Shown here: piece after piece, positions 1-64,000 of the stretch
Position numbering within the stretch: position 1 is the stretch's first letter
How the letters are laid out: the number at the start of each line of letters is the position of its first letter
Assembly: GCA_025526915.1 (NCBI GenBank)
Contig: JAHLKH010000034.1
Span: 119,005-183,004 of the forward strand
Direction: 5' to 3'
DNA from: Entophlyctis helioformis
Lineage: Eukaryota; Chytridiomycota; Chytridiomycetes; Chytridiales; Chytriomycetaceae
DNA length: 64,000 bases
The notes under the pieces: model-generated
The model's database searches: none
The model's input: the letters and a program-made list of their open reading frames with translations, nothing else
What the model was told of the DNA's origin: nothing
Position numbers and translations under genes: made by a program

Positions 1-2420
1 ACTCTCGTCTGCGAGCCGAGCTGGTATCCGCCAGTCGGTACACGTTGGTGATGTCCTGAATCGTGCTGCAGGCGTGCGATGCAGACGTGTCGAGATTTGG
101 TGCCGACTGAGAAGGCGAGAGGATGTTGGCGAGTGAGCCTTGTGGCGACATGACGTTGATGTGTGTTGGGTTGGGCGACACCATGGGCGACGTGACGTTG
201 GCAGATGTCGCGCGGGGCTGTCCGCCAAACGCATACAGAGGCGTGAGGGCGGGGAGACTGCCTGAAGCACTGGTGATGTTCTGGTGCTGCTCGTTGCTGG
301 TGCCACGAAAGTCGCGCAGACACCAAGTGTTGGCGAAAACGCTCGGCAATATCGTGTCGACCACTTTGGAGCAAAGCAGCAGCCTTGATCGCCGCAGCTC
401 CGATGGATGAACAACTGTGCCCTGCGCAACGTCGCTAAGCTGTGATGCAACTGTCTGGTAAACAAACGGAAGATGGATGCGCTGGGTCTCGTCATCAGCA
501 AACTTGAAGTGCTCGAGGGTGAAAAGGACGAGATCGACGTCTCCGGCAGCAGCTGCATCTGCATCTTGACTTGGACCGCCGCTGTGGGACCGCACAAGCA
601 GCAAGTGCAGCTGCTTCCAGATAAAGAAGGCGTCCAGATTGTCAAAGAGCATCGTTGCGACCGGCAGAAGCTCGGACATGAGCTGCGGGGACTGTGTGCA
701 CTTGAGCTTCAGCGACCGCAGGATACCGATAAAGACGGCGTCCACGATAACGGGTCCTAGCTCGGGCTTGTCGAGTAGCGAGATCAAAATCTTGTACGGC
801 CGAGCCAAGTCTGATGCCGGCAACGACGGATCGTGTGGCGCATCAAACATGAGCTTGATCGCCAGAGTGACGCTGGCGATGTTGGCGGCTGGCTGATCGC
901 CTGCCGAAAGTGCCGTTCCGGAGCCAAGAATCCAAGCGTACAGCCGCCTGTTGAGGGACATGTCGCGACGCAGCAGCACTCCCATGGCACCGCTGATGAC
1001 CATGTTAAGGTCGCGCTCGTTGAATAGTCTGTTCAATGGCATTCGTGGGTGAGTTGCATTGGCATTCAGAGCGAGCACAACGGCCAGCGACATACGTGCT
1101 GCTGAGCGGAAACTGCGTGACAAGGAGTTCGAGTGCGCCGCGCTGTACGAGAGCAGCCTTGTCGGTGAGAAGCGATGTGATGGCACGCGCAAGCAGCTCT
1201 GGATGGTTTCCGATAAGGGATGCCTTGTCTTCAGGCCCGTTGAGTCGTGGCAGCCTACGCAGCAGATAGTGCACACAGGCTTGGCGCTGGTGGGGCGATG
1301 AGCAAATGGCCAGCCAGAGCGCGTGAAAGAAGAAGGGGTGCTCGACGGCGTGCGATGTGGCATCCAGAATCGAGAGTGCCTGTATGAATGCAAGAGTGTC
1401 AGGTCGCGTCGCTCTATGCATGGCACGGTTGTGGTCTGCACCTTTTCAAAAAAGTCGTTTCCTTCTTCGTCCAGCACTGGCAAGATGGCAAGAACAAAGC
1501 CCTTGATGCTTGGCCGCAGTCGGATGCCCAGGGGCAGATAGTGCTTTTCATACAGTGACAGCAAGCTAGGCTGCATGGTCGTGATCGTCAGATGGCATGC
1601 TCGATTGGCCGAGAACTGCGAGCAAGGAGGCATGCTTACCTTGACCGACATGGCGGCATGGGCACTGAACGGGAAAAGCCCAAACGACCATAGCGGCAGA
1701 TCTTCGGCCAGCTGTGTCTTCTACTCGATCACGCAGTAGTCAGAGGCAGTGGTGAGGCGGCATGGTGCGGCTCAGGTGGACGCGGAAACATACTCCTGCG
1801 GCCTGGAAGATGAGGCTGTATACTTCGAGCGCCTTGGTGTGAACGCCAGCAGGAAGTGCCGGATTGAGGCACTGAGCGAGCCGCTTGGACAGGACGAGCT
1901 TCTTTGGCACAATCGTAAACTGCGGGTGCAGCTGGAAGATCTGTCGTGGCGGAAGGGACGGCGAGTGAGCGTGGGAGTTGTGACCGCATGCAGGTGCAGC
2001 AGATCCGTTCCAGATCCGTGGTTGGAACGGCACCTTTGCAAGCCGGGTCAAGAAGCCAATGACATCGGCCCACTCGCTGACCGAGTCGAACGACTGCAGC
2101 GCTCTGTCTATCGCCGTGCTGAACTTTTTGAACTCTGGATCCTTGCGCAGATCTGGCAGCGGGCACGCAGGTCAGTTTGGTTGTGGCTGCGTGGGAGTCT
2201 TGAGCGCCATGCCGCAGCAGCAGCATCCGCGGCGAGATGGAGCCACAGCAGCCGCAGAGGATGAACGGCGGTCGGAAGAGCGCACGCGCTGCTGCACACT
2301 CTCCGACGGCGGCCACGCAGCGGTGACCACACGGCGCACATGCAGCGCACGCCAGACGCACGCACGCACGCACGCACCCTCGTAGTCAGCGCCAGCGACC
2401 GACGCCCGGGCTTCCTCCAT
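1..2420 (-). CDS. DOP1: DOP1/Dopey family protein, 3' end outside window
   Basis: Dopey proteins are large Golgi/endosome peripheral proteins that act with the flippase Neo1/ATP9 and Mon2 in membrane traffic. Exon 1 (2420-2378, starting MEEARASVAG) splices at a GTGCGT donor onto an exon reading LRKDPEFKKFSTAIDRALQS. This is the family N-terminal signature, followed by SEWADVIGFLTRLAK. After a 93-bp intron (2033-1941) comes VPKKLVLSKRLAQCLNPALP and GVHTKALEVYSLIFQ, then a GTATGT donor at 1793. Later exons give LPLWSFGLFPFSAHAAMSVK, LYEKHYLPLGIRLRPSIKGF, FFFHALWLAICSSPHQRQ and, near 960, DMSLNRRLYAWILG. All are recognisable Dopey N-domain blocks in the right order. Roughly the first 650 residues are present and the reading frame runs off the left edge. 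The start codon lies only 20 bp from the divergent RMD1 start. Family assignment is firm; exact exon borders in 1-1000 were not resolved. Confidence 0.9.
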
Positions 2421-2440
2421 TGCGTGGAATCACCAACGAG

Positions 2441-4909
2441 ATGTCAAAGACGAATTCGCGGCGTTCGCGGGCAGACGTCGAAGCTCTCGAGCCGCTGCTG
2501 CCGGTCGTGCAGACGCAGAGCTCGCACGGCTACAGCAGCGGCAATGCAGCGGTGTATGGCACGGCAGCACCAGGCACAGCAGCAGGCGCTGGCAGCACGA
2601 GCGCAACCAGCGCAGGCAGTCTCACAGGCGGCCCAACCTCGGCACCGAGCGTCCAGCAGACCGTGGCCTACACGGGGCCGTCTACCGGCGTTGGCGGTGT
2701 GGGAGCGAATGCGGCGCAGGGACCGGGCCAGCCTATGAATGCGGCCGCCCTGGCTGCGATGGCAGCGGCCGCCGCAGCCGCTGGAGGCAAGCCGGCCGTG
2801 CAGCGCATGCCCAAGCGGTGAGTCTGCAATGGCCTGTGGTGGTCGCAGCAGGATGCAGATCTGCATCGCCAATGCTGCTCCACCCTCGTCAGCTCTTGCA
2901 GCCAGCAACGAACAGCCAACAACGAGCAGCGACTGACGGCCAGACCATGATGCGCTCGCACGGACAGAACCACCAAGACGTCGCAGAAGCTGACGCTGTT
3001 CCCCGAGGACATGCCGGGCGCCGTGCAGGCGAGCGACTTTGACGCGCTCGACGACCGCGACGAGATCCCGCAGCTGCCGCACGTGGCGGCCAAGACGCAG
3101 AAGGAGCGGCTGCTGACCAAGATGGAGCGCAAGTGGTTACCGCGCGTGACGGCCTTTTGCACAGCCGGGTGGGTTGGGATCGTTGTGGAGGCGGTTGACT
3201 GCTTGATTGTCTTCCACACGGATCTGCAAGGGATTGACATGCTCTGGCCACGCGTCTGGTACTTGCCCTGGCACTCGACCAGGTCGTACAAGATGGACGC
3301 GCTCATGGAGCACCTCAAGCGCCACTCTGCCACGTACCAGACATCGCCCAAACGCTTCGACGAAGGTGAATGCGCAGTTGATGAGTGGATGGATTGCATG
3401 GATGAGCCTGTCCACTCCAGATGCAGCCACGCCCGAATGCACTGACACGCCGCGCCACCACTGCCAGTCATCTACACGCCGTTCAACTTTGGCGCTGCTG
3501 CCGCTGCCGCTGCCGACGGCGCACCCATCAAGCGGCGGCCGGGCGATCTTATGCACGTTGTCAACGAGCCGCAGCCAGCACCCGTCGATGGCAGCCGTCT
3601 GCTGCAGTCGATCGTGGACGAGGCAGACTCGTTCTTTGACCAGAACATTGACGCTGCCGGCAAGAGCATCCCGGGAAACATTCCCAACGAGAGCTTAGCC
3701 AAGCGCATTGCACCGACGGGCGAGATCTTGTACTTTGACTATGGCGTCGTCGTCATGTGGGGTCTGACGCAGCTGGAAGAACACTGGATTCTGGACGATC
3801 TGGAAAAGTTTGAAGAGGAGCGACTGGGTGAGATGGCGCACGTCGATTGCTGGTGTTTGTGTGTGTGTGTCGGTGTGCACATTGGCGCATGCGATTGACG
3901 TCCTTGCCTGCACCGTATCCCATCCAGAGCCCGACGACATTGAGACGGAGCAGTTCCACTTTCACTACCACGGTGAGTACAACTGCTGTGCCTCCATCGT
4001 GCAGATGCTTGTCGTGCTGACCATGATCGGATTGCCTCGCTCCTGCTTCCAGCGTTCTTCCAGCCACGCATCTACAACGACATCATCACGCTCAGAAATC
4101 CTGCCAACTACATGCTCAAGATCACCATCTCGCATGCTGTCGCCCAGTCGGTCAAGCTCACGCTCTTTGAGGGTCTGATCGAAGAGACGATCGAAAGCAC
4201 CAAGCATGTGCCGCAGATCATGGCCGAGCAAGGCAAGATCCACATGTCCAGACAGGCCATCAACAAGAAGATCGGGCAGCTATTTATCATGCGTATCAAC
4301 GTCAACCTCGTCTCCAATGTGCTTGGTAGGCCACTGCTTCGTTGCATGTCGTGCGTGGGCTGCTGCTGTTAGCGGCTGACGGCTGTCCTGATCTCGCCAT
4401 GCATGACAGACACGCCTGAGATCTTCTGGAGTGAGCCTGCTTTAGAGCCGCTCTACATGGCCATTCGAGGATACCTGGAGATTTCACAACGGTGCGCAGG
4501 ATGGACGTGTGGCAATGACTGGCTGGCTGGCTGTGTGTGTGCTGACGGGTTATGCTTGCCAGTGTCGAGCTTCTCAATCAGCGTGTGGCTGTCATTTCGG
4601 ACTTGCTGGACATGCTCAAGGAGCACCTCAACAGCTCTCATGGCGAGCAGCTGGAATGGATTGTGATTATCCTGATTGGTGGGTGAAGTTTGCCTGTCTT
4701 CCCTGTCTGTCTGCCTGTCTGTCTGCCTGCCTTCCTGTCTGCTTGCATGGCCTTGCAAACACGCTGACACGTTGACGCCGCACGCCACTCGCCACTCAAA
4801 CGCGAACGCGCCACCAATGACTGAATGGCGCCGACAGCATTCGAGATTGTCATTGGCATCGTCACGATCACAGTCGACCTGTCGTCGTACTTCAAGCAGC
4901 AGAAATGAA
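2441..4909 (+). CDS. RMD1: RMD1/DUF155 family protein (RMD1/YagE-like)
   Basis: Members of this family (yeast RMD1/RMD8, human RMND1) are membrane-anchored; the mitochondrial forms support translation in the organelle. Nine exons keep phase: 2441-2817, 2968-3168, 3283-3365, 3468-3827, 3928-3972, 4053-4325, 4410-4491, 4563-4678, 4838-4909. Diagnostic blocks are RTTKTSQKLTLFPEDM, KWLPRVTAFCTAGSYKMDAL, EILYFDYGVVVMWGLTQLEE, ITISHAVAQSVKLTLFEGLI, KKIGQLFIMRINVNLVSNVL, FWSEPALEPLYMAIRGYLEI and HGEQLEWIVIILI. The terminal AFEIVIGIVTITVDL is the usual C-terminal hydrophobic helix. The first ~100 residues are a low-complexity Gly/Ala/Thr leader without conservation, so a later Met (2735) is a possible alternative start. 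It is divergently paired with DOP1 at very short distance. Confidence 0.9.
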
Positions 4910-5053
4910 CATGTAGCACTTTGGCACCTGTCAGCCTGCACTTTTCTTAAAAGCGCCAGCGTCTCCCCCCGTGTCTTGGCTGCCATCCAGCGCACACACA
5001 CGCAGCACACAGCCAGCCACAACAAAACACCTCATCCGCGCAACCTCATCAAC

Positions 5054-5659
5054 ATGTCCACCAAGTCAATGCGCCTCGCCCTCAAGATCAAGCTTCCTCA
5101 TGCCCTCTCGTCTGCCATCGGCACAACCACCGCGTCCACCGCGACGACCGTCAGACTGGCCGCGTCCAAGGCTGCTCTGAAAGCCCTTTCGTGCGAGCCA
5201 TCCGCCCCCGTCCGTCTGACCTGCCGCCTGCGCATCCGCGACGCCACAACATCGGCCACCGCCTCGGCCTCATCCACCTTCACAACCACTGCTCATCTCA
5301 AGCCAGCCAGCAAGTCTGCCAAGTCTGCCAAGCCGACACCGACACCGACACCGGCACCGGCCATCGCCCCTTCAGCAAGATCCGTTGTCAAGACTCAACG
5401 GACAGGCACAAACCGACTTGGCAATGTCTGGTCATCGTACCGCACCGGCAACTACCATTACACCAACAGCGATGGATCCGTCTACCATGGCCTCCCGTGC
5501 GACACGGGTCTGTACTGGCCGCCGGTCCGTCACGCCGGTCGGCGGTCGCGTGCACACACGCACGGCATTCCGCCCGTGACATGGCCGTGCTCGGCTGCTG
5601 CTGGCGCTGTCGGCGGCCGTGCACCCCTCGTTCTCGCTCCTCGGTCTCGTCGCGACTGA
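5054..5659 (+). CDS. Small hypothetical protein with Tyr/Gly/Asn motif
   Basis: This is an uninterrupted 201-codon frame beginning MSTKSMRLALKIKLPHALSS. The first half is rich in Ser, Thr, Ala and Lys, and codes a Pro-Thr run from a CCGACA-type repeat near 5335-5365. The only part that looks conserved is GNVWSSYRTGNYHYTNSDGS followed by VYHG, reminiscent of small Tyr/Asn/Gly-rich eukaryotic proteins with DGS-Y repeats. The basic N terminus could be a targeting peptide, but that is inference. The last ~40 codons are compositionally poor and could be intron or UTR read-through. An AATAAA polyadenylation-type signal lies at 5707-5712, about 50 bp downstream, which supports a plus-strand transcript ending here. 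The family is not recognised. Confidence 0.5.
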   Translation: MSTKSMRLALKIKLPHALSSAIGTTTASTATTVRLAASKAALKALSCEPSAPVRLTCRLRIRDATTSATASASSTFTTTAHLKPASKSAKSAKPTPTPTPAPAIAPSARSVVKTQRTGTNRLGNVWSSYRTGNYHYTNSDGSVYHGLPCDTGLYWPPVRHAGRRSRAHTHGIPPVTWPCSAAAGAVGGRAPLVLAPRSRRD

Positions 5660-5881
5660 TCGATGCATGGATGCATGGCTGCATGGATGGATGGTTGGCT
5701 GCATGGAATAAAGCACGGCGTAGATATCATATCTGTATGTGATGGCTGGGTTCATTGCGAGAGAGCAAGAGAGCAGAGTGGCAGGATCAGGGTTGGCTAG
5801 CAAAGAACGCTTGTATGGATTGGATGTGCTCGAATGCCAGGTTATGTGCCGGATGCGTTGAGCGCTGTTCATGCGCGTCAG

Positions 5882-9947
<4,066 letters not shown>

Positions 9948-10048
9948 TGGCCTAGTCGTTCTCGAGTTGTTCTCGAGTTGGCCGAGTTGTCGAGTCGTTG
10001 TGATCGTTCCAATGAAATCGGCTTGGCGCCACATTCAGCAACCAAACC

Positions 10049-11663
10049 ATGTCGTTCATGAACTGTGAGTGGACACACGCAGACGTTGGCACAGACAGAC
10101 CACGCAGGCAGGCTGGCAGGCTGGCTGACACAACCACACACCAACACACTCACCAACACACTCACACATTCCTGCACGCAGCATTCGCCTCGCTGGCGTC
10201 GTCGCTCGGCACCAAGATCAGCAGCACCATCAGCGAGGCCAACGCCTCGTTCGAGTCGCAGCAGGCCCAGTACCTCAAAGAGCGCAAGGAAAAGGACGGC
10301 GGCGACTTTGCCGAGACGCCGGCCGAGGCGCTCATTGTCTCTGTGCCGTCCGTGGTGCTCCCGCCGCAGCTCGGCCAGCAGCTGTCGTCCAAGGCCAGCT
10401 CGATGTTCCTGTCGCTCAAAGAGTCGATTGGCGATGTGGTCAACGGCCCGCCGGCCAAGACGGACGTGCTGTTCGAGGCGGGCAGCGGTGCTGGCGGCGG
10501 CGGCGGCGGCGGCGATGCTGCTGTCGAGGATGCGGTGGCCGACACGGCGGCAGCACCGGGCGAGCGGCTGCCTGACGAGCAGACCAAGGATCCGCTGGCC
10601 AATCTGTTCCGCGGATGGAGTCTTGGATCGGTCGGCAGCGGGCTGACTGCTGCCGTCAGCACGGTCATTGCTGCGGCACCTGCCGCTGGCCGTGGTGGCA
10701 GCGGCAGTGCGTCGCCGAAGCGGGGCGATCTGGACGACGCGGCCAACGATCCGTGGTACGGCGTTCCTGATGCACACAGCCTCCGCGAGCAGATCATGCA
10801 GCTGTCCAAGGTGTGTGCTGCGGCGTCGATGGGCTGGCATTTGGTGCTGACAGACTGATCGCTGTGTGCAGGACATGCGCAACTTTACGACGGCGCCGCC
10901 CGAGGGCACGGACTTTGTGTTCCAGCTGAGCGAGTACCACAAGACTGCCCTTGTAAGTGGCTGCGGCTTTGTAATGCGCGGGGAGCCACGCATTCACGCA
11001 TGCTTGCTGTTGTGGCGCCAGAGACTGCTCAAGGTGGATCCCGATCTGCAAAAGATGCGGTTTGAGCTGGTGCCCAAGCGGTGAGTGTCGCCATGTGTCG
11101 CGCAGAAGCCACGAGCGCAGTGCTGACGCGGGGCGAGCAGGATCAAGGACGATGAGTTTTGGCGCAACTACTTTTACCGGGTGCGCATGCTGCAGCAGCA
11201 GGCGATGCTCTCTGCAGCCATCAGCCCATCGTCAGTCATGTCGGCCATGCCCGAGAGCCTGCCGGTGGATGGCGATGCCACGCCCACACAGACCGCGCCG
11301 CGCGCTGCTGCCGGCCAGGACGCGGCACACAAGTCGCGCTCGGCATCAGCATCAGCATCAGCATCCAGCATCTGCATCAGCATCAACCGAGACAGCGGCG
11401 GCCGTTGGACTGGCGTTGTTGCCGACCAGACGGCAGGGATCGCAGGGGCAGCAGGGGCAGTGGATGAGCGCCAGGGCAGGGGTGCGGCAGCGGACAAGGG
11501 CAAGAAGAGCAGCGGCGCAGGCGGGTTTGCGAGCGATCTGGACAGCCTGGGCGACGACGAGGAGCTTGCCGAGCACGGCTACGCGAGCGACTGGGAGACG
11601 CAGCTGCAGGCCGAGCTGGGCGATCTGGACAGCGACGACGACGCGACGGCAAATGAGCTGTAG
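10049..11663 (+). CDS. BSD-domain protein (SYAP1/DOS2-like)
   Basis: Five exons: 10049-10064 (MSFMN), ~10191-10810, ~10872-10951, ~11022-11080 and ~11143-11663. Exon 2 opens SFASLASSLGTKISSTISEA, an amphipathic N-terminal region followed by low-complexity Gly/Ala segments (a GGC tract near 10495-10512). The BSD domain spans exons 3-5: DMRNFTTAPPEGTDFVFQLS, then KVDPDLQKMRFELVPKRIKD, then EFWRNYFYRVRMLQQQA, with the conserved Phe-Trp pair. The C terminus is acidic (EELAEHGYASDWETQLQAEL). The arrangement resembles synapse-associated protein 1 and yeast Dos2, whose roles are poorly defined (TOR/Akt signalling for SYAP1, silencing-linked for Dos2). It lies 101 bp downstream of MSI1 on the same strand. 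Confidence 0.85.
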
Positions 11664-12163
11664 AAGAGCGACCCACAAGCGACCCACACGCTGTAAAAGA
11701 GCATGAACCGCTTCCAATGAACTGCAGATGAGCGACTTGCAGCGCGAGTGCGACGCTGGAGTTGGCGCGCATCTGGACGGCGCATGGCTGCTGCTGCTGG
11801 CTGTCTGCTGCGTCTGCTGCTGCGTCGGTTGCTTGTGCTGCGTCTGCAGCGATGCACGCCGCACGGCATCGCCTGCGTGCACGCATGGTGGCCCCGCACA
11901 CACGCACGCACGGCGGCACACGCACACGCACACGCACACGCAGACGGCAGCCGCACACCCGCGGGCATCCACGGGCCCGCAGCCGCACAGGCCCCAAATG
12001 GCCGCCGCTGCGGATTTGCGCCGTTCCCCGCAAGTGCAAGATCAGCTGCGAGCCGCCTCGGTCACCACCACCACCCCACAACCACAGCCAGCAGGCGACC
12101 TTCTCGACGGCCTCGCACAACCACAACCACAACCACTCCTACAACCACCCCGCCCCACGCGCC
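11664..12163. other. Spacer with CACACG microsatellite
   Basis: About 500 bp between the BSD gene and the C1-THF synthase. It contains a CACACGCACACG tract near 11906-11942 and Cys/His/Arg-rich frames typical of chance translation. Presumably the 3' end of one gene and the promoter and 5' UTR of the next. No further gene seen. Confidence 0.4.
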
Positions 12164-15100
12164 ATGCCCGCCTCGCTCATTGACGGCAAGGCCATTGCCG
12201 AGTGCGTCTGTTACGCTGCCTGCTGGTGCTGGCTGCTGCCCGTTGCTCTGTCGCCGCTTACATAATTCCATGTACCATGCCGGAACGGGCTGGACGCCTC
12301 GCTGCTCGCCCCGCTGCTCGCCGGCCAGGTCGATCCGCTCGGATCTGCACAACGAGGTTGCCGACCTCAAGGCCAACTACAACGGCTTCACGCCCCACCT
12401 CGCCATTGTGCAGGTCGGCGCCCGCGAGGACTCGTCGCTCTACGTCCGCATGAAGGAGCAGGCCGCTCTCAAGGTGCGCTTCTCGCCCGCTGCCGTGTCA
12501 CGGCGTGTCATGTGCATCGCTGTGCCCTCTGACCATTTTCACCGCTTTGTGTGATGTCTGCAGGCCGGCATCAAGATCACCATCCAGAAGGAGGCCGGCA
12601 CCATGCCGCAGGCCTTGGTAAGCATGCCGTCTGTGCGTGTCTGCATGCCGGTGCAGGGCTGCCACGCTGACACGATCCCTCCTCCGTTCAACAGCTGCTC
12701 GACCTGATCCAGAGCCTCAACGACGACCCGGCCGTGCACGGCATTCTTGTCCAGCTGCCTCTGCCTGCCCACATTGACGAAAAGGCCGTCACCGAACACA
12801 TTGATCCCCGCAAGGACGTTGACGGGTATGTCTCCACTCTGCGCGCTGCTGCGTCCATCGGATGCTGACCACCGCCCCTGCACCGCGGCAGATTCCACTC
12901 GAGCAACATTGGCCAGCTCGCCAAAAAGGACACCGAGCCCTACTTTGTGCCCTGCACGCCAAAGGGCGTCATCGAGCTGCTCGAGCGCACCAACGTCAAG
13001 ATCAGCGGCAAGCGCGCCGTCGTCGTTGGCCGCAGCAACATTGTCGTACGTCTCTTGCCTTGACCCACTCTGATCCATTTATCCCTGCTAAAAGGGCATG
13101 CCACTCAATCTGCATCTGGTGTCGATGGTGCACAGGGCATGCCTGTCGCGCACCTGCTGCAGAGACTTGACGCCACGGTCAGCGTGTGCCATTCGAGAAC
13201 CGAAAACATGGAGGAGATTGTCCGCACGGCCGACATCCTCGTCGCTGCCGTCGGTGTGCCCAACCTCATCAAGGGCTCCTGGCTCAAGCCTGGCGTCGTC
13301 GTCATTGACGTTGGCACCAACGCCGTCGAGGGTGCGTGGCATGCATCTTTTCAGTCCCGCCCATGCCCGTCTGCTGCTGACACGACTGCGCTTTTATACA
13401 GACGCGACCAAAAAGTCGGGCATGCGCTGGGTCGGCGACGTTGAGTTTGAGTCTGCGTCCCAGGTCGCTTCGGCCATCACGCCTGTGCCGGGCGGTGTCG
13501 GCCCAATGACCGTTGCCATGCTCATGTACAACACCGTTCTCTCGGCCAAGAAGTTCCTCCGTGGATACAAGGAGCCCGTGCACTACCTTGCGCTCGATCT
13601 CAAGCGTCCTGTCCCCAGGTAGGGCCTGCTGCTGGCTCTCCAGGCGTCTCTTGTGGATGGACATCTCCCCTGCTGACACGGCTTGAACGGCGGACAGCGA
13701 TATCGACATTGCCATGGCACAGAAGCCCAAGGCCGTGAGCCGCATCGCCTCTGAGCTCGGTCTCTTCTCTGGCGAGTACGAGCTGTACGGCAAGTACAAG
13801 GCCAAGGTGTCGCTCTCTGTCCTCGAGAGACTGGCACACAACCAGAACGGCAACTACGTTGTTGTCACCGGGTATGTCGGTTGTCGTTGTCCAGCCGCCG
13901 CTTGCACCGTCCATCTGACGCGCTCCTCGTTCTTGGCCAACCAGTATCACGCCCACCCCGCTTGGCGAGGGCAAGTCGACCACGACCATTGGTCTGTGCC
14001 AGGCTCTTGGCGCTGAGCTCAAGATCCCCGCGATCGCCTGTGTCCGCCAGCCGTCGCAGGGCCCCACGTTCGGCATCAAGGGCGGCGCTGCTGGCGGCGG
14101 CTACTCGCAGGTCATTCCCATGGACGAGTTTAACCTGCACTTGACGGGCGACATCCACGCCGTCACCGCAGCCAACAACCTGCTCGGTATGCCGTTGGAA
14201 TGTCTGGATCTGTCGCGTTGGCACACTTTGTATGCTGACATGGCTGCAATCGGACAGCCGCCGCCATTGACGCGCGCATCTTCCACGAGGCTACGCAGAG
14301 CGACCAGGCTCTCTTTGACCGTCTTGTGCCTGCCAAGAAGGGCGTCCGCACCTTCTCTCCCGTCATGCTCAGACGCCTGGCCAAGCTCGGCATCACCAAG
14401 ACCGAGCCCAACGACCTCACGCCAGAGGAGCGCTCGCGCTTCGCCCGTCTGGACATTGACGTAGACACCATCACGTGGCAGCGTGTTCTGGACACCAACG
14501 ACCGTTACTTGCGTCGCATCACGGTCGGCCAGGGACCGCAGGAGCAGGGCCGCACCCGCGAGACTGGCTTTGATATCGCTGTCGCCAGTGAGGTCATGGC
14601 CGTGCTTGCTCTCACCACCGACCTCCGTGACATGCGCGAGAGGTGCGCTGCCGATCCGTCTCGCGTTGTGCACTCGCCGATGGACATGAGCTGACTTTGG
14701 GCTGTTGACGATGGACAGACTCGGCAGGATGGTCGTTGCCAGCAACAAGAACGGCGAGCCCATCACGGCCGACGACATTGGTTGCGGCGGTGCACTCACT
14801 GTGCTCATGAAGGACGCCATCAAGCCCAACCTCATGCAGACCCTCGAGGTAGCATTTCACTGCTCTGGACTCGACTGCCGCGCACCATGCATGCTCATCA
14901 CGCTTGTCTGTCATCACAGGGCACTCCCGTGTTTGTGCACGCCGGCCCCTTTGCCAACATCGCGCACGGCAACTCGTCCATCCTCGCCGACCGCATTGCC
15001 CTCAAGCTCGTCGGCACGTCCAAGGGTCTCGATGGCGACGACACCCCTCGCGGCTTTGTCATCACCGAGGCCGGCTTCGGCGCCGACATTGGCATGGAAA

Positions 15101-15874
15101 AGTTCTTTGACATCAAGTGCCGCTACTCTGGCCTTGTGCCCAACGCCGTCGTCCTCGTCGCGACCATCAAGGCTCTCAAGATGCACGGCGGCGGCCCCGA
15201 AGTGGTGGCCGGCAAGCCCATCTCAGAGGTGTACCTCCAGGAGAACCTGGAGCTCCTCGACAAGGGCTGCGCCAACATGGTCAAGCACGTGCAGAACGCG
15301 CAAAAGTTTGGCGTGCCCGTCGTCGTGGCCGTCAACCGCTTCTCGTCCGACACGGACGCCGAGATTGACGTTGTCAAGCGCCACGCCAAGGCTGCCGGCG
15401 CGATTGCCGTCTCGTGCGACCACTGGGCCAACGGCGGCAAGGGAGCCGTCGAGCTGCCAAGGCGGTCGTCGACGCCTGCGCCTCGCACCGCCCGCAGGAC
15501 TTTAAGTTCCTGTACGACCTCGACCTGTCGATCGAGACAAGATTGCAAAGATTGCCCGCGAGATGTACGGTGCCGACGGCATCGAGCTGTCGGATGTCGC
15601 GCGCGCCAAGATCGACACCTACACCAAGCAGGGATTCGCTGGCCTGCCCATCTGCATGGCCAAGACGCACCTGAGCTTCTCGCACAACCCCAAACTCAAG
15701 GGCGTGCCCACTGGCTTCACCGTCCCCGTGCGCGATATCCGTGCCTCGGTCGGCGCTGGCTTCTTGTACCCGCTCCTGGGCGAGATGCAGACCATGCCCG
15801 GTCTGTCCACACGCCCGTGCTTCTATGACGTGGATGTCGACCCCGAGACTGGCCGTGTGCACGGTCTCTTCTGA
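12164..15874 (+). CDS. ADE3: Trifunctional C1-tetrahydrofolate synthase (apparent frameshifts)
   Basis: Methylene-THF dehydrogenase/cyclohydrolase fused to formyl-THF synthetase, the eukaryotic one-carbon enzyme. The N-domain shows [14 protein letters not shown] (the Y..K catalytic pair), [34 protein letters not shown] and [19 protein letters not shown]. The synthetase domain has the ATP loop [20 protein letters not shown], then [40 protein letters not shown] and, at the end, [20 protein letters not shown]. At least ten exons. No presequence is visible, so a cytosolic form is likely. Near 15455 the codons for VELAKAVV lack one G (GAGCTGCCAAGG) and near 15536 those for SIEDKIAKIA lack one G (ATCGAGACAAG). 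The downstream protein is nevertheless well conserved. The frame moves twice over about 80 bp, which looks like two consensus errors or a recently damaged allele. Confidence 0.92.
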
Positions 15875-15940
15875 TCTGTGCGTTTGCGCTGTGGTTTGTC
15901 CTTTGACGTTCAATAACACACGCTTTTCTGAAGGTTGCCA

Positions 15941-15941
15941 T

Positions 15942-16032
<91 letters not shown>
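15941..16032. repeat. (TG)n dinucleotide microsatellite
   Basis: About 92 bp of nearly pure TG repeat with one TTTG interruption, lying between the convergent stop codons of the C1-THF synthase and RSA4 genes. It can form Z-DNA and is expected to be length-variable. Confidence 0.95.
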
Positions 16033-16034
<2 letters not shown>

Positions 16035-16140
16035 GGTTTATTGCGCCAAGGGCCACACCTCCAACAGCAGTCTAATGTCTCCATCTGTGGACCGGCAGTG
16101 TGTCAGTGTGAGCCACATCGCATCGCCCCATCCAGACAAC

Positions 16141-18324
16141 TCACATTTTGAGGATGCGGTCCTTGCCACCCGAGGCAACACGATCGCCGCCAGGCGACCA
16201 GTCGACCGAAAAGACCTCGTCGGCGTGTCCGGGCAGCTCCATCTTCATCTTCTTGGTCTTGAGGTCCCACACCTTGAGCGTCGAGTCGCGCGATCCCGAC
16301 AGCACCTGTCGCGAGTCTGACGACCAGCACACCTGGTACACCGGCCCAACATGTCCGCGGAGCGTCGTGATGAACCTGCACGCCACGCGTCAGATCCAGC
16401 CTCGTGCACAAACCATGCATACATGCGAGTGAATACATGTGCGTGCGTGCACAGACAAAGAACCTCACTTTCCACTGTTGGCTTCCCAGAGCTTGACGCT
16501 CTTGTCGAAGCTGGCACTTGCAAGCAGCCGGCCGTCGGGCGAGAACGAGAGGTGGTTGACGAGTTGCTGGTGGCCCGTCATGCGCGCGATGGGCTTCTTG
16601 GCCTTGGTCGGCTCCCACAGGAACATGGTAAAGTCGTCCGATCCCGACGCAAGACGCTCAATGCCGCCCTGTGCAGCGAGGCCAGCATCGTAGCGCTTCT
16701 TGGCTGCCTCGAACGCCGCCTCCTTGGTGGAAAACACTGGGTCCGTGTGGTCGTACGGACCCGTGCGCAGGAAAAAGTCGGTCGAGAGTGCAAGATGGTT
16801 GACCCAGTGTGCATGGCCCTCGAGGATACGCACAAGCTTTCCCTGGTTGGTCGGCAGGCTTGTGTGAGTATGGAGACAAGGGACAGAGCAACAAGGGCTG
16901 TGACGTACATCCTTGCTGTCCCAGACACGGATCGACTTGTCGCGCGATGCTGTGTAGATGAGACCCTCGCCGCCCCACTTGACGCACATGATCGGTGCCG
17001 TGTGCTGTGCAAGTGAGAAGAGCACGCGACGCGACGTGGCGTCCCAGATGCGGACCGTGTTGTCCTTGGCCGCACTGGCAAACCTGTTGCATGCCATGTT
17101 TCTGTCGAGCAAGCAAACGGACAGGTCAGTCCATGCTGTGCCGTTCGCCTGCGATATCGGGGCAGCCATGGCGCACCTGTGCATGGGCTCCCAAGCGATA
17201 CTGGTGATGCAGTTGGTGTGTCCACGTAGCGGCTCGCCGTACGCCACACCCTTTTCGCATTCCACAACCGGATCTGTATGCGCAAGTGCACACATATGCA
17301 TGTCATCGAGCCAGGTCAGTGCCAGCCTCCCAACAACAGGAAGCGCACAACCAACTCACAGTCGAGTCCATGCTGCCTGATGCGATCCACTCGCAGTCGG
17401 GCGACCACGCAACAATCTGGACCCAGTTGGTGTGGCCAGTGAGCGTGTGGCGCGGCGTCTCTGTGTTCAGATCCCACACTCGCACCGTCGTGTCGCCCGA
17501 CCCCGTCGCCAGCGACTTGCCGTCGGGGCTGAAGCACACGGACAGGATCGCCTCAGTGTGGCCTGTGGATTGTCCACGCAGCAGAGCAGTCAGCACGCAC
17601 TCTTGCAGAGCATACCACGAGAGATGGACAGGTGGAAGGAGAGCTTACCAGACAGCGATGCTGTGCAGCGGGTCACGGTGCGGACGCGGAACACGGCCTG
17701 CGGCACGTACTTGATGGACATCATGTGTTCCGCAGACTTGCCAAGTCCAGCCACAATGTCTTGGAAGAGGTTGTTGGTGATGTCTGTGTCGTCGACCGAG
17801 AACGAGTACGGCATCGGGTCGTCCTAGCAGTGGTCGCCATCGTGGTTGTCGTCGTGGTTGTCGCCATCGTCGTCGTGTTTTTTTTTTTGTTTGGTGGTGA
17901 AGCGTCCGAGCCAGCAGCGTCAGTCCAAACATGCCCGAGTGGAGCGATCCAGCAAACACAGGCCAAGCGCAAGCCCGAGACGCAGCCGGCGGCTCACATT
18001 CTGCAGCAGGTTGTTGAGCAGGAGCTCGAGCTGCTCGGGGGTGACGTCGATGGGCAGGTTGAGCGGCGGGCCAGCCGTTTGGCCGTCTGTGCTCTGGAAC
18101 TGTGCAACGACTTTGGCGCCGGCGGGCGGCTGCGGCGGTGCGTCGGGCATCAGCTTGCCCCGCACCCGCTTCGAGGGCGGCTTCTCGTACGGCTTGTGCT
18201 CTGATGCTGCCGATGCTGCCGATGCTGTTGATGCTGCGTGAGCGTCTGTCGCATCTGCATTCGACTTGATCGGGCTCGGCTCTTTGGCATGGCGGGCAGA
18301 TGGATGTTGCAGGGCAAGATTCAT
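16141..18324 (-). CDS. RSA4: Notchless/RSA4 ribosome assembly WD40 protein
   Basis: RSA4/NLE docks on pre-60S particles through its N-terminal ubiquitin-like (NLE) domain and is pulled by the AAA ATPase Rea1/Midasin. Exon 1 contains [10 protein letters not shown] and [20 protein letters not shown]. After an intron with a poly-T run the NLE domain continues [15 protein letters not shown] and [20 protein letters not shown], the family hallmark leading into the WD40 repeats. Blades include [89 protein letters not shown], the family-specific [20 protein letters not shown], and a last blade ending [10 protein letters not shown]. The Met at 18324 overlaps the STIL stop codon (ATGA). A downstream in-frame Met (near 18148, [11 protein letters not shown]) would still leave a complete NLE domain and may be the true start. 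Confidence 0.92.
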
Positions 18325-21300
18325 TTCGCTGCAAAATATGGAAGCGGTGGCTTTGCATGTGCCTGGCGATGCTGATGTTGGGACGGCTGGCTGCGATCAC
18401 GGCCACGGCGACCATGCCGATGATCATCAAGATCTATGCTGCTGCTTGTGCTGCTGCTGTTTGTGCTGTCGTCCACGCGGCTGTCGATACTCAAGTGGCT
18501 CGAGTTGCACATCCCAGAAGCATACATGGACGTGCCCTCGGTCGTGACCGACAGATCCATGTCGCCATTGGTGTCGAGCAGACCGTACTTTTGCAGGTAT
18601 TCAAGCGACGCCATCGAGTAAGGCTCGTGCGCCATGAAAACAGCAGGACTGCTGCTTCTTTCTTGCCTCTTTGGGACATGGTCGCGCTTCTTGTGCCGCG
18701 TTCTTGGTTCTTCGCCGTCTCGAGTTGGATGCGTGTCTGTCGGTGGCGGTGCTGGTTTGGTCGACTCGTGACTATGCTGCTGCTGCTTTGGTTGCAGCTT
18801 GAGTGGCTCTGGTCGGTGCAGCTGCTGCGATTGCTGTTCAGACGGATTACGAACCGGCGCATTGCGGAATACAAAGCTCTCTTCGGCATCATGCACGAGC
18901 GTCGCTATCAGCTCCTTGGCGCTCTCGGCCCGATTCGAATTGGGCCGCTTCTTGTCTCCATCCTGAGCAATGCCTTGAATGAGATGCTGCTGCTCTCGAC
19001 CGCGAGCTGGTTGCAGATCACGATGAGAGTGCGACAATGACCGATGCTCCGTGTATCGGAACAGCGGCTGATAATTGCTGCCTGTGTCGCTTGGTGGCGC
19101 GAGTCTCTCGCTGATGGACGCGACCTGTAGTCGATGGCCCAAGTCAGACTCGATCGATGCGGAGAGATCGTCAGGAACGGCTGGAGAATGCGGCGGAGGC
19201 GGCGCTTGTGCTGCTGTCACGGCCGATGCTACTGGAGGTGACGCGGCCGTTGCCGGGTTGGCTGTTGTAGCATGAGTTGGTGTTGGCTCGACGAGGCCAA
19301 AGACAATGGACGTGTTTGTTCCAGCATCGCACATGGACCGCGTGATTGGCGGTGCCGTTGGTGGCTGCATCAGTGCTGGTAATGGAGGCTGTGTTGCAGT
19401 CTGGACTTGGATCGATGTGTGCTGGATGGATGGTGGCGACGGTGGCTGCGCAGGAGGAGCTGGCTGGCTGTGCGAAACAATCGAATATGGCTGAGGCGGC
19501 TGTGGTGGGTACTGGTGTGGATGCTGTGCAAACAGGGCTTGCTGGCTTGCGAGTGCCGTGACTTGGCTCTGGAGAAGCTCAATCTGGCGCTGCAACATGG
19601 CCACATACCACTGCTGGCTGTCGTTACTCGATGGAAGGGGCGGCAGAGATCCAAGCTGATGCGAATCAGGAGGAGTGGTGGATGGCATGGCTGATACTGC
19701 CGGTGCGGCTGCGGCCTTGTCCATTTCGCCACTCGGAGCCGCCAGAGAGTGGTCCGTTGAAGCAGCACTTGTGATCTCGCGCGTCGGCTGTGCCTGATTG
19801 TCCGTCAGGTCGCGTGACTCCGACTGCCCTGAGCTGGCTGGCAAGGCGTCGCCGACTCTGGCACTGTCTCGGGTTTGGAATCTGCCGATATCGGTTCTTG
19901 CTCTTGCGGTGCAACAGGCAGTACAGAACTGTCGGTCTACAGCATCAGCCAGTCGAACAGATTGGAGCGATAACGTGTCGTGCCACTTACATGGTGTGGA
20001 CCGTCTCAATAGCGCGACAAAGACTATCGTGGTGTCCATCAAGAAAGTCCACGTCTTGAAACTCGTGCGACACGCCTGCGTCGACAGCTGATTGTGGTGT
20101 CTCGAAGCAATCGACCGGGATCTCGCCCAAACTGAAGCTGCACTCAAACATGGCGGGCTTGCAGCCGCTGGCTCTGGCAGTCGATGCTGCTGGGCTGGCA
20201 GGGAACAGGCAAACAAGCATGCTCGATTGGCCCGTTTCGAGCTTGATGAGGGATTTGTTTGCCAGATACCGCAGGCAGGTAGCCTGGATGCGCGGATCGA
20301 GGATGCTGGCGTTGTTGTACTTGAACCACAAACCAATCAGCGGGAGTTTTGGAGCACTGCTGTCGAGGGCTTCGAGAAGGTACAGATGGCGTGCCTGGTC
20401 AATGGACATGAACCCAACGCGATCAAGCGGCGTGTCGTCCGGCTCAAGCAGCTCGTGGGCAAGCTGTGTTGGAACGACTCGAAGCGGGTGGATTGGAAAC
20501 ACGTCCAACTTGAAGGCTGGAATGGCAGTGATTGCTTTCAAGTGCCAGAGCGGCCGCAATGTCAGTCTCGGGCAGTTTGGTCGTATCAGGCAACCTGATG
20601 GCTAGCATACCTTGCATTGCAGAGAGCCTGGAGTCTGAGGCACTGACCGCCATTGCATCAACAGTGGGAACGCGCCGTGTCCAGCAGCAAAGACCGTTCG
20701 TGCCTGAGCGTCAACCGCCTTGATCAAACTGGCGCAGCTGCCCACACCAACACTCATGCGCAGTGGTAGCTCATCCTTGGCACCGTTCCAGTCAATGTGC
20801 AAAGGAACAACCACGTCCAAGTCGGTTGCACACGACGGGGCAATTGGCTGCTCAGATTGCCGCGTGAGCATCTGCCGTCCAGCGTCGAAACGGTCAATGA
20901 CAAGCGTTGAAAGCCGGCCATCTCGTCGATCGCGGACTGGAGCGTCGCCAACGCTGCCACCGCCTTTGGAGCCATCAGATGGATCCACGGCATGCTTGTC
21001 AAAAAGCAGGCGGCCAAGAAGAAATCCAGCTGGGACGGCGCTGCTGGCATTGGCTGCTTGCTGATCCAGTGGAATGGCGCCGCTGTCACGCAGCAGACCC
21101 ATCCTCATGCAATGCGCTTTCAGAGCGTCAACGGCTGTCTGCTCGATCCTGACGCTGGCTGGACACAGACGCGACGGCAGCCACTTGAGCTTGGGTCCGA
21201 TGGACGTGTGGTCCCAGAGATAGTATCGTGCTGCAGCTGGTGGCGTGTATTGATATGGTGCATTGCGACGCTGCAGAGACGAGGGCGGCGAGTGGATCCA

Positions 21301-21651
21301 AGGCGGCTGCTGATGCAATCGCTCGGCTGATGGAGCAGCATGCAGGCCGGTATGCTCTTCTGGATATGGGCGGAAAGTGCGAGCGATAGCATGCGGTGCA
21401 GCTGATGGTTGCTGCGGCTGTTCAGGCTGGTCAAGGGCAGTTGAACACTGGTGGCCATGAACGTGTGGTTTCGGTGATGGGCTCGAGATCCGATGCTGCA
21501 AGTGTAGCCATTGGCGCACGGGCAGGATGGCGCTGGCGTGGCTGCTGGCGACTCGAGTGCGGCCAGCCAAGGTGCGCTCGACAATCGGCACTTGGGCCAG
21601 GTGGATCTGCATGGCTCGCGACTCGACAGGGCCAGATGGCATGCTGCGCAC
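18321..21651 (-). CDS. STIL: STIL/Ana2/SAS-5-like centriole duplication protein
   Basis: STIL recruits SAS-6 and is activated by PLK4 to start procentriole assembly. The N-terminal exon reads RYYLWDHTSIGPKLKWLPSR, GFLLGRLLFDKHAVD and LSTLVIDRFDAGRQM, matching the order of the STIL N domain (a LWD start, FLLG, then DRFD-GR). After a ~95-bp intron comes FKLDVFPIHPL, then GFMSIDQARHLYLLEALDSS, LPLIGLWFKYNNA and DPRIQATCLRYLANKSLI. This corresponds to the GF/Y-L-MDQ..LLL, LPLVG-W and CLRYL blocks of vertebrate STIL. A coiled coil QQWYVAMLQRQIELLQSQVT (about 19625-19540) fits the central oligomerising/PLK4-binding helix. The C terminus has SMASLEYLQKYGLL. Exon joins between 19960 and 19750 are not settled, and the first exon may begin upstream of 21651. 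The stop codon at 18321 overlaps the RSA4 start. Confidence 0.75.
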
Positions 21652-22182
21652 GGCGCACTCGTGGACAGCCGAGCTTGCTGTGGACGCAGATGCAGCTGGG
21701 ACTGGGACTGTGCAGTGTGCATGCTGCGTTGGTCACGGAGACTGGGAGTGGCAGCAGGCTGGCAGGGCAGGTGGAGGGGCGGCGGCAGGGGCCTTGGACT
21801 CGGACGTGTGCCGACTGGCCGCGCTGTGCGTGCGGCAGAGGTCGCCGTGCCAGCAGTGCGCCAGTCGCTGCACCGCCGAGGCGAGCGGATGCGGCTGTGG
21901 GCGGGGCACTGCTGAGCGAGGCTGCGGCTGCGGGTCGCTGGGCACTGGGGCCCTGTGGCGGCAGGCCCGGCACGCTGCGTGGCTGGCTGTGTCGGTGGCC
22001 GCTGAGCAGCCATGCTGTGCGTCTGTGTGTGTGTGTGTGTGCGAGCAAGAAGGTCCGGACGAGACGGGCGACGGCGGACAGCAGCAAGAGCGGGCAAGTG
22101 CAGGCACGAGGCGGCAGTTTATTGCAAGCGCCACATGCCAGACAGACGCAGACATAGACAGACAGACAGACAGACGCAGGCA
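21652..22182. other. Spacer upstream of STIL, downstream of ERJ5
   Basis: About 530 bp on the minus strand between the J-protein stop and the first recognisable STIL exon. It contains a (TG)n stretch near 22022-22040 and a (CAGA)n stretch near 22150-22174. Open frames here are Cys/Pro/Ser-rich and not convincing. It may hold the 5' UTR or an extra first exon of STIL. Confidence 0.35.
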
Positions 22183-23241
22183 TCACTCGTCGGCCCTCCG
22201 GCGCGACTTCTTCTTGGACGCCGCCGTCGCTGATGCCGTCGAGGTGCGAGCCGCGCTGGCTGCAGCCGCTGGCTCACTGGCATCTGCCTGCTCGGCCGAA
22301 GCCTCGGCAGCCGTCGCGTCAGCGGCCTCCTTGGCAGCCTTGCCCGACAGAATGGCTGGGATCTTGGGCACCGTGGCAGCAATCCACAGCGGCACCTGCA
22401 CGATCGCAGTGTCCGAGAGCGCAGGCTCGCGCACCTCGTAGTCGGCCTTGCTGATCTCGCCCGACGCAAGCAGGATCTGGAACGGCGACTCGGTGGCGGT
22501 CTTGAGCGCGCGCTTGTTGAACGCCTCGGTCTCTTTGAACGTGCGCTGCAGGTGCTTCTTGAGCTGCATGACCGACATCGTGTTGAGCTCGGCGATCTCG
22601 GCCGCAACCTCCTGCTTGCGGCGGTAGTAGAAGACCCACGACGTGATGTACTGCGCAACAGACACCACCAGCAGCAGGATCACAAACACCATAAAGACTC
22701 CGGGCCGGTAGCGCTCGTAGTAGTAGCCAAGACGGCCCTTGGCAGGGAAGCCGCGCTTGAGGTGGCCGTCGTAGCGGGCACGCGACTCGTCTTCCTTGAG
22801 GATCGTCGCGATGTTGGTCAGCAGCGTCGACAGCTTGCGGTGCTTGGGGTTGTCGGTCTTGTCTGGGTGGTAGGCGAGCGACATGCGACGGTACGCCTTG
22901 TTGATCTCGCGCTCGCTGGCCGTGCGGGGCAATTCGAGCACCGAGTAGAAGTCGAGCTTGGGGTCGATCTTGCGCAGCGCCGCCTGCAGGTCAAACAGCT
23001 CGAAATCCTCCTTCTGCCAGCCCTGCGGCTTGGCGTCGTGGCTGCCGTCGTCGTGGTAGGCGTACTTGGCGCCGCCATCGCCGCCCTCAGAGCCAGCCGA
23101 GCCAGCCGAGCCAGCCGAGCCAGAGGCGTCAGCGACAGCATGCACCGACGGCACACTTGCTGCAGCCATGAGCAGCACCAGCGCAACGAACAGCGACAGG
23201 AACAGCGCCAGACGCTTGGACAGACTCTTGGAAACAGCCAT
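22183..23241 (-). CDS. ER membrane J-domain protein (Erj5/DNAJC1-like)
   Basis: A single-exon 352-residue protein. It starts MAVSKSLSKRLALFLSLFVA and runs through LVLLMAAASVPSVHAVADA, a good signal peptide ending near residue 35. A Gly/Ser/Ala linker leads to the J domain: DFYSVLELPRTASEREINKA, YRRMSLAYHPDKTDNPKHRK (HPD motif intact), then LLTNIATILKEDESRARYD. A transmembrane helix follows (GVFMVFVILLLVVSVAQYIT), then an amphipathic, Ala-rich region ending KKKSRRRADE. This topology (signal peptide, lumenal J domain, one membrane span, cytosolic tail) is that of yeast Erj5 and metazoan DNAJC1, co-chaperones of lumenal BiP. The ATG at 23241 is preferred because it begins the signal peptide. Upstream in-frame codons are unlike it. 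Confidence 0.85.
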   Translation of the reverse strand: MAVSKSLSKRLALFLSLFVALVLLMAAASVPSVHAVADASGSAGSAGSAGSEGGDGGAKYAYHDDGSHDAKPQGWQKEDFELFDLQAALRKIDPKLDFYSVLELPRTASEREINKAYRRMSLAYHPDKTDNPKHRKLSTLLTNIATILKEDESRARYDGHLKRGFPAKGRLGYYYERYRPGVFMVFVILLLVVSVAQYITSWVFYYRRKQEVAAEIAELNTMSVMQLKKHLQRTFKETEAFNKRALKTATESPFQILLASGEISKADYEVREPALSDTAIVQVPLWIAATVPKIPAILSGKAAKEAADATAAEASAEQADASEPAAAASAARTSTASATAASKKKSRRRADE

Positions 23242-23864
23242 GCGACTGCGGTGTGCAGAGCAGAGCAGAGCAGGGCAGGCGGGGCAGCAGCGTGTAGAGA
23301 GCAGCAGAGTCAGTGGGATGCATGCAGCGACAGCGGCACGAGGCGTTTGGAGCGGCACGCACAGCAGCCCAGACTCGTGGAGATCTCTGAGCGAGAGAGC
23401 GAGCGGCGACGACGATGCCCAAAGTGAAAGTGTCACGTGTCACTTCTGTCACGTGACAGTGGGATGGGCAGCACAGGCACGGTCAGTGATGCACGCACCA
23501 GCCATCGCAGTGGTTCCAACCCACACGCAATAAACCGCACGCTGCATCCACCGGCTGTTGCCATGCGCAGCCCTCCTGCCGCAGTCGCCAGAGTAGCCGG
23601 CTTGGCCCCAAGAGCGCCGATCCATCGGCCCTTTACTTGGCCCACAAGCACGCACGCCTGTCACGTGGGCTGCCGGCCCACAGGCGCAGCCACAAAGCAG
23701 CATTGCCCGTTTGTGCCGCTGGCCCACGCTCGCCCCTTTGCCCACAACCCGCAGCGTCTGTGCACCAACACACATGCCCGACCTGGCCCGCACCGCTTCG
23801 CCCACGCCAGACAGCGACGCTGCTGCTGCCCACTGCTGCCACCAGACACGCTGCCACTGGCGGC
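23242..23864. promoter_or_regulatory. ERJ5 promoter region with CACGTG E-boxes
   Basis: This 620-bp spacer upstream of the J-protein gene has palindromic CACGTG boxes at 23434-23439, 23450-23455 and 23662-23667. The first two lie 16 bp apart, about 195-210 bp upstream of the ERJ5 start. CACGTG is the core site for bHLH factors (Cbf1, Pho4, INO2/4-like, MYC-like). Regulation of ERJ5 by such a factor is inference. No coding sequence is convincing in the stretch. Confidence 0.45.
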
Positions 23865-23970
23865 ATGCCCCTGATCTACTTTGCCAATGCCCGCACCATT
23901 CCGGCCGAGCCCGAGCAGGTCCGCTCGCCTGCCCGCCTCGCCTCGCTCAACAAGCCTCCCCGCGGCCCTC
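23865..23970 (+). pseudogene. Short ORF cut by the LINE 3' end
   Basis: An ATG at 23865 opens MPLIYFANARTIPAEPEQVR, followed by SPARLASLNKPPRGPL. At 23971 the frame hits the 16-T tract that is the poly(A) tail of the minus-strand LINE. The 35 residues look like a real N terminus (balanced composition, good ATG context) of a protein I do not recognise. No continuation was found on the far side of the LINE, so it is either a gene start destroyed by the insertion or a chance frame. Confidence 0.4.
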
Positions 23971-24071
23971 TTTTTTTTTTTTTTTTGGATAAGAAAGCTT
24001 CATTCCAAATGCTCGCATAGCATGCCCCACCAGTGATGGCATAGGCTCGTTGGCAAATCCCACAGGTACCC

Positions 24072-27000
24072 TTACCCTACAGCGCGCCGTTTGTGTGCCC
24101 AGAGCTCAGACCGGTACACCCAAATAGACGCTTGCAGGAAGTCCGCTAAACCCACCATAGCCAACCCATCACCCTCGAAGTTCCGCATCTGCTCCGCATT
24201 GAATGCTTCGCCCCACGTCCCGCCAAGGACTAACCCCCACATCAAGTTTACCACGTCAGAAACAATATGTACAAGATCGCCGCGTATCTGTGGGTGTCCC
24301 ACATTCTCGTGCGTTGCAATGGCGCGTGCTGCTGCGAACCGTGCGTCCAAGCCACGCTGCCCGTGCGCTGTGCGGATAGCCACGATCCGCTCCTCTGTGC
24401 ACTCGAGCGCAAAGTGCGCAATCTCCAGCGTGCTTCCCAGATCCTCGCCACACATGATGCAGCATGAACCGTCACCAAACGGGTGGGCTGGGTCGAGCAG
24501 GTTGGCGTTGATGGCGCGGCGAGCCGTGTAGATGCCGCCCACACGTGCAAGCATCAGGAACCGTGCACCTTCCGAGCGTCGCGGGTCAAAGACCGGGTCT
24601 CGTATGATGTTGGCTGTCTTCTGCATCTGGAACGCAGTGTAGATGGCAGCCGTATCGCACTTGCTGGCAGACTTGAGCGTGACGGCCAGGCCGTATGCCT
24701 TGAGGCGTGGCTTGCTGTCTGGGTCGCCGTCGGGCAGGCCGGGCGTGGCCATGTAGCGGTTGTAGAGTTGGATCGAGCGGCGTGTCCAGTACCAGAGGCG
24801 TCCACCAACAGGTGCTGGCTGTGCGGGGCAGAGCAGGCCGAGAGCCGACTTCAGCTTGGGCGTCTTGAGACGAAGGCGCATGCGTGCGACCAGACTGCGG
24901 GCCACCATGGTTTGGATGCCGCACTCTGTCAGCATTGGGACGACGGGCGTGTACATGGGTGCACCGAGCATCTTGCGGACGCCCTGGTTGACAGCCGTCT
25001 GCAGAGGGTTTAGTGCTGACACATCGCTGCCCAGCAGCTCGAGACCGTAGTTGGCGATGCCAAGGACGGATCCCAGGTAGATGGAGTGGCGATAGCGCAG
25101 CGACAGCTTGCTGTTGGTCAAGACCGGGTGCAGCGCACTGGTCGCCTTGCGTATGGACTGTGCCTTGGACTTGATCCACTGCTTGAGCGTGAGCTCGTGG
25201 TCGATCAGGACGCCGAGGTACTCGTACTCTGTCAGCACGGGCACCGCCGCTCCATGCAGCTTGATGACGACGTCCGGCGGGCCGTTGCCTGCGTTGTTGG
25301 TGGTGGTTTGAAGAACGCCATGATGCCGCACTTGTCGACACCAAACGCCATCTGCCACTTGTCCGCCCATGCCGCCACGACTTCCACAGCGGCTGCCAAT
25401 GCTGCATGAGACTCTGCGAGAATGACCACATCGTCTGCAAACATCAGCCCACGGATGCCATGACCGTCAGCCACGGCTGGGATGCTGATCTCAGGGATGC
25501 CATCGAGTATGTCGTTGAGGAACAGGTTGAACAAAAGGCCAGACAGCGGGCAGCCTTGGCGGACGCCTCGCCTGACGTTGAACGGCTCAGAGAGCACATT
25601 GCCTGATCGTGCACATGCAGTGGATGATGTGTAGAGTGCCTTGAGGAACTCGTACGTGCGTGGCGGGATGCCCATCTTGCGCAGCTTCCACAGCAGTGCG
25701 CCGATCGGCACCGTGTCAAATGCCTTCTTGATGTCAATGAATGCTGCGTGTGTGGGCAGCTGGCGTGCACGCCGCCGCTGGATAATGTCGACGAGAGCGC
25801 AGACCTGCGCTACCGCCTCCTCACCGCGACGGAAGCCAGCTTGCTCGTGCGTTATGAGGTTATTAGCTTCAACGAATGTGTTGAGCCGCATGTGCACTGC
25901 TTTGCACAGCACTTTCAGGCCGACATTGATCAGCGAGATACCACGGTGGTTGGACGGATCGCTCAGATCGCCCTTCTTTGGCAGCGAGACGATGGACGCC
26001 GACTGCCAGGCCTTTGGAATGACTGCGTCCTCGAAGATGGTGTTGCACACACGCATCAGCCCCTGTGCTGCTCCCGAGATGCCGGCCGCTGCCGATCGCT
26101 GGCCCTGGAGCTCCGGTGGGATCTTTGCGTCAAACACCTTGTAGAACGACGCCGGGATGCCGTCGCCGCCAGGCGCTTTGCGTCCATTCATCTCGGAGAT
26201 GGCTGCTGCCAGATCGTTCCAGCTGAACAGCAGGTCAGTGTCGCGTGCGCCTTTCAGTGGCGCAGCAGGTGGTTGCGGCTCTCCACATCTGTTGATCCAG
26301 TAGTCGAGCTCGAAGCCGCCTGATGCGTCTGCTGCCAAGGCTGAGTAGTGCCTGTGCCAGATCCGTGCGATTGACTCGGGCTCGTGCTGCAGCACACCGT
26401 TGTTGTCCTTCAGTGGTGTTGCGGTTGCACCTGTGCGGTGCTTCCATCGTGCCATGTTGCGTGATGCCCTCCACGCTTCAGCGATGCGTCCATCATGGAA
26501 CATTGTGTCAAGATCTCTGCCACGCTTCTGCCAGTTTTCCCGGCTGTCAGCACGGCAGAGCTCATTGGCCTCGCGCTTGGCTGCCTCGTATGCCTCGGCG
26601 TACGCCTCGACCTCCTCGTCAGTGGCGGCCTGGCTGTGCACCGTCCGGCATAGCAGGTCGAACGTCTGGTTCTTGAGCTTGATGGCGGCTCTCGTTGCGC
26701 GTTTGAATAGCTTGGGGTTTTTGCGCTCTGGTGGAGCCACGCGAAGCCCTTGCTCGGCCACAACGTCCTGCGATGCAGTCACAAACATGTTTGCCACCGT
26801 GTCCACGTCAGCCTCCTCGTCAAGATCGATGAGCGGCTGCCAGTAGTTGGAGTGCGCGATGTTTCCCTGGCGTCTGGTGCAGAGCGTGTGGTCAAACACA
26901 CGGAGCCGCGCTGGTGCGTCTGGCACTGCTGCAACTGCTGCGGCTGCAGCCGCTCCAGCTGCTTGTGCTGCGCCATATCCTTCGCCTGCCTGCGCTGCTG

Positions 27001-27817
27001 CATTGCGTGCTGCTGTCGCTGCCGCAATGACATCGTCGCGTACAGACGTGTGGACGATCCAGTGGTCAGACAGGTCTGAGCCGCGGTTGACACGCGGCGT
27101 GTTGATCAGTGCGCGAGCTGCTGCGTTGCACACAAAGTGGTCGATGGAGGTCCACCGTCCATTGCGTCGCAGTGTGTATCGTGTCGATGCGTTGCCCGAG
27201 TAGGTCAAGACCTCCAGGCCCAATCCCCACCGGTTCAGCTGCCGCCGAAGCATCTGGTGCGTCAGATTCCAGTCTCCCATGATCAGGATGGGGTCCTCAT
27301 CATCATGCACATATCGCGCTACTGCGTCTCGGATGGCCCGGAGGTTGGCACCCTGCTGTTGGTTGCCCACATACACAGAGCCGATTGTCCAGCACTGTCC
27401 AGGCGTGAAGTTTGGTGCTTTCGCGAGTATCAGAGCGCCAGGCACCCCAGGCACCTCGCGCGATGCAATGCCCGACGGCAGGCCAAGGGCGATGCCGCGC
27501 TTGCCAGGGCCCTCCATCGGGTGTTGCAGCACGTCATAGCCACGCACGGTGAACTTGAAGGCGTCGCTTCCAAGTAGCGTCTCTTGCAGTGCAAACACGC
27601 GTGGCCTCTGCTCGTAGAGCTCGAGACGGACCTGATCGCGCTTCCCGACCAGGCCGCGCACGTTCCATGACATGATGTTGCGCGGGAGGGCATCTTGGAT
27701 CTCAATGCGGCGTGCGTTGTTTTCCTGGCGGATTTGTTGCCAGTTGCGTTGCCTGCCAATGTCAGCAAAGCCGACTTTGACAGTCCATTTGTATCGTTTT
27801 GGGTTGTCCCAGGCCAT
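24072..27817 (-). pseudogene. LINE ORF2: endonuclease + reverse transcriptase, one frameshift
   Basis: The first frame (27817-25232, MAWDNPKRYKWTV) has an exonuclease-endonuclease-phosphatase domain: NIMSWNVRGLVGKRDQVRLE, FALQETLLGSDAF, LIMGDWNL and a terminal SDHWIVHTSV. The reverse transcriptase has MNGRKAPGGDGIPASFYKVF, ASIVSLPKKGDLSDPSNHRG, HEQAGFRRGEEA, HAAFIDIKKAFDTVPI, GVRQGCPLSGLLFNLFLNDI and the catalytic MFADDVVILAES. At a CCACCACCAACAAC run near 25310 the frame shifts. The rest (25370-24072) continues the thumb and C terminus: YEYLGVLIDHELTLKQWIKS, and the zinc-knuckle-like CIMCGEDLGSTLEIAHFALE-C. The single shift at a repeat could be a replication or consensus error, so the element may have been active recently. 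Confidence 0.88.
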
Positions 27818-28089
27818 CAGGGCGTCTCCGATGGTCTGTGCGTGTGCCGCGTCTGTTCAAGCTGCGAGAGCTGCTGGAGGACGTCGGGCGTAAACGCTGG
27901 CTGGGCCGGCTGCGATTGCTGCTGCTGCTGCAGCTGGCTGCTGCGAGCAGAGGCAGAGGCGGCGGGCATGCCGCTGCTCGGACCAGGAGTCCCGGCAGGG
28001 GCCTTGTCGGGGGCCTTGTCGGGGGGCTCGGGGGTGGCCGCCTTGGCGGCGGCGTCGCTTGAGGCCGGAATCGAGTTTTTGAGTTTCAT
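27817..28089 (-). CDS. LINE ORF1-like small protein
   Basis: A 90-residue frame starting MKLKNSIPASSDAAAKAATP, with Pro/Ala/Lys-rich spacer, a Gln run (SSQLQQQQQSQPAQPAFTPD) and a short helix VLQQLSQLEQTRHTHRPSET. Its stop codon shares one base with the ORF2 start (TGATG at 27819-27815). It is short for a LINE ORF1, has no RRM or CCHC, and may be a remnant or a leader peptide that lets ribosomes reinitiate on ORF2. Confidence 0.5.
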   Translation of the reverse strand: MKLKNSIPASSDAAAKAATPEPPDKAPDKAPAGTPGPSSGMPAASASARSSQLQQQQQSQPAQPAFTPDVLQQLSQLEQTRHTHRPSETP

Positions 28090-28169
28090 GTGTGTGGCCA
28101 AAGTGTGGGTCACGTGACCTGACGAGCAACACAAAAAGTGACAAGCAGTGCCAAACAGGCAAAAGGTGT

Positions 28170-28239
28170 GCGCCAGCCCGGAATTGAACCGGGGGCTCAT
28201 CGATGGCAACGATGAATTTTACCACTAAACCACTGGCGC
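28170..28239 (-). tRNA. tRNA-Gly (GCC)
   Basis: The 70-nt minus-strand sequence folds as a tRNA. The acceptor stem GCGCCAG pairs with CTGGCGC, the A box is TGGTTTAGTGGT, the anticodon loop is TTGCCAT with anticodon GCC, and the T arm/B box is GGTTCAATTCC. No intron. It lies between the LINE 5' end and an ankyrin pseudogene. Confidence 0.95.
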
Positions 28240-28448
28240 TGTCCTCTTGGTGACCGAAAATTGCCCTCACACACCTTGTACAGTGGCTGCATGGCACGAT
28301 TGTTTCGTGTGGGTTTGGGGCAAATTGGAATTATCCACATGATTTGGTGCTGGGAAACAGAGCGTGCTGTGGGAAACAGAGCGTGTGGATCGAGAGTGGC
28401 GGCGCACGGCAGCGAGACATTGGTGGGTGCTGCCACTGGACGGCAGGT

Positions 28449-29228
28449 GGACGGTGCCGTGGCATGCACGCTGTGAAGGGCGGACACATGGCTGCACTCG
28501 CAAAGATGCTTGACAAGCAGACGCTGTTTGTTCAGGATCTGGACAGACACGACGAGTCGGTGCGGCATGGCGGGTCTGTGGTGCATGTGGCGGCTGCACA
28601 TGGCGCTCTTGGCGTTCTCGAGGCTCTGAATGAGCACAATGCGAGTGTCGTGGACCACGACGAAGGCACAGCTGCAGATGATGGGATGTCGGAGGATTCT
28701 GATGACACGGTGGACACGTGGGAGTGAGAAGGGGGCGGAAGGGAATTGTGCACGTGGGTGGTCGCCGCGTGGGTCGCGCGGCAGGGAAGCAGGAGTGCAG
28801 TGCCGGAGGGCGGGCGGCGTTGGGCTTTCCCCAAGCCAACCCATCGTCAACCATATCCGTCGTCGTACTGCTGGAGTAGCTCGAGGCTGACTCCACTGTA
28901 ACCAAGCTCCTTGTCCGCATCCTCTCGAAGTCCGAGTCTCCCTATCGTGGGCGGCCACCTTCGACCCCGTCCCACGACAGCGAGTGCGACTCCCCTCGCA
29001 CTGGATGTGGCAGCAGCACGTGGACACCTGGACGTTGTTGTCTGGCTGCACGAGAACAGGAGCGAGGGCTGCAGTGCGAACGTGTTTGACTGGGCTGCGC
29101 AGGAGGGCCACGCACGCGTCGTCAAGTGGCTGCACAGCAAGCGCGATGAGGGATCGTTGCGGGTTGTGGTTGAGCCAGCCAGGATGGATGGCGTTGAGCG
29201 GCTGCTGGCGACGGCATTCACAATGTGA
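28449..29228 (+). pseudogene. Ankyrin-repeat pseudogene, 5'-truncated and interrupted
   Basis: Plus-strand copy of the last ~170 codons of the ankyrin gene at 59402-61575. It starts at GMHAVKGGHMAALAKMLDKQ and ends RMDGVERLLATAFTM. It includes VVHVAAAHGALGVLEALNEH and RGHLDVVVWLHENRSEGC, ankyrin-type helices. After the codons for NEHNAS it is split by a 334-bp insertion that brings a stop codon. There is no upstream F-box-like or Gln-rich part. Similarity to the paralogue continues about 27 bp past the stop and ends at the chromovirus LTR. Confidence 0.85.
28646..28979. mobile_element. MITE-like insertion, 334 bp, with TIRs and 5-bp TSD
   Basis: The ends are inverted repeats: TGTCGTGG at the left and CCACGACA at the right, with further similarity inward (CGAAGG / CCTTCG). 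It is flanked by GCGAG direct repeats (28641-28645 and 28980-28984). The paralogous ankyrin gene has the empty site (AATGCGAGTGCGACTCC) with a single GCGAG. No transposase is encoded. Size, TIR and target duplication fit a miniature inverted-repeat element. Confidence 0.85.
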
Positions 29229-29255
29229 GCACTCTGCTGGCCATCTCGCACTCGT

Positions 29256-29512
29256 TGTAGCACTGGGCCTCCAGGCAGACTTGCCGGCTGGTTGCAGGGG
29301 CAGTGAGTATGCACGCGAGGAAGGGCGGGCAGACGACTTCATTGAGACATAAGCACGGACCTGGTTGCAGGGGCAGTGAGTATGCACGCGAGGAAGGGCG
29401 GGCAGATGACTGCAAGAACGGGGGCAACCAGAGCGGGGGACGCGGCCGGGCGATGTCTGTCCGGTCACGTGGGTCACGTGGATCACGTGACCGCGACCGA
29501 GCATCCGTTACA
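29256..29512 (-). repeat. Chromovirus LTR (3' LTR of the minus-strand element)
   Basis: 257 bp, TG...CA ends (TGTAACGG...GTGCTACA on the minus strand), next to the polypurine tract. It contains an internal direct repeat (about 29290-29335 and 29362-29408, core CACGCGAGGAAGGGCGGGCA) and three CACGTG boxes at 29466, 29475 and 29484. Confidence 0.88.
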
Positions 29513-29565
29513 CTCCCCCCAGCGTAGACAGCCACTCATAAGAAAGACGAGTGGATGAACAGCGA

Positions 29566-32500
29566 CTAAGAGGATGCAGGGGCGTTGCACACACGAGAGG
29601 CAGAAGTGCGGGCAACGATGGACGCATAGGACACAGGACGGGGAACCGTGCGCTCAGAGCGGCGAGGTGGGGCGGGATGGTTGAGAGGGGGGAGAAACGA
29701 GAGAGAGAAGGAAGGAGGAGAAGAGGGAGGAGGGAGAGGAGGGAAAGATGGAGAGAGAGAGGGAGATGCGGGTGCAGCAGGTGCGATCGGCTCGTCAGCC
29801 GGAGCAGGTGCCGCGGGCGTGGCTGCTGCTGGAGCAGGGGCCACTGGTGCAGGAGCAGGCGCAGCGCGCTTGCGGCGAGAGGGCTTGGATGCCTTGGGCT
29901 GCGTGGGAGCAGGCGCCGCGGCTGGAGCAGGAGCAGCCGGTGCAGGAGCAGCCGGTGCAGGAGCCGCGCGCGTGGGCTGAGCCGGTTTGGACGCCTTGCC
30001 CTTAGGCGCCTTGGTCGGCCGAGCATGGAACGCCTTGACGAGGTCCTGGGCCTTGCGCATGTCGGCAGCTGGGACCCATGTGTTGTCGTCGGCTGGATAG
30101 CCAACCCACTTGACCAGATACTCGATCTTGCCGCGATAAGTGCGCGAGTCGACGATCCGCTCGACCTCGTAGTTGTCCGACGTGCCGTCGTCGGCGTGGT
30201 ACTCGGGGTCCGGCCGGGAGGGCACATCCTTGCGGCCGGTGGGCGCAGACAGAGGGTCGACATACGGGCAGATCCGGTCGGCATGGAACACGTTGTGGAC
30301 GCGGTGCAGCGAGGCAGGCAGCGCAAGCGTGTAGTTGAGGCCAGATTCACCAGAGTCCAGGCTGGTGATGGCAAAAGGGCCAAGCCACTTGGCGGCCGTG
30401 AGCGGCGGGCGGTGCGAGTCCGCCGGCCAGGAGATGCCCTCAGCATTGAGGAGCACCATGTCGCCGACCTTGTACGCAGGGTGACGGCGGCGACGCTTGT
30501 TTGCCTGAACGGCCATGGCTGCCTGGGCTTTGCGCCGATTCAGAATGGCCGAGTCGCGAGCAGCAGCCATGTCCAGCAGCAGGTCGCGGGCCGCGGCAGA
30601 TGGTGCCAGGGCTGGCTCGGACGGGAAGGACCGCGGGTGGCGGCCAAACGCCAGGAAGAAGGGTGCAAAGCCAGACGACGCAGACGGCGCGCAGTTGAGG
30701 CCAAAGCAGGTGGGACCAGCAGCAGCGGCCAGTCAGAGCCGTGGTAATCGGCCGCCTTGGCGAGCGCATCCTTGATGGTGCGGATGCTGCGTTCGGCCAA
30801 GCCGTCAGTCTGCTGGTGGCGAGCCGTGCTGAGGTTCTGCTTGATCCGGGCAGCGGTGCAGAGGCTCGACCAGAAAGCCGACAACCAGCGGGCGTCGCGG
30901 TCCGAGACGATGTCGACAGGGAAGCCCTTGCCCGAGCAGACCCAGCGAGTCAGGAAGAGCTCGGCCAGCTCCTGGGCCGACGACGAGCGGCGGCACGGGA
31001 ACGCGTCGCAGAGACCGGACAGGCGATCGACCACAACCAGAGCAGCATCAAACGCATCGTCTTGTCCGCCCGCGGGCAGGAACATGACGTCCATGGCGAC
31101 GCTCGAGAAGCAGTCGTCCGGGATCGCGAGTGGATGCAGCAGGCCGTCAGGCCGGTGGTTGGGCGTGCGGTGGCGCTGGCACACGTCGCATGAGGCGACA
31201 TAGGCAGCAATGTCCTCAGACATTCTGGGCCAGAAGTACCGGTTCGACAAGCGGCTGGTGGTCCGCTGACGTCCCTGGTGCGCACCGAAGGGAGAGTCGT
31301 GGTAGTGGGCGAGCAGATCCGCGCGCAGAGACTGCGGCACATACAAGCGGTTGCCCTTGTACCACCACGCACCATCCAAGCACTCCATGTGCACTACGAC
31401 CTTGCGGTCGGCCGGCGTGGCTGACGACGGGTCAGCCTTCCAGCCAGGCAGTCTGGAGGCGAATGGGTCGGCCGGCAACGCCGCACGCACGTCTTTCGCC
31501 CAGTCAGAGTCAGTGCGCAGATTGGCAGCACGGATCGGGACGGGCGAGCGACAGTTTGTGCAGAGAGGGGCCTTTGAGGGATCGCGGGACAGCAGATCGG
31601 CCAGCGAGTTGAGCTCGCCAGGCACGTACTCGATGGATGTATCAAACTCCTGCAGAGACAGGACCCATCGAGCCTGCCGATCCGACAGGTGGGGCTGCGT
31701 GGCCAACCAGACCAGCGCCTTGTGGTCAGTGTGCGTGACAGAGCGCACACTGGACAGCAGATGACGGAAACGCGAGAAGAACTCCACGATGGCGAGCAAC
31801 TCGCGTTCGTGGGTTGGATAGTTCATCTCGGCTGGGCTAAGCTTACGTGACCAGCAGGCCACCAGCTTCTCGCCATCTGGGTGGATCTGCGACAGGTAGC
31901 CGGCAATGACGTAGTTGCTGGCATCAGTGTAGACATGCGTTTCCAGAGCCGGGTCAAAGAACCGCAGCTCGGTGCTTTCAGCACTGCCTGTCGCAGGTCT
32001 TCCACAGCCTGCTTTTGAGCAGGGCCCCACTCCCACTTGGCATTCTTGGCTAGTAGCTTGTAAAGTGGCAGACACATGGTGGCGTACGCCTTTGCAGGGT
32101 TCGGCCCACCAATGAATGACTTTAACCACACAAGCTTGCCAAGCCAAGTTGCCAGAGTGGTTGTGTTTGAGATGTGTGGCGCTGCTGCCATGTCCTGCAA
32201 GTGCTTTGGCGCAATGGAATAACCAGTGGGCGAAAGCACGTGACCGCAGAACTCAATGTCCTGCTGCAGGATCATGCACTTGGACGGCTTAATGTACAAT
32301 TGAGCCTCCAGTAGCAGCTTGAGAACAGTGCGTAGGTGTTTGATATGCTCCTTGTACGTCGCGCTGTAGATGTAGATGTCATCCATGTACACCGAGACGC
32401 ACGTGCCCAGCAGCTCATTGAGCGTCGACTGGATGGCCTGTGTAAACACAGCCGGAGCATTGGTCAGCCCAAAAGGCATGACCGTGAACTCAAAGTGACC

Positions 32501-33668
32501 AAACTGGGTGGAGAACGCAGTTTTCCACTGGTCCTCCGCCTTAACACGAATGTTAAGGAAGCCCTCGCGGATGTCAAGCATCGAGCGGAAGGGTTTGTTT
32601 GCCAAGTTATCACGGAGGGTCTCAATCTCCGGGATCGCACTGTGGAACTTCACCGAGATGTTGTTCAAGCCGCGGTAGTCGATGACCAACCGCAGCGAAC
32701 CATCCTTTTTGCGGACAAAGAGCGTGCCGGCGCCCAAAGGCGATGACGAGCGGCGGATGTAACCTTTGGTGTACCACTCGTCTAGCTGCTTCTTGAGCGC
32801 TATGGATGCATCCTGGTTCAGTCTCTTGAGGCCACGACGCGGCGGCAGCTGCGCATCCTTAATGAAAGGGATCGCAATCTCGAACTCCGAGTCGTGCGCA
32901 CGGCCTTGCGGCGGGCAGCAGACCTCGTAGTACTCGATGAATGCCTTCTGCGTCTCCTCGTCCGGGCAGACTGGAAGGTAGGGGTACTTCTCCTTCAGCT
33001 CGTCCGGGGTGAGGCCGTTTGCAGCCGCGACGCGAAGGCGCGCATCAGCAGCTGCCTCACGGTCCTCAGGCAGGTCATCCACATAGACCAGCTCCGCATA
33101 CTCGTCAGGATGGGCGAGGATGTCCGACATGGTAACCACGATGTCAGAGTGCGGCCGGTTGTGGGGTGCAGCAGACGGCGGAGCGTCTTCGTGCTGCCAG
33201 ATGTGGTGCACATCGGGGCGCGACTCGGTTGAGAAGCGGAAAACGCCGCGACGGAAGTTGAATGACGCCTTCGCGGTGGTGCGCAGCCACGGCATGCCCA
33301 GGATGACATCATCCACACCGTCATAGACAAGGAACCGCACCTCTGACAGCATCTGTTCTGTCAGCGAGCGTGAGGTAGACCTCTGAATCTAGCCTCTGCA
33401 AGTTGCCGTTGGCAAACTCGAGAGTCACCGCCTGCCGGGTGAACGGCCGGGCAGCGGCGAGCAGGCCGTTGGCATCCAACCAACGGCGAGCCACTAGATT
33501 CGCGCTGCTGCCAGTGTCCACCAGGACGCTGGCGCTGCGATTGTCTAAGAAGACAGGGAAGGTGCACCGGTTCTCTGTGATGGGCTTCACAGGAGCCAGG
33601 TGCCCCTCCTTCAGTCGCGACGGCGGCAACACAGGACAAACAGGGTGATCAGGGGCCACAGAGGGCAC
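29566..33668 (-). pseudogene. Chromovirus pol: protease, RT, RNase H, integrase, chromodomain
   Basis: Protease frame 33668-33321 has VLVDTGSSANLVARRWLD. Reverse transcriptase frame 33352-31823 has WYTKGYIRRSSSPLGAGTLF, LRLVIDYRGLNNI, FGHFEFTVMPFGLTNAPAVF and the catalytic VSVYMDDIYIYS. RNase H/integrase frame 32147-30540 has VYTDASNYVIAGYLSQ, DHKALVWL, the HHCC finger (HYHDSPFGAHQG...CDVCQRH) and the catalytic core (VAMDVMFLP, VSDRDARWLSAFW, QQTDGLAERSIRTIKDAL). Frame 30570-29566 carries the integrase tail YKVGDMVLLN and a chromodomain (NYEVERIVDSRTYRGKIEYL, VKWVGYPADDNTWVP). A Pro/Ala/Ser-rich C terminus follows. Frame changes near 33350, 31990 and 30700 are not at positions expected for programmed shifting, so the gene is broken. 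Confidence 0.88.
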
Positions 33669-35632
33669 CTTTTATTCGCATCAGCCACAACTGGGCTACT
33701 CTTCTTCATCTGCGTCGCTGTACTGGGTCCCGTCGTCTGAGAACGACGAGACGGTTTCGAGCGACCGCGAGCCGGAGCCATTGCTGGTGCGCCGTCGTCA
33801 CGGGCAGGGACCGATGGAGGTTCGGTGTCAGCATTGGGCTTACGCACGGCCGCAGGCTTAGCCGCCGAAGCGTGCTTAGCCGCAGGAGCAGGAGGAGCCA
33901 GAGGGGGCGAGCGAACGTACCCGGGTGCCTTGGCCTTTGCCGCGATGCGCCCGACCTTAGAGTGGGGCGGGCGCTGGCTAGGCGATCGGCTGGCATGGTC
34001 GGCTGTCGCAGCGGGCGAGGCGGCCTTACGCGTTTCAGATGCGCTGTTGTTGCCAGAGGGCGCAGGAGTGGCCTTGGGCGATGAGGAGCTCCAAGAACGC
34101 GGCGACGCGGCGGCTGTCTTGCCAGAGCTGGGCGTCGACTTGGCGTCTTGGGCCTTGTGAGCGTTGGCGAGGGCAGTGGCAATTGCAATGTCACGCTCGT
34201 GTTCCTCCGCGCCTGAGTGTCGCTTGATGAACGCCTCGCGGAGGGCCGAGTAGGTCGTGAGCGAATCCCACGCCTCGGGCTTGTCCTTGATGCGCGTGCG
34301 GAGGAATGTGAGCCTCTCCGCCTCCGTAAGCTGGGCGTCATCGAACAGCCGCTCGGCTGCATGCAGCCAATCCTGCGGGACACGGCCATGGCACTCAGTG
34401 GGCGCAAAGTCACGCTCCAGCTTCTGGCGAGCCTGGCCTCGGACTCGTTCCGGGGCACTGTGGCGCGACACGAGGTCCGCAAGGAAGTGGGCGAGCGTCG
34501 GGGGCGGATCGTCTGTCTTGAGCGACTTGAACCAGGCGGTGGTGAATACACGGGCATCGCCTGTGAGGAGCGTCAAGAGGGTTGCGCCAATGTCGCTCAG
34601 GGGGATCGCGTCCACGCCGGTCGCCTTGCAGGCGCTCTTGTAGGCCATCTCAATGGCAAGGACGAACGGCTCGAGGCTCTCGCGAGTGGCGTTCCAGTTG
34701 ACCGTCAGCTGCGAGCCCTTGACCATGACAAGGCCGTTGAACGGCACCTGTCTGCCAAGCGATTCCGAGAACACCTTGGCCAAGTTTGGTGCACGGGCTT
34801 CCACGGCTGCTGGCAGGCGAGCATCCACCGAGGATCCCGACGCGTGGGCCGGACGCGAGTCCACCGAGGACCCAAGCGCCTGGACCGGATGCTCCGCAAG
34901 CAGGGTCGCCGTGGCTGAGGCCTGCGCCAACGCAGCGTTTGCCGTTTTGGTGGCCTTGGCGACGGCATCCGAGAAGACCTGCTCCAGTGCAATCACGGAT
35001 TCCGACGTGTTGGCGACGCTCTTCTGCAGGCCCCGTATGGCCTCTGAGTTGGCCTCGACAGAGTCAAAGAGTGCCACCAGGCGTTGATGGTGGAGCTGGG
35101 TGGCGTTGGAGTAGGCCTCAGCCTGCCTGGCGGCAGTGTCGCGGTCGGCCTGCAGCTGCAGCCGCAGATCATCGATGGCAGCGTGGGCGGCGGCCGCAGA
35201 TGATGTGGTTGCCTTGAGTGCTCGGCTGGTGTCTGACGCCCCCGTGTGGAGGCGCACGAGTTCGTAGAACATGTGCTCTCCAGTGATGGTGAAGGGCCGC
35301 CTGGGGGCACTCCCAGCACCGGGCTGGACGGCCGGCGTGCTGGAGAGGAACGCCTCTTGGCGCCGACCAGCGTCTGCGTCGTGGCGGCCCAACAGATCGG
35401 CCGAGGAGTGGCGGCGCGCTGGTGAGGCGCCAAAAGACGCGCCCAGAGCAGAGTCGGCCATCAAGACGGACGACGTACCCACCGGGTCGGGGCGGTGCTG
35501 GGACCTTGGGGGGGTGGCGTCGATGAACGAGCGGGCCGTATCGAACGAGGCCTCGCCGAGGAGGTCCTGGTCAGTGCCCAAGGGGGCGGCGGCCGAGCGA
35601 GCCGCGGGCTGGGGCGAGCGCTCGACGGCCAT
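33611..35632 (-). CDS. Chromovirus Gag
   Basis: A 673-residue open frame starting MAVERSPQPAARSAAAPLGT. A coiled-coil-like section lies in the middle (QLQADRDTAARQAEAYSNAT, FDSVEANSEAIRGLQKSVAN). The retrotransposon gag core is VNWNATRESLEPFVLAIEMA through VFTTAWFKSLKTDDPPPTLA and RTRIKDKPEAWDSLTTYSAL. No CCHC zinc knuckle is evident in the Lys/Ala/Pro-rich C terminus. The frame overlaps the start of the protease frame, so a frameshift is needed for Gag-Pol in any case. Confidence 0.75.
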   Translation of the reverse strand: MAVERSPQPAARSAAAPLGTDQDLLGEASFDTARSFIDATPPRSQHRPDPVGTSSVLMADSALGASFGASPARRHSSADLLGRHDADAGRRQEAFLSSTPAVQPGAGSAPRRPFTITGEHMFYELVRLHTGASDTSRALKATTSSAAAAHAAIDDLRLQLQADRDTAARQAEAYSNATQLHHQRLVALFDSVEANSEAIRGLQKSVANTSESVIALEQVFSDAVAKATKTANAALAQASATATLLAEHPVQALGSSVDSRPAHASGSSVDARLPAAVEARAPNLAKVFSESLGRQVPFNGLVMVKGSQLTVNWNATRESLEPFVLAIEMAYKSACKATGVDAIPLSDIGATLLTLLTGDARVFTTAWFKSLKTDDPPPTLAHFLADLVSRHSAPERVRGQARQKLERDFAPTECHGRVPQDWLHAAERLFDDAQLTEAERLTFLRTRIKDKPEAWDSLTTYSALREAFIKRHSGAEEHERDIAIATALANAHKAQDAKSTPSSGKTAAASPRSWSSSSPKATPAPSGNNSASETRKAASPAATADHASRSPSQRPPHSKVGRIAAKAKAPGYVRSPPLAPPAPAAKHASAAKPAAVRKPNADTEPPSVPARDDGAPAMAPARGRSKPSRRSQTTGPSTATQMKKSSPVVADANKRCPLWPLITLFVLCCRRRD

Positions 35633-35723
35633 CCAAAGGAAAAAAAAAACGGAAAAACGACGGAAAAATCGATCGACGGCGGCGGGGAACGGCGGCCGAC
35701 GGCGTCGAGAGGGCGGTTCTTGC

Positions 35724-35983
35724 TGTAGCACTGGGCCTCCAGGCAGACTTGCCGGCTGGTCTCTCGGGTCAGTATGTGTGCACGCGAGGAAGGGCGGGCA
35801 GACGACTCTTCATTGGGAGGCAGCACAGACCTGGTCTCTCGGGTCAGTATGTGTGCACGCGAGGAAGGGCGGGCAGACGACTGCAAGAACGGGGGAAACC
35901 AGAGCGGCCAGTGCGGCCCGACAATGTCTGTCCGGTCACGTGGGTCACGTGGATCACGTGACCGCGACCGAGCATCCGTTACA
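35724..35983 (-). repeat. Chromovirus LTR (5' LTR of the minus-strand element)
   Basis: 260 bp with the same ends as the 29256-29512 copy. Differences are clustered in the two internal repeats: here CTGGTCTCTCGGGTCAGTAT replaces CTGGTTGCAGGGGCAGTGAG. The copies are far from identical, which is unexpected for LTRs of one insertion. It is joined directly to copia coding sequence at 35984. Confidence 0.85.
35937..35960. promoter_or_regulatory. Triple CACGTG E-box array in LTR
   Basis: Three palindromic CACGTG sites at 35937, 35946 and 35955, exactly 9 bp apart, repeated in the other LTR at 29466, 29475 and 29484. They lie near the upstream end of the LTR in element orientation (U3), a promoter position. 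Binding by a bHLH factor is inferred from the motif only. Confidence 0.6.
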
Positions 35984-38900
35984 TGCATCGAACACTTCCA
36001 CAGCGGCCTCACGGAGACCGTCCCTCAGGTCGTAGCCGGTATTGGCAACCAGTCCCTGACAGCCACGCTCTCTGGCACTATGCACGTTCCCTGCATCACC
36101 GAGACCGGCGAGCACTGCCTGACGCTGCGCGACGTGCTGTTTGTCCGGGACCTCCCCTTCACACTGGTCGCCCACCGTCGCCTTCTGGAAGACGGCCTGC
36201 ACCCGCAACTTGCCGGCTTCAACGGCCTGCGCGTGCTGAGCGCCGACGGATCGTCCGTTGTCGCGTGGTTCCACTTCGACGAGAATGGACTCCTGCGGCT
36301 CGTCAGCCCCTCAGCTGAGCACCGCACTGAGCCGGTCCTCCTGCCGCACGGTTCAGACGCTCTCGCGCTCCTTGTCACCAAGCGTACCCTGCGCGAGTGG
36401 CACGCATGCATGCACATCTCCCGTCAGAACGCCGTCCAGCTCGCAAACGCCAACCCAAACTTTGTGGTCACCAAGCTCGACATGACCGACAACTCCGAGT
36501 GCCTGCCCTGTGTTGCCACGCGCACCCCTCGTGCCTCCTACCCGGCATCGACCACGCCCCTACTTCCACGGCCCCTTGCTCTGGTCTCGGCCGACCTCGG
36601 CTTCCCCGTCATGCCCGAGACGCCAGGCAAGAAGATGCACTATCTCGTGCTGATCGATCACTACACGCGATTCTCGGCCGTGTTCCTGCTGTCAGCCAAG
36701 CATGAGGCCGCAGGTCACATCACGTTCTTCCTGAAGAACGCTCTAGCCCTCCATGAACCCCATCACTGCGTCACGTTCCGCTCCGACAAGGGCGGCGAGT
36801 TCATGTCGCAGGAGCTCCTCACCTTCTTCCGGGATCATGGCATCAGTCGCGACCTGTCGACCACAGCCACCCCCGAGCAGAACGGTATGGCCGAGGCCGT
36901 CAACCGCACTCTCAAGGGCCTGCTGCGCGCCCTGCTCAAGCAAAGCGGCCTGCCAGACAATCTGTGGGGCGAGGCTCTCATGTACGCCAACTGGATTCGT
37001 AACGTGACGCCGCACTCGGCCTTCACGCCCGGCGTCACCCCATTCGAGATGTGGTTCGGCTACAAGCCCGACTATAGCCTGTTCCTCATGTTCGGCCAGC
37101 TCGTGTACGCCCACGTCCCAGCAGACCATCGGCGCGCACCTGACGACACGCACATTCCTGGCCGATTTGTTGGCATCGACGACGAGTCCAAGGCCATCCG
37201 CGTCTTGTGCAACGCCACAGGCAAGGTCATCCCAAGCAGCAGCTTCCGCTCCGTCGACCGGTCGCCCATCTCGCTCGATGTGCCTTACCCCTCGCTTTCG
37301 TCTCGCCTAAGCAACTCCGACTCTGCCCTCAGCGAGGTGCTCCAGCTGTCCTTCCCTACACCGCCTGTCACCGCCGAGTCAATGTTCGCCCAGCAGGAGC
37401 GCGACCAGGAGGCCGAGCTCGACCTGCTCGCTGCCAAACTCGGCCTTGCCTCCCCTGAGGCCGGCGGCAATGACTTCGCCTACGCCGACCCACCATCTGG
37501 CATGGCACCACCTGCCACTGCAGTCTCGTCTGGGGGGGATGGTGCAGTCTCAACTTCAACTGTATTGGCAAACGGCGCCGCGCCAGGAGGAGCCACGACT
37601 GTGCTCAACAACACGCAAGTGCTGCGACGATCTGCGCGCATCAGCCAACTGCACAATGCCAGTCAAGCAGCACTCGCCGTGGCGCCACCATCCATCAGCA
37701 GCAACGGGTACGCACTGTTCGCAGGAGCGTTCGCCCTCCTCGCGTCCACGACCAGCAGCCCCACCGACATGCCGGTCCCGCTCAACTGGAAGGAGATGAC
37801 GCACCCAGGCTACAATGGCATCTGGGTCGCGGCAGCCACGAAGGAGATCCGGTCATGCCTTGCGAACGGCACCTGGGAGCTCGTCTACCAGACACCCGAC
37901 ATGATGCTCATCACGTGCAAGTGGGTCAACAAACTCAAGACGCTCCCACCACCGGCGACCGAGCTGCTGCCCAAGTCCCGCATCGTGATCCGAGGCTTCC
38001 AGCAGACTCCCGGCGTCAACGTCTTCGAGACATACGCGCCGGTCATGCGAATGAGCTCACTGCGCCTACTGCTCACCATCGCAGCGACTCTGGACCTCGA
38101 GATGGCACAGTGGGACGTCTCCACCGCATTCCTGCACGCGACACTCAAGGAGGAGATCTACATGGAGCTGCCGCCCGGCATCACCGAGATGGGTATCGAC
38201 GAGATCGACAACGCCATCCATGCTGCGAACGGCCGCCCCCTCGTCTGCCGCCTCCGCAAGTCACTCTACGGACTCAAGCAAGCTCCACACGAGTGGAACA
38301 AGGCCCTCACGGCTGCTCTCCTGGAGCAAGGCATGTCCGCCACGTCCGACCCATGCATATTCATCTACACTGGCAAGCCCGACAAACCCGGCAAGATCAC
38401 TGGTCGCCTCTTCATCGGAGTGTACGTTGACGACATGATCGCGGCCACCGACAACATGGCCCTTCTCGAGCAGGTCCGTCGTGGCCTATTTGAGACCTTT
38501 GAGATGAAGGATCTCGGCGAGCCCAAGGTCATCATCGGCCTCGAGATCATCCGCGACAGGAACGCCCGCACCCTCACGCTGCACCAGTCCCGCTTCGCAC
38601 AATCGATTCTTGACGAGGCCGGAACCTGGGACCTCGGCTCTGCCTCCACTCCTGCCCGCTCCTCGGATGGACCAGAGAGCTCACACAGACCCCAGGAAAA
38701 GGAGGAGCACGAGCCGATCGTCGAGCACAGCGCCTATCGTCACGTTGTCGGCCAGCTCATGTACCTGATGTGCGGCACGCGCCCCGACATCTCCACCGCC
38801 GTCGGATTCTGCGCCCGGTTTATGCATGCACCGTCGTCTAGTCACTGGACCATGGTCAACCGCGTTCTCGAGTACCTCAATGAGGAGCCGTCTCTCGGCC

Positions 38901-39442
38901 TTACCCTCGGCGGCCACGCGACCACAGCCGCCGGCGACCTGCACCCGCTGACCTGCTACGCCGACGCTGACTGGGCCGGCTGCAAGGACACTCGTCGATC
39001 AACCTCAGGCTACTGCGTCTTCTTCGGCAAGTCGCTGGTCTCCTGGAAGAGCTCCCGCCAGAAGTCGGTCGCCACATCCACTGCACAAGCTGAGCTCATG
39101 GCTACCAGTGCAGCTGGGCGAGAGGTTGTATCCATCCTCTGCGTCCTTGAGGGACTTGGCTTCAAGCAAGGCGGGCCAGTCACCATGTTCAACGACAATC
39201 AGGCCTGCGTCTCAAACCTCAACAACGCTGGCCGCATCAACCAAGAGACCAACAAGCACATCGCTGTTCGGCACTTCTACGTCCGCGAACTCATCATTGA
39301 CAACATCGTCGCGGTCGCATGGATACCAACAAAGGAAATGGTTGCCGATATCTTCACCAAAGCCCTCGCCAAGGATCCCTTCGTTGCGTGCAAAGGACAA
39401 CTCGGTATGATTGACGCGCTCACACAAAAGGAGGAGTGTTGA
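35984..39442 (+). CDS. Copia Pol polyprotein (partial, frame open)
   Basis: More than 1,150 codons without a stop. The order is the protease tail (VLFVRDLPFTLVAHRRL), pre-integrase (LREWHACMHISRQNAVQLAN), then the integrase core (HYLVLIDHYTRFSAVF, FRSDKGGEFMSQELLTFFRD, TATPEQNGMAEAVNRTLKGL, D-D-E complete) and FEMWFGYKPDYSLFLMFGQL. Next come reverse transcriptase (WVNKLKTLPPPATELLPKSR, YAPVMRMSSLRLLLTIAATL, WDVSTAFLHATLKEEIYMEL, CRLRKSLYGLKQAPHEWNKA, IGVYVDDMIAATDNMALLEQ with YVDD) and RNase H (YADADWAGCKDTRRSTSGYC, STAQAELMATSAAGREVV, NKHIAVRHFYVRELI). The stop codon lies inside the 3' LTR start. Despite the missing 5' end the pol frame is undamaged, so truncation was recent relative to mutation. 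Confidence 0.93.
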   Translation, partial: CIEHFHSGLTETVPQVVAGIGNQSLTATLSGTMHVPCITETGEHCLTLRDVLFVRDLPFTLVAHRRLLEDGLHPQLAGFNGLRVLSADGSSVVAWFHFDENGLLRLVSPSAEHRTEPVLLPHGSDALALLVTKRTLREWHACMHISRQNAVQLANANPNFVVTKLDMTDNSECLPCVATRTPRASYPASTTPLLPRPLALVSADLGFPVMPETPGKKMHYLVLIDHYTRFSAVFLLSAKHEAAGHITFFLKNALALHEPHHCVTFRSDKGGEFMSQELLTFFRDHGISRDLSTTATPEQNGMAEAVNRTLKGLLRALLKQSGLPDNLWGEALMYANWIRNVTPHSAFTPGVTPFEMWFGYKPDYSLFLMFGQLVYAHVPADHRRAPDDTHIPGRFVGIDDESKAIRVLCNATGKVIPSSSFRSVDRSPISLDVPYPSLSSRLSNSDSALSEVLQLSFPTPPVTAESMFAQQERDQEAELDLLAAKLGLASPEAGGNDFAYADPPSGMAPPATAVSSGGDGAVSTSTVLANGAAPGGATTVLNNTQVLRRSARISQLHNASQAALAVAPPSISSNGYALFAGAFALLASTTSSPTDMPVPLNWKEMTHPGYNGIWVAAATKEIRSCLANGTWELVYQTPDMMLITCKWVNKLKTLPPPATELLPKSRIVIRGFQQTPGVNVFETYAPVMRMSSLRLLLTIAATLDLEMAQWDVSTAFLHATLKEEIYMELPPGITEMGIDEIDNAIHAANGRPLVCRLRKSLYGLKQAPHEWNKALTAALLEQGMSATSDPCIFIYTGKPDKPGKITGRLFIGVYVDDMIAATDNMALLEQVRRGLFETFEMKDLGEPKVIIGLEIIRDRNARTLTLHQSRFAQSILDEAGTWDLGSASTPARSSDGPESSHRPQEKEEHEPIVEHSAYRHVVGQLMYLMCGTRPDISTAVGFCARFMHAPSSSHWTMVNRVLEYLNEEPSLGLTLGGHATTAAGDLHPLTCYADADWAGCKDTRRSTSGYCVFFGKSLVSWKSSRQKSVATSTAQAELMATSAAGREVVSILCVLEGLGFKQGGPVTMFNDNQACVSNLNNAGRINQETNKHIAVRHFYVRELIIDNIVAVAWIPTKEMVADIFTKALAKDPFVACKGQLGMIDALTQKEEC

Positions 39443-39507
39443 GAATGTGTGTGCGAGCGCGTGTGATAATGAAGTTACCTTATCCTACCAAATCCAACTC
39501 ATCAACG
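39437..39507 (+). repeat. Copia 3' LTR fragment
   Basis: Begins TGTTGAGAATG directly after the polypurine tract, a common copia LTR start. Similarity to duplicated unit A begins at about 39510, so only ~70 bp can be assigned to the LTR. Whether it is a whole very short LTR or truncated cannot be decided without a 5' copy. Confidence 0.55.
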
Positions 39508-39509
39508 CC

Positions 39510-40913
39510 ACACACTCCACAAACGCCACGACGGCCAACTCGGCTGTCGCATCGCCTGTAAGTGTCGCATGCTTCCACACGGCATGCTGGATCGTCCTCT
39601 GTGCTGCTCGCATGGCATGCCTGTTGTCTTGCCATCTTGCTGTCCTTTTATCGCATCCCACCGCTCGCTCTGCCCCTCCCCCGCCCCAGCAAGCTGCCTC
39701 GCATGCTTTGTCTTCCATCACGATCCGCATTCGCCGCACATCGCGTCTTGGGACATCCACTCGTCTGTCTGTTTGTTTGCCATGTGGATCTGATGGGCGA
39801 CTTTGAGTTGCTGCGCTGTCTGGCTGGCTGGCTGGCTGAGTGGATGTCCCCAGACTGCGGCCACTCTCCCATGCGGCTGCCTTGACTGTCTGGCTGACCA
39901 TCCCATCCACATTCCCTCTCATATCACGCATCAGACCAACACCACGGCCGCCCAGTCCGACGCGTCTCCGTCCACCGCACCGGCCGTCGCTCCCGCCGCG
40001 TCGCCGACCGTTTGGAACTTTGCTGCCCCGAGTTCGAGCCGGCCGTTCCCTTCAAGTGGAACGTTCGGGCCCCAGAGTTCATTCCGGAAGGCGCGACACC
40101 ACCGACGCGGACTATAAGCGCCGTCCAGGCCAAGACCGCCAACAACAAGGCCGCTAAGAATGTCAGCGCTGGCAAGCCGCCCGCTGCCGCCAAGCCGCCC
40201 GTCCCGCCCAAGGCGTCGGCCAACAAGACCGCTTGACCGTCGACACCACCGCTCCGGCACCGGCCACCCCCAAGCTCCCCGGCATCGACAGCGCCAAGGC
40301 AGTCACGCCACTCGTGTACCCTGTAAGTCTCGACTGAATGCACGCTTTGCTTGGCACGATTCGATGCTGACATGGCCATGCTCCACCAGCTGATGACTGC
40401 CGGTCAAGTGTTCGACCGGCAGTTCCAACAGCTGCACGAGCACCGCCGTCACCACCTTGCCTGCACGCGCGGCTGTTGCATGCCGATGCCGGTCCTTTGT
40501 TCCTCGCCATGCCTTGACACGGCATGGCAGTGGAACGGCGTCGACCGTTTCCAACGAGTTGTAAGTCACATTACTGTGCATTTGAGTGCGTGTCTTGACA
40601 GCCAGCCGACTGACACTGACTGCGTGGCTTGCAGTTTGTCAACTTCGACAACCACACTGGCCTCTTATGTGCACGCCGTGGTGTGCAGCTACTGCTGCCC
40701 GCACCTGCCAGGCGGTGAGTGCTCATTGACATGCGGCTGTGTTGTGGTTGGATGCCTGTGCTTGATCATGGACTGACGATCGTGGTGGCTGTTTGATGCG
40801 CAGCCATTCCGACTCCCACATTCATGTCGTGGGCCAACTCTGACCGCTGGGCCATGCAGTGGGTCGGCACCACATACAAGATGGTGCCTGCCACTCTCTG
40901 GCGTCCATGCTGA
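39510..40913 (+). pseudogene. PAM2-like/Cys-rich gene, copy A (frameshifted)
   Basis: Lacks exon 1. Remaining exons by comparison with copy B: end of exon 2 at 39557, 39935-40322, 40390-40560, 40635-40714 and 40804-40913. In exon 3 one C is missing (about 40025), which puts EFEPAVPFKWNVRAPEFIPE in another frame. In exon 5 a base is lost near 40663, destroying the Cys motif frame. The final exon still reads PTPTFMSWANSDRWAMQWVG and ends LWRPC. The copia element replaces the 5' end. Confidence 0.8.
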
Positions 40914-41015
40914 GCGGCTCTTCTCTGTCTTCTTCTTCTCGATTGTTTCCTATAATAGATGTCAATCCAACAAGCCGATGAAGCATTCATTGCATCGTGG
41001 TCCAGAGACTGCTGC

Positions 41016-41078
41016 ATGGCTGCGGCTGCTCGCAAGACGGCGCTGTCCATCATCGCCGTCGCTGCCATCGTGGCTGGA
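41016..41078 (+). pseudogene. 5' fragment of RING-H2 gene in unit A
   Basis: Codes [20 protein letters not shown], the signal-anchor start of the RING protein at 61985-62449. Similarity then stops at about 41078 in unrelated sequence. The RING finger itself is absent. Confidence 0.8.
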
Positions 41079-41302
41079 TGCCGTTGGCCACTTCGTTGCA
41101 CTCGTTTGAATTTCTGGTTGGCCAGTGATCGTTCAACGTCGTCGCCTGCCACTTGCCGACGTACAAGGCCGCAGTGAACAGCCCGACCCTACCGCAGCCA
41201 GCACACCAGCCGCCGCTCGTTAGCAAGCACAGCAGCACCGACTGCAGCCAAAACATACACACAAACACACACACAGCGCCAGCACCAGCAGCACCAGCAG
41301 CC

Positions 41303-41773
41303 ATGGCCCCCGTTCACAACCTCTGCGTTCAGATTCAAAACGCATACCGGGCACAATTGCGCAGGATAGCCGTTCCGTACTCGCAGACCAACAAGGCCAT
41401 CTGCGCCGTGCTCTACGACGAGGGCTTCATCTCCTCCCTGACAGCCGGCGACGAAAAGTCGCCCTTTGAGCGCGGCTTCGAGGTGCCCATCACCCCAGAC
41501 AATGTAGCGCAGCGCAAGCTCTGGCTGGACCTCAAGTACCGGTCAGGCGAGCCGGCGCTGAATGCCATGATCACCGTGTCCAAGCCGTCGAGAAAGGTGT
41601 TTGCGAGCTTTGAGGAGCTGTGTGCGATTGCGGCGGCCAAGCGTGCGGGCCCGCTGCTCAAGCCCCACTCGGCTGGCCAGATCACGATTGTCAAGTCGCC
41701 TGCCGGTATTGTCGAGCTCAAGGACGCTCTGCGCCATCAGGTCGGCGGCGAAGTTCTCTGCACCGCCTACTAA
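41303..41773 (+). CDS. MRPS8: Mitochondrial small-subunit ribosomal protein uS8m
   Basis: A 156-residue single-exon protein. MAPVHNLCVQIQNAYRAQLR and AICAVLYDEGFISSLTAGDE match the uS8 N-terminal fold. LWLDLKYRSGEPALNAMITV and SKPSRKVFASFEELCAIAAA follow, and VGGEVLCTAY is the typical C terminus. It is a component of the 37S mitoribosome, binding the central domain of 15S rRNA. The ATG at 41303 begins exactly where family similarity starts. It sits directly downstream of truncated duplicated unit A, whose end may now lie in its promoter. Confidence 0.9.
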   Translation: MAPVHNLCVQIQNAYRAQLRRIAVPYSQTNKAICAVLYDEGFISSLTAGDEKSPFERGFEVPITPDNVAQRKLWLDLKYRSGEPALNAMITVSKPSRKVFASFEELCAIAAAKRAGPLLKPHSAGQITIVKSPAGIVELKDALRHQVGGEVLCTAY

Positions 41774-41998
41774 TCCCATGCCAGCGGCGGCTGGCTGCGG
41801 CATGCGGGGAGCTCGAAGCGATCGCCGGTCGGCAGCCAGACGCAATGAAGAGTGTCTTGAATGCCCAAGTGCATCCGTTCACTTTTCCAATTGTATCCCA
41901 CGCAGTCGAATTCATTGGGTTGGTGAGCGCCGACAGATACGAGCTTAGTCGAGCTCGGTTGAAAGGCGGAAACGATGCCGAGGCCAGAGTCGAGGAGA

Positions 41999-44026
41999 TC
42001 AGACCTTTTCATAGTCCAGCTTCGTCTCCAGCTTCTTCGAGTCGGCAACCTTGCGCACGGCTTTCATAAAGTCGTCCTGGACGCAGTAGTCGCGCTCATC
42101 TCGGATCGCAAACATGCCTGATACGATGCGGTGCGATACGATACGTCAGTATGCAATCGAGTGCCCAGTCAGAGCCAATGCGGGAGAAACCATCCACAGC
42201 TCACCTGCTTCAGTGCACACGTTGCGCAGATCGGCACCGTTGAAGCCCTCTGACAGCTTGACAATGGCCTCGTAGTCTGCAAGGCAGTCATTAGTGCATG
42301 GGGTCAGTCCTGTGTCATGCCGCATGCTTTGAACGAGCAAGACATACCAATCTCGCCGTGCTTGGTGATGCCGCCAGCATGGATCTTGAGCACTTCAAGG
42401 CGGCCATTCTCGTTGGGCAGTGGGATTTCAACCTTGCGATCAAGACGGCCAGGACGCAGCAGCGCAGGGTCAAGCGTGTCGGGACGGTTGGTGGCCATGA
42501 TGAGCTTGGTCTGGCCCAAGTAGTCAAAGCCGTCCATCTGGTTCAATAGCTATTCCAACGACAGGTTGGTTAGACACGTCGATGTGCTTGCATGCAAAAC
42601 GCAGAGTGCTCGAAACAAATGCACCTCCATGAGCGTGCGCTGGATCTCGCGATCGGAAGATGTGCCCTCTGAGAAACGACGACCACCAATGGCATCAATC
42701 TCGTCCATGAAAATGATGCACGGCTCGTGCTCTTTGGCATAGGCTGGCAGCAGAAGCAGGATGAGTGAGTGGGCAAATGCAACGGACGGCCATGGCTTGT
42801 AGGTGCCTTACCAAACATCTCGCGGACAACGCGGGCACTCTCTCCAATGTACTTGTCGACAATGGCACTGGACACGACCTTGAGGAAGTTGCACTCGAGC
42901 GTTGACGCGACGGCACGAGCCAGCAGCGTCTTGCCTGTTCCAGGCGGCCCATAGAGCAGAACACCCTTTGGCGGCTTGATGCCAACACGAACAAACAGCT
43001 CTGGGTTGAGCAAGGGCAGCTCGATAACCTATGCCGACACGAAAGCATGCGTAAGTGCGAGTGGCAAAGTCATTGACACCACGCAGCGGCAGACTGGCGC
43101 ACCTCGCGAAGTTCGCGGATCTGCTCCGAGAGACCACCGATGCCCGCAAAGGACACGTTTCCAGGGTCCTCTGCAGACATGTTGTAGACGAGCGGGTCGA
43201 CTTCGCGCGGCAGCACGCGCATGATGGTCAGGGTGGTCATGTCGAGCGAAACACGGACGCCCTGCTTGAGCTTGTCCTTTGGCACCTTGTTTCTGCAGCC
43301 AACCACGTATCTGGGGCCAGTCGACGACTTGACAATGACTGCCAGTCCGGGATGCATGCAGGAGGGGGCAGGGTTAGAGGACAGCGTGTTGGCGCGTCTG
43401 CCATCAAGCATCCCGCCACAGGCACATGGATCGAGAGGGCAGAGCGGCCACATACACTTGTCGGCATCGAGCTGGCGGAGCACCTCGCCAATGATCTGGC
43501 CGACCGACTGCAGGGCCTTGATGTCGTTCTCCTTCTTGTCAAAGGTCTTTTCGAGAGCGCGCAGTCCAAGGCGCTCTGCAAGTGCAAGCCGAGCCGAGCC
43601 GAGCCGAGTTGTGACGAGTGGTGCCGAGTGGTGCCAAGCCAAGAGCAGGTGTCAGTTGCGCACACTCAGACATGCACAGCCCAGTCCGGCCCCAGCCCCA
43701 GTGCCGCCAGGCAGTCGACGCAGTTGAAGCCGCCGAGTGGCCAGGGTTGGCAGGAAGCGCGCGACAAGGGCAGCCAGACGCAGCGAGCCAGATTGGGCGT
43801 GTGCGTCCGGGCAGCACGAGGAGCAAGCGGTGCGGGGGTGGGCATGCCAGGCAGGCCCAAGCAGGCGCCGTCCCGGCCATAGGGCAGCGCACGGATACGC
43901 ACGCTCTTTGACCTTTGCCTCGAGCTCTCTGTGCTCGAGAAGCTTCTTCCTGTAGTCGGCGAGCGCCTTTGCTCTGCGGTCTTCGGGGGCAGCGGGGCCA
44001 GCGCTCGAGCCTGCGACGGTCGACAT
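41999..44026 (-). CDS. RPT4: 26S proteasome regulatory ATPase Rpt4
   Basis: One of six AAA+ ATPases of the 19S base ring (human PSMC6); it unfolds ubiquitylated substrates. Exon 1 (44026 to ~43909) has [20 protein letters not shown], the N-terminal coiled coil. Later exons carry [40 protein letters not shown] (OB domain), [15 protein letters not shown], Walker [41 protein letters not shown], Walker [41 protein letters not shown] with the arginine finger, and [17 protein letters not shown]. It ends [12 protein letters not shown]. Rpt4 is favoured over other Rpts by the [12 protein letters not shown] stretch and the short C terminus lacking an HbYX motif. The ~330-bp intron after exon 1 carries a CCGAG repeat. 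Confidence 0.93.
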
Positions 44027-44707
44027 TTGGATTCAACAGAAAGTGGAAATCTGCGAGTCTGCGAATCTGGCAGAGGGAGCAGGGCAAGCAGGTCGAATAA
44101 GCAGAGGTGCAGGCAGCGGGCATGGTCGTCTGCTCCCTACAGGGAGCACGGCCCAGACACGCCTCGGCCATCGGGGCCATCGCGGCCACCGGCGAGTGCC
44201 TGCTGTTGCAGATGGCAGCAGCGTCCATCCATCCATCCATCGATCCATCCACGCCGGCGACGATCGGCCCTGCCCGCGCATCTGCCAAGGCGTATTCCCA
44301 CAAGGGATCCTGACACACGCACAACAACAACAACAACAACACCACGCACCCGAGCCGCCCCTCGGCAGCCTCCCGGCAGCCTCTCGGCCAATGCGGCTTC
44401 GAAACAGCCCAAATAATTGCTCATTTTTGCGATTCGCCAAAAGTCTTCAATAAAATCGCTGCTTGAAAAGCCGGCCACCTCGCTCCTTTTCTCGTGTCAG
44501 CCAGGTCCGTGCGTGTGCAAGAGTGCGTGCGTGAGGATGTGTGCATGCATGCATGCATGCATGCATGCGAGTGCACGCGGCCGGCCTGCCGCCCCTGGCT
44601 GCCTGCTGCCTACTGCCTGCTGCCTGCCGCCTGCTGTGCACTGCCTGCTGACACGGCCCCGCTCTGCCCCGCCCCCGCATCCACGACAGACCAGACCACC
44701 AGCCACG
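44027..44707. other. Divergent spacer rich in simple repeats
   Basis: About 680 bp between RPT4 and the kinase gene. Tracts seen: (ATCC)n at 44225-44250, (AAC)n at 44320-44341, (CATG)n at 44542-44570, and a CTGCCTGCTG-rich stretch at 44590-44660. Presumably promoters and 5' UTRs of both genes; no coding sequence supported. Confidence 0.45.
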
Positions 44708-45351
44708 ATGGACTTTGCAACAGACGTCTGGGACCCGCTGCTGCTGTCGACGACGGGCAGCAAGACGCTCAAGCGTGCCAAGTCGGTCACCGCTGCCAAC
44801 AACGCCGCAGGCACCTCCAGTGGCGGCACCAGTGCCAGCACCAGCGGCAGCACCAGCCAGCTCGCGGCTGCCGTGGCCGGCGGCAGCGGCGCGGGCTCGG
44901 CCTCGGCCTCGGCTGTGGCCTCGACGGCGTCGCTGTCCAAGGCCCAGAGCGTGGGGGGCGGCGCTCTCGGTCACGCCCACGCCCACGCCCACGCCCACGC
45001 CCACGACCACGACCACGCGCATGCTGCTGCCAGCGATGCCGCCACTGCAGCCTCGCATGGCATGGCGTCGCTGTCGATCACGGCCCCTGCGGCCACCGGC
45101 GGCCCCACCGGCCCCACCGGCGGCCTGGCGAACGGCGGCACGCACGGCGGCAGCACATCCTCGCTGGCCGTGCCCGTTGCCGGCTCCCAGTCGCACCCGC
45201 AGCCGTCGTCGCAGCTGTCGACGTCTGCGTCGTCAAACGCCTCGTCGACGTCTGCATCCACATCGGCCCTCGGGTGCGTTTTTCTGTCTGCCTGCCTGTG
45301 TGCATGTGCACCTGCCTGCCTGTGCACCTGCCATCCTGCCCTGCGCACGCT

Positions 45352-45388
<37 letters not shown>

Positions 45389-48100
45389 CTCTGCCATCCC
45401 CGCACACGCCGCTGCCTCCCCTTCCGAGCTACCGCTGACCCACACACATCTGTTCATCCGCCCTGACGCTGCTTGGCTCCTTGGCTCCTTGGCACGACCC
45501 CACGATGCGCCGATTGGGTGCCGCCTGCCTTGGCGCTGGGCCACCTCCGTCTCATCGCTTCGTCGCCGCTTCGTCGCCGCTTCGTCGTTGCTTGGCTGCC
45601 GACGCTCCACCCTCGCCCTGCTGCCGCCCACGCACCGCTCTCTCTCTCTCTCTCTCTCTCTGCAATACCCCGTGCACACGCACCGCTCTCCAATCCCCCG
45701 TCGCTCGCTCATCGCTGCTGCCCATCCCGACGGCGGCGATCCTTGGTGCGGATCGTTCGGATACGACTTGAAACGATGGCCGCTTGGGATGCATCAACAG
45801 ATCTTCGACCCCCTCCTCGCCCGTCATGCTGCCCAGGAAGCCCACCAACATGATCTACCGCATCTTCCATCTCGGCGACTCCACTCCTCCCGAGACCGCC
45901 GATGACGACGACTTGAGTGGCGGCAACTCCAGCGGCGGCGCGAGTGGCAGCAGCGGTGCTGCTCAGAAGCAGGCCGCCTTCCTGTGGGGCAAGTCGCGCC
46001 GCCACTACAACAGCAGCAGCGACTTTGACTCGGACGAAGACCATTCGGATGACTCGGGCGGCTCAAACGCCCCGTCCCGCAAGCCCAGCAGAAAGTCGAG
46101 CATCAGCGAGGCCATGGACAGCATGATCCGCCGTGCTGGCTCCATGACGGCCAGATCCAAGCCGGCCAGCCATCAGCAGCCGCAACAGCCGCCGCAACAT
46201 CAACAACATCCACAGCAGCAACAGTCCAACCAGCAGAGCCAGACTGGCGACTTGAACCAGCTGCACGTCGCCCATGCCAACACATCAAGCGCTTCCAGCA
46301 CGAGCACCATCCACGCTCCCAAGCTGGCAAATAGACAGCCCTCCAAAAAGGGCATCTTCTCCATGGGCAACAGCGAGGAAGAGTCCAGCGACTACGAGTC
46401 TGAGCACGAAGACGCGTCGCCCAAGAAAACGATCCGCCCGAGCCTGTTCAAGGACCTGCTCAACGGCACCCGTTCCAAAAAGCAGACGTCGCGTCCTGCC
46501 TCTCCGTCCATCAGCCGCGGCAACAGCGAAAGCAACCTCCACCACCGCGAGGATGCTGCTGCTGCGTCGCCATTCAGTCTCGAGATTCCTCCTCCAGAGC
46601 ACAACTCGACGCCCAAGCAGGAGAGCCACCACAACATCTTCAAGGACCTGCTCAGTCCCCGTATCAGAAAGTCCAGCTTCAGCAGCAGCGGCTTCGCTTC
46701 TGCGTCGGCCTCTGGTGCCGCCAGTGCAACAAGCAGCCACGGGAGCCTGCCGCGCCTCAATGGCACTGCTGTGCGTGCCACCGAGTCTGGCCCCACCTCG
46801 CCCGTCCTGGAGCGCAAGAACTCGTCGATGTCGCTGCAGCGCTCCGGATCGTCTGAAGTCTCTCTTGCAGAAAAGTACGGCAAGACCGAGGACATCCTCG
46901 GCCGTGGCGCCTATGCCACGGTCAAGCTCTGCTGTCCGATGAACTCGAAGCAAAAGTTTGCCATCAAGGAGTTCCGCAAGCGTCGCAAGGACGAGTCGCA
47001 GAAGGAGTATGTCAAGAAGCTCATTGCCGAGTTCTGCATCTCGTCGACGCTCGATCACGAGAACGTTGTTCGCACGGTCGACCTCATCCAGGATGCCGTA
47101 CGTGCATTGTTCGTGTGGCAACCCAACCCAACCCTTTTGCATTCCCTGTGCCTCTGCATCCCGCTGTGAGTTGGCGCTAAACGTGGCCCTGCATGCTCTC
47201 ACTGCCACGCTCGTCGATCCCGGTCTGTTTGCGCATTCCGGTCAACAGAAGCACCAGTGGTGTGTGGTCATGGAGTACTGCGCCGGCGGCGACTTGTATT
47301 GCCGCATCTCGAACGGCTCGTTGAAAAGCTACTCTGAAATGAGCTGCTACTTTGCACAGCTTGTGCACGGCGTCCAGTACCTCCACTCGATGGGAGTCTC
47401 TCACCGCGACCTCAAGCCTGGTGAGCCTTGCCTTGGTTTCGCCGGCCCATGCCCCATATGGACTTGCTGACCTTGGGCTCCTTGGCAGAAAACTTGATAT
47501 TGGACGCTTCTGGCCGCATCCTCAAGATCACCGACTTTGGTGTGTCGCAAGTCTTCCGCACGCCGTTTGGTACAGTGTGCAAAAAGACCCGCGGCGTGGC
47601 TGGATCTGGCCCGTACATTGCTCCCGAGGTAAAACGGCATGCTTGCGCTATACGGGTCTCCAGCGCGTGTCTAACATGGCCGGCACTCTCTAGGAGTTTT
47701 GCTCTGAAGAGTACGACTCTGAGGCTGTCGATGTGTGGTCCATGGGCATCATCTAGTAAGTCCTCTGCGGCCGTGCCTTGCCAGGAAATGGCCAGCCGAC
47801 TGACGCATCCCACCAAACAGCTTCGTCATGGCTGCCAACTCGATCCCCTGGAGAACAGCGGTTGCGTCGGACCAGCGGTACAAGTACTTCCTGGACCATC
47901 GCATGCACTATGCCGCGTTTGAGCGGCTGCAGCCTGGCCCAAGAAGCCTCGTGTACAAGCTCATCGAGCCGGACCCGGTCAAGCGCATCAAGGTTGCCGA
48001 CCTTTTGGAGGACGAGTGGCTCAAGAGCGTGTCGGTGTGCACCGCGTTGAATTGCAACTCGGTCGACCACGTCCATGAGTCGCACAGCGGCAAGGCATAG
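44708..48100 (+). CDS. HAL4/SAT4-type serine/threonine protein kinase
   Basis: Fungal kinase of the HAL4/HAL5/NPR1 group, regulators of potassium and nutrient transporters. Proposed exon 1 (44708-45270) is low-complexity with a His-Ala run (HAHAHAHAHAHDHDHAHA). A 527-bp intron with (GCCA)n and (CT)n tracts leads in phase to 45801. The disordered part has KKGIFSMGNSEEESSDYESE and IRPSLFKDLLNGTRSKKQTS. The kinase domain has LGRGAYATVKLCCP, KFAIKEFRK, HQWCVVMEYCAGGDLYCRIS, SHRDLKPENLILD, ITDFGVSQVF, GSGPYIAPEEF and VDVWSMGIIYFVM. All catalytic residues are present. Exons 3-6: ~47248-47418, 47491-47628, 47694-47756, 47820-48100. A start at 45784, without exon 1, cannot be excluded. Confidence 0.85.
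45641..45661. repeat. (CT)n microsatellite
   Basis: A run of CT dinucleotides inside the long first intron (or 5' UTR) of the kinase gene. A (GCCA)n run lies nearby at 45354-45388. Confidence 0.9.
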
Positions 48101-48398
48101 CAACCGCAACCTCCATAGCCCCCCTCTTTCTATCCGATCATTACAGCATTCATCCCCAGACGCGCTGCCATAGCCTGCCATATTAAAGCACCCTTGTGCC
48201 ATGGAACTGTGTTTGCTCGCATTGGCATGGCCAGTGGTCTGCCAGTGGTCTGTCAGTGGTCTGTCATGGGCGTGGCTTCGGCCTGCCTTTGGTCGGCCCA
48301 GCTCATCACCGCGCCGGGTCCCGTGACGGCTTTGCATCCTTGTGCCCGCCAGATCTTGCGGCACACGGTTGGCGACACAGCCGGAAACACCGTTTGCG

Positions 48399-51300
48399 AT
48401 GGCGGACAAGTCGAGCACGCCTGCCAAACCACCGGCAGCCATGTCGGCAGCCGCCCCTGCCGCCGCAGCGTCTCCCTCCCAGCGCAGTGTGCGCATCAAC
48501 CCCGGCGTCTTCTCGGCCGGCGCGACGGCGGGCCCGCGCGCACCCAACAGCGCGGGTGGTTTGCAGCAGTCCCGCTCCAACGTCAGCCTGCAGGACGTTG
48601 GCGTCGACAGCAACCCCGTGTCGCCGGGCGTGGGCTCGGTGGCCGAAAGCCCTGCCGTCTCTCGCCGCCAAGGCTCGCCGTTTTACAGTAAGCGGCGCAT
48701 CCGTCTGCATGCATGCCTGTCTGGTTGCCTGCCCAGTTGCATGCCTGCCTATATGCCTTTTTTGTGTCGCTGCCGGCATCGCTTTCTTGTGCCCCCTGCG
48801 GCTTTGCTGGCCCATCGGCCCGATCCTTGTGCTGGCAGATCGCTCACCATCAGACCCGCTGCAGACTACTTCTTCGACAAGACCACGTTCAACGAGGACG
48901 GCAGGTACTGGGCCCATCGCATCAACAGACAGGCCAGGCTGTCCGAGTCGGTCAGCGAGGCCGATCTGTCCGACGTCGACTCGGGCCGCCCCTCGGGCCG
49001 CAGCTCGCTCCTGGGTCTCGCCGCCAACGCCAACGGCGATGGCATGCCGTCCATCTCGCTCGCCGAGCGCATGGCCGACGTCGTTGGCACCGCCGTCACG
49101 TCCGAGGGCGTTGCCAAGTACTCGCAAGAAGAAGCCAAAGGTAAGAGCAGCCCGCCTCTTGCAGCATGCCAATCACCACCGCGCTGCACCCTGTGCTCAT
49201 GCACGGCCTGCATCCCTGCGAGCCAGACGTCGAGCTCGGCCAGGAACTGGAGGAAATGTTCAAGACGCTCGAAAAGTGCGTCGAGCTGCGCGCACGCTAC
49301 ATGGAGTGCAGCTACCAGTGTCTCGGCGACAACCCAAAGGACTCGGACGACTGGGAGATCTTCCCGCCTCCGCCGCCGCCCAGCTACCCGCCGCCGCCCC
49401 GCAGCGCAGGAGACGCTGCATCTGCTGCGCGCTTTGTGCCTGTCGACCACTCCCACCCGTCGCTGCCAGACGACTTTGACTTTTCCCAGTTCCACATCCC
49501 CGAGGAGCATCCGGTCGTCTACTCCATGACCGAGGACGGATTCTTTCAGATCTACCGATCCAAGGAGGGTATGTCTGCATCCCATTCCTTTTTTGCTCTG
49601 TCGCACGCCATGCTTGCGGCGGCATGGTGGCTGATGGTTGCTGTGCGCGATCAACGTTGCCCAGACGCTACTGCCAAGAAAAACGAGCTGTGTGAGATCC
49701 CGTCCATCAAGGCCTACTACCAGGACCAGGACTACATCCAGAACGCCATCTCGGACGGCCCCACCAAAAGTTTTGCCTTTCGTCGTCTCAGATACCTCGA
49801 GAGCAAGTTCCAGATGTACGTGCTCCTCAACGAGTACCAGGAAATGGCCGACTCCAAGGTGAGCATGTCCAGCACTCATGCCTGTCTGCTTCGTGCTTCT
49901 GGCTGTGTTGTGGACCTGAATCGAGACTGACCTGGCGTGCCGTTGTTGCATTCCAGCGCGTGCCCCATCGCGACTTTTACAATGTCCGCAAAGTCGACAC
50001 TCACGTGCACCACTCGGCGTGCATGAACCAGAAGCACCTGCTGCGCTTCATCAAGTCCAAGATCAAGAAGAGCCCTGATGTAGGCTGCAGTCGCATGTCT
50101 GCGGCGTCATCAATGGCGTTTTGCTGATCCGTGGCTGCTTGTGTTCGCAGGACGTTGTCATTTACCGTGATGGCAAACACCTCACGCTCGCTCAAGTATT
50201 CGAGAGTTTGAACCTGACTGCGTACGATCTCAGTATCGACACTCTGGACATGCACGTGAGTCGGCCGCGTGTGCATCCAGTCTCGCTATCCCGTTGGCCC
50301 ACAAAGGCTGGCACTTTGGCTGACAGTTTCATGCGGCTGCCAGGCCCACAAGGACTCGTTCCACAGATTCGACAAGTTCAACCTCAAGTACAATCCTATC
50401 GGCGAGTCGCGTCTGCGTGAGATCTTCCTCAAGACAGACAATTATGTCAAGGGCACGTATCTGGCTGAGCTCACCCAAGAAGTCATTTCGGATCTCGAGG
50501 CGAGCAAGTACCAAATGGTGGAGTACCGCATCTCCATCTATGGCAGGTGTGTTTTTCCCACGCCGTTGCTGTTGGCCTTGCTGGCCGTGCTGACAACCAA
50601 AGCATCCATCTGGCGATGCCGCAGATCCAAGGACGAGTGGGACAAGCTGGCCAAGTGGATTATCGAAAACAAACTGTTCTCGCACAATGTGCGCTGGCTC
50701 ATCCAGGTCCCGCGTCTCTACAGCGTCTACAAAAAGTCTGGCAACGTGCATAACTTTGAAGACGTCATCCGCAGTACGTGCAAGGCATTCCTGTCATGCT
50801 GCCTCTGCCGGCATGGATGACTGGCTGATTGTCTGACCGACTGACTGGCGGATTGGCTTGCACCATCTCAATGGCCCACAGACATCTATGAGCCGCTGTT
50901 TGAGGTCACCAAGGACCCGCGCACTCACCCCGAGCTTCACGTGTTCCTCCAGCGCGTCATTGGCTTTGACAGCGTGGACGACGAGAGCAAGCCCGAGAAG
51001 CGCATCTTTAAAAAGTTCCCCAGTCCCAAGGCATGGAACATTGCCATGAACCCGCCGTACTCGTACTACCTGTACTACATGTACTCGAACATGTGCTCGC
51101 TCAACCTGTTCCGCCGTCACCGTGGATTCAGTACGTTGTCTTGCTGGTGGCTTTGTGTTTGGTGTGCATGACCCAAAGGCTCATCATTGGCTGCTCGCGG
51201 TACACAGACACGTTTGTGCTGCGTCCCCATGCTGGCGAGGCGGGTGATCCCGACCACTTGACCAGCGCGTTCCTCACGTCGCACAGTATTAGCCACGGCA

Positions 51301-52784
51301 TTCTTTTGCGCAAGGTGCCCGTCCTCCAATACCTGTAAGTGATGTGCTGCTGTCGTGAATGCATCCGATGCTTGTTCCTAATCTGCATCAACAACCCCTC
51401 TCCCAATGGCGGCAGGTTTTACTTGGACCAGATCGGCATTGCCATGTCTCCGTTGTCCAACAACGCCCTGTTCCTCAGCTATGACCGCAACCCGCTCTTG
51501 TCCTTCTTCCAGCGCGGCCTGAACATCTCGCTCTCCACCGACGACCCGCTCCAGTTCCACTTCACCAAAGAGCCGCTCATTGAAGAGTACAGTGTCGCCG
51601 CCCAGATCTGGAAGCTCTCGTCGACCGACATGTGCGAGGTCGCCCGCAACTCGGTGCTCCAGAGTGGCTGGGAACTCCAGATCAAGAAACGCTGGCTCGG
51701 CGACCAGTGCTACCAGCCCGGCCCTGCTGGCAACGACATCCACAAGACCAACGTGCCCAACCTGCGTCTGCAGTTTAGATACCAGACGCTCATGGAGGAG
51801 CGGACCATGGTCCTGAGCGCTCTGCGCCAGACGTTTGACGTGTCGGTTGCCGGCGACGAAACCGACGCGTCCGTCTCGACGGCTGTCAGTGGTGGACCTG
51901 CCCCAGCGGCTGGCACCGGTGCGGATGGTGGTGCCGCAGGTGCGGCTGCTGCCGATCGTCCTCCTGTGGGACCTGGCGCGCAGACATCTGCCCTGTCTGC
52001 TGCGTTTGCTGCCCAGTCTGGCCTGACTTCGCCGACTCTGCCGCCCACCATGGCTGCTCCAAACACGACTGCGGGTGCTGCCGCTGCCGCTGCTGCCGCC
52101 GCCGCCTTTGCTGCAGCAGTGTCCAGCGGCACTGTCCACTCCCACTCGCACGCCTATGGCACGTCGCCTGTTCCCATTCCTGGCGGTCCTGGCCGCGACG
52201 CTACGACGAGCGGTAGCCCCAACATGCACCCCAGCAGCCACACGAGCAGCGGCGACTTTAACCGCGGCCGCTCGCTTGTCATCCCGACCGACCCAGGAGC
52301 GCTCCGTCGCAACTCGTCGCGCCACACGGCCGGCACGATCCCGCTGTCGCCCATCCACGCCGTTGAGCCGCTCATCCACCAGCTTCAGCACCAGCACATC
52401 TCGGGCTCGGCGACGGGCGGATCCCCAGACTTTACTGGCTACCGCGGATCTCCCCGCCACAATTTTGTCACGGGCTCTCTGCCAAACGACGACCACCACG
52501 GCAGCGGCAGCGGTGCTCCCTTCCTTGCGCTGACTGCCCCTGCCCTGCCCATCGTCCCTGGCGGTGCTGGCCCGACTGGCTCCAACTCTGCAATCGCGTC
52601 AGGCTCGACTGCCATCAATGGCTCGATCCCAACAGCGTCGGCTGCAACGAGCGTCGGCGCGTTCCCGGCGTTCGCCATGGTGCTCGAGAAACGGTCCAGA
52701 CAAAAGGGCGGACACGACGACGCGCTCATGTCGTCCATCGACCGGCCCACTGACGGGTACGATGCGTTTGACGACGACGTTTGA
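48399..52784 (+). CDS. AMD1: AMP deaminase
   Basis: Converts AMP to IMP in the purine nucleotide cycle. The disordered N terminus ([20 protein letters not shown]) is followed by [40 protein letters not shown] and [20 protein letters not shown]. The catalytic barrel begins [20 protein letters not shown] (metal-binding His pair) and [11 protein letters not shown]. It continues with [64 protein letters not shown]-like [59 protein letters not shown] and [20 protein letters not shown] with the catalytic aspartates. At least twelve exons. After [20 protein letters not shown] comes an unusual ~310-residue Ala/Gly/Ser/Thr/Pro tail not needed for the barrel. Confidence 0.94.
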
Positions 52785-52855
52785 TGCTTGATGTCTGCCA
52801 ATGAAGAACGCGTCCACACTTGCCCGCACATCCAACAACAAACCAGAGACTCAAA

Positions 52856-54736
52856 ATGGGAACGCATCAGGACTCGGGAGCGGCAGTCATGGTCGCCGAC
52901 CCGGTGCGCAACTGGTACTACGCCATCTCGCTCGTCCTGCTCTCCTCGGCGTGCATCTACATCTCTCTGTGTACCCAGTCTGCGTCCGCGTCCAAGTCTG
53001 GCATTGCAGCAAACAGCACCGCCTCGTCACCGTTCCATCTCATCCTCCGCGGCGGCTTTGGACGCTCGTTCACCCGCCTTGTCGGTGCTGTCGGCCAGCT
53101 GAGCCGCGGACCACGCTCGTCGTTCCGGTCGTTCCAGTTCAACTACCTCGTCGTCTACTCGCTCGTGTTTAGTATGCTGCCCCATCTTTGCCCCGCCCCT
53201 CTCTGCCGCTGTCTCTGTCGCTGTCTCTGTCACTGTCTCGCTCGCTCGAGCACGCTTTGTTGTTGCTGACGCGTCCATTCTTGTTCGTGCAACAACAAAA
53301 CCATCAACCCGTTGCAGTGGCGGACTGGCTGCAAGGGCCGTACATTTATGCGCTGTACAAGTCGTACGGATACGAGCTGGACTCTATTGCGCTGCTGTTT
53401 GTCGCAGGCTTCTTGTCGTCGGCAGTCTTTGGCACCTTTGTTGGCTCGCTCGCAGATCGATTGTGAGTCGCCCGGATGCCACACACTGCCGGTTTGCATC
53501 GTCGGCTGACCCAACTGACGATTCCTGGGGCTGCCGGGCTGCACAGTGGCCGCAAGCTTGGCTCTGTGCTATTTTGCGGCTTCTACATCCTGTCGTGCCT
53601 CACAAAGCTGTCGACCACGTTCAGCGTGCTCATGGTCGGCCGTCTCCTTGGCGGCATCTCGACCTCCCTCCTCTTCTCTGTGTTCGAATCGTGGATGATT
53701 TACGAGCACCGGTCTCGTGCCTTTGACGAGTCTCTCCTCTCGGACACGTTCGCGTGGGCAACCTTCGCCAACGGTCTTGTGGCCATCGTGTCTGGGCTGA
53801 TTGCCAACATTGTCGTCGAGGTGTTTGGACTGGTCTCGCCCTTCATGGTCGCCATCGTGTTCCTTGGACTCGCACTGGTCATCATCCAGTCCACCTGGTC
53901 CGAGAACTATGGCAACAAGGTAAGGAGTATCCTTGTCGGCACTCTTTCCTGCATCCCCACCGACTGACGCTCTCGATGGCTTGCGGACACAGATTGTTTC
54001 TTCTCCGTCGCCCTCGTTCCTGTCTGTCGTCGACTCGATCTACCACGACCCCAACATTCTCGCGGTCGGCACAATGCAGTTCTGCTTCGAGAGCGCCATG
54101 TACACGTTCGTGTTCCTCTGGTCGCCCGTGCTCGAAACCGTGACCGACTCCCGCATCGCCCTCCCCTTTGGCGTCATGTTCTCCAGCTTCATGGTCTGCA
54201 TCATGCTCGGCTCGTCTCTCTACAAATCGCTCACACTGCGCCAGTTCTCCAACGAGCTCATTGCCAACGCGACATTCGGCGCGGCAGCCCTGACGTTCCT
54301 CGTGCCAGCCGTCACCAGAAACGAGGCCATCATCTACATCGCGTTCAACGTGTTTGAGCTCTGCTGCGGCGTGTATTTCCCCGCCATGGCGTCCATCCGC
54401 AGCAAAGTCGTGCCCGAATCCACCCGGTCGACCGTCATGAACATCTTCCGCGTGCCGCTCAACCTCATTGTCGTGCTCATCCTGCTCAAGGCAAACAGCC
54501 TGCCCGCGTCGCTCTTCTTTGTCGTGTGCGCGGGCCTGAACGTGACGGCCTTTGTCTTTGCCAAACAGCTCTCGGCTACATCCGCACTGGTCGTCGTGTA
54601 CCAGGAGGCATCTGCACGCGACGAAGAGGCTGCCCTGGATCTGCCCACAAACAACAAGGAGCGCTTTGATCTGCAGCCACAGGAAACAATGGCAGGCAAT
54701 GCCAAATCCGCTGAGACGGCTACCACTATCCAATAA
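52856..54736 (+). CDS. MFSD5: MFSD5-like major facilitator (molybdate-anion transporter type)
   Basis: Polytopic membrane protein of the MFSD5/MOT2 branch, proposed molybdate-anion transporters. Four exons: 52856 to ~53172, ~53318-53462, ~53547-53920 and ~53994-54736. Signature pieces are FQFNYLVVYSLVFS, VADWLQGPYIYALYKSYGYE, IALLFVAGFLSSAVFGTFVG, SLADRLGRKLGSVLFCGFYI (the MFS loop 2-3 motif D-x-x-GRK), LLFSVFESWMIYEHRSRAFD, GTMQFCFESAMYTFVFLWSP and FNVFELCCGVYFPAMASIRS. About twelve hydrophobic segments can be counted. The C-terminal tail is acidic and probably cytosolic. The start lies only 71 bp after the AMP deaminase stop on the same strand. Confidence 0.9.
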
Positions 54737-54947
54737 ACGACTTGCCTAGTCTTGCCTGAACGGCGTTGAATGGAATCGCTCCGATACGTCCAGCTTGTTT
54801 ACTCGGAAGAATGCACAGAGATAATCCATCATGGACATCATGCAAATCAAGATATGGTATTCTTTCCCACGACGTTCACGAACAGGAGCATGCCAAAGCA
54901 TATCAGAGCTGAATCCTGGCAAGCTGGAAGGAAAGGAGATGATAGTC

Positions 54948-56490
54948 TCTGGACCACGATGCAATGAATGCTTCATCGGCTTGTTGGATTGACATCTATT
55001 ATAGGAAACAATCGAGAAGAAGAAGACAAGGAAGAACCGCTCAGCATGGACGCCAGAGAGTGGCAGGCACCATCTTGTATGTGCTGCCGACCCACTGCAT
55101 GGCCCATCGGTCAGAGTTGGCCCACGACATGAATGTGGGAGTCGGAATGGCTGCGCATCAAACAGCCACCACGATCGTCAGTCCATGATCAAGCACAGGC
55201 ATCCATCCACAACACAGCCGCATGTCAATGAGCACTCACCGCCTGGCAGGTGCGGGCAGCAGTAACTGCACACGCATGGCGTGCACATGTAAAGGCCAGT
55301 ACATACGTCAAAGTTGACAAACTGCAAGCCACGCAGGCAGTGTCAGTCGGCTTGCTGTCAAGACACGCACTCAAATGCACAGGAAATGTGACTTACAACT
55401 CGTTGGAACCGGTCGACGCCGTTCCACTGCCAAGCGGTATCTAGGAGTGGCGAGGAACAAAGGACCGGCATCGGCAAGCAACAGCCGCGCGTGCAGGCGA
55501 GGTGGTGACGGCGGTGCTCGTGCAGCTGTTGGAACTGCCTGTCAAAGACCTGACCGGCAGTCATCGGCTGGTAGAGCATGGCCATGTCAGCATCGAATCG
55601 TGCCATTCAAAGTGTGCATTCAGTCGAGACTTACAGGGTACACGAGTGGCGACACCGACTTGGCGCTGTCGACGCCTTGTGGCTTGGGGTTGTGGCAGGC
55701 TGCCGGCTTGTTGGTGTCGACGGTCAAGTTTGTCTTGTTGGCCGACGCCTTGGGCGGGACGGGCGTCTTGGCGGCAGCGGGCGGCTTGCCAGCGCTGACA
55801 TTCGACGCGGCCTTGTTGTTGGCGGTCTTGGCCGGGACGGGCGGCTTATAGTCCGCGTCGGTGGTCGTCGCGCCTTCTGGAATGAACTCTGGGGCCCGAA
55901 CGTTCCACTTGAAGGGAACGACCGGCTCGAACTCGGGGGCAGCAAAGTTCCAAACGGTCGGCGACGCGGCGGGAGCGACGGCCGGTGCGGTGGACGGAGA
56001 CGCGTCGGGCTGGGCGACCGTGGTGTTGGTCTGATGCGTGATATGAGAGGGAATGTGGACGGGATGGTCAGCCAGACAGTCAAGGCAGCCGCATGGGAGA
56101 GTGGCCGCAGTCTGGGGACATCCACTCAGCCAGCCGGCCAGCCAAACAGCGCAGCAACTCAAAGTCGCCAATCAGATCCACATGGCAAACAAACAGACAG
56201 ACGAGTGGATGTCCCAAGACGCGATGTGCGGCGAATGCGGATCGTGATGGAAGACAAAGTATGCGAGGCAGCGTGCTGGGGACGGGGAGGGCAGAGCGAG
56301 CGATGGGATGCGATAAAAGGCGGCAAGACGGCAAGATAGCAAGGCGGCAGGCATGCCATGCGAGCAGCACAGAGGACGATCCAGCATGCCGTGTGGAAGC
56401 ATGCGACACTTACAGGCGATGCGACAGCCGAGTTGGCCGTCGTGGGTTTGTGGCGTGTGTGGCGTGTGTGGCCGACGAGCTGCATGGGAA
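54948..56490 (-). repeat. Duplicated unit B
   Basis: Minus-strand copy of the same unit as A and C. At its low-coordinate end similarity stops at the AGTCTCTGGACCACG sequence, before the RING start that A and C retain. It contains the only open copy of the PAM2-like/Cys-rich gene. Confidence 0.88.
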
Positions 56491-56669
56491 GCAGAGCGAG
56501 AGAGGCGATAGAGAAGCACGGCAGACAACGGGCAGTCGGCATAACCCATCAGATCATGCGATGCGGCAGCCGAGAGAGCAGCAGCAGGGCAGAGTGCGAC
56601 ACGCAGCACGGATGGCACTGAGACTTGCCTGGCAGCGACAGTGGACGAGGATGCGTTGGTAGAGGACAT
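55041..56669 (-). CDS. PAM2-like motif + Cys/Trp-rich protein, copy B (intact)
   Basis: Family not recognised. Exons: 56669-56625 (MSSTNASSSTVAARQ), ~56479-56414, 56030-55635, 55567-55397, 55321-55240, 55150-55041; sum 870 nt, in phase, 289 residues. The exon 1 donor is weak (CAA/GTCTCA); alternatively translation starts at ATG 56485 (MQLVGHT). Exon 3 has FEPVVPFKWNVRAPEFIPEG, which fits the PAM2 consensus (N-x-x-A-x-E-F-x-P) that binds the MLLE domain of poly(A)-binding protein; a Lys/Pro/Ala linker follows. The C-terminal part has FDRQFQQLHEHRRHHLACTR, GCCLPMPVLCSSP, LYMCTPCVCSYCCPHLPG and MSWANSDRWAMQWVGSTYKM. Nine or more cysteines suggest metal binding or disulphides. A role in mRNA regulation is inference from the PAM2-like motif only. 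Confidence 0.65.
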
Positions 56670-57979
56670 GTTGTATTGCTTGTGAGTATATCTCGAGTCT
56701 TGATTCGTGTCGGATATGGCGGAAAGACAGGAGCCAGACGCGATGCTGGCAGAATGTCGCGAATTGCGATGGCGATTGGTGTGTCTGGAAATGCGACCCG
56801 AAATGACGGCACAGAGCACAAACAGCAATGCAAATGGGCAATGCGAGTGAATGGCGTCGGCAGTCTGGTGGTCCAATGAGCCTGTCTTCCTGCAGCTGAG
56901 GCGATGGCTGTGACGATGGACAGGCAGGGCGATGCAGCAGCACACGCCAGAGACACAAGACGGCCAAGGCAGGCTGCCACACAGCGTGCATCATGCGGCA
57001 TCATCAATCGCCCCTCGCCCAGCACGGCATTGCCCATGCATGCCTCGCTGCTCTCTGTCCCGCATCTCTGCATCTGCCAGCCACGCGTCCATTCCCTCAT
57101 GTGGCATTGCCGCCTCGTTCTCGTCCCTCGGCATGCTGCTGTGCGAGCAACGCGTGCCGCGCGTGTTGGTGATCGCGAGATCCACCGTCTGTCCGCATCA
57201 CCATCGCCACATCACCGGCACTCAGTGTCGCTGTCCCTGCGCAGCATCGACTGTCGTGTCTCCACCTGCCGCCCTTTCCCACGCCGTCCACCAACCACAC
57301 ACCGCCGCCTGATCCAGCCACGACACCAGCCGCTCTTGCCTCTCCAACAGCCTGCAAGCCGCTCGTTGTCCACAGCCAGCCAACCGACTGCTCCTTGCAC
57401 AAGCGAGCGGCATCCATCGCGACGTGGCTGGCGTGACTCGTTGGCTGATCGTGGTGCCGCGTGTTGATCGCTGCTCGTTCGTGTCTCTCTGCCTGCCTCC
57501 AGCCGAGCCAACTCGCCAGCCGTCCAGGCTGTCCGCCCATTGCACGAATCCATTGGTGCGTGACAACCAGCTCGCTCATGCCGTGCTCGGCATTCGTCTG
57601 ATGTGCGATGCAGCTCGCACGAGCCACCACGACCGCATCCAGGCACTGCATCGTCGCTGCTCTTCTCCAGCACCAACCGATGCGGTCAATGCACCTGGGA
57701 ACAGCCGGCTGCGGCACTTGCTCGCTTCATGGACACGCAGCCACTCTCCTCGTTTGTTTTGTATCTGTCGGCTGCCTCCACAGACACGCACAGATCCACA
57801 CAGCAGCGGCTGTTCCACCAGAAAGCGGCCAGCCAACGGCACGGCAAGCGACACGACGCACACACGAGCAGCATAACAGCAGCAAGCATTCCACACATCT
57901 TTCCGCATTCCCCAACTTTTACAAAACTCAAGATGCTCTCGATTCTCAACATCAAGACAGCACATTCGCGGAAGTGGCG
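56670..57979. other. Divergent 1.3-kb spacer
   Basis: Lies between PAM2 copy B (minus) and the Cys-motif gene (plus). Long frames occur on both strands (for example 57097-57717 minus and 57424-57876 plus), but they are rich in Cys, Arg, His and Trp, match no family I know and have no consistent splice phasing. Part is likely promoter and 5' UTR. An ATG at 57932 precedes the chosen start of the downstream gene in another frame and could act as a uORF. Confidence 0.35.
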
Positions 57980-59288
57980 ATGCTGGGCCACATCAACACG
58001 CAGGGTACGCTCCTCTGCCATGTCGTCTTCCTGATCTGCTCGCATCGCATGCATGCTTCCTTTGTGTCCGTGACCTTGTGCGTGCCGTCTGCCTTCTGTG
58101 CGGCTTGCCTCTCTCATGCTCCACATGCTCGCGACGGTTGCATTGTTTCTGATTGCTCTGAGCATCCGCTGATCCACTGACCTGCTTGCCATTGCCGTGC
58201 AATCGCAGGCAACTCGCCTCGCATCTACCGTTGGGTGAAAGCCCCCAAAGCGGTCCAGCAAGCTTCCATCGCCCAGCCGCCAAGCACGCCAAAGGCGGCT
58301 GGAGTGACCGTCCCTTACATTCCCATCCGGCCAGCGTGAGTTGATTGCAGAGCGTGTCTGTCTGCGTGTCTGCATGCCTTGCTTGCTCCTTTGTCATTCT
58401 TCACTTTGTCGCAGCCAGTCTGCATGGGCCAGCAAGTCGAGCGACGCGGTTTTGGCTGGCTGGCTGGCTGGCTGGCATGCGTCCTCTGTTGCAGACAGAC
58501 TAACGCCGCATGGGCATCTTGCGCCGTGACAATCTGTCCACTGACACTGCTCTCTCCTTCTGTCTGTCTGTCTGTCTGCTTTCCTGCCTTTCCCGTCGTG
58601 CCTTTCGCCTGCTCGTTCTGTGCCTCAACAGCCATCGCAGCCAACCATCGAGAGCCATCCGAAACGCCGTCGTTCTCAAAGAGAAGAAGCCATCTGCCGC
58701 TGCCGCTGTTGTCCCCGCCGATCCAACGGCAACAATCGCCGAGCTCGAGGCCTCCACCACCACCACAAAGGACGACGACGACGAGATCGACAGCGAGTCT
58801 CTCCTCTGCCCGTTCCCACAGTAAGCTGCATCTGATCGTGCTGCCTCACTGTGTCTCATGCGCCGATTGCCAGCCAACTCACACTCCGCCTGGCCGTCCT
58901 GGCATTCCACCATGCAAACAGGTGCGGTTACTGGCCCGTCTATGGCTTCTGTGGATGCATCTACAGTCGCCGAGCAAGAGGTATGTGACGCTGCTGGTGT
59001 CCCTGCCTGGCATGCTGTGCATCATGCATTGTTGGTCAATGGCGCGGCTGACTCGTGCATGGATCGCGATGGATCTGTGCTCTTGCAGATGCTGCTCTGG
59101 CTGCAGCAGGTGCCAAGGCTGCATCTGATGTCTCGGCTACGACCACGACGCAGGCTGAACTGCCGCCCCTGCCAGCCAAGCCTGCCAGCAGCAAGGTCTT
59201 TGCTGCGATTGATGTCCCGATGGCCAATCGTTCTCACAAGGCGAAGCGCAGCACCAAGAAGGCTGCCAAGGGCTGCCAAGTGAGGTGA
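57980..59288 (+). CDS. Unknown protein with CPFPQCGYWPVYGFCGC motif
   Basis: Five exons keep frame: 57980-58004, 58209-58335, 58641-58820, 58922-58980 and 59089-59288. They give a ~196-residue protein starting MLGHINTQGNSPRIYRWVKA. The middle is VPYIPIRPAQPSRAIRNAVV and a Thr/Asp/Glu-rich acidic stretch (TTTTKDDDDEIDSESLL). Directly after it is CPFPQCGYWPVYGFCGCIYS: four cysteines and several aromatics within 20 residues, generated across the exon 3-4 junction. The C terminus is Ala/Thr/Pro-rich and ends in a basic tail (HKAKRSTKKAAKGCQVR). The fact that phased splicing assembles the Cys/aromatic motif supports a real gene. I do not recognise the family. No signal peptide or membrane span. 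Confidence 0.6.
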
Positions 59289-59401
59289 TGGGATCCCTCC
59301 GCCTTCAAGACTCTTGTTTCAATAGACTGCTTTCTCTCTCGACCACTTCATTGGCATTTCAAGCGAGCAGCACAACGAGTGCGAGATGGCCAGCAGAGTG
59401 C

Positions 59402-61575
59402 TCACATTGTGAATGCCGTCGCCAGCAGCCGCTCAATGCCATCCATCCTGGCTGGCTCAACCACAACCCGCAAAGATCCCTCGTTGCGCTTGCTGTGCAG
59501 CCACTTGACGACGCGTGCGTGGCCCTCCTGCGCAGCCCAGTCAAACACGTTCGCACTGCAGCCCTCGCTCCTGTTCTCGTGCAGCCAGACAACAACGTCC
59601 AGGTGTCCACGTGCTGCTGCCACATCCAGTGCGAGGGGAGTCGCACTCGCATTGTGCTCATTCAGAACCTCGAGAACGCCAAGAGCGCCATGTGCAGCCG
59701 CCACATGCACCACAGACCCGCCATGCCGCACCGACTCGTCGTGTCTGTCCAGATCCTGAACAAACAGCGTCTGCTTGTCGAGCATCTTTGCGAGTGCAGC
59801 CGCGTGTCCGCCCTTCACAGCGTGCATGCCAAGGTCGGCAGGTGGCCAAGGTGGCAGGCCGTCGAGCCACAGTCGCTGCATGGACAGATCAGCAAGCAGA
59901 GCCTGCATCTCGGTGCTTGGGAATCGGCAGCAGAGAGCCTTGGCCATTGCGCTGCTCTTGACTCGGTCGAGTTCCCCGCGACTCAGCTTGGCATCTGGGA
60001 GCAGAAGCAGACTGCCCGTCCAGTCCAGATCGAATGCATCCCTCCACAGACGCATCTTGGCATCGCCAGTCATGACCGTCCTGGACAGCCGGCCGTTGAG
60101 AAACTGTGTCAGCGGTCCCGCGAAGCCAAGAATGATGTCCTGGATGCGCGAGGGGAGACTATCCCAATGGCTGGTTGGCTTTGGTGGTGGAGCGACTGGC
60201 TTGGGGGTTCGGCGGCTGTGGAGGAGCCGGCTGTTGCGCAGACAGATCAGACCATGGCAGATTGGGAACCTTTGGCTTTGGCTGCTTCTGTTGAAAGAGA
60301 GAAAGGCGATGCGCGACTGGCTTTGGAGGATCGGCTTGCTGCTGCTGCTGCTGCTGCTTTGGATCTGCTGGCGACTGCTGTTCGACCACAGCCTTCTCTG
60401 GGGAATCGGCTGGACCGGCACTCGCACCTCTGGCTTGAGCACCTTCATGGTGGGTCGTGCGGGAGGCTGTGCTGCAGGTATTGGCGGTGCAGGCGGCACC
60501 ACTGGTTGTGGCTGCATTGGAGACGCAGTGACTGTTGCGCGAGTTCGGGCGAGCAAGGTGGAGCATGCGGTTGCTGCTTTGGCGACTGCGGCTGAGGATA
60601 CACGGCAGGATCGGGCTGCTTCGGAAGGTGCACATCTGGCATGGTTGGGTCGAGTTGGACAGGCTGTTGGTGCGGCAGGTGCTCGGCGATTGGCGTCGCA
60701 AGTGGCGGATGCTGTGCGGCTCGGGCAAGTTGAACAGCATGCTTTGGGTGGCAGATCGAAAGATATTGTCACTTGCTGCACTTTCTGCACTCGCTGCTGC
60801 CAAACCGTTGGCTTCAGAAGATCTGCCACTGGATCGGCAGGCTTCTGGAATGCAGCTGGCATGGGCGGTTTGAGCTGGGCAGGCTGCAGACGCGGTTGGT
60901 GCTGCTCGACTGGATCCGGCACCGGCATGGGCTGCAGTGGTTCAGCAGGTTGATGCTGCCCGGCTTGCATTGTCGACGGTGCTGGGAGTGGGTCATGGCG
61001 TTCGACTGCTTGAGCCGCGACGCTCGCTGCGAGGTGGATTGGGGGCTGAGTGGAGCAGTAGAGCCAGCAGCAGCAAGGTCCACGGGAGGAGGGCCGGCTT
61101 GCGGCAGCTGGCAGTGCGGACTAGGCGCCGCGCTGGATCGGGGCGGCGTGGCAGGCTTGTTGGCGGCCTCTGCAGCAGACGCGGCTGCCATCGCAGGCGG
61201 TGCACCAGCAAGGCTGGAGTTGTCAAGATGAGTGCGCGCGTCGGCTCGCACGCTGACAGCAGCCTTGTCCGGCGGCTGCTGGACAGGCGGGACCGGTGTG
61301 ACTGACGGGGAAGGTGCCGCGGTCTCCACAGCAACAGCAACCGCTTGCTTGGCGTGCGGCGCACCGTGAGTGGCATCGTGCGTGGCATCTGCAGGCGGCC
61401 GTCTGGGCGGCGAGCAGTCGTTGGCAGCGGGACGGTCAGCCGCCTCAGCCGACAAGTCTGGTGCGCGGCTGTCCGGGCCAAAGACGATGCACAGAACGAT
61501 GGCGGCGACGAGGGCCGACTCGGCCGGGAAGGCTGCGGCAGCACAGTCAGATGCGAGCCAAGCGCGCGCTCTCAC
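59402..61575 (-). CDS. Ankyrin-repeat protein with F-box-like segment
   Basis: The well-supported part (about 60200-59402) starts SHWDSLPSRIQDIILGFAGP, an F-box-like L-P helix region. It continues with MRLWRDAFDLDWTGSLLLLP and ankyrin-type repeats: GMHAVKGGHAAALAKMLDKQ, VVHVAAAHGALGVLEVLNEH, TPLALDVAAARGHLDVVVWL, DWAAQEGHARVVKWLHSKRN. It ends ERLLATAFTM. Upstream (61575-60200) is a Gln/Pro/Ala-rich region with a CTG/CAG tract at 60338-60357. There the most protein-like frame changes several times, for example at the CCCCC run near 60205, so introns, slippage or decay are involved. A hydrophobic stretch (ALVAAIVLCIVFGP) occurs near 61510 in the first frame, which could belong to a separate small gene. 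The broken paralogue is at 28449-29228. Confidence 0.6.
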
Positions 61576-61984
61576 GGCCGTGTGTGTGTAGGCAGGCAGG
61601 CAGGCAGGCAGCCAGGCTTACCATAGACGGCGTAGAGAGGAGCAACAACGACGAGCAGCACGGTGGTGTGAGGGCGAGCGTGCCGTGCCCAACAGCGTCC
61701 ATGCTGCTGCTGCTGCTGCTGTTTGGACAAAGAGCGAGCGATGGATGCGTTGCTGCACCAACAGACGCGTGTGGGATGGATGGACGCGTTGGCTGGATGG
61801 AAGGATGGAAGGAGCAAGGCCAAACAAGGAAGCTGCAGGTACAGAACGGAAATGTGATATTGTGCAAATCCAATGGACAAAAGAAGGGACGTGCATGGCT
61901 GGGCCAGTAACAGGCGAGGGCAACAGGTTGAGAGGGGAGAGGCGAAGGGCGAGAGGCGAAGGGCGAGAGGCGAAGGGCGAGGGA
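61576..61984. other. Spacer with simple repeats
   Basis: About 400 bp between the ankyrin gene and the RING gene. It includes (GGCA)n at 61589-61612, (CTG)n at 61700-61722 and GGCGAAGGGCGAGA repeats at 61939-61982. No coding sequence supported. Confidence 0.45.
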
Positions 61985-62449
61985 TTAGTGCGATGCCGCG
62001 CCAGACTTGTTGCCCTTGCCGTCGTCGGGCAGTCTGCGCACACAGAGCGGGCACTTTGCATTGAGCTTGAGCCACTCGTCGATGCAGTCGACGTGGAAGT
62101 GGTGGTTGCAGGCCAGCTGGCGCAGCGACTCGCCCTCGTCGTACTCGCCCAGACAGATGCAGCAGACGGCGTCTTCTGCGTCCAGCTCGAGCTCCTTGGG
62201 GCCGGCAGCCGCTTGTGCAGCCGCTTGTGCAGCATCGGCGTCGGCGTCGGCACCAGCGTCGGACGCTGAGCCCTTGCCGCGCTTGAAGATGCTGGGCAGC
62301 AGGTTGAACTTGCGGCGTTTCCGCTTGGGCGGTGCGGCCTTGGCCGGACTGGATGAGCCAGAAGGCTCGACACGGGATCGGCTGCTTCCAGCCACGATGG
62401 CAGCGACGGCGATGATGGACAGCGCCGTCTTGCGAGTAGCCGCAGCCAT
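61985..62449 (-). CDS. Membrane-anchored RING-H2 finger protein
   Basis: A 154-residue single-exon protein, probably an E3 ubiquitin ligase. The N terminus [20 protein letters not shown] is a signal anchor. A basic linker ([20 protein letters not shown]) and an Asp/Ala repeat follow. The C-terminal RING-H2 is complete: [41 protein letters not shown], giving C-x2-C-x14-C-x-H-x2-H-x2-C-x10-C-x2-C. A conserved Trp in the E2-binding position (DEWLK) supports activity. The ATG at 62449 was chosen because it begins the hydrophobic segment; an in-frame Met lies 57 nt upstream at 62506 in the spacer shared with units A and B. Confidence 0.85.
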
Positions 62450-64000
62450 GCAGCAGTCTCTGGACCACGATGCAATGAATGCTTCATCGGCCTGTTGGAT
62501 TGACATCTATTATAGGAAACAATCGAGAAGAAGAAGACAAGGAAGAGCCGCTCAGCATGGACGCCAGAGAGTGGCAGGCACCATCTTGTATGTGGTGCCG
62601 ACCCACTGCATGGCCCAGCGGTCAGAGTTGGCCCACGACATGAATGTGGGAGTCGGAATGGCTGCGCATCAAACAGCCACCACGATCGTCAGTCCATGAT
62701 CAAGCACAGGCATCCAACCACAACAAAGCCGCATGTCAATCCACACTCACCACCTGGCAGGTGCGGGCAGCAGTAACTGCACACACACGGCGTGCACATA
62801 TACAGACCCGTGTGGTTGTCGAAGTTGACAAACTGCAAGCCACGCAGTCAGTGTCAGTCGGCTGGCTGTCAAGACACGCACACAATACACAGGAAATGAG
62901 ACTTACAAACGCGTTGGTAACGGTCGACGCCGTTCCATTGCCATGCCGTGTCGAGGCATGGCGATGAGCACAGAACCGGCATCGGCGCGCAGCAACCGCG
63001 AGTACACACAAGGTGCTGGCTGCGATGCTGGTGCAGCTGCTGAAACTGCCGGTCAAAGACCTGACCGGCAGTCATCGGCTGGTGGAGCATGGCCATGTCA
63101 GCATGGGATCGTGCCAAGCAAAGCGTGCATTCAGTCGAGACTTACAGGGTACAGAAGAGGCCGACAACCGACTTGGCGCTGTCGACTCCTTGTGGCTTGG
63201 GGCGAGGGCCGGCTGCCGGCTTGCCAGTGTCGACGGTCAAAGCGGTCTTGTTGGCCGACGCCTTGGGCGGGACGGGAGGCTTGGCGGCACCGGGCGGCTT
63301 GCCCGAGTTGGTCTTCGCGCGACCTTGCGTTGGTTGTCTTGACTGTGACCGGGCGGCTTGTAGTCCGCGTCGTGTCGTCGCGCCTTCCGGAATGAACTCT
63401 GGGGCCCGAACGTTCCACTTGAAGGGAACGACCGGCTCGAACTCGGCGGCAGCAAAGTTCCAAACGGTCGGCGACGCGGCGGGAGCGACGGCCGGTGGGT
63501 GGACGGAGCCGCGTCGGGCTGGGCGACCGTGGTGTTGGTCTGATGCGTGATATGAGAGGGAATGTGGATGGGATGGTCAGCCAGACAGTCAAGGCAGCCG
63601 CATGGAGAGTGGCCGCAGTCTGGGGACATCCACTCAGCCAGCCAGCCAGCCAAACAGCGCAGCGCTCAAAGTCGCCCATCAGATCCACATGGCAAACAAA
63701 CAGACAGACGAGTGGATGTCCCAAGACGCGATGTGCGGCGAATGCGGATCGTGATGGGAAGACAAAGCATGCGAGGCAGCGTGCTGGGGACGGGGGAGGG
63801 CAGAGCGAGTGATGGGATGCGATAAAAGGACGGCAAGACGGCAAGATAGCAAGGCGGCAGGCATGCCATGCGAGCAGCGCCGAGGACGATCCAGCATGCC
63901 GTGTGGAAGCATGCGACACTTACAGGCGATGCGACAGCCGAGTTGGCCGTCGTGTTGGTCGTGGCGTGGTGGCGTGTGTGGCCGACGAGCTGCATGAGAA
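62388..64000 (-). repeat. Duplicated unit C (runs to window edge)
   Basis: Third copy of the unit, same orientation as B, with the RING gene attached at its downstream end. The 5' end of the unit lies beyond 64000. Confidence 0.88.
62552..64000 (-). pseudogene. PAM2-like/Cys-rich gene, copy C (frameshifted, 5' end outside)
   Basis: Exon 2 (LVGHTRHHATTNTTANSAVA), exon 4 (MTAGQVFDRQFQQLHQHRSQ), exon 5 (FVNFDNHTGLYMCTPCVCSY, CCPHLPG) and exon 6 remain open and conserved. In exon 3, however, one base is missing near 63505 and two near 63382, so the PAM2-like stretch is read in a wrong frame before the frame is restored. A further rearranged patch follows the codons for ADYKPP. The differences may be real decay or assembly errors. 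Confidence 0.75.

Follow-up and report, generated by a model that had tools for sequence, protein, structure and literature searches.

PAM2 peptides, ligands of the MLLE domain of poly(A)-binding proteins, share the consensus core N-x-x-A-x-[ED]-F-x-P and have a part in determining which proteins assemble on poly(A) tails. In plants, the available sections of one source describe the PAM2 of CID3 and CID4 as two tandem reiterations (PMC4574140), and excerpts on Upa1 of Ustilago maydis place ankyrin repeats and a RING within the protein (PMC4466420). According to sections of a further study, the first position of the PAM2 pattern of Leishmania eIF4E4 need only be hydrophobic, and the substitution M140A is tolerated (PMC6379680). 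Titles on PAM2 in chytrids and on lineage-specific cysteine-rich PAM2/MLLE proteins, a partial view of that literature, include none on a protein of the kind reported here; one paper mentions PAM2 and chytrid in its available part (PMC12852828).

Here, we describe a genuine, undescribed and lineage-restricted gene family of Entophlyctis helioformis that joins a known docking motif to a new companion part and is laid out in an unusual array. It was met in a window of 64,000 nucleotides, the whole stretch of DNA analysed, which corresponds to positions 119005-183004 of contig C34 in a genome of 29.57 Mb and 482 contigs. A preliminary description of the window had proposed an undescribed, recently duplicated family with PAM2-type and Cys/Trp-rich parts, and copy number, selection on exons 4 and 5, and the lack of a relative in the searches run all bear this out.

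Genomic setting

The family gene adjoins an MFS_5 transporter ORF (53924-54736) that shows 75% identity, across 72% of its length, with a protein from Entophlyctis helioformis and 61-66% identity with Batrachochytrium proteins in the protein database, so the host is a chytrid fungus. A DNA search of the genome with 55041-56669 returned 13 matching pieces on C34, C77, C314, C256 and C196, two of which make up one C196 copy, and the resulting 12 places agree with the 12 genome matches of intron 4. The three local copies counted earlier are present in the window, but belong to this larger set. Copy A (39505-41081, plus strand) has lost its 5' end beside a copia-like element and breaks frame in exons 3 and 5; copy B (55041-56669, minus strand) has six exons with splice-like borders; and copy C (62384-64000, minus strand) loses exon 1 to the end of the contig and breaks frame in exons 2-4. 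Together with A and C, one C314 copy is truncated. Contig C34 ends inside copy C, at base 183004, and contig C314 begins inside another copy. Eleven copies were aligned, namely A, B and C, four on C77 (at 3, 42, 62 and 94 kb), two on C314, and one each on C256 and C196, while the twelfth place, C77 at 78.9 kb, holds a fragment in the region of exons 4-5.

Copies C and B have the same orientation and a spacing of 7.51 kb. In at least eight copies, the similarity reaches far beyond the gene on its upstream side, and the gene is thus part of a larger duplicated unit (54944-62368, minus strand). This unit is 97% identical to C256:20248-27671 and has long stretches in common with C77, C314 and C196. 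In the window, it also carries an ankyrin-repeat ORF (59402-61120, minus strand; Pfam Ank_4, 1.8e-7), with its repeats near the 3' end and with other copies in existence, and a 154-aa RING-H2 ORF (61988-62449, minus strand; zf-RING_2, 9.3e-15) between copies C and B. The ankyrin proteins presumably start with an F-box-like part. A relative adjoins the Pab1 gene on C45, and many contigs carry weak DNA matches to the ankyrin stretch. C77:65251-76897 and C314:9584-21212 have about 11.6 kb in common at 99.5-99.8% identity, so that some copies may represent alternative haplotypes.

Segmental duplication fits this arrangement better than a transposon, since the repeat borders differ between copies. 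A transposon ORF was considered as the identity of the family and rejected, its products having no transposase, integrase or reverse transcriptase domain in Pfam. Such domains occur elsewhere in the window, where Pfam marks retroelement-type coding regions at 25232-27856 (minus strand; reverse transcriptase and endonuclease), 30540-33388 (minus strand; reverse transcriptase, RNase H and integrase) and 35729-39442 (plus strand; RVT_2 and integrase). A tRNA-Gly gene (gcc; 28168-28239, minus strand) has a piece of the duplicated ankyrin gene next to it and was the only result of an Rfam search of the window.

Gene structure

The exons of copy B run on the minus strand from 56669 to 56629 (ending at a GC donor), 56479 to 56414, 56030 to 55635, 55567 to 55397, 55321 to 55240 and 55150 to 55041. 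Its donors read GCAAGT, GTAAGT, GTAAGT, GTAAGT and GTGAGT, and all acceptors end in AG. The exon-1 donor AG/GCAAGT, which gives a GC-AG first intron, is kept in all eight copies having exon 1. With this donor, exon 2 must be 67 nt to keep the frame, as it is in five of the eight copies; it measures 66 nt in B and C77_94k and 65 nt in C314_6k. The in-phase six-exon gene claimed earlier for copy B therefore keeps its six exons (56669-55041) but probably not its phase, because its 289-residue frame requires exon 1 to be extended by 4 nt to the poor donor GTCTCA, which by arithmetic would destroy the frame of the two best copies. Unless that donor is used, copy B probably loses its frame in exon 2, which is one nucleotide short of the length needed.

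The frameshifts reported earlier for the two other local copies in the PAM2-containing exon are there: exon 3 measures 388 nt in A and 394 nt in C, as against 396 nt in B, and both frames break within it. Across the family, the frame is intact throughout in two of the eight full-span copies, C77_42k (287 aa) and C196 (255 aa), both outside the window's contig. C77_94k has no internal stop but leaves the frame in exon 2 and regains it only in exon 4, so that both motifs are missing, and the remaining five meet stops. Splice-site dinucleotides are kept across copies. Some of the frame breaks may be sequencing or assembly errors, as assembly is difficult where repeats are almost identical, and contig ends run through two of the copies.

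PAM2-type motifs and the Pab1 MLLE domain

Copy B carries the motif WNVRAPEFIP (55878-55907, minus strand), as first reported, though not as the single motif then assumed, for a second, WNFAAPEFEP (55923-55952, minus strand), stands in tandem 15 codons upstream. Both fit the PAM2 core in copy B and several other copies, and N, A, E, F and P all agree in both motifs of most copies. The diverged copy C196 has one exact motif: its motif 1 is kept, E-F-x-P bearing a synonymous change, and its motif 2 retains W.....EFIPE, N and A being lost.

A DNA form of N-x-x-A-x-E-F-x-P matched the genome 23 times, compared with one match for a backward control pattern, and 18 of the 23 belong to this family. 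Outside it, FNLMAAEFTP occurs in an Ataxin-2-like gene (with a partial LsmAD match below the cut-off) and FNFGASEFVP in an ORF with Gln/Gly/Tyr repeats on C29 that we take to be eRF3/Sup35-like. Two further exact matches read FNFNAVEFIP and CNVEAPEFVP, and a match on C14, located in a short ORF and with R preceding N, may be chance. When one residue was relaxed, LNVQAPLFVP was found in an NFX1-like ORF (weak zf-NF-X1 match) and LNPLAPKFVP in another ORF. The residue before N is W in the family and F, F, F, L, L and C in the six other PAM2-type motifs of the genome; the hydrophobic residue required at this place is supplied by W, and, an aromatic being usual there in this genome, W is a mild change. 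The PAM2 reading is stronger than when it was proposed, because there are two motifs and because the Ataxin-2-like and eRF3-like ORFs have the same core.

A candidate partner is encoded in the same genome, whose one MLLE domain (100 bits) lies at the end of a Pab1 and aligns over 72 residues with the PABP1 MLLE of solved structures (5e-24). With a limit of E 10, the Pfam PAM2 model PF07145 matched neither of two intact products, and the family is absent among its five genome hits; the model also misses the exact motifs on C29 (the eRF3-like ORF), C42 and C124, and weak matches are discarded by the filters of HMMER.

The C-terminal part

The Cys-rich region and the Trp-rich end named in the preliminary description correspond to the cluster MCTPCVCSYCCPH in exon 5 (55250-55288, minus strand) and to exon 6 (55041-55150, minus strand). 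Over 120 columns of four in-frame products, Cys is invariant at columns 25, 29, 36, 69, 72, 74, 77, 78 and 119, His at 80, and Trp at 45, 47, 93, 99, 103 and 116, although exon 6 is uniform among copies and invariance there says little. The pattern CxxCxCxxCCxH is suggestive of metal binding or palmitoylation.

Relatives were sought widely. For the full-length C77_42k product, none of 3712 protein-database candidates reached E<=1, and no candidate had three words in common with its residues 165-287; because this search relies on 5-residue words in common, it can overlook distant relatives. The database does hold the 75%-identity relative of the neighbouring transporter. None of 101 pattern matches in prokaryote genome contigs, obtained with a query whose exon 2 was partly incorrect, and none of 52 in viral contigs was confirmed. 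Pfam assigned no domain to the two intact products, LSm and LsmAD domains are absent from family products in the same database, and a PDB sequence search with one product gave no match. A profile of the C-terminal part returned two PDB matches only, at E 0.72 and 0.9, which are not convincing.

Selection and exchange between copies

Of the 11 aligned copies, the six that stay in frame through exons 4-6 were used for codon counts in exons 4-5; A and C, which break by exon 5, and C77_94k, C314_6k and C256, which are off frame in exon 4, were left out. Over the 15 pairs of these six copies, which are not independent, exon 4 has a mean dN of 0.083, a dS of 0.821 and a dN/dS of 0.10, and exon 5 a mean dN of 0.039, a dS of 0.476 and a dN/dS of 0.08; third positions hold 68% and 72% of the differences, respectively. 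Exons 4-5 are thus under strong purifying selection, with a ratio of about 0.1 that is far from neutral, and on this account a protein is encoded. Exon 3a, which contains the PAM2 motifs, is too uniform and young among copies to show selection (dN 0.027, dS 0.042; 21 pairs of seven copies).

The constrained exons belong to a divergent core made up of exons 3b, 4 and 5 with introns 3 and 4 (55240-55859, minus strand), whose exons differ by 7-13% on average between copies, compared with 1-5% outside. Among eight copies, mean pairwise difference is 1-5% in the 5' part, 12.8% in exon 3b, 8.1% in intron 3, 11.6% in exon 4, 5.8% in intron 4, 7.3% in exon 5, 4.3% in intron 5 and 1.8% in exon 6. Pooled over 15 pairs of six copies, 185 of 527 four-fold sites in exons 4-5 differ (35%), as against 162 of 2121 sites in introns 3-4 (7.6%), and in exon 6 the four-fold figure is 8 of 306 (2.6%); 12 of 15 Fisher tests pass 0.05/15. 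Copies C and C77_42k differ by 1.7% upstream, 17.1% in the core exons and 0.3% downstream, and C77_94k and C314_6k by 5.3%, 3.8% and 2.0%, so that cores swap between near-identical gene shells.

Exchange by gene conversion accounts for this mosaic, but not for introns that are quieter than silent exon sites. Introner elements are not supported as the cause of the uniform introns, introns 4 and 3 being found only at family places (12 and 10, respectively), and no intronless donor copy was seen among the best candidates of 24 matches. A bolder picture, which we regard as quite improbable, is that of a cassette-swapping locus, in which a chytrid-specific, Pab1-gripping family exchanges an old core, conserved in protein but synonymously divergent, among shells while the core introns stay alike, perhaps shaped by escape from an RNA-level silencing that sees spliced mRNA and not introns, or by self/non-self recognition via poly(A)-binding protein. 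Exon-biased divergence in otherwise uniform copies is in any event a testable puzzle for gene conversion and for selection on synonymous sites.

Interpretation

The reading that we favour, at a probability of roughly 60%, is that of a lineage-restricted family of Pab1-binding adaptors with two PAM2 motifs and a Cys/Trp-rich part. The N-terminal half, which is rich in Ser, Thr, Ala and Pro, is probably disordered and would dock through its two motifs on the Pab1 MLLE, with a gain in avidity or with two Pab1 molecules bound on one tail, and in competition with eRF3, Ataxin-2 and others. Docking would bring the C-terminal part, which is probably metal-binding or membrane-attached, onto poly(A) mRNPs. 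The gene would have spread within the unit of about 7.5 kb, with recombination preserving the similarity of the copies in their outer portions, old and divergent cores surviving under purifying selection, and many copies decaying. An expanding family of this make-up would constitute a new, lineage-made input into translation and mRNA decay in an early-branching fungal group.

Several observations count against an adaptor: PF07145 reports no match, though it misses the eRF3-like motif on C29 as well; motif 2 of C196 is without N and A; the PAM2 exon of the other copies is too uniform for selection to show; and six of the eight full-span copies are off the family frame somewhere. The first two would suit a real protein family whose likeness to PAM2 is incidental, its W-x5-EF-x-P repeat serving another partner and its C-terminal part doing the work, as would the W that replaces the usual L or F at the first hydrophobic position. 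That account is rather unlikely, given that N, A, E, F and P fully agree in both motifs of most copies, that the motifs are near-identical to the genome's other PAM2-type motifs, and that sections of the Leishmania eIF4E4 study ask only for a hydrophobic first residue (PMC6379680). The off-frame copies, together with the repeat of several kilobases and the transposon-rich surroundings, are what a dead or non-coding repeat would leave, all copies being debris of a repeated block with frames open by chance; the concentration of exon 4 and 5 differences at third positions, the dN/dS of about 0.1, two copies in frame over six exons and the kept splice-site dinucleotides make this hardly credible.

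The same surroundings, with the restricted distribution, the many broken copies and the exchange between copies, also recall a selfish family (a killer, a driver or an element-borne gene) that would use Pab1 to reach or block translation, its copy number, decay and core exchange reflecting an arms race as in the wtf genes of fission yeast. Selection on the core is, however, purifying and not diversifying, and we hold this to be very improbable.

Relation to described systems

The wtf meiotic drivers of Schizosaccharomyces are a multi-exon family of restricted distribution in which pseudogenes and gene conversion occur. In this genome behaviour only, as portrayed in excerpts of the literature, do they resemble the present family, whose core is under purifying selection. 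Upa1, in the sections available on it, is likewise a fungal PAM2 protein, and its ankyrin and RING are here found in neighbouring genes. Unlike Upa1, the locus has three separate ORFs in which no FYVE domain was found, and the one MLLE of the genome is that of Pab1, so that a partner of the Rrm4 type is not seen. Plant CID3 and CID4, as partly described, have tandem PAM2 motifs as the family does, but are of the Ataxin-2 class, whereas the family has no LsmAD match.

From the PAM2 proteins of the eRF3, Ataxin-2, Paip1/2 and NFX1 type the family differs in that its first hydrophobic position is occupied by W, that Lsm, GTPase and zf-NF-X1 domains are absent, and that the searches run returned no relative of its C-terminal part. 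The genome's own Ataxin-2-like and eRF3-like ORFs have the same motif core with F where the family has W. As in the known PAM2 proteins, the N-x-x-A-x-E-F-x-P core of the family lies in a Ser/Thr/Ala/Pro-rich stretch, and the genome has a Pab1 MLLE.
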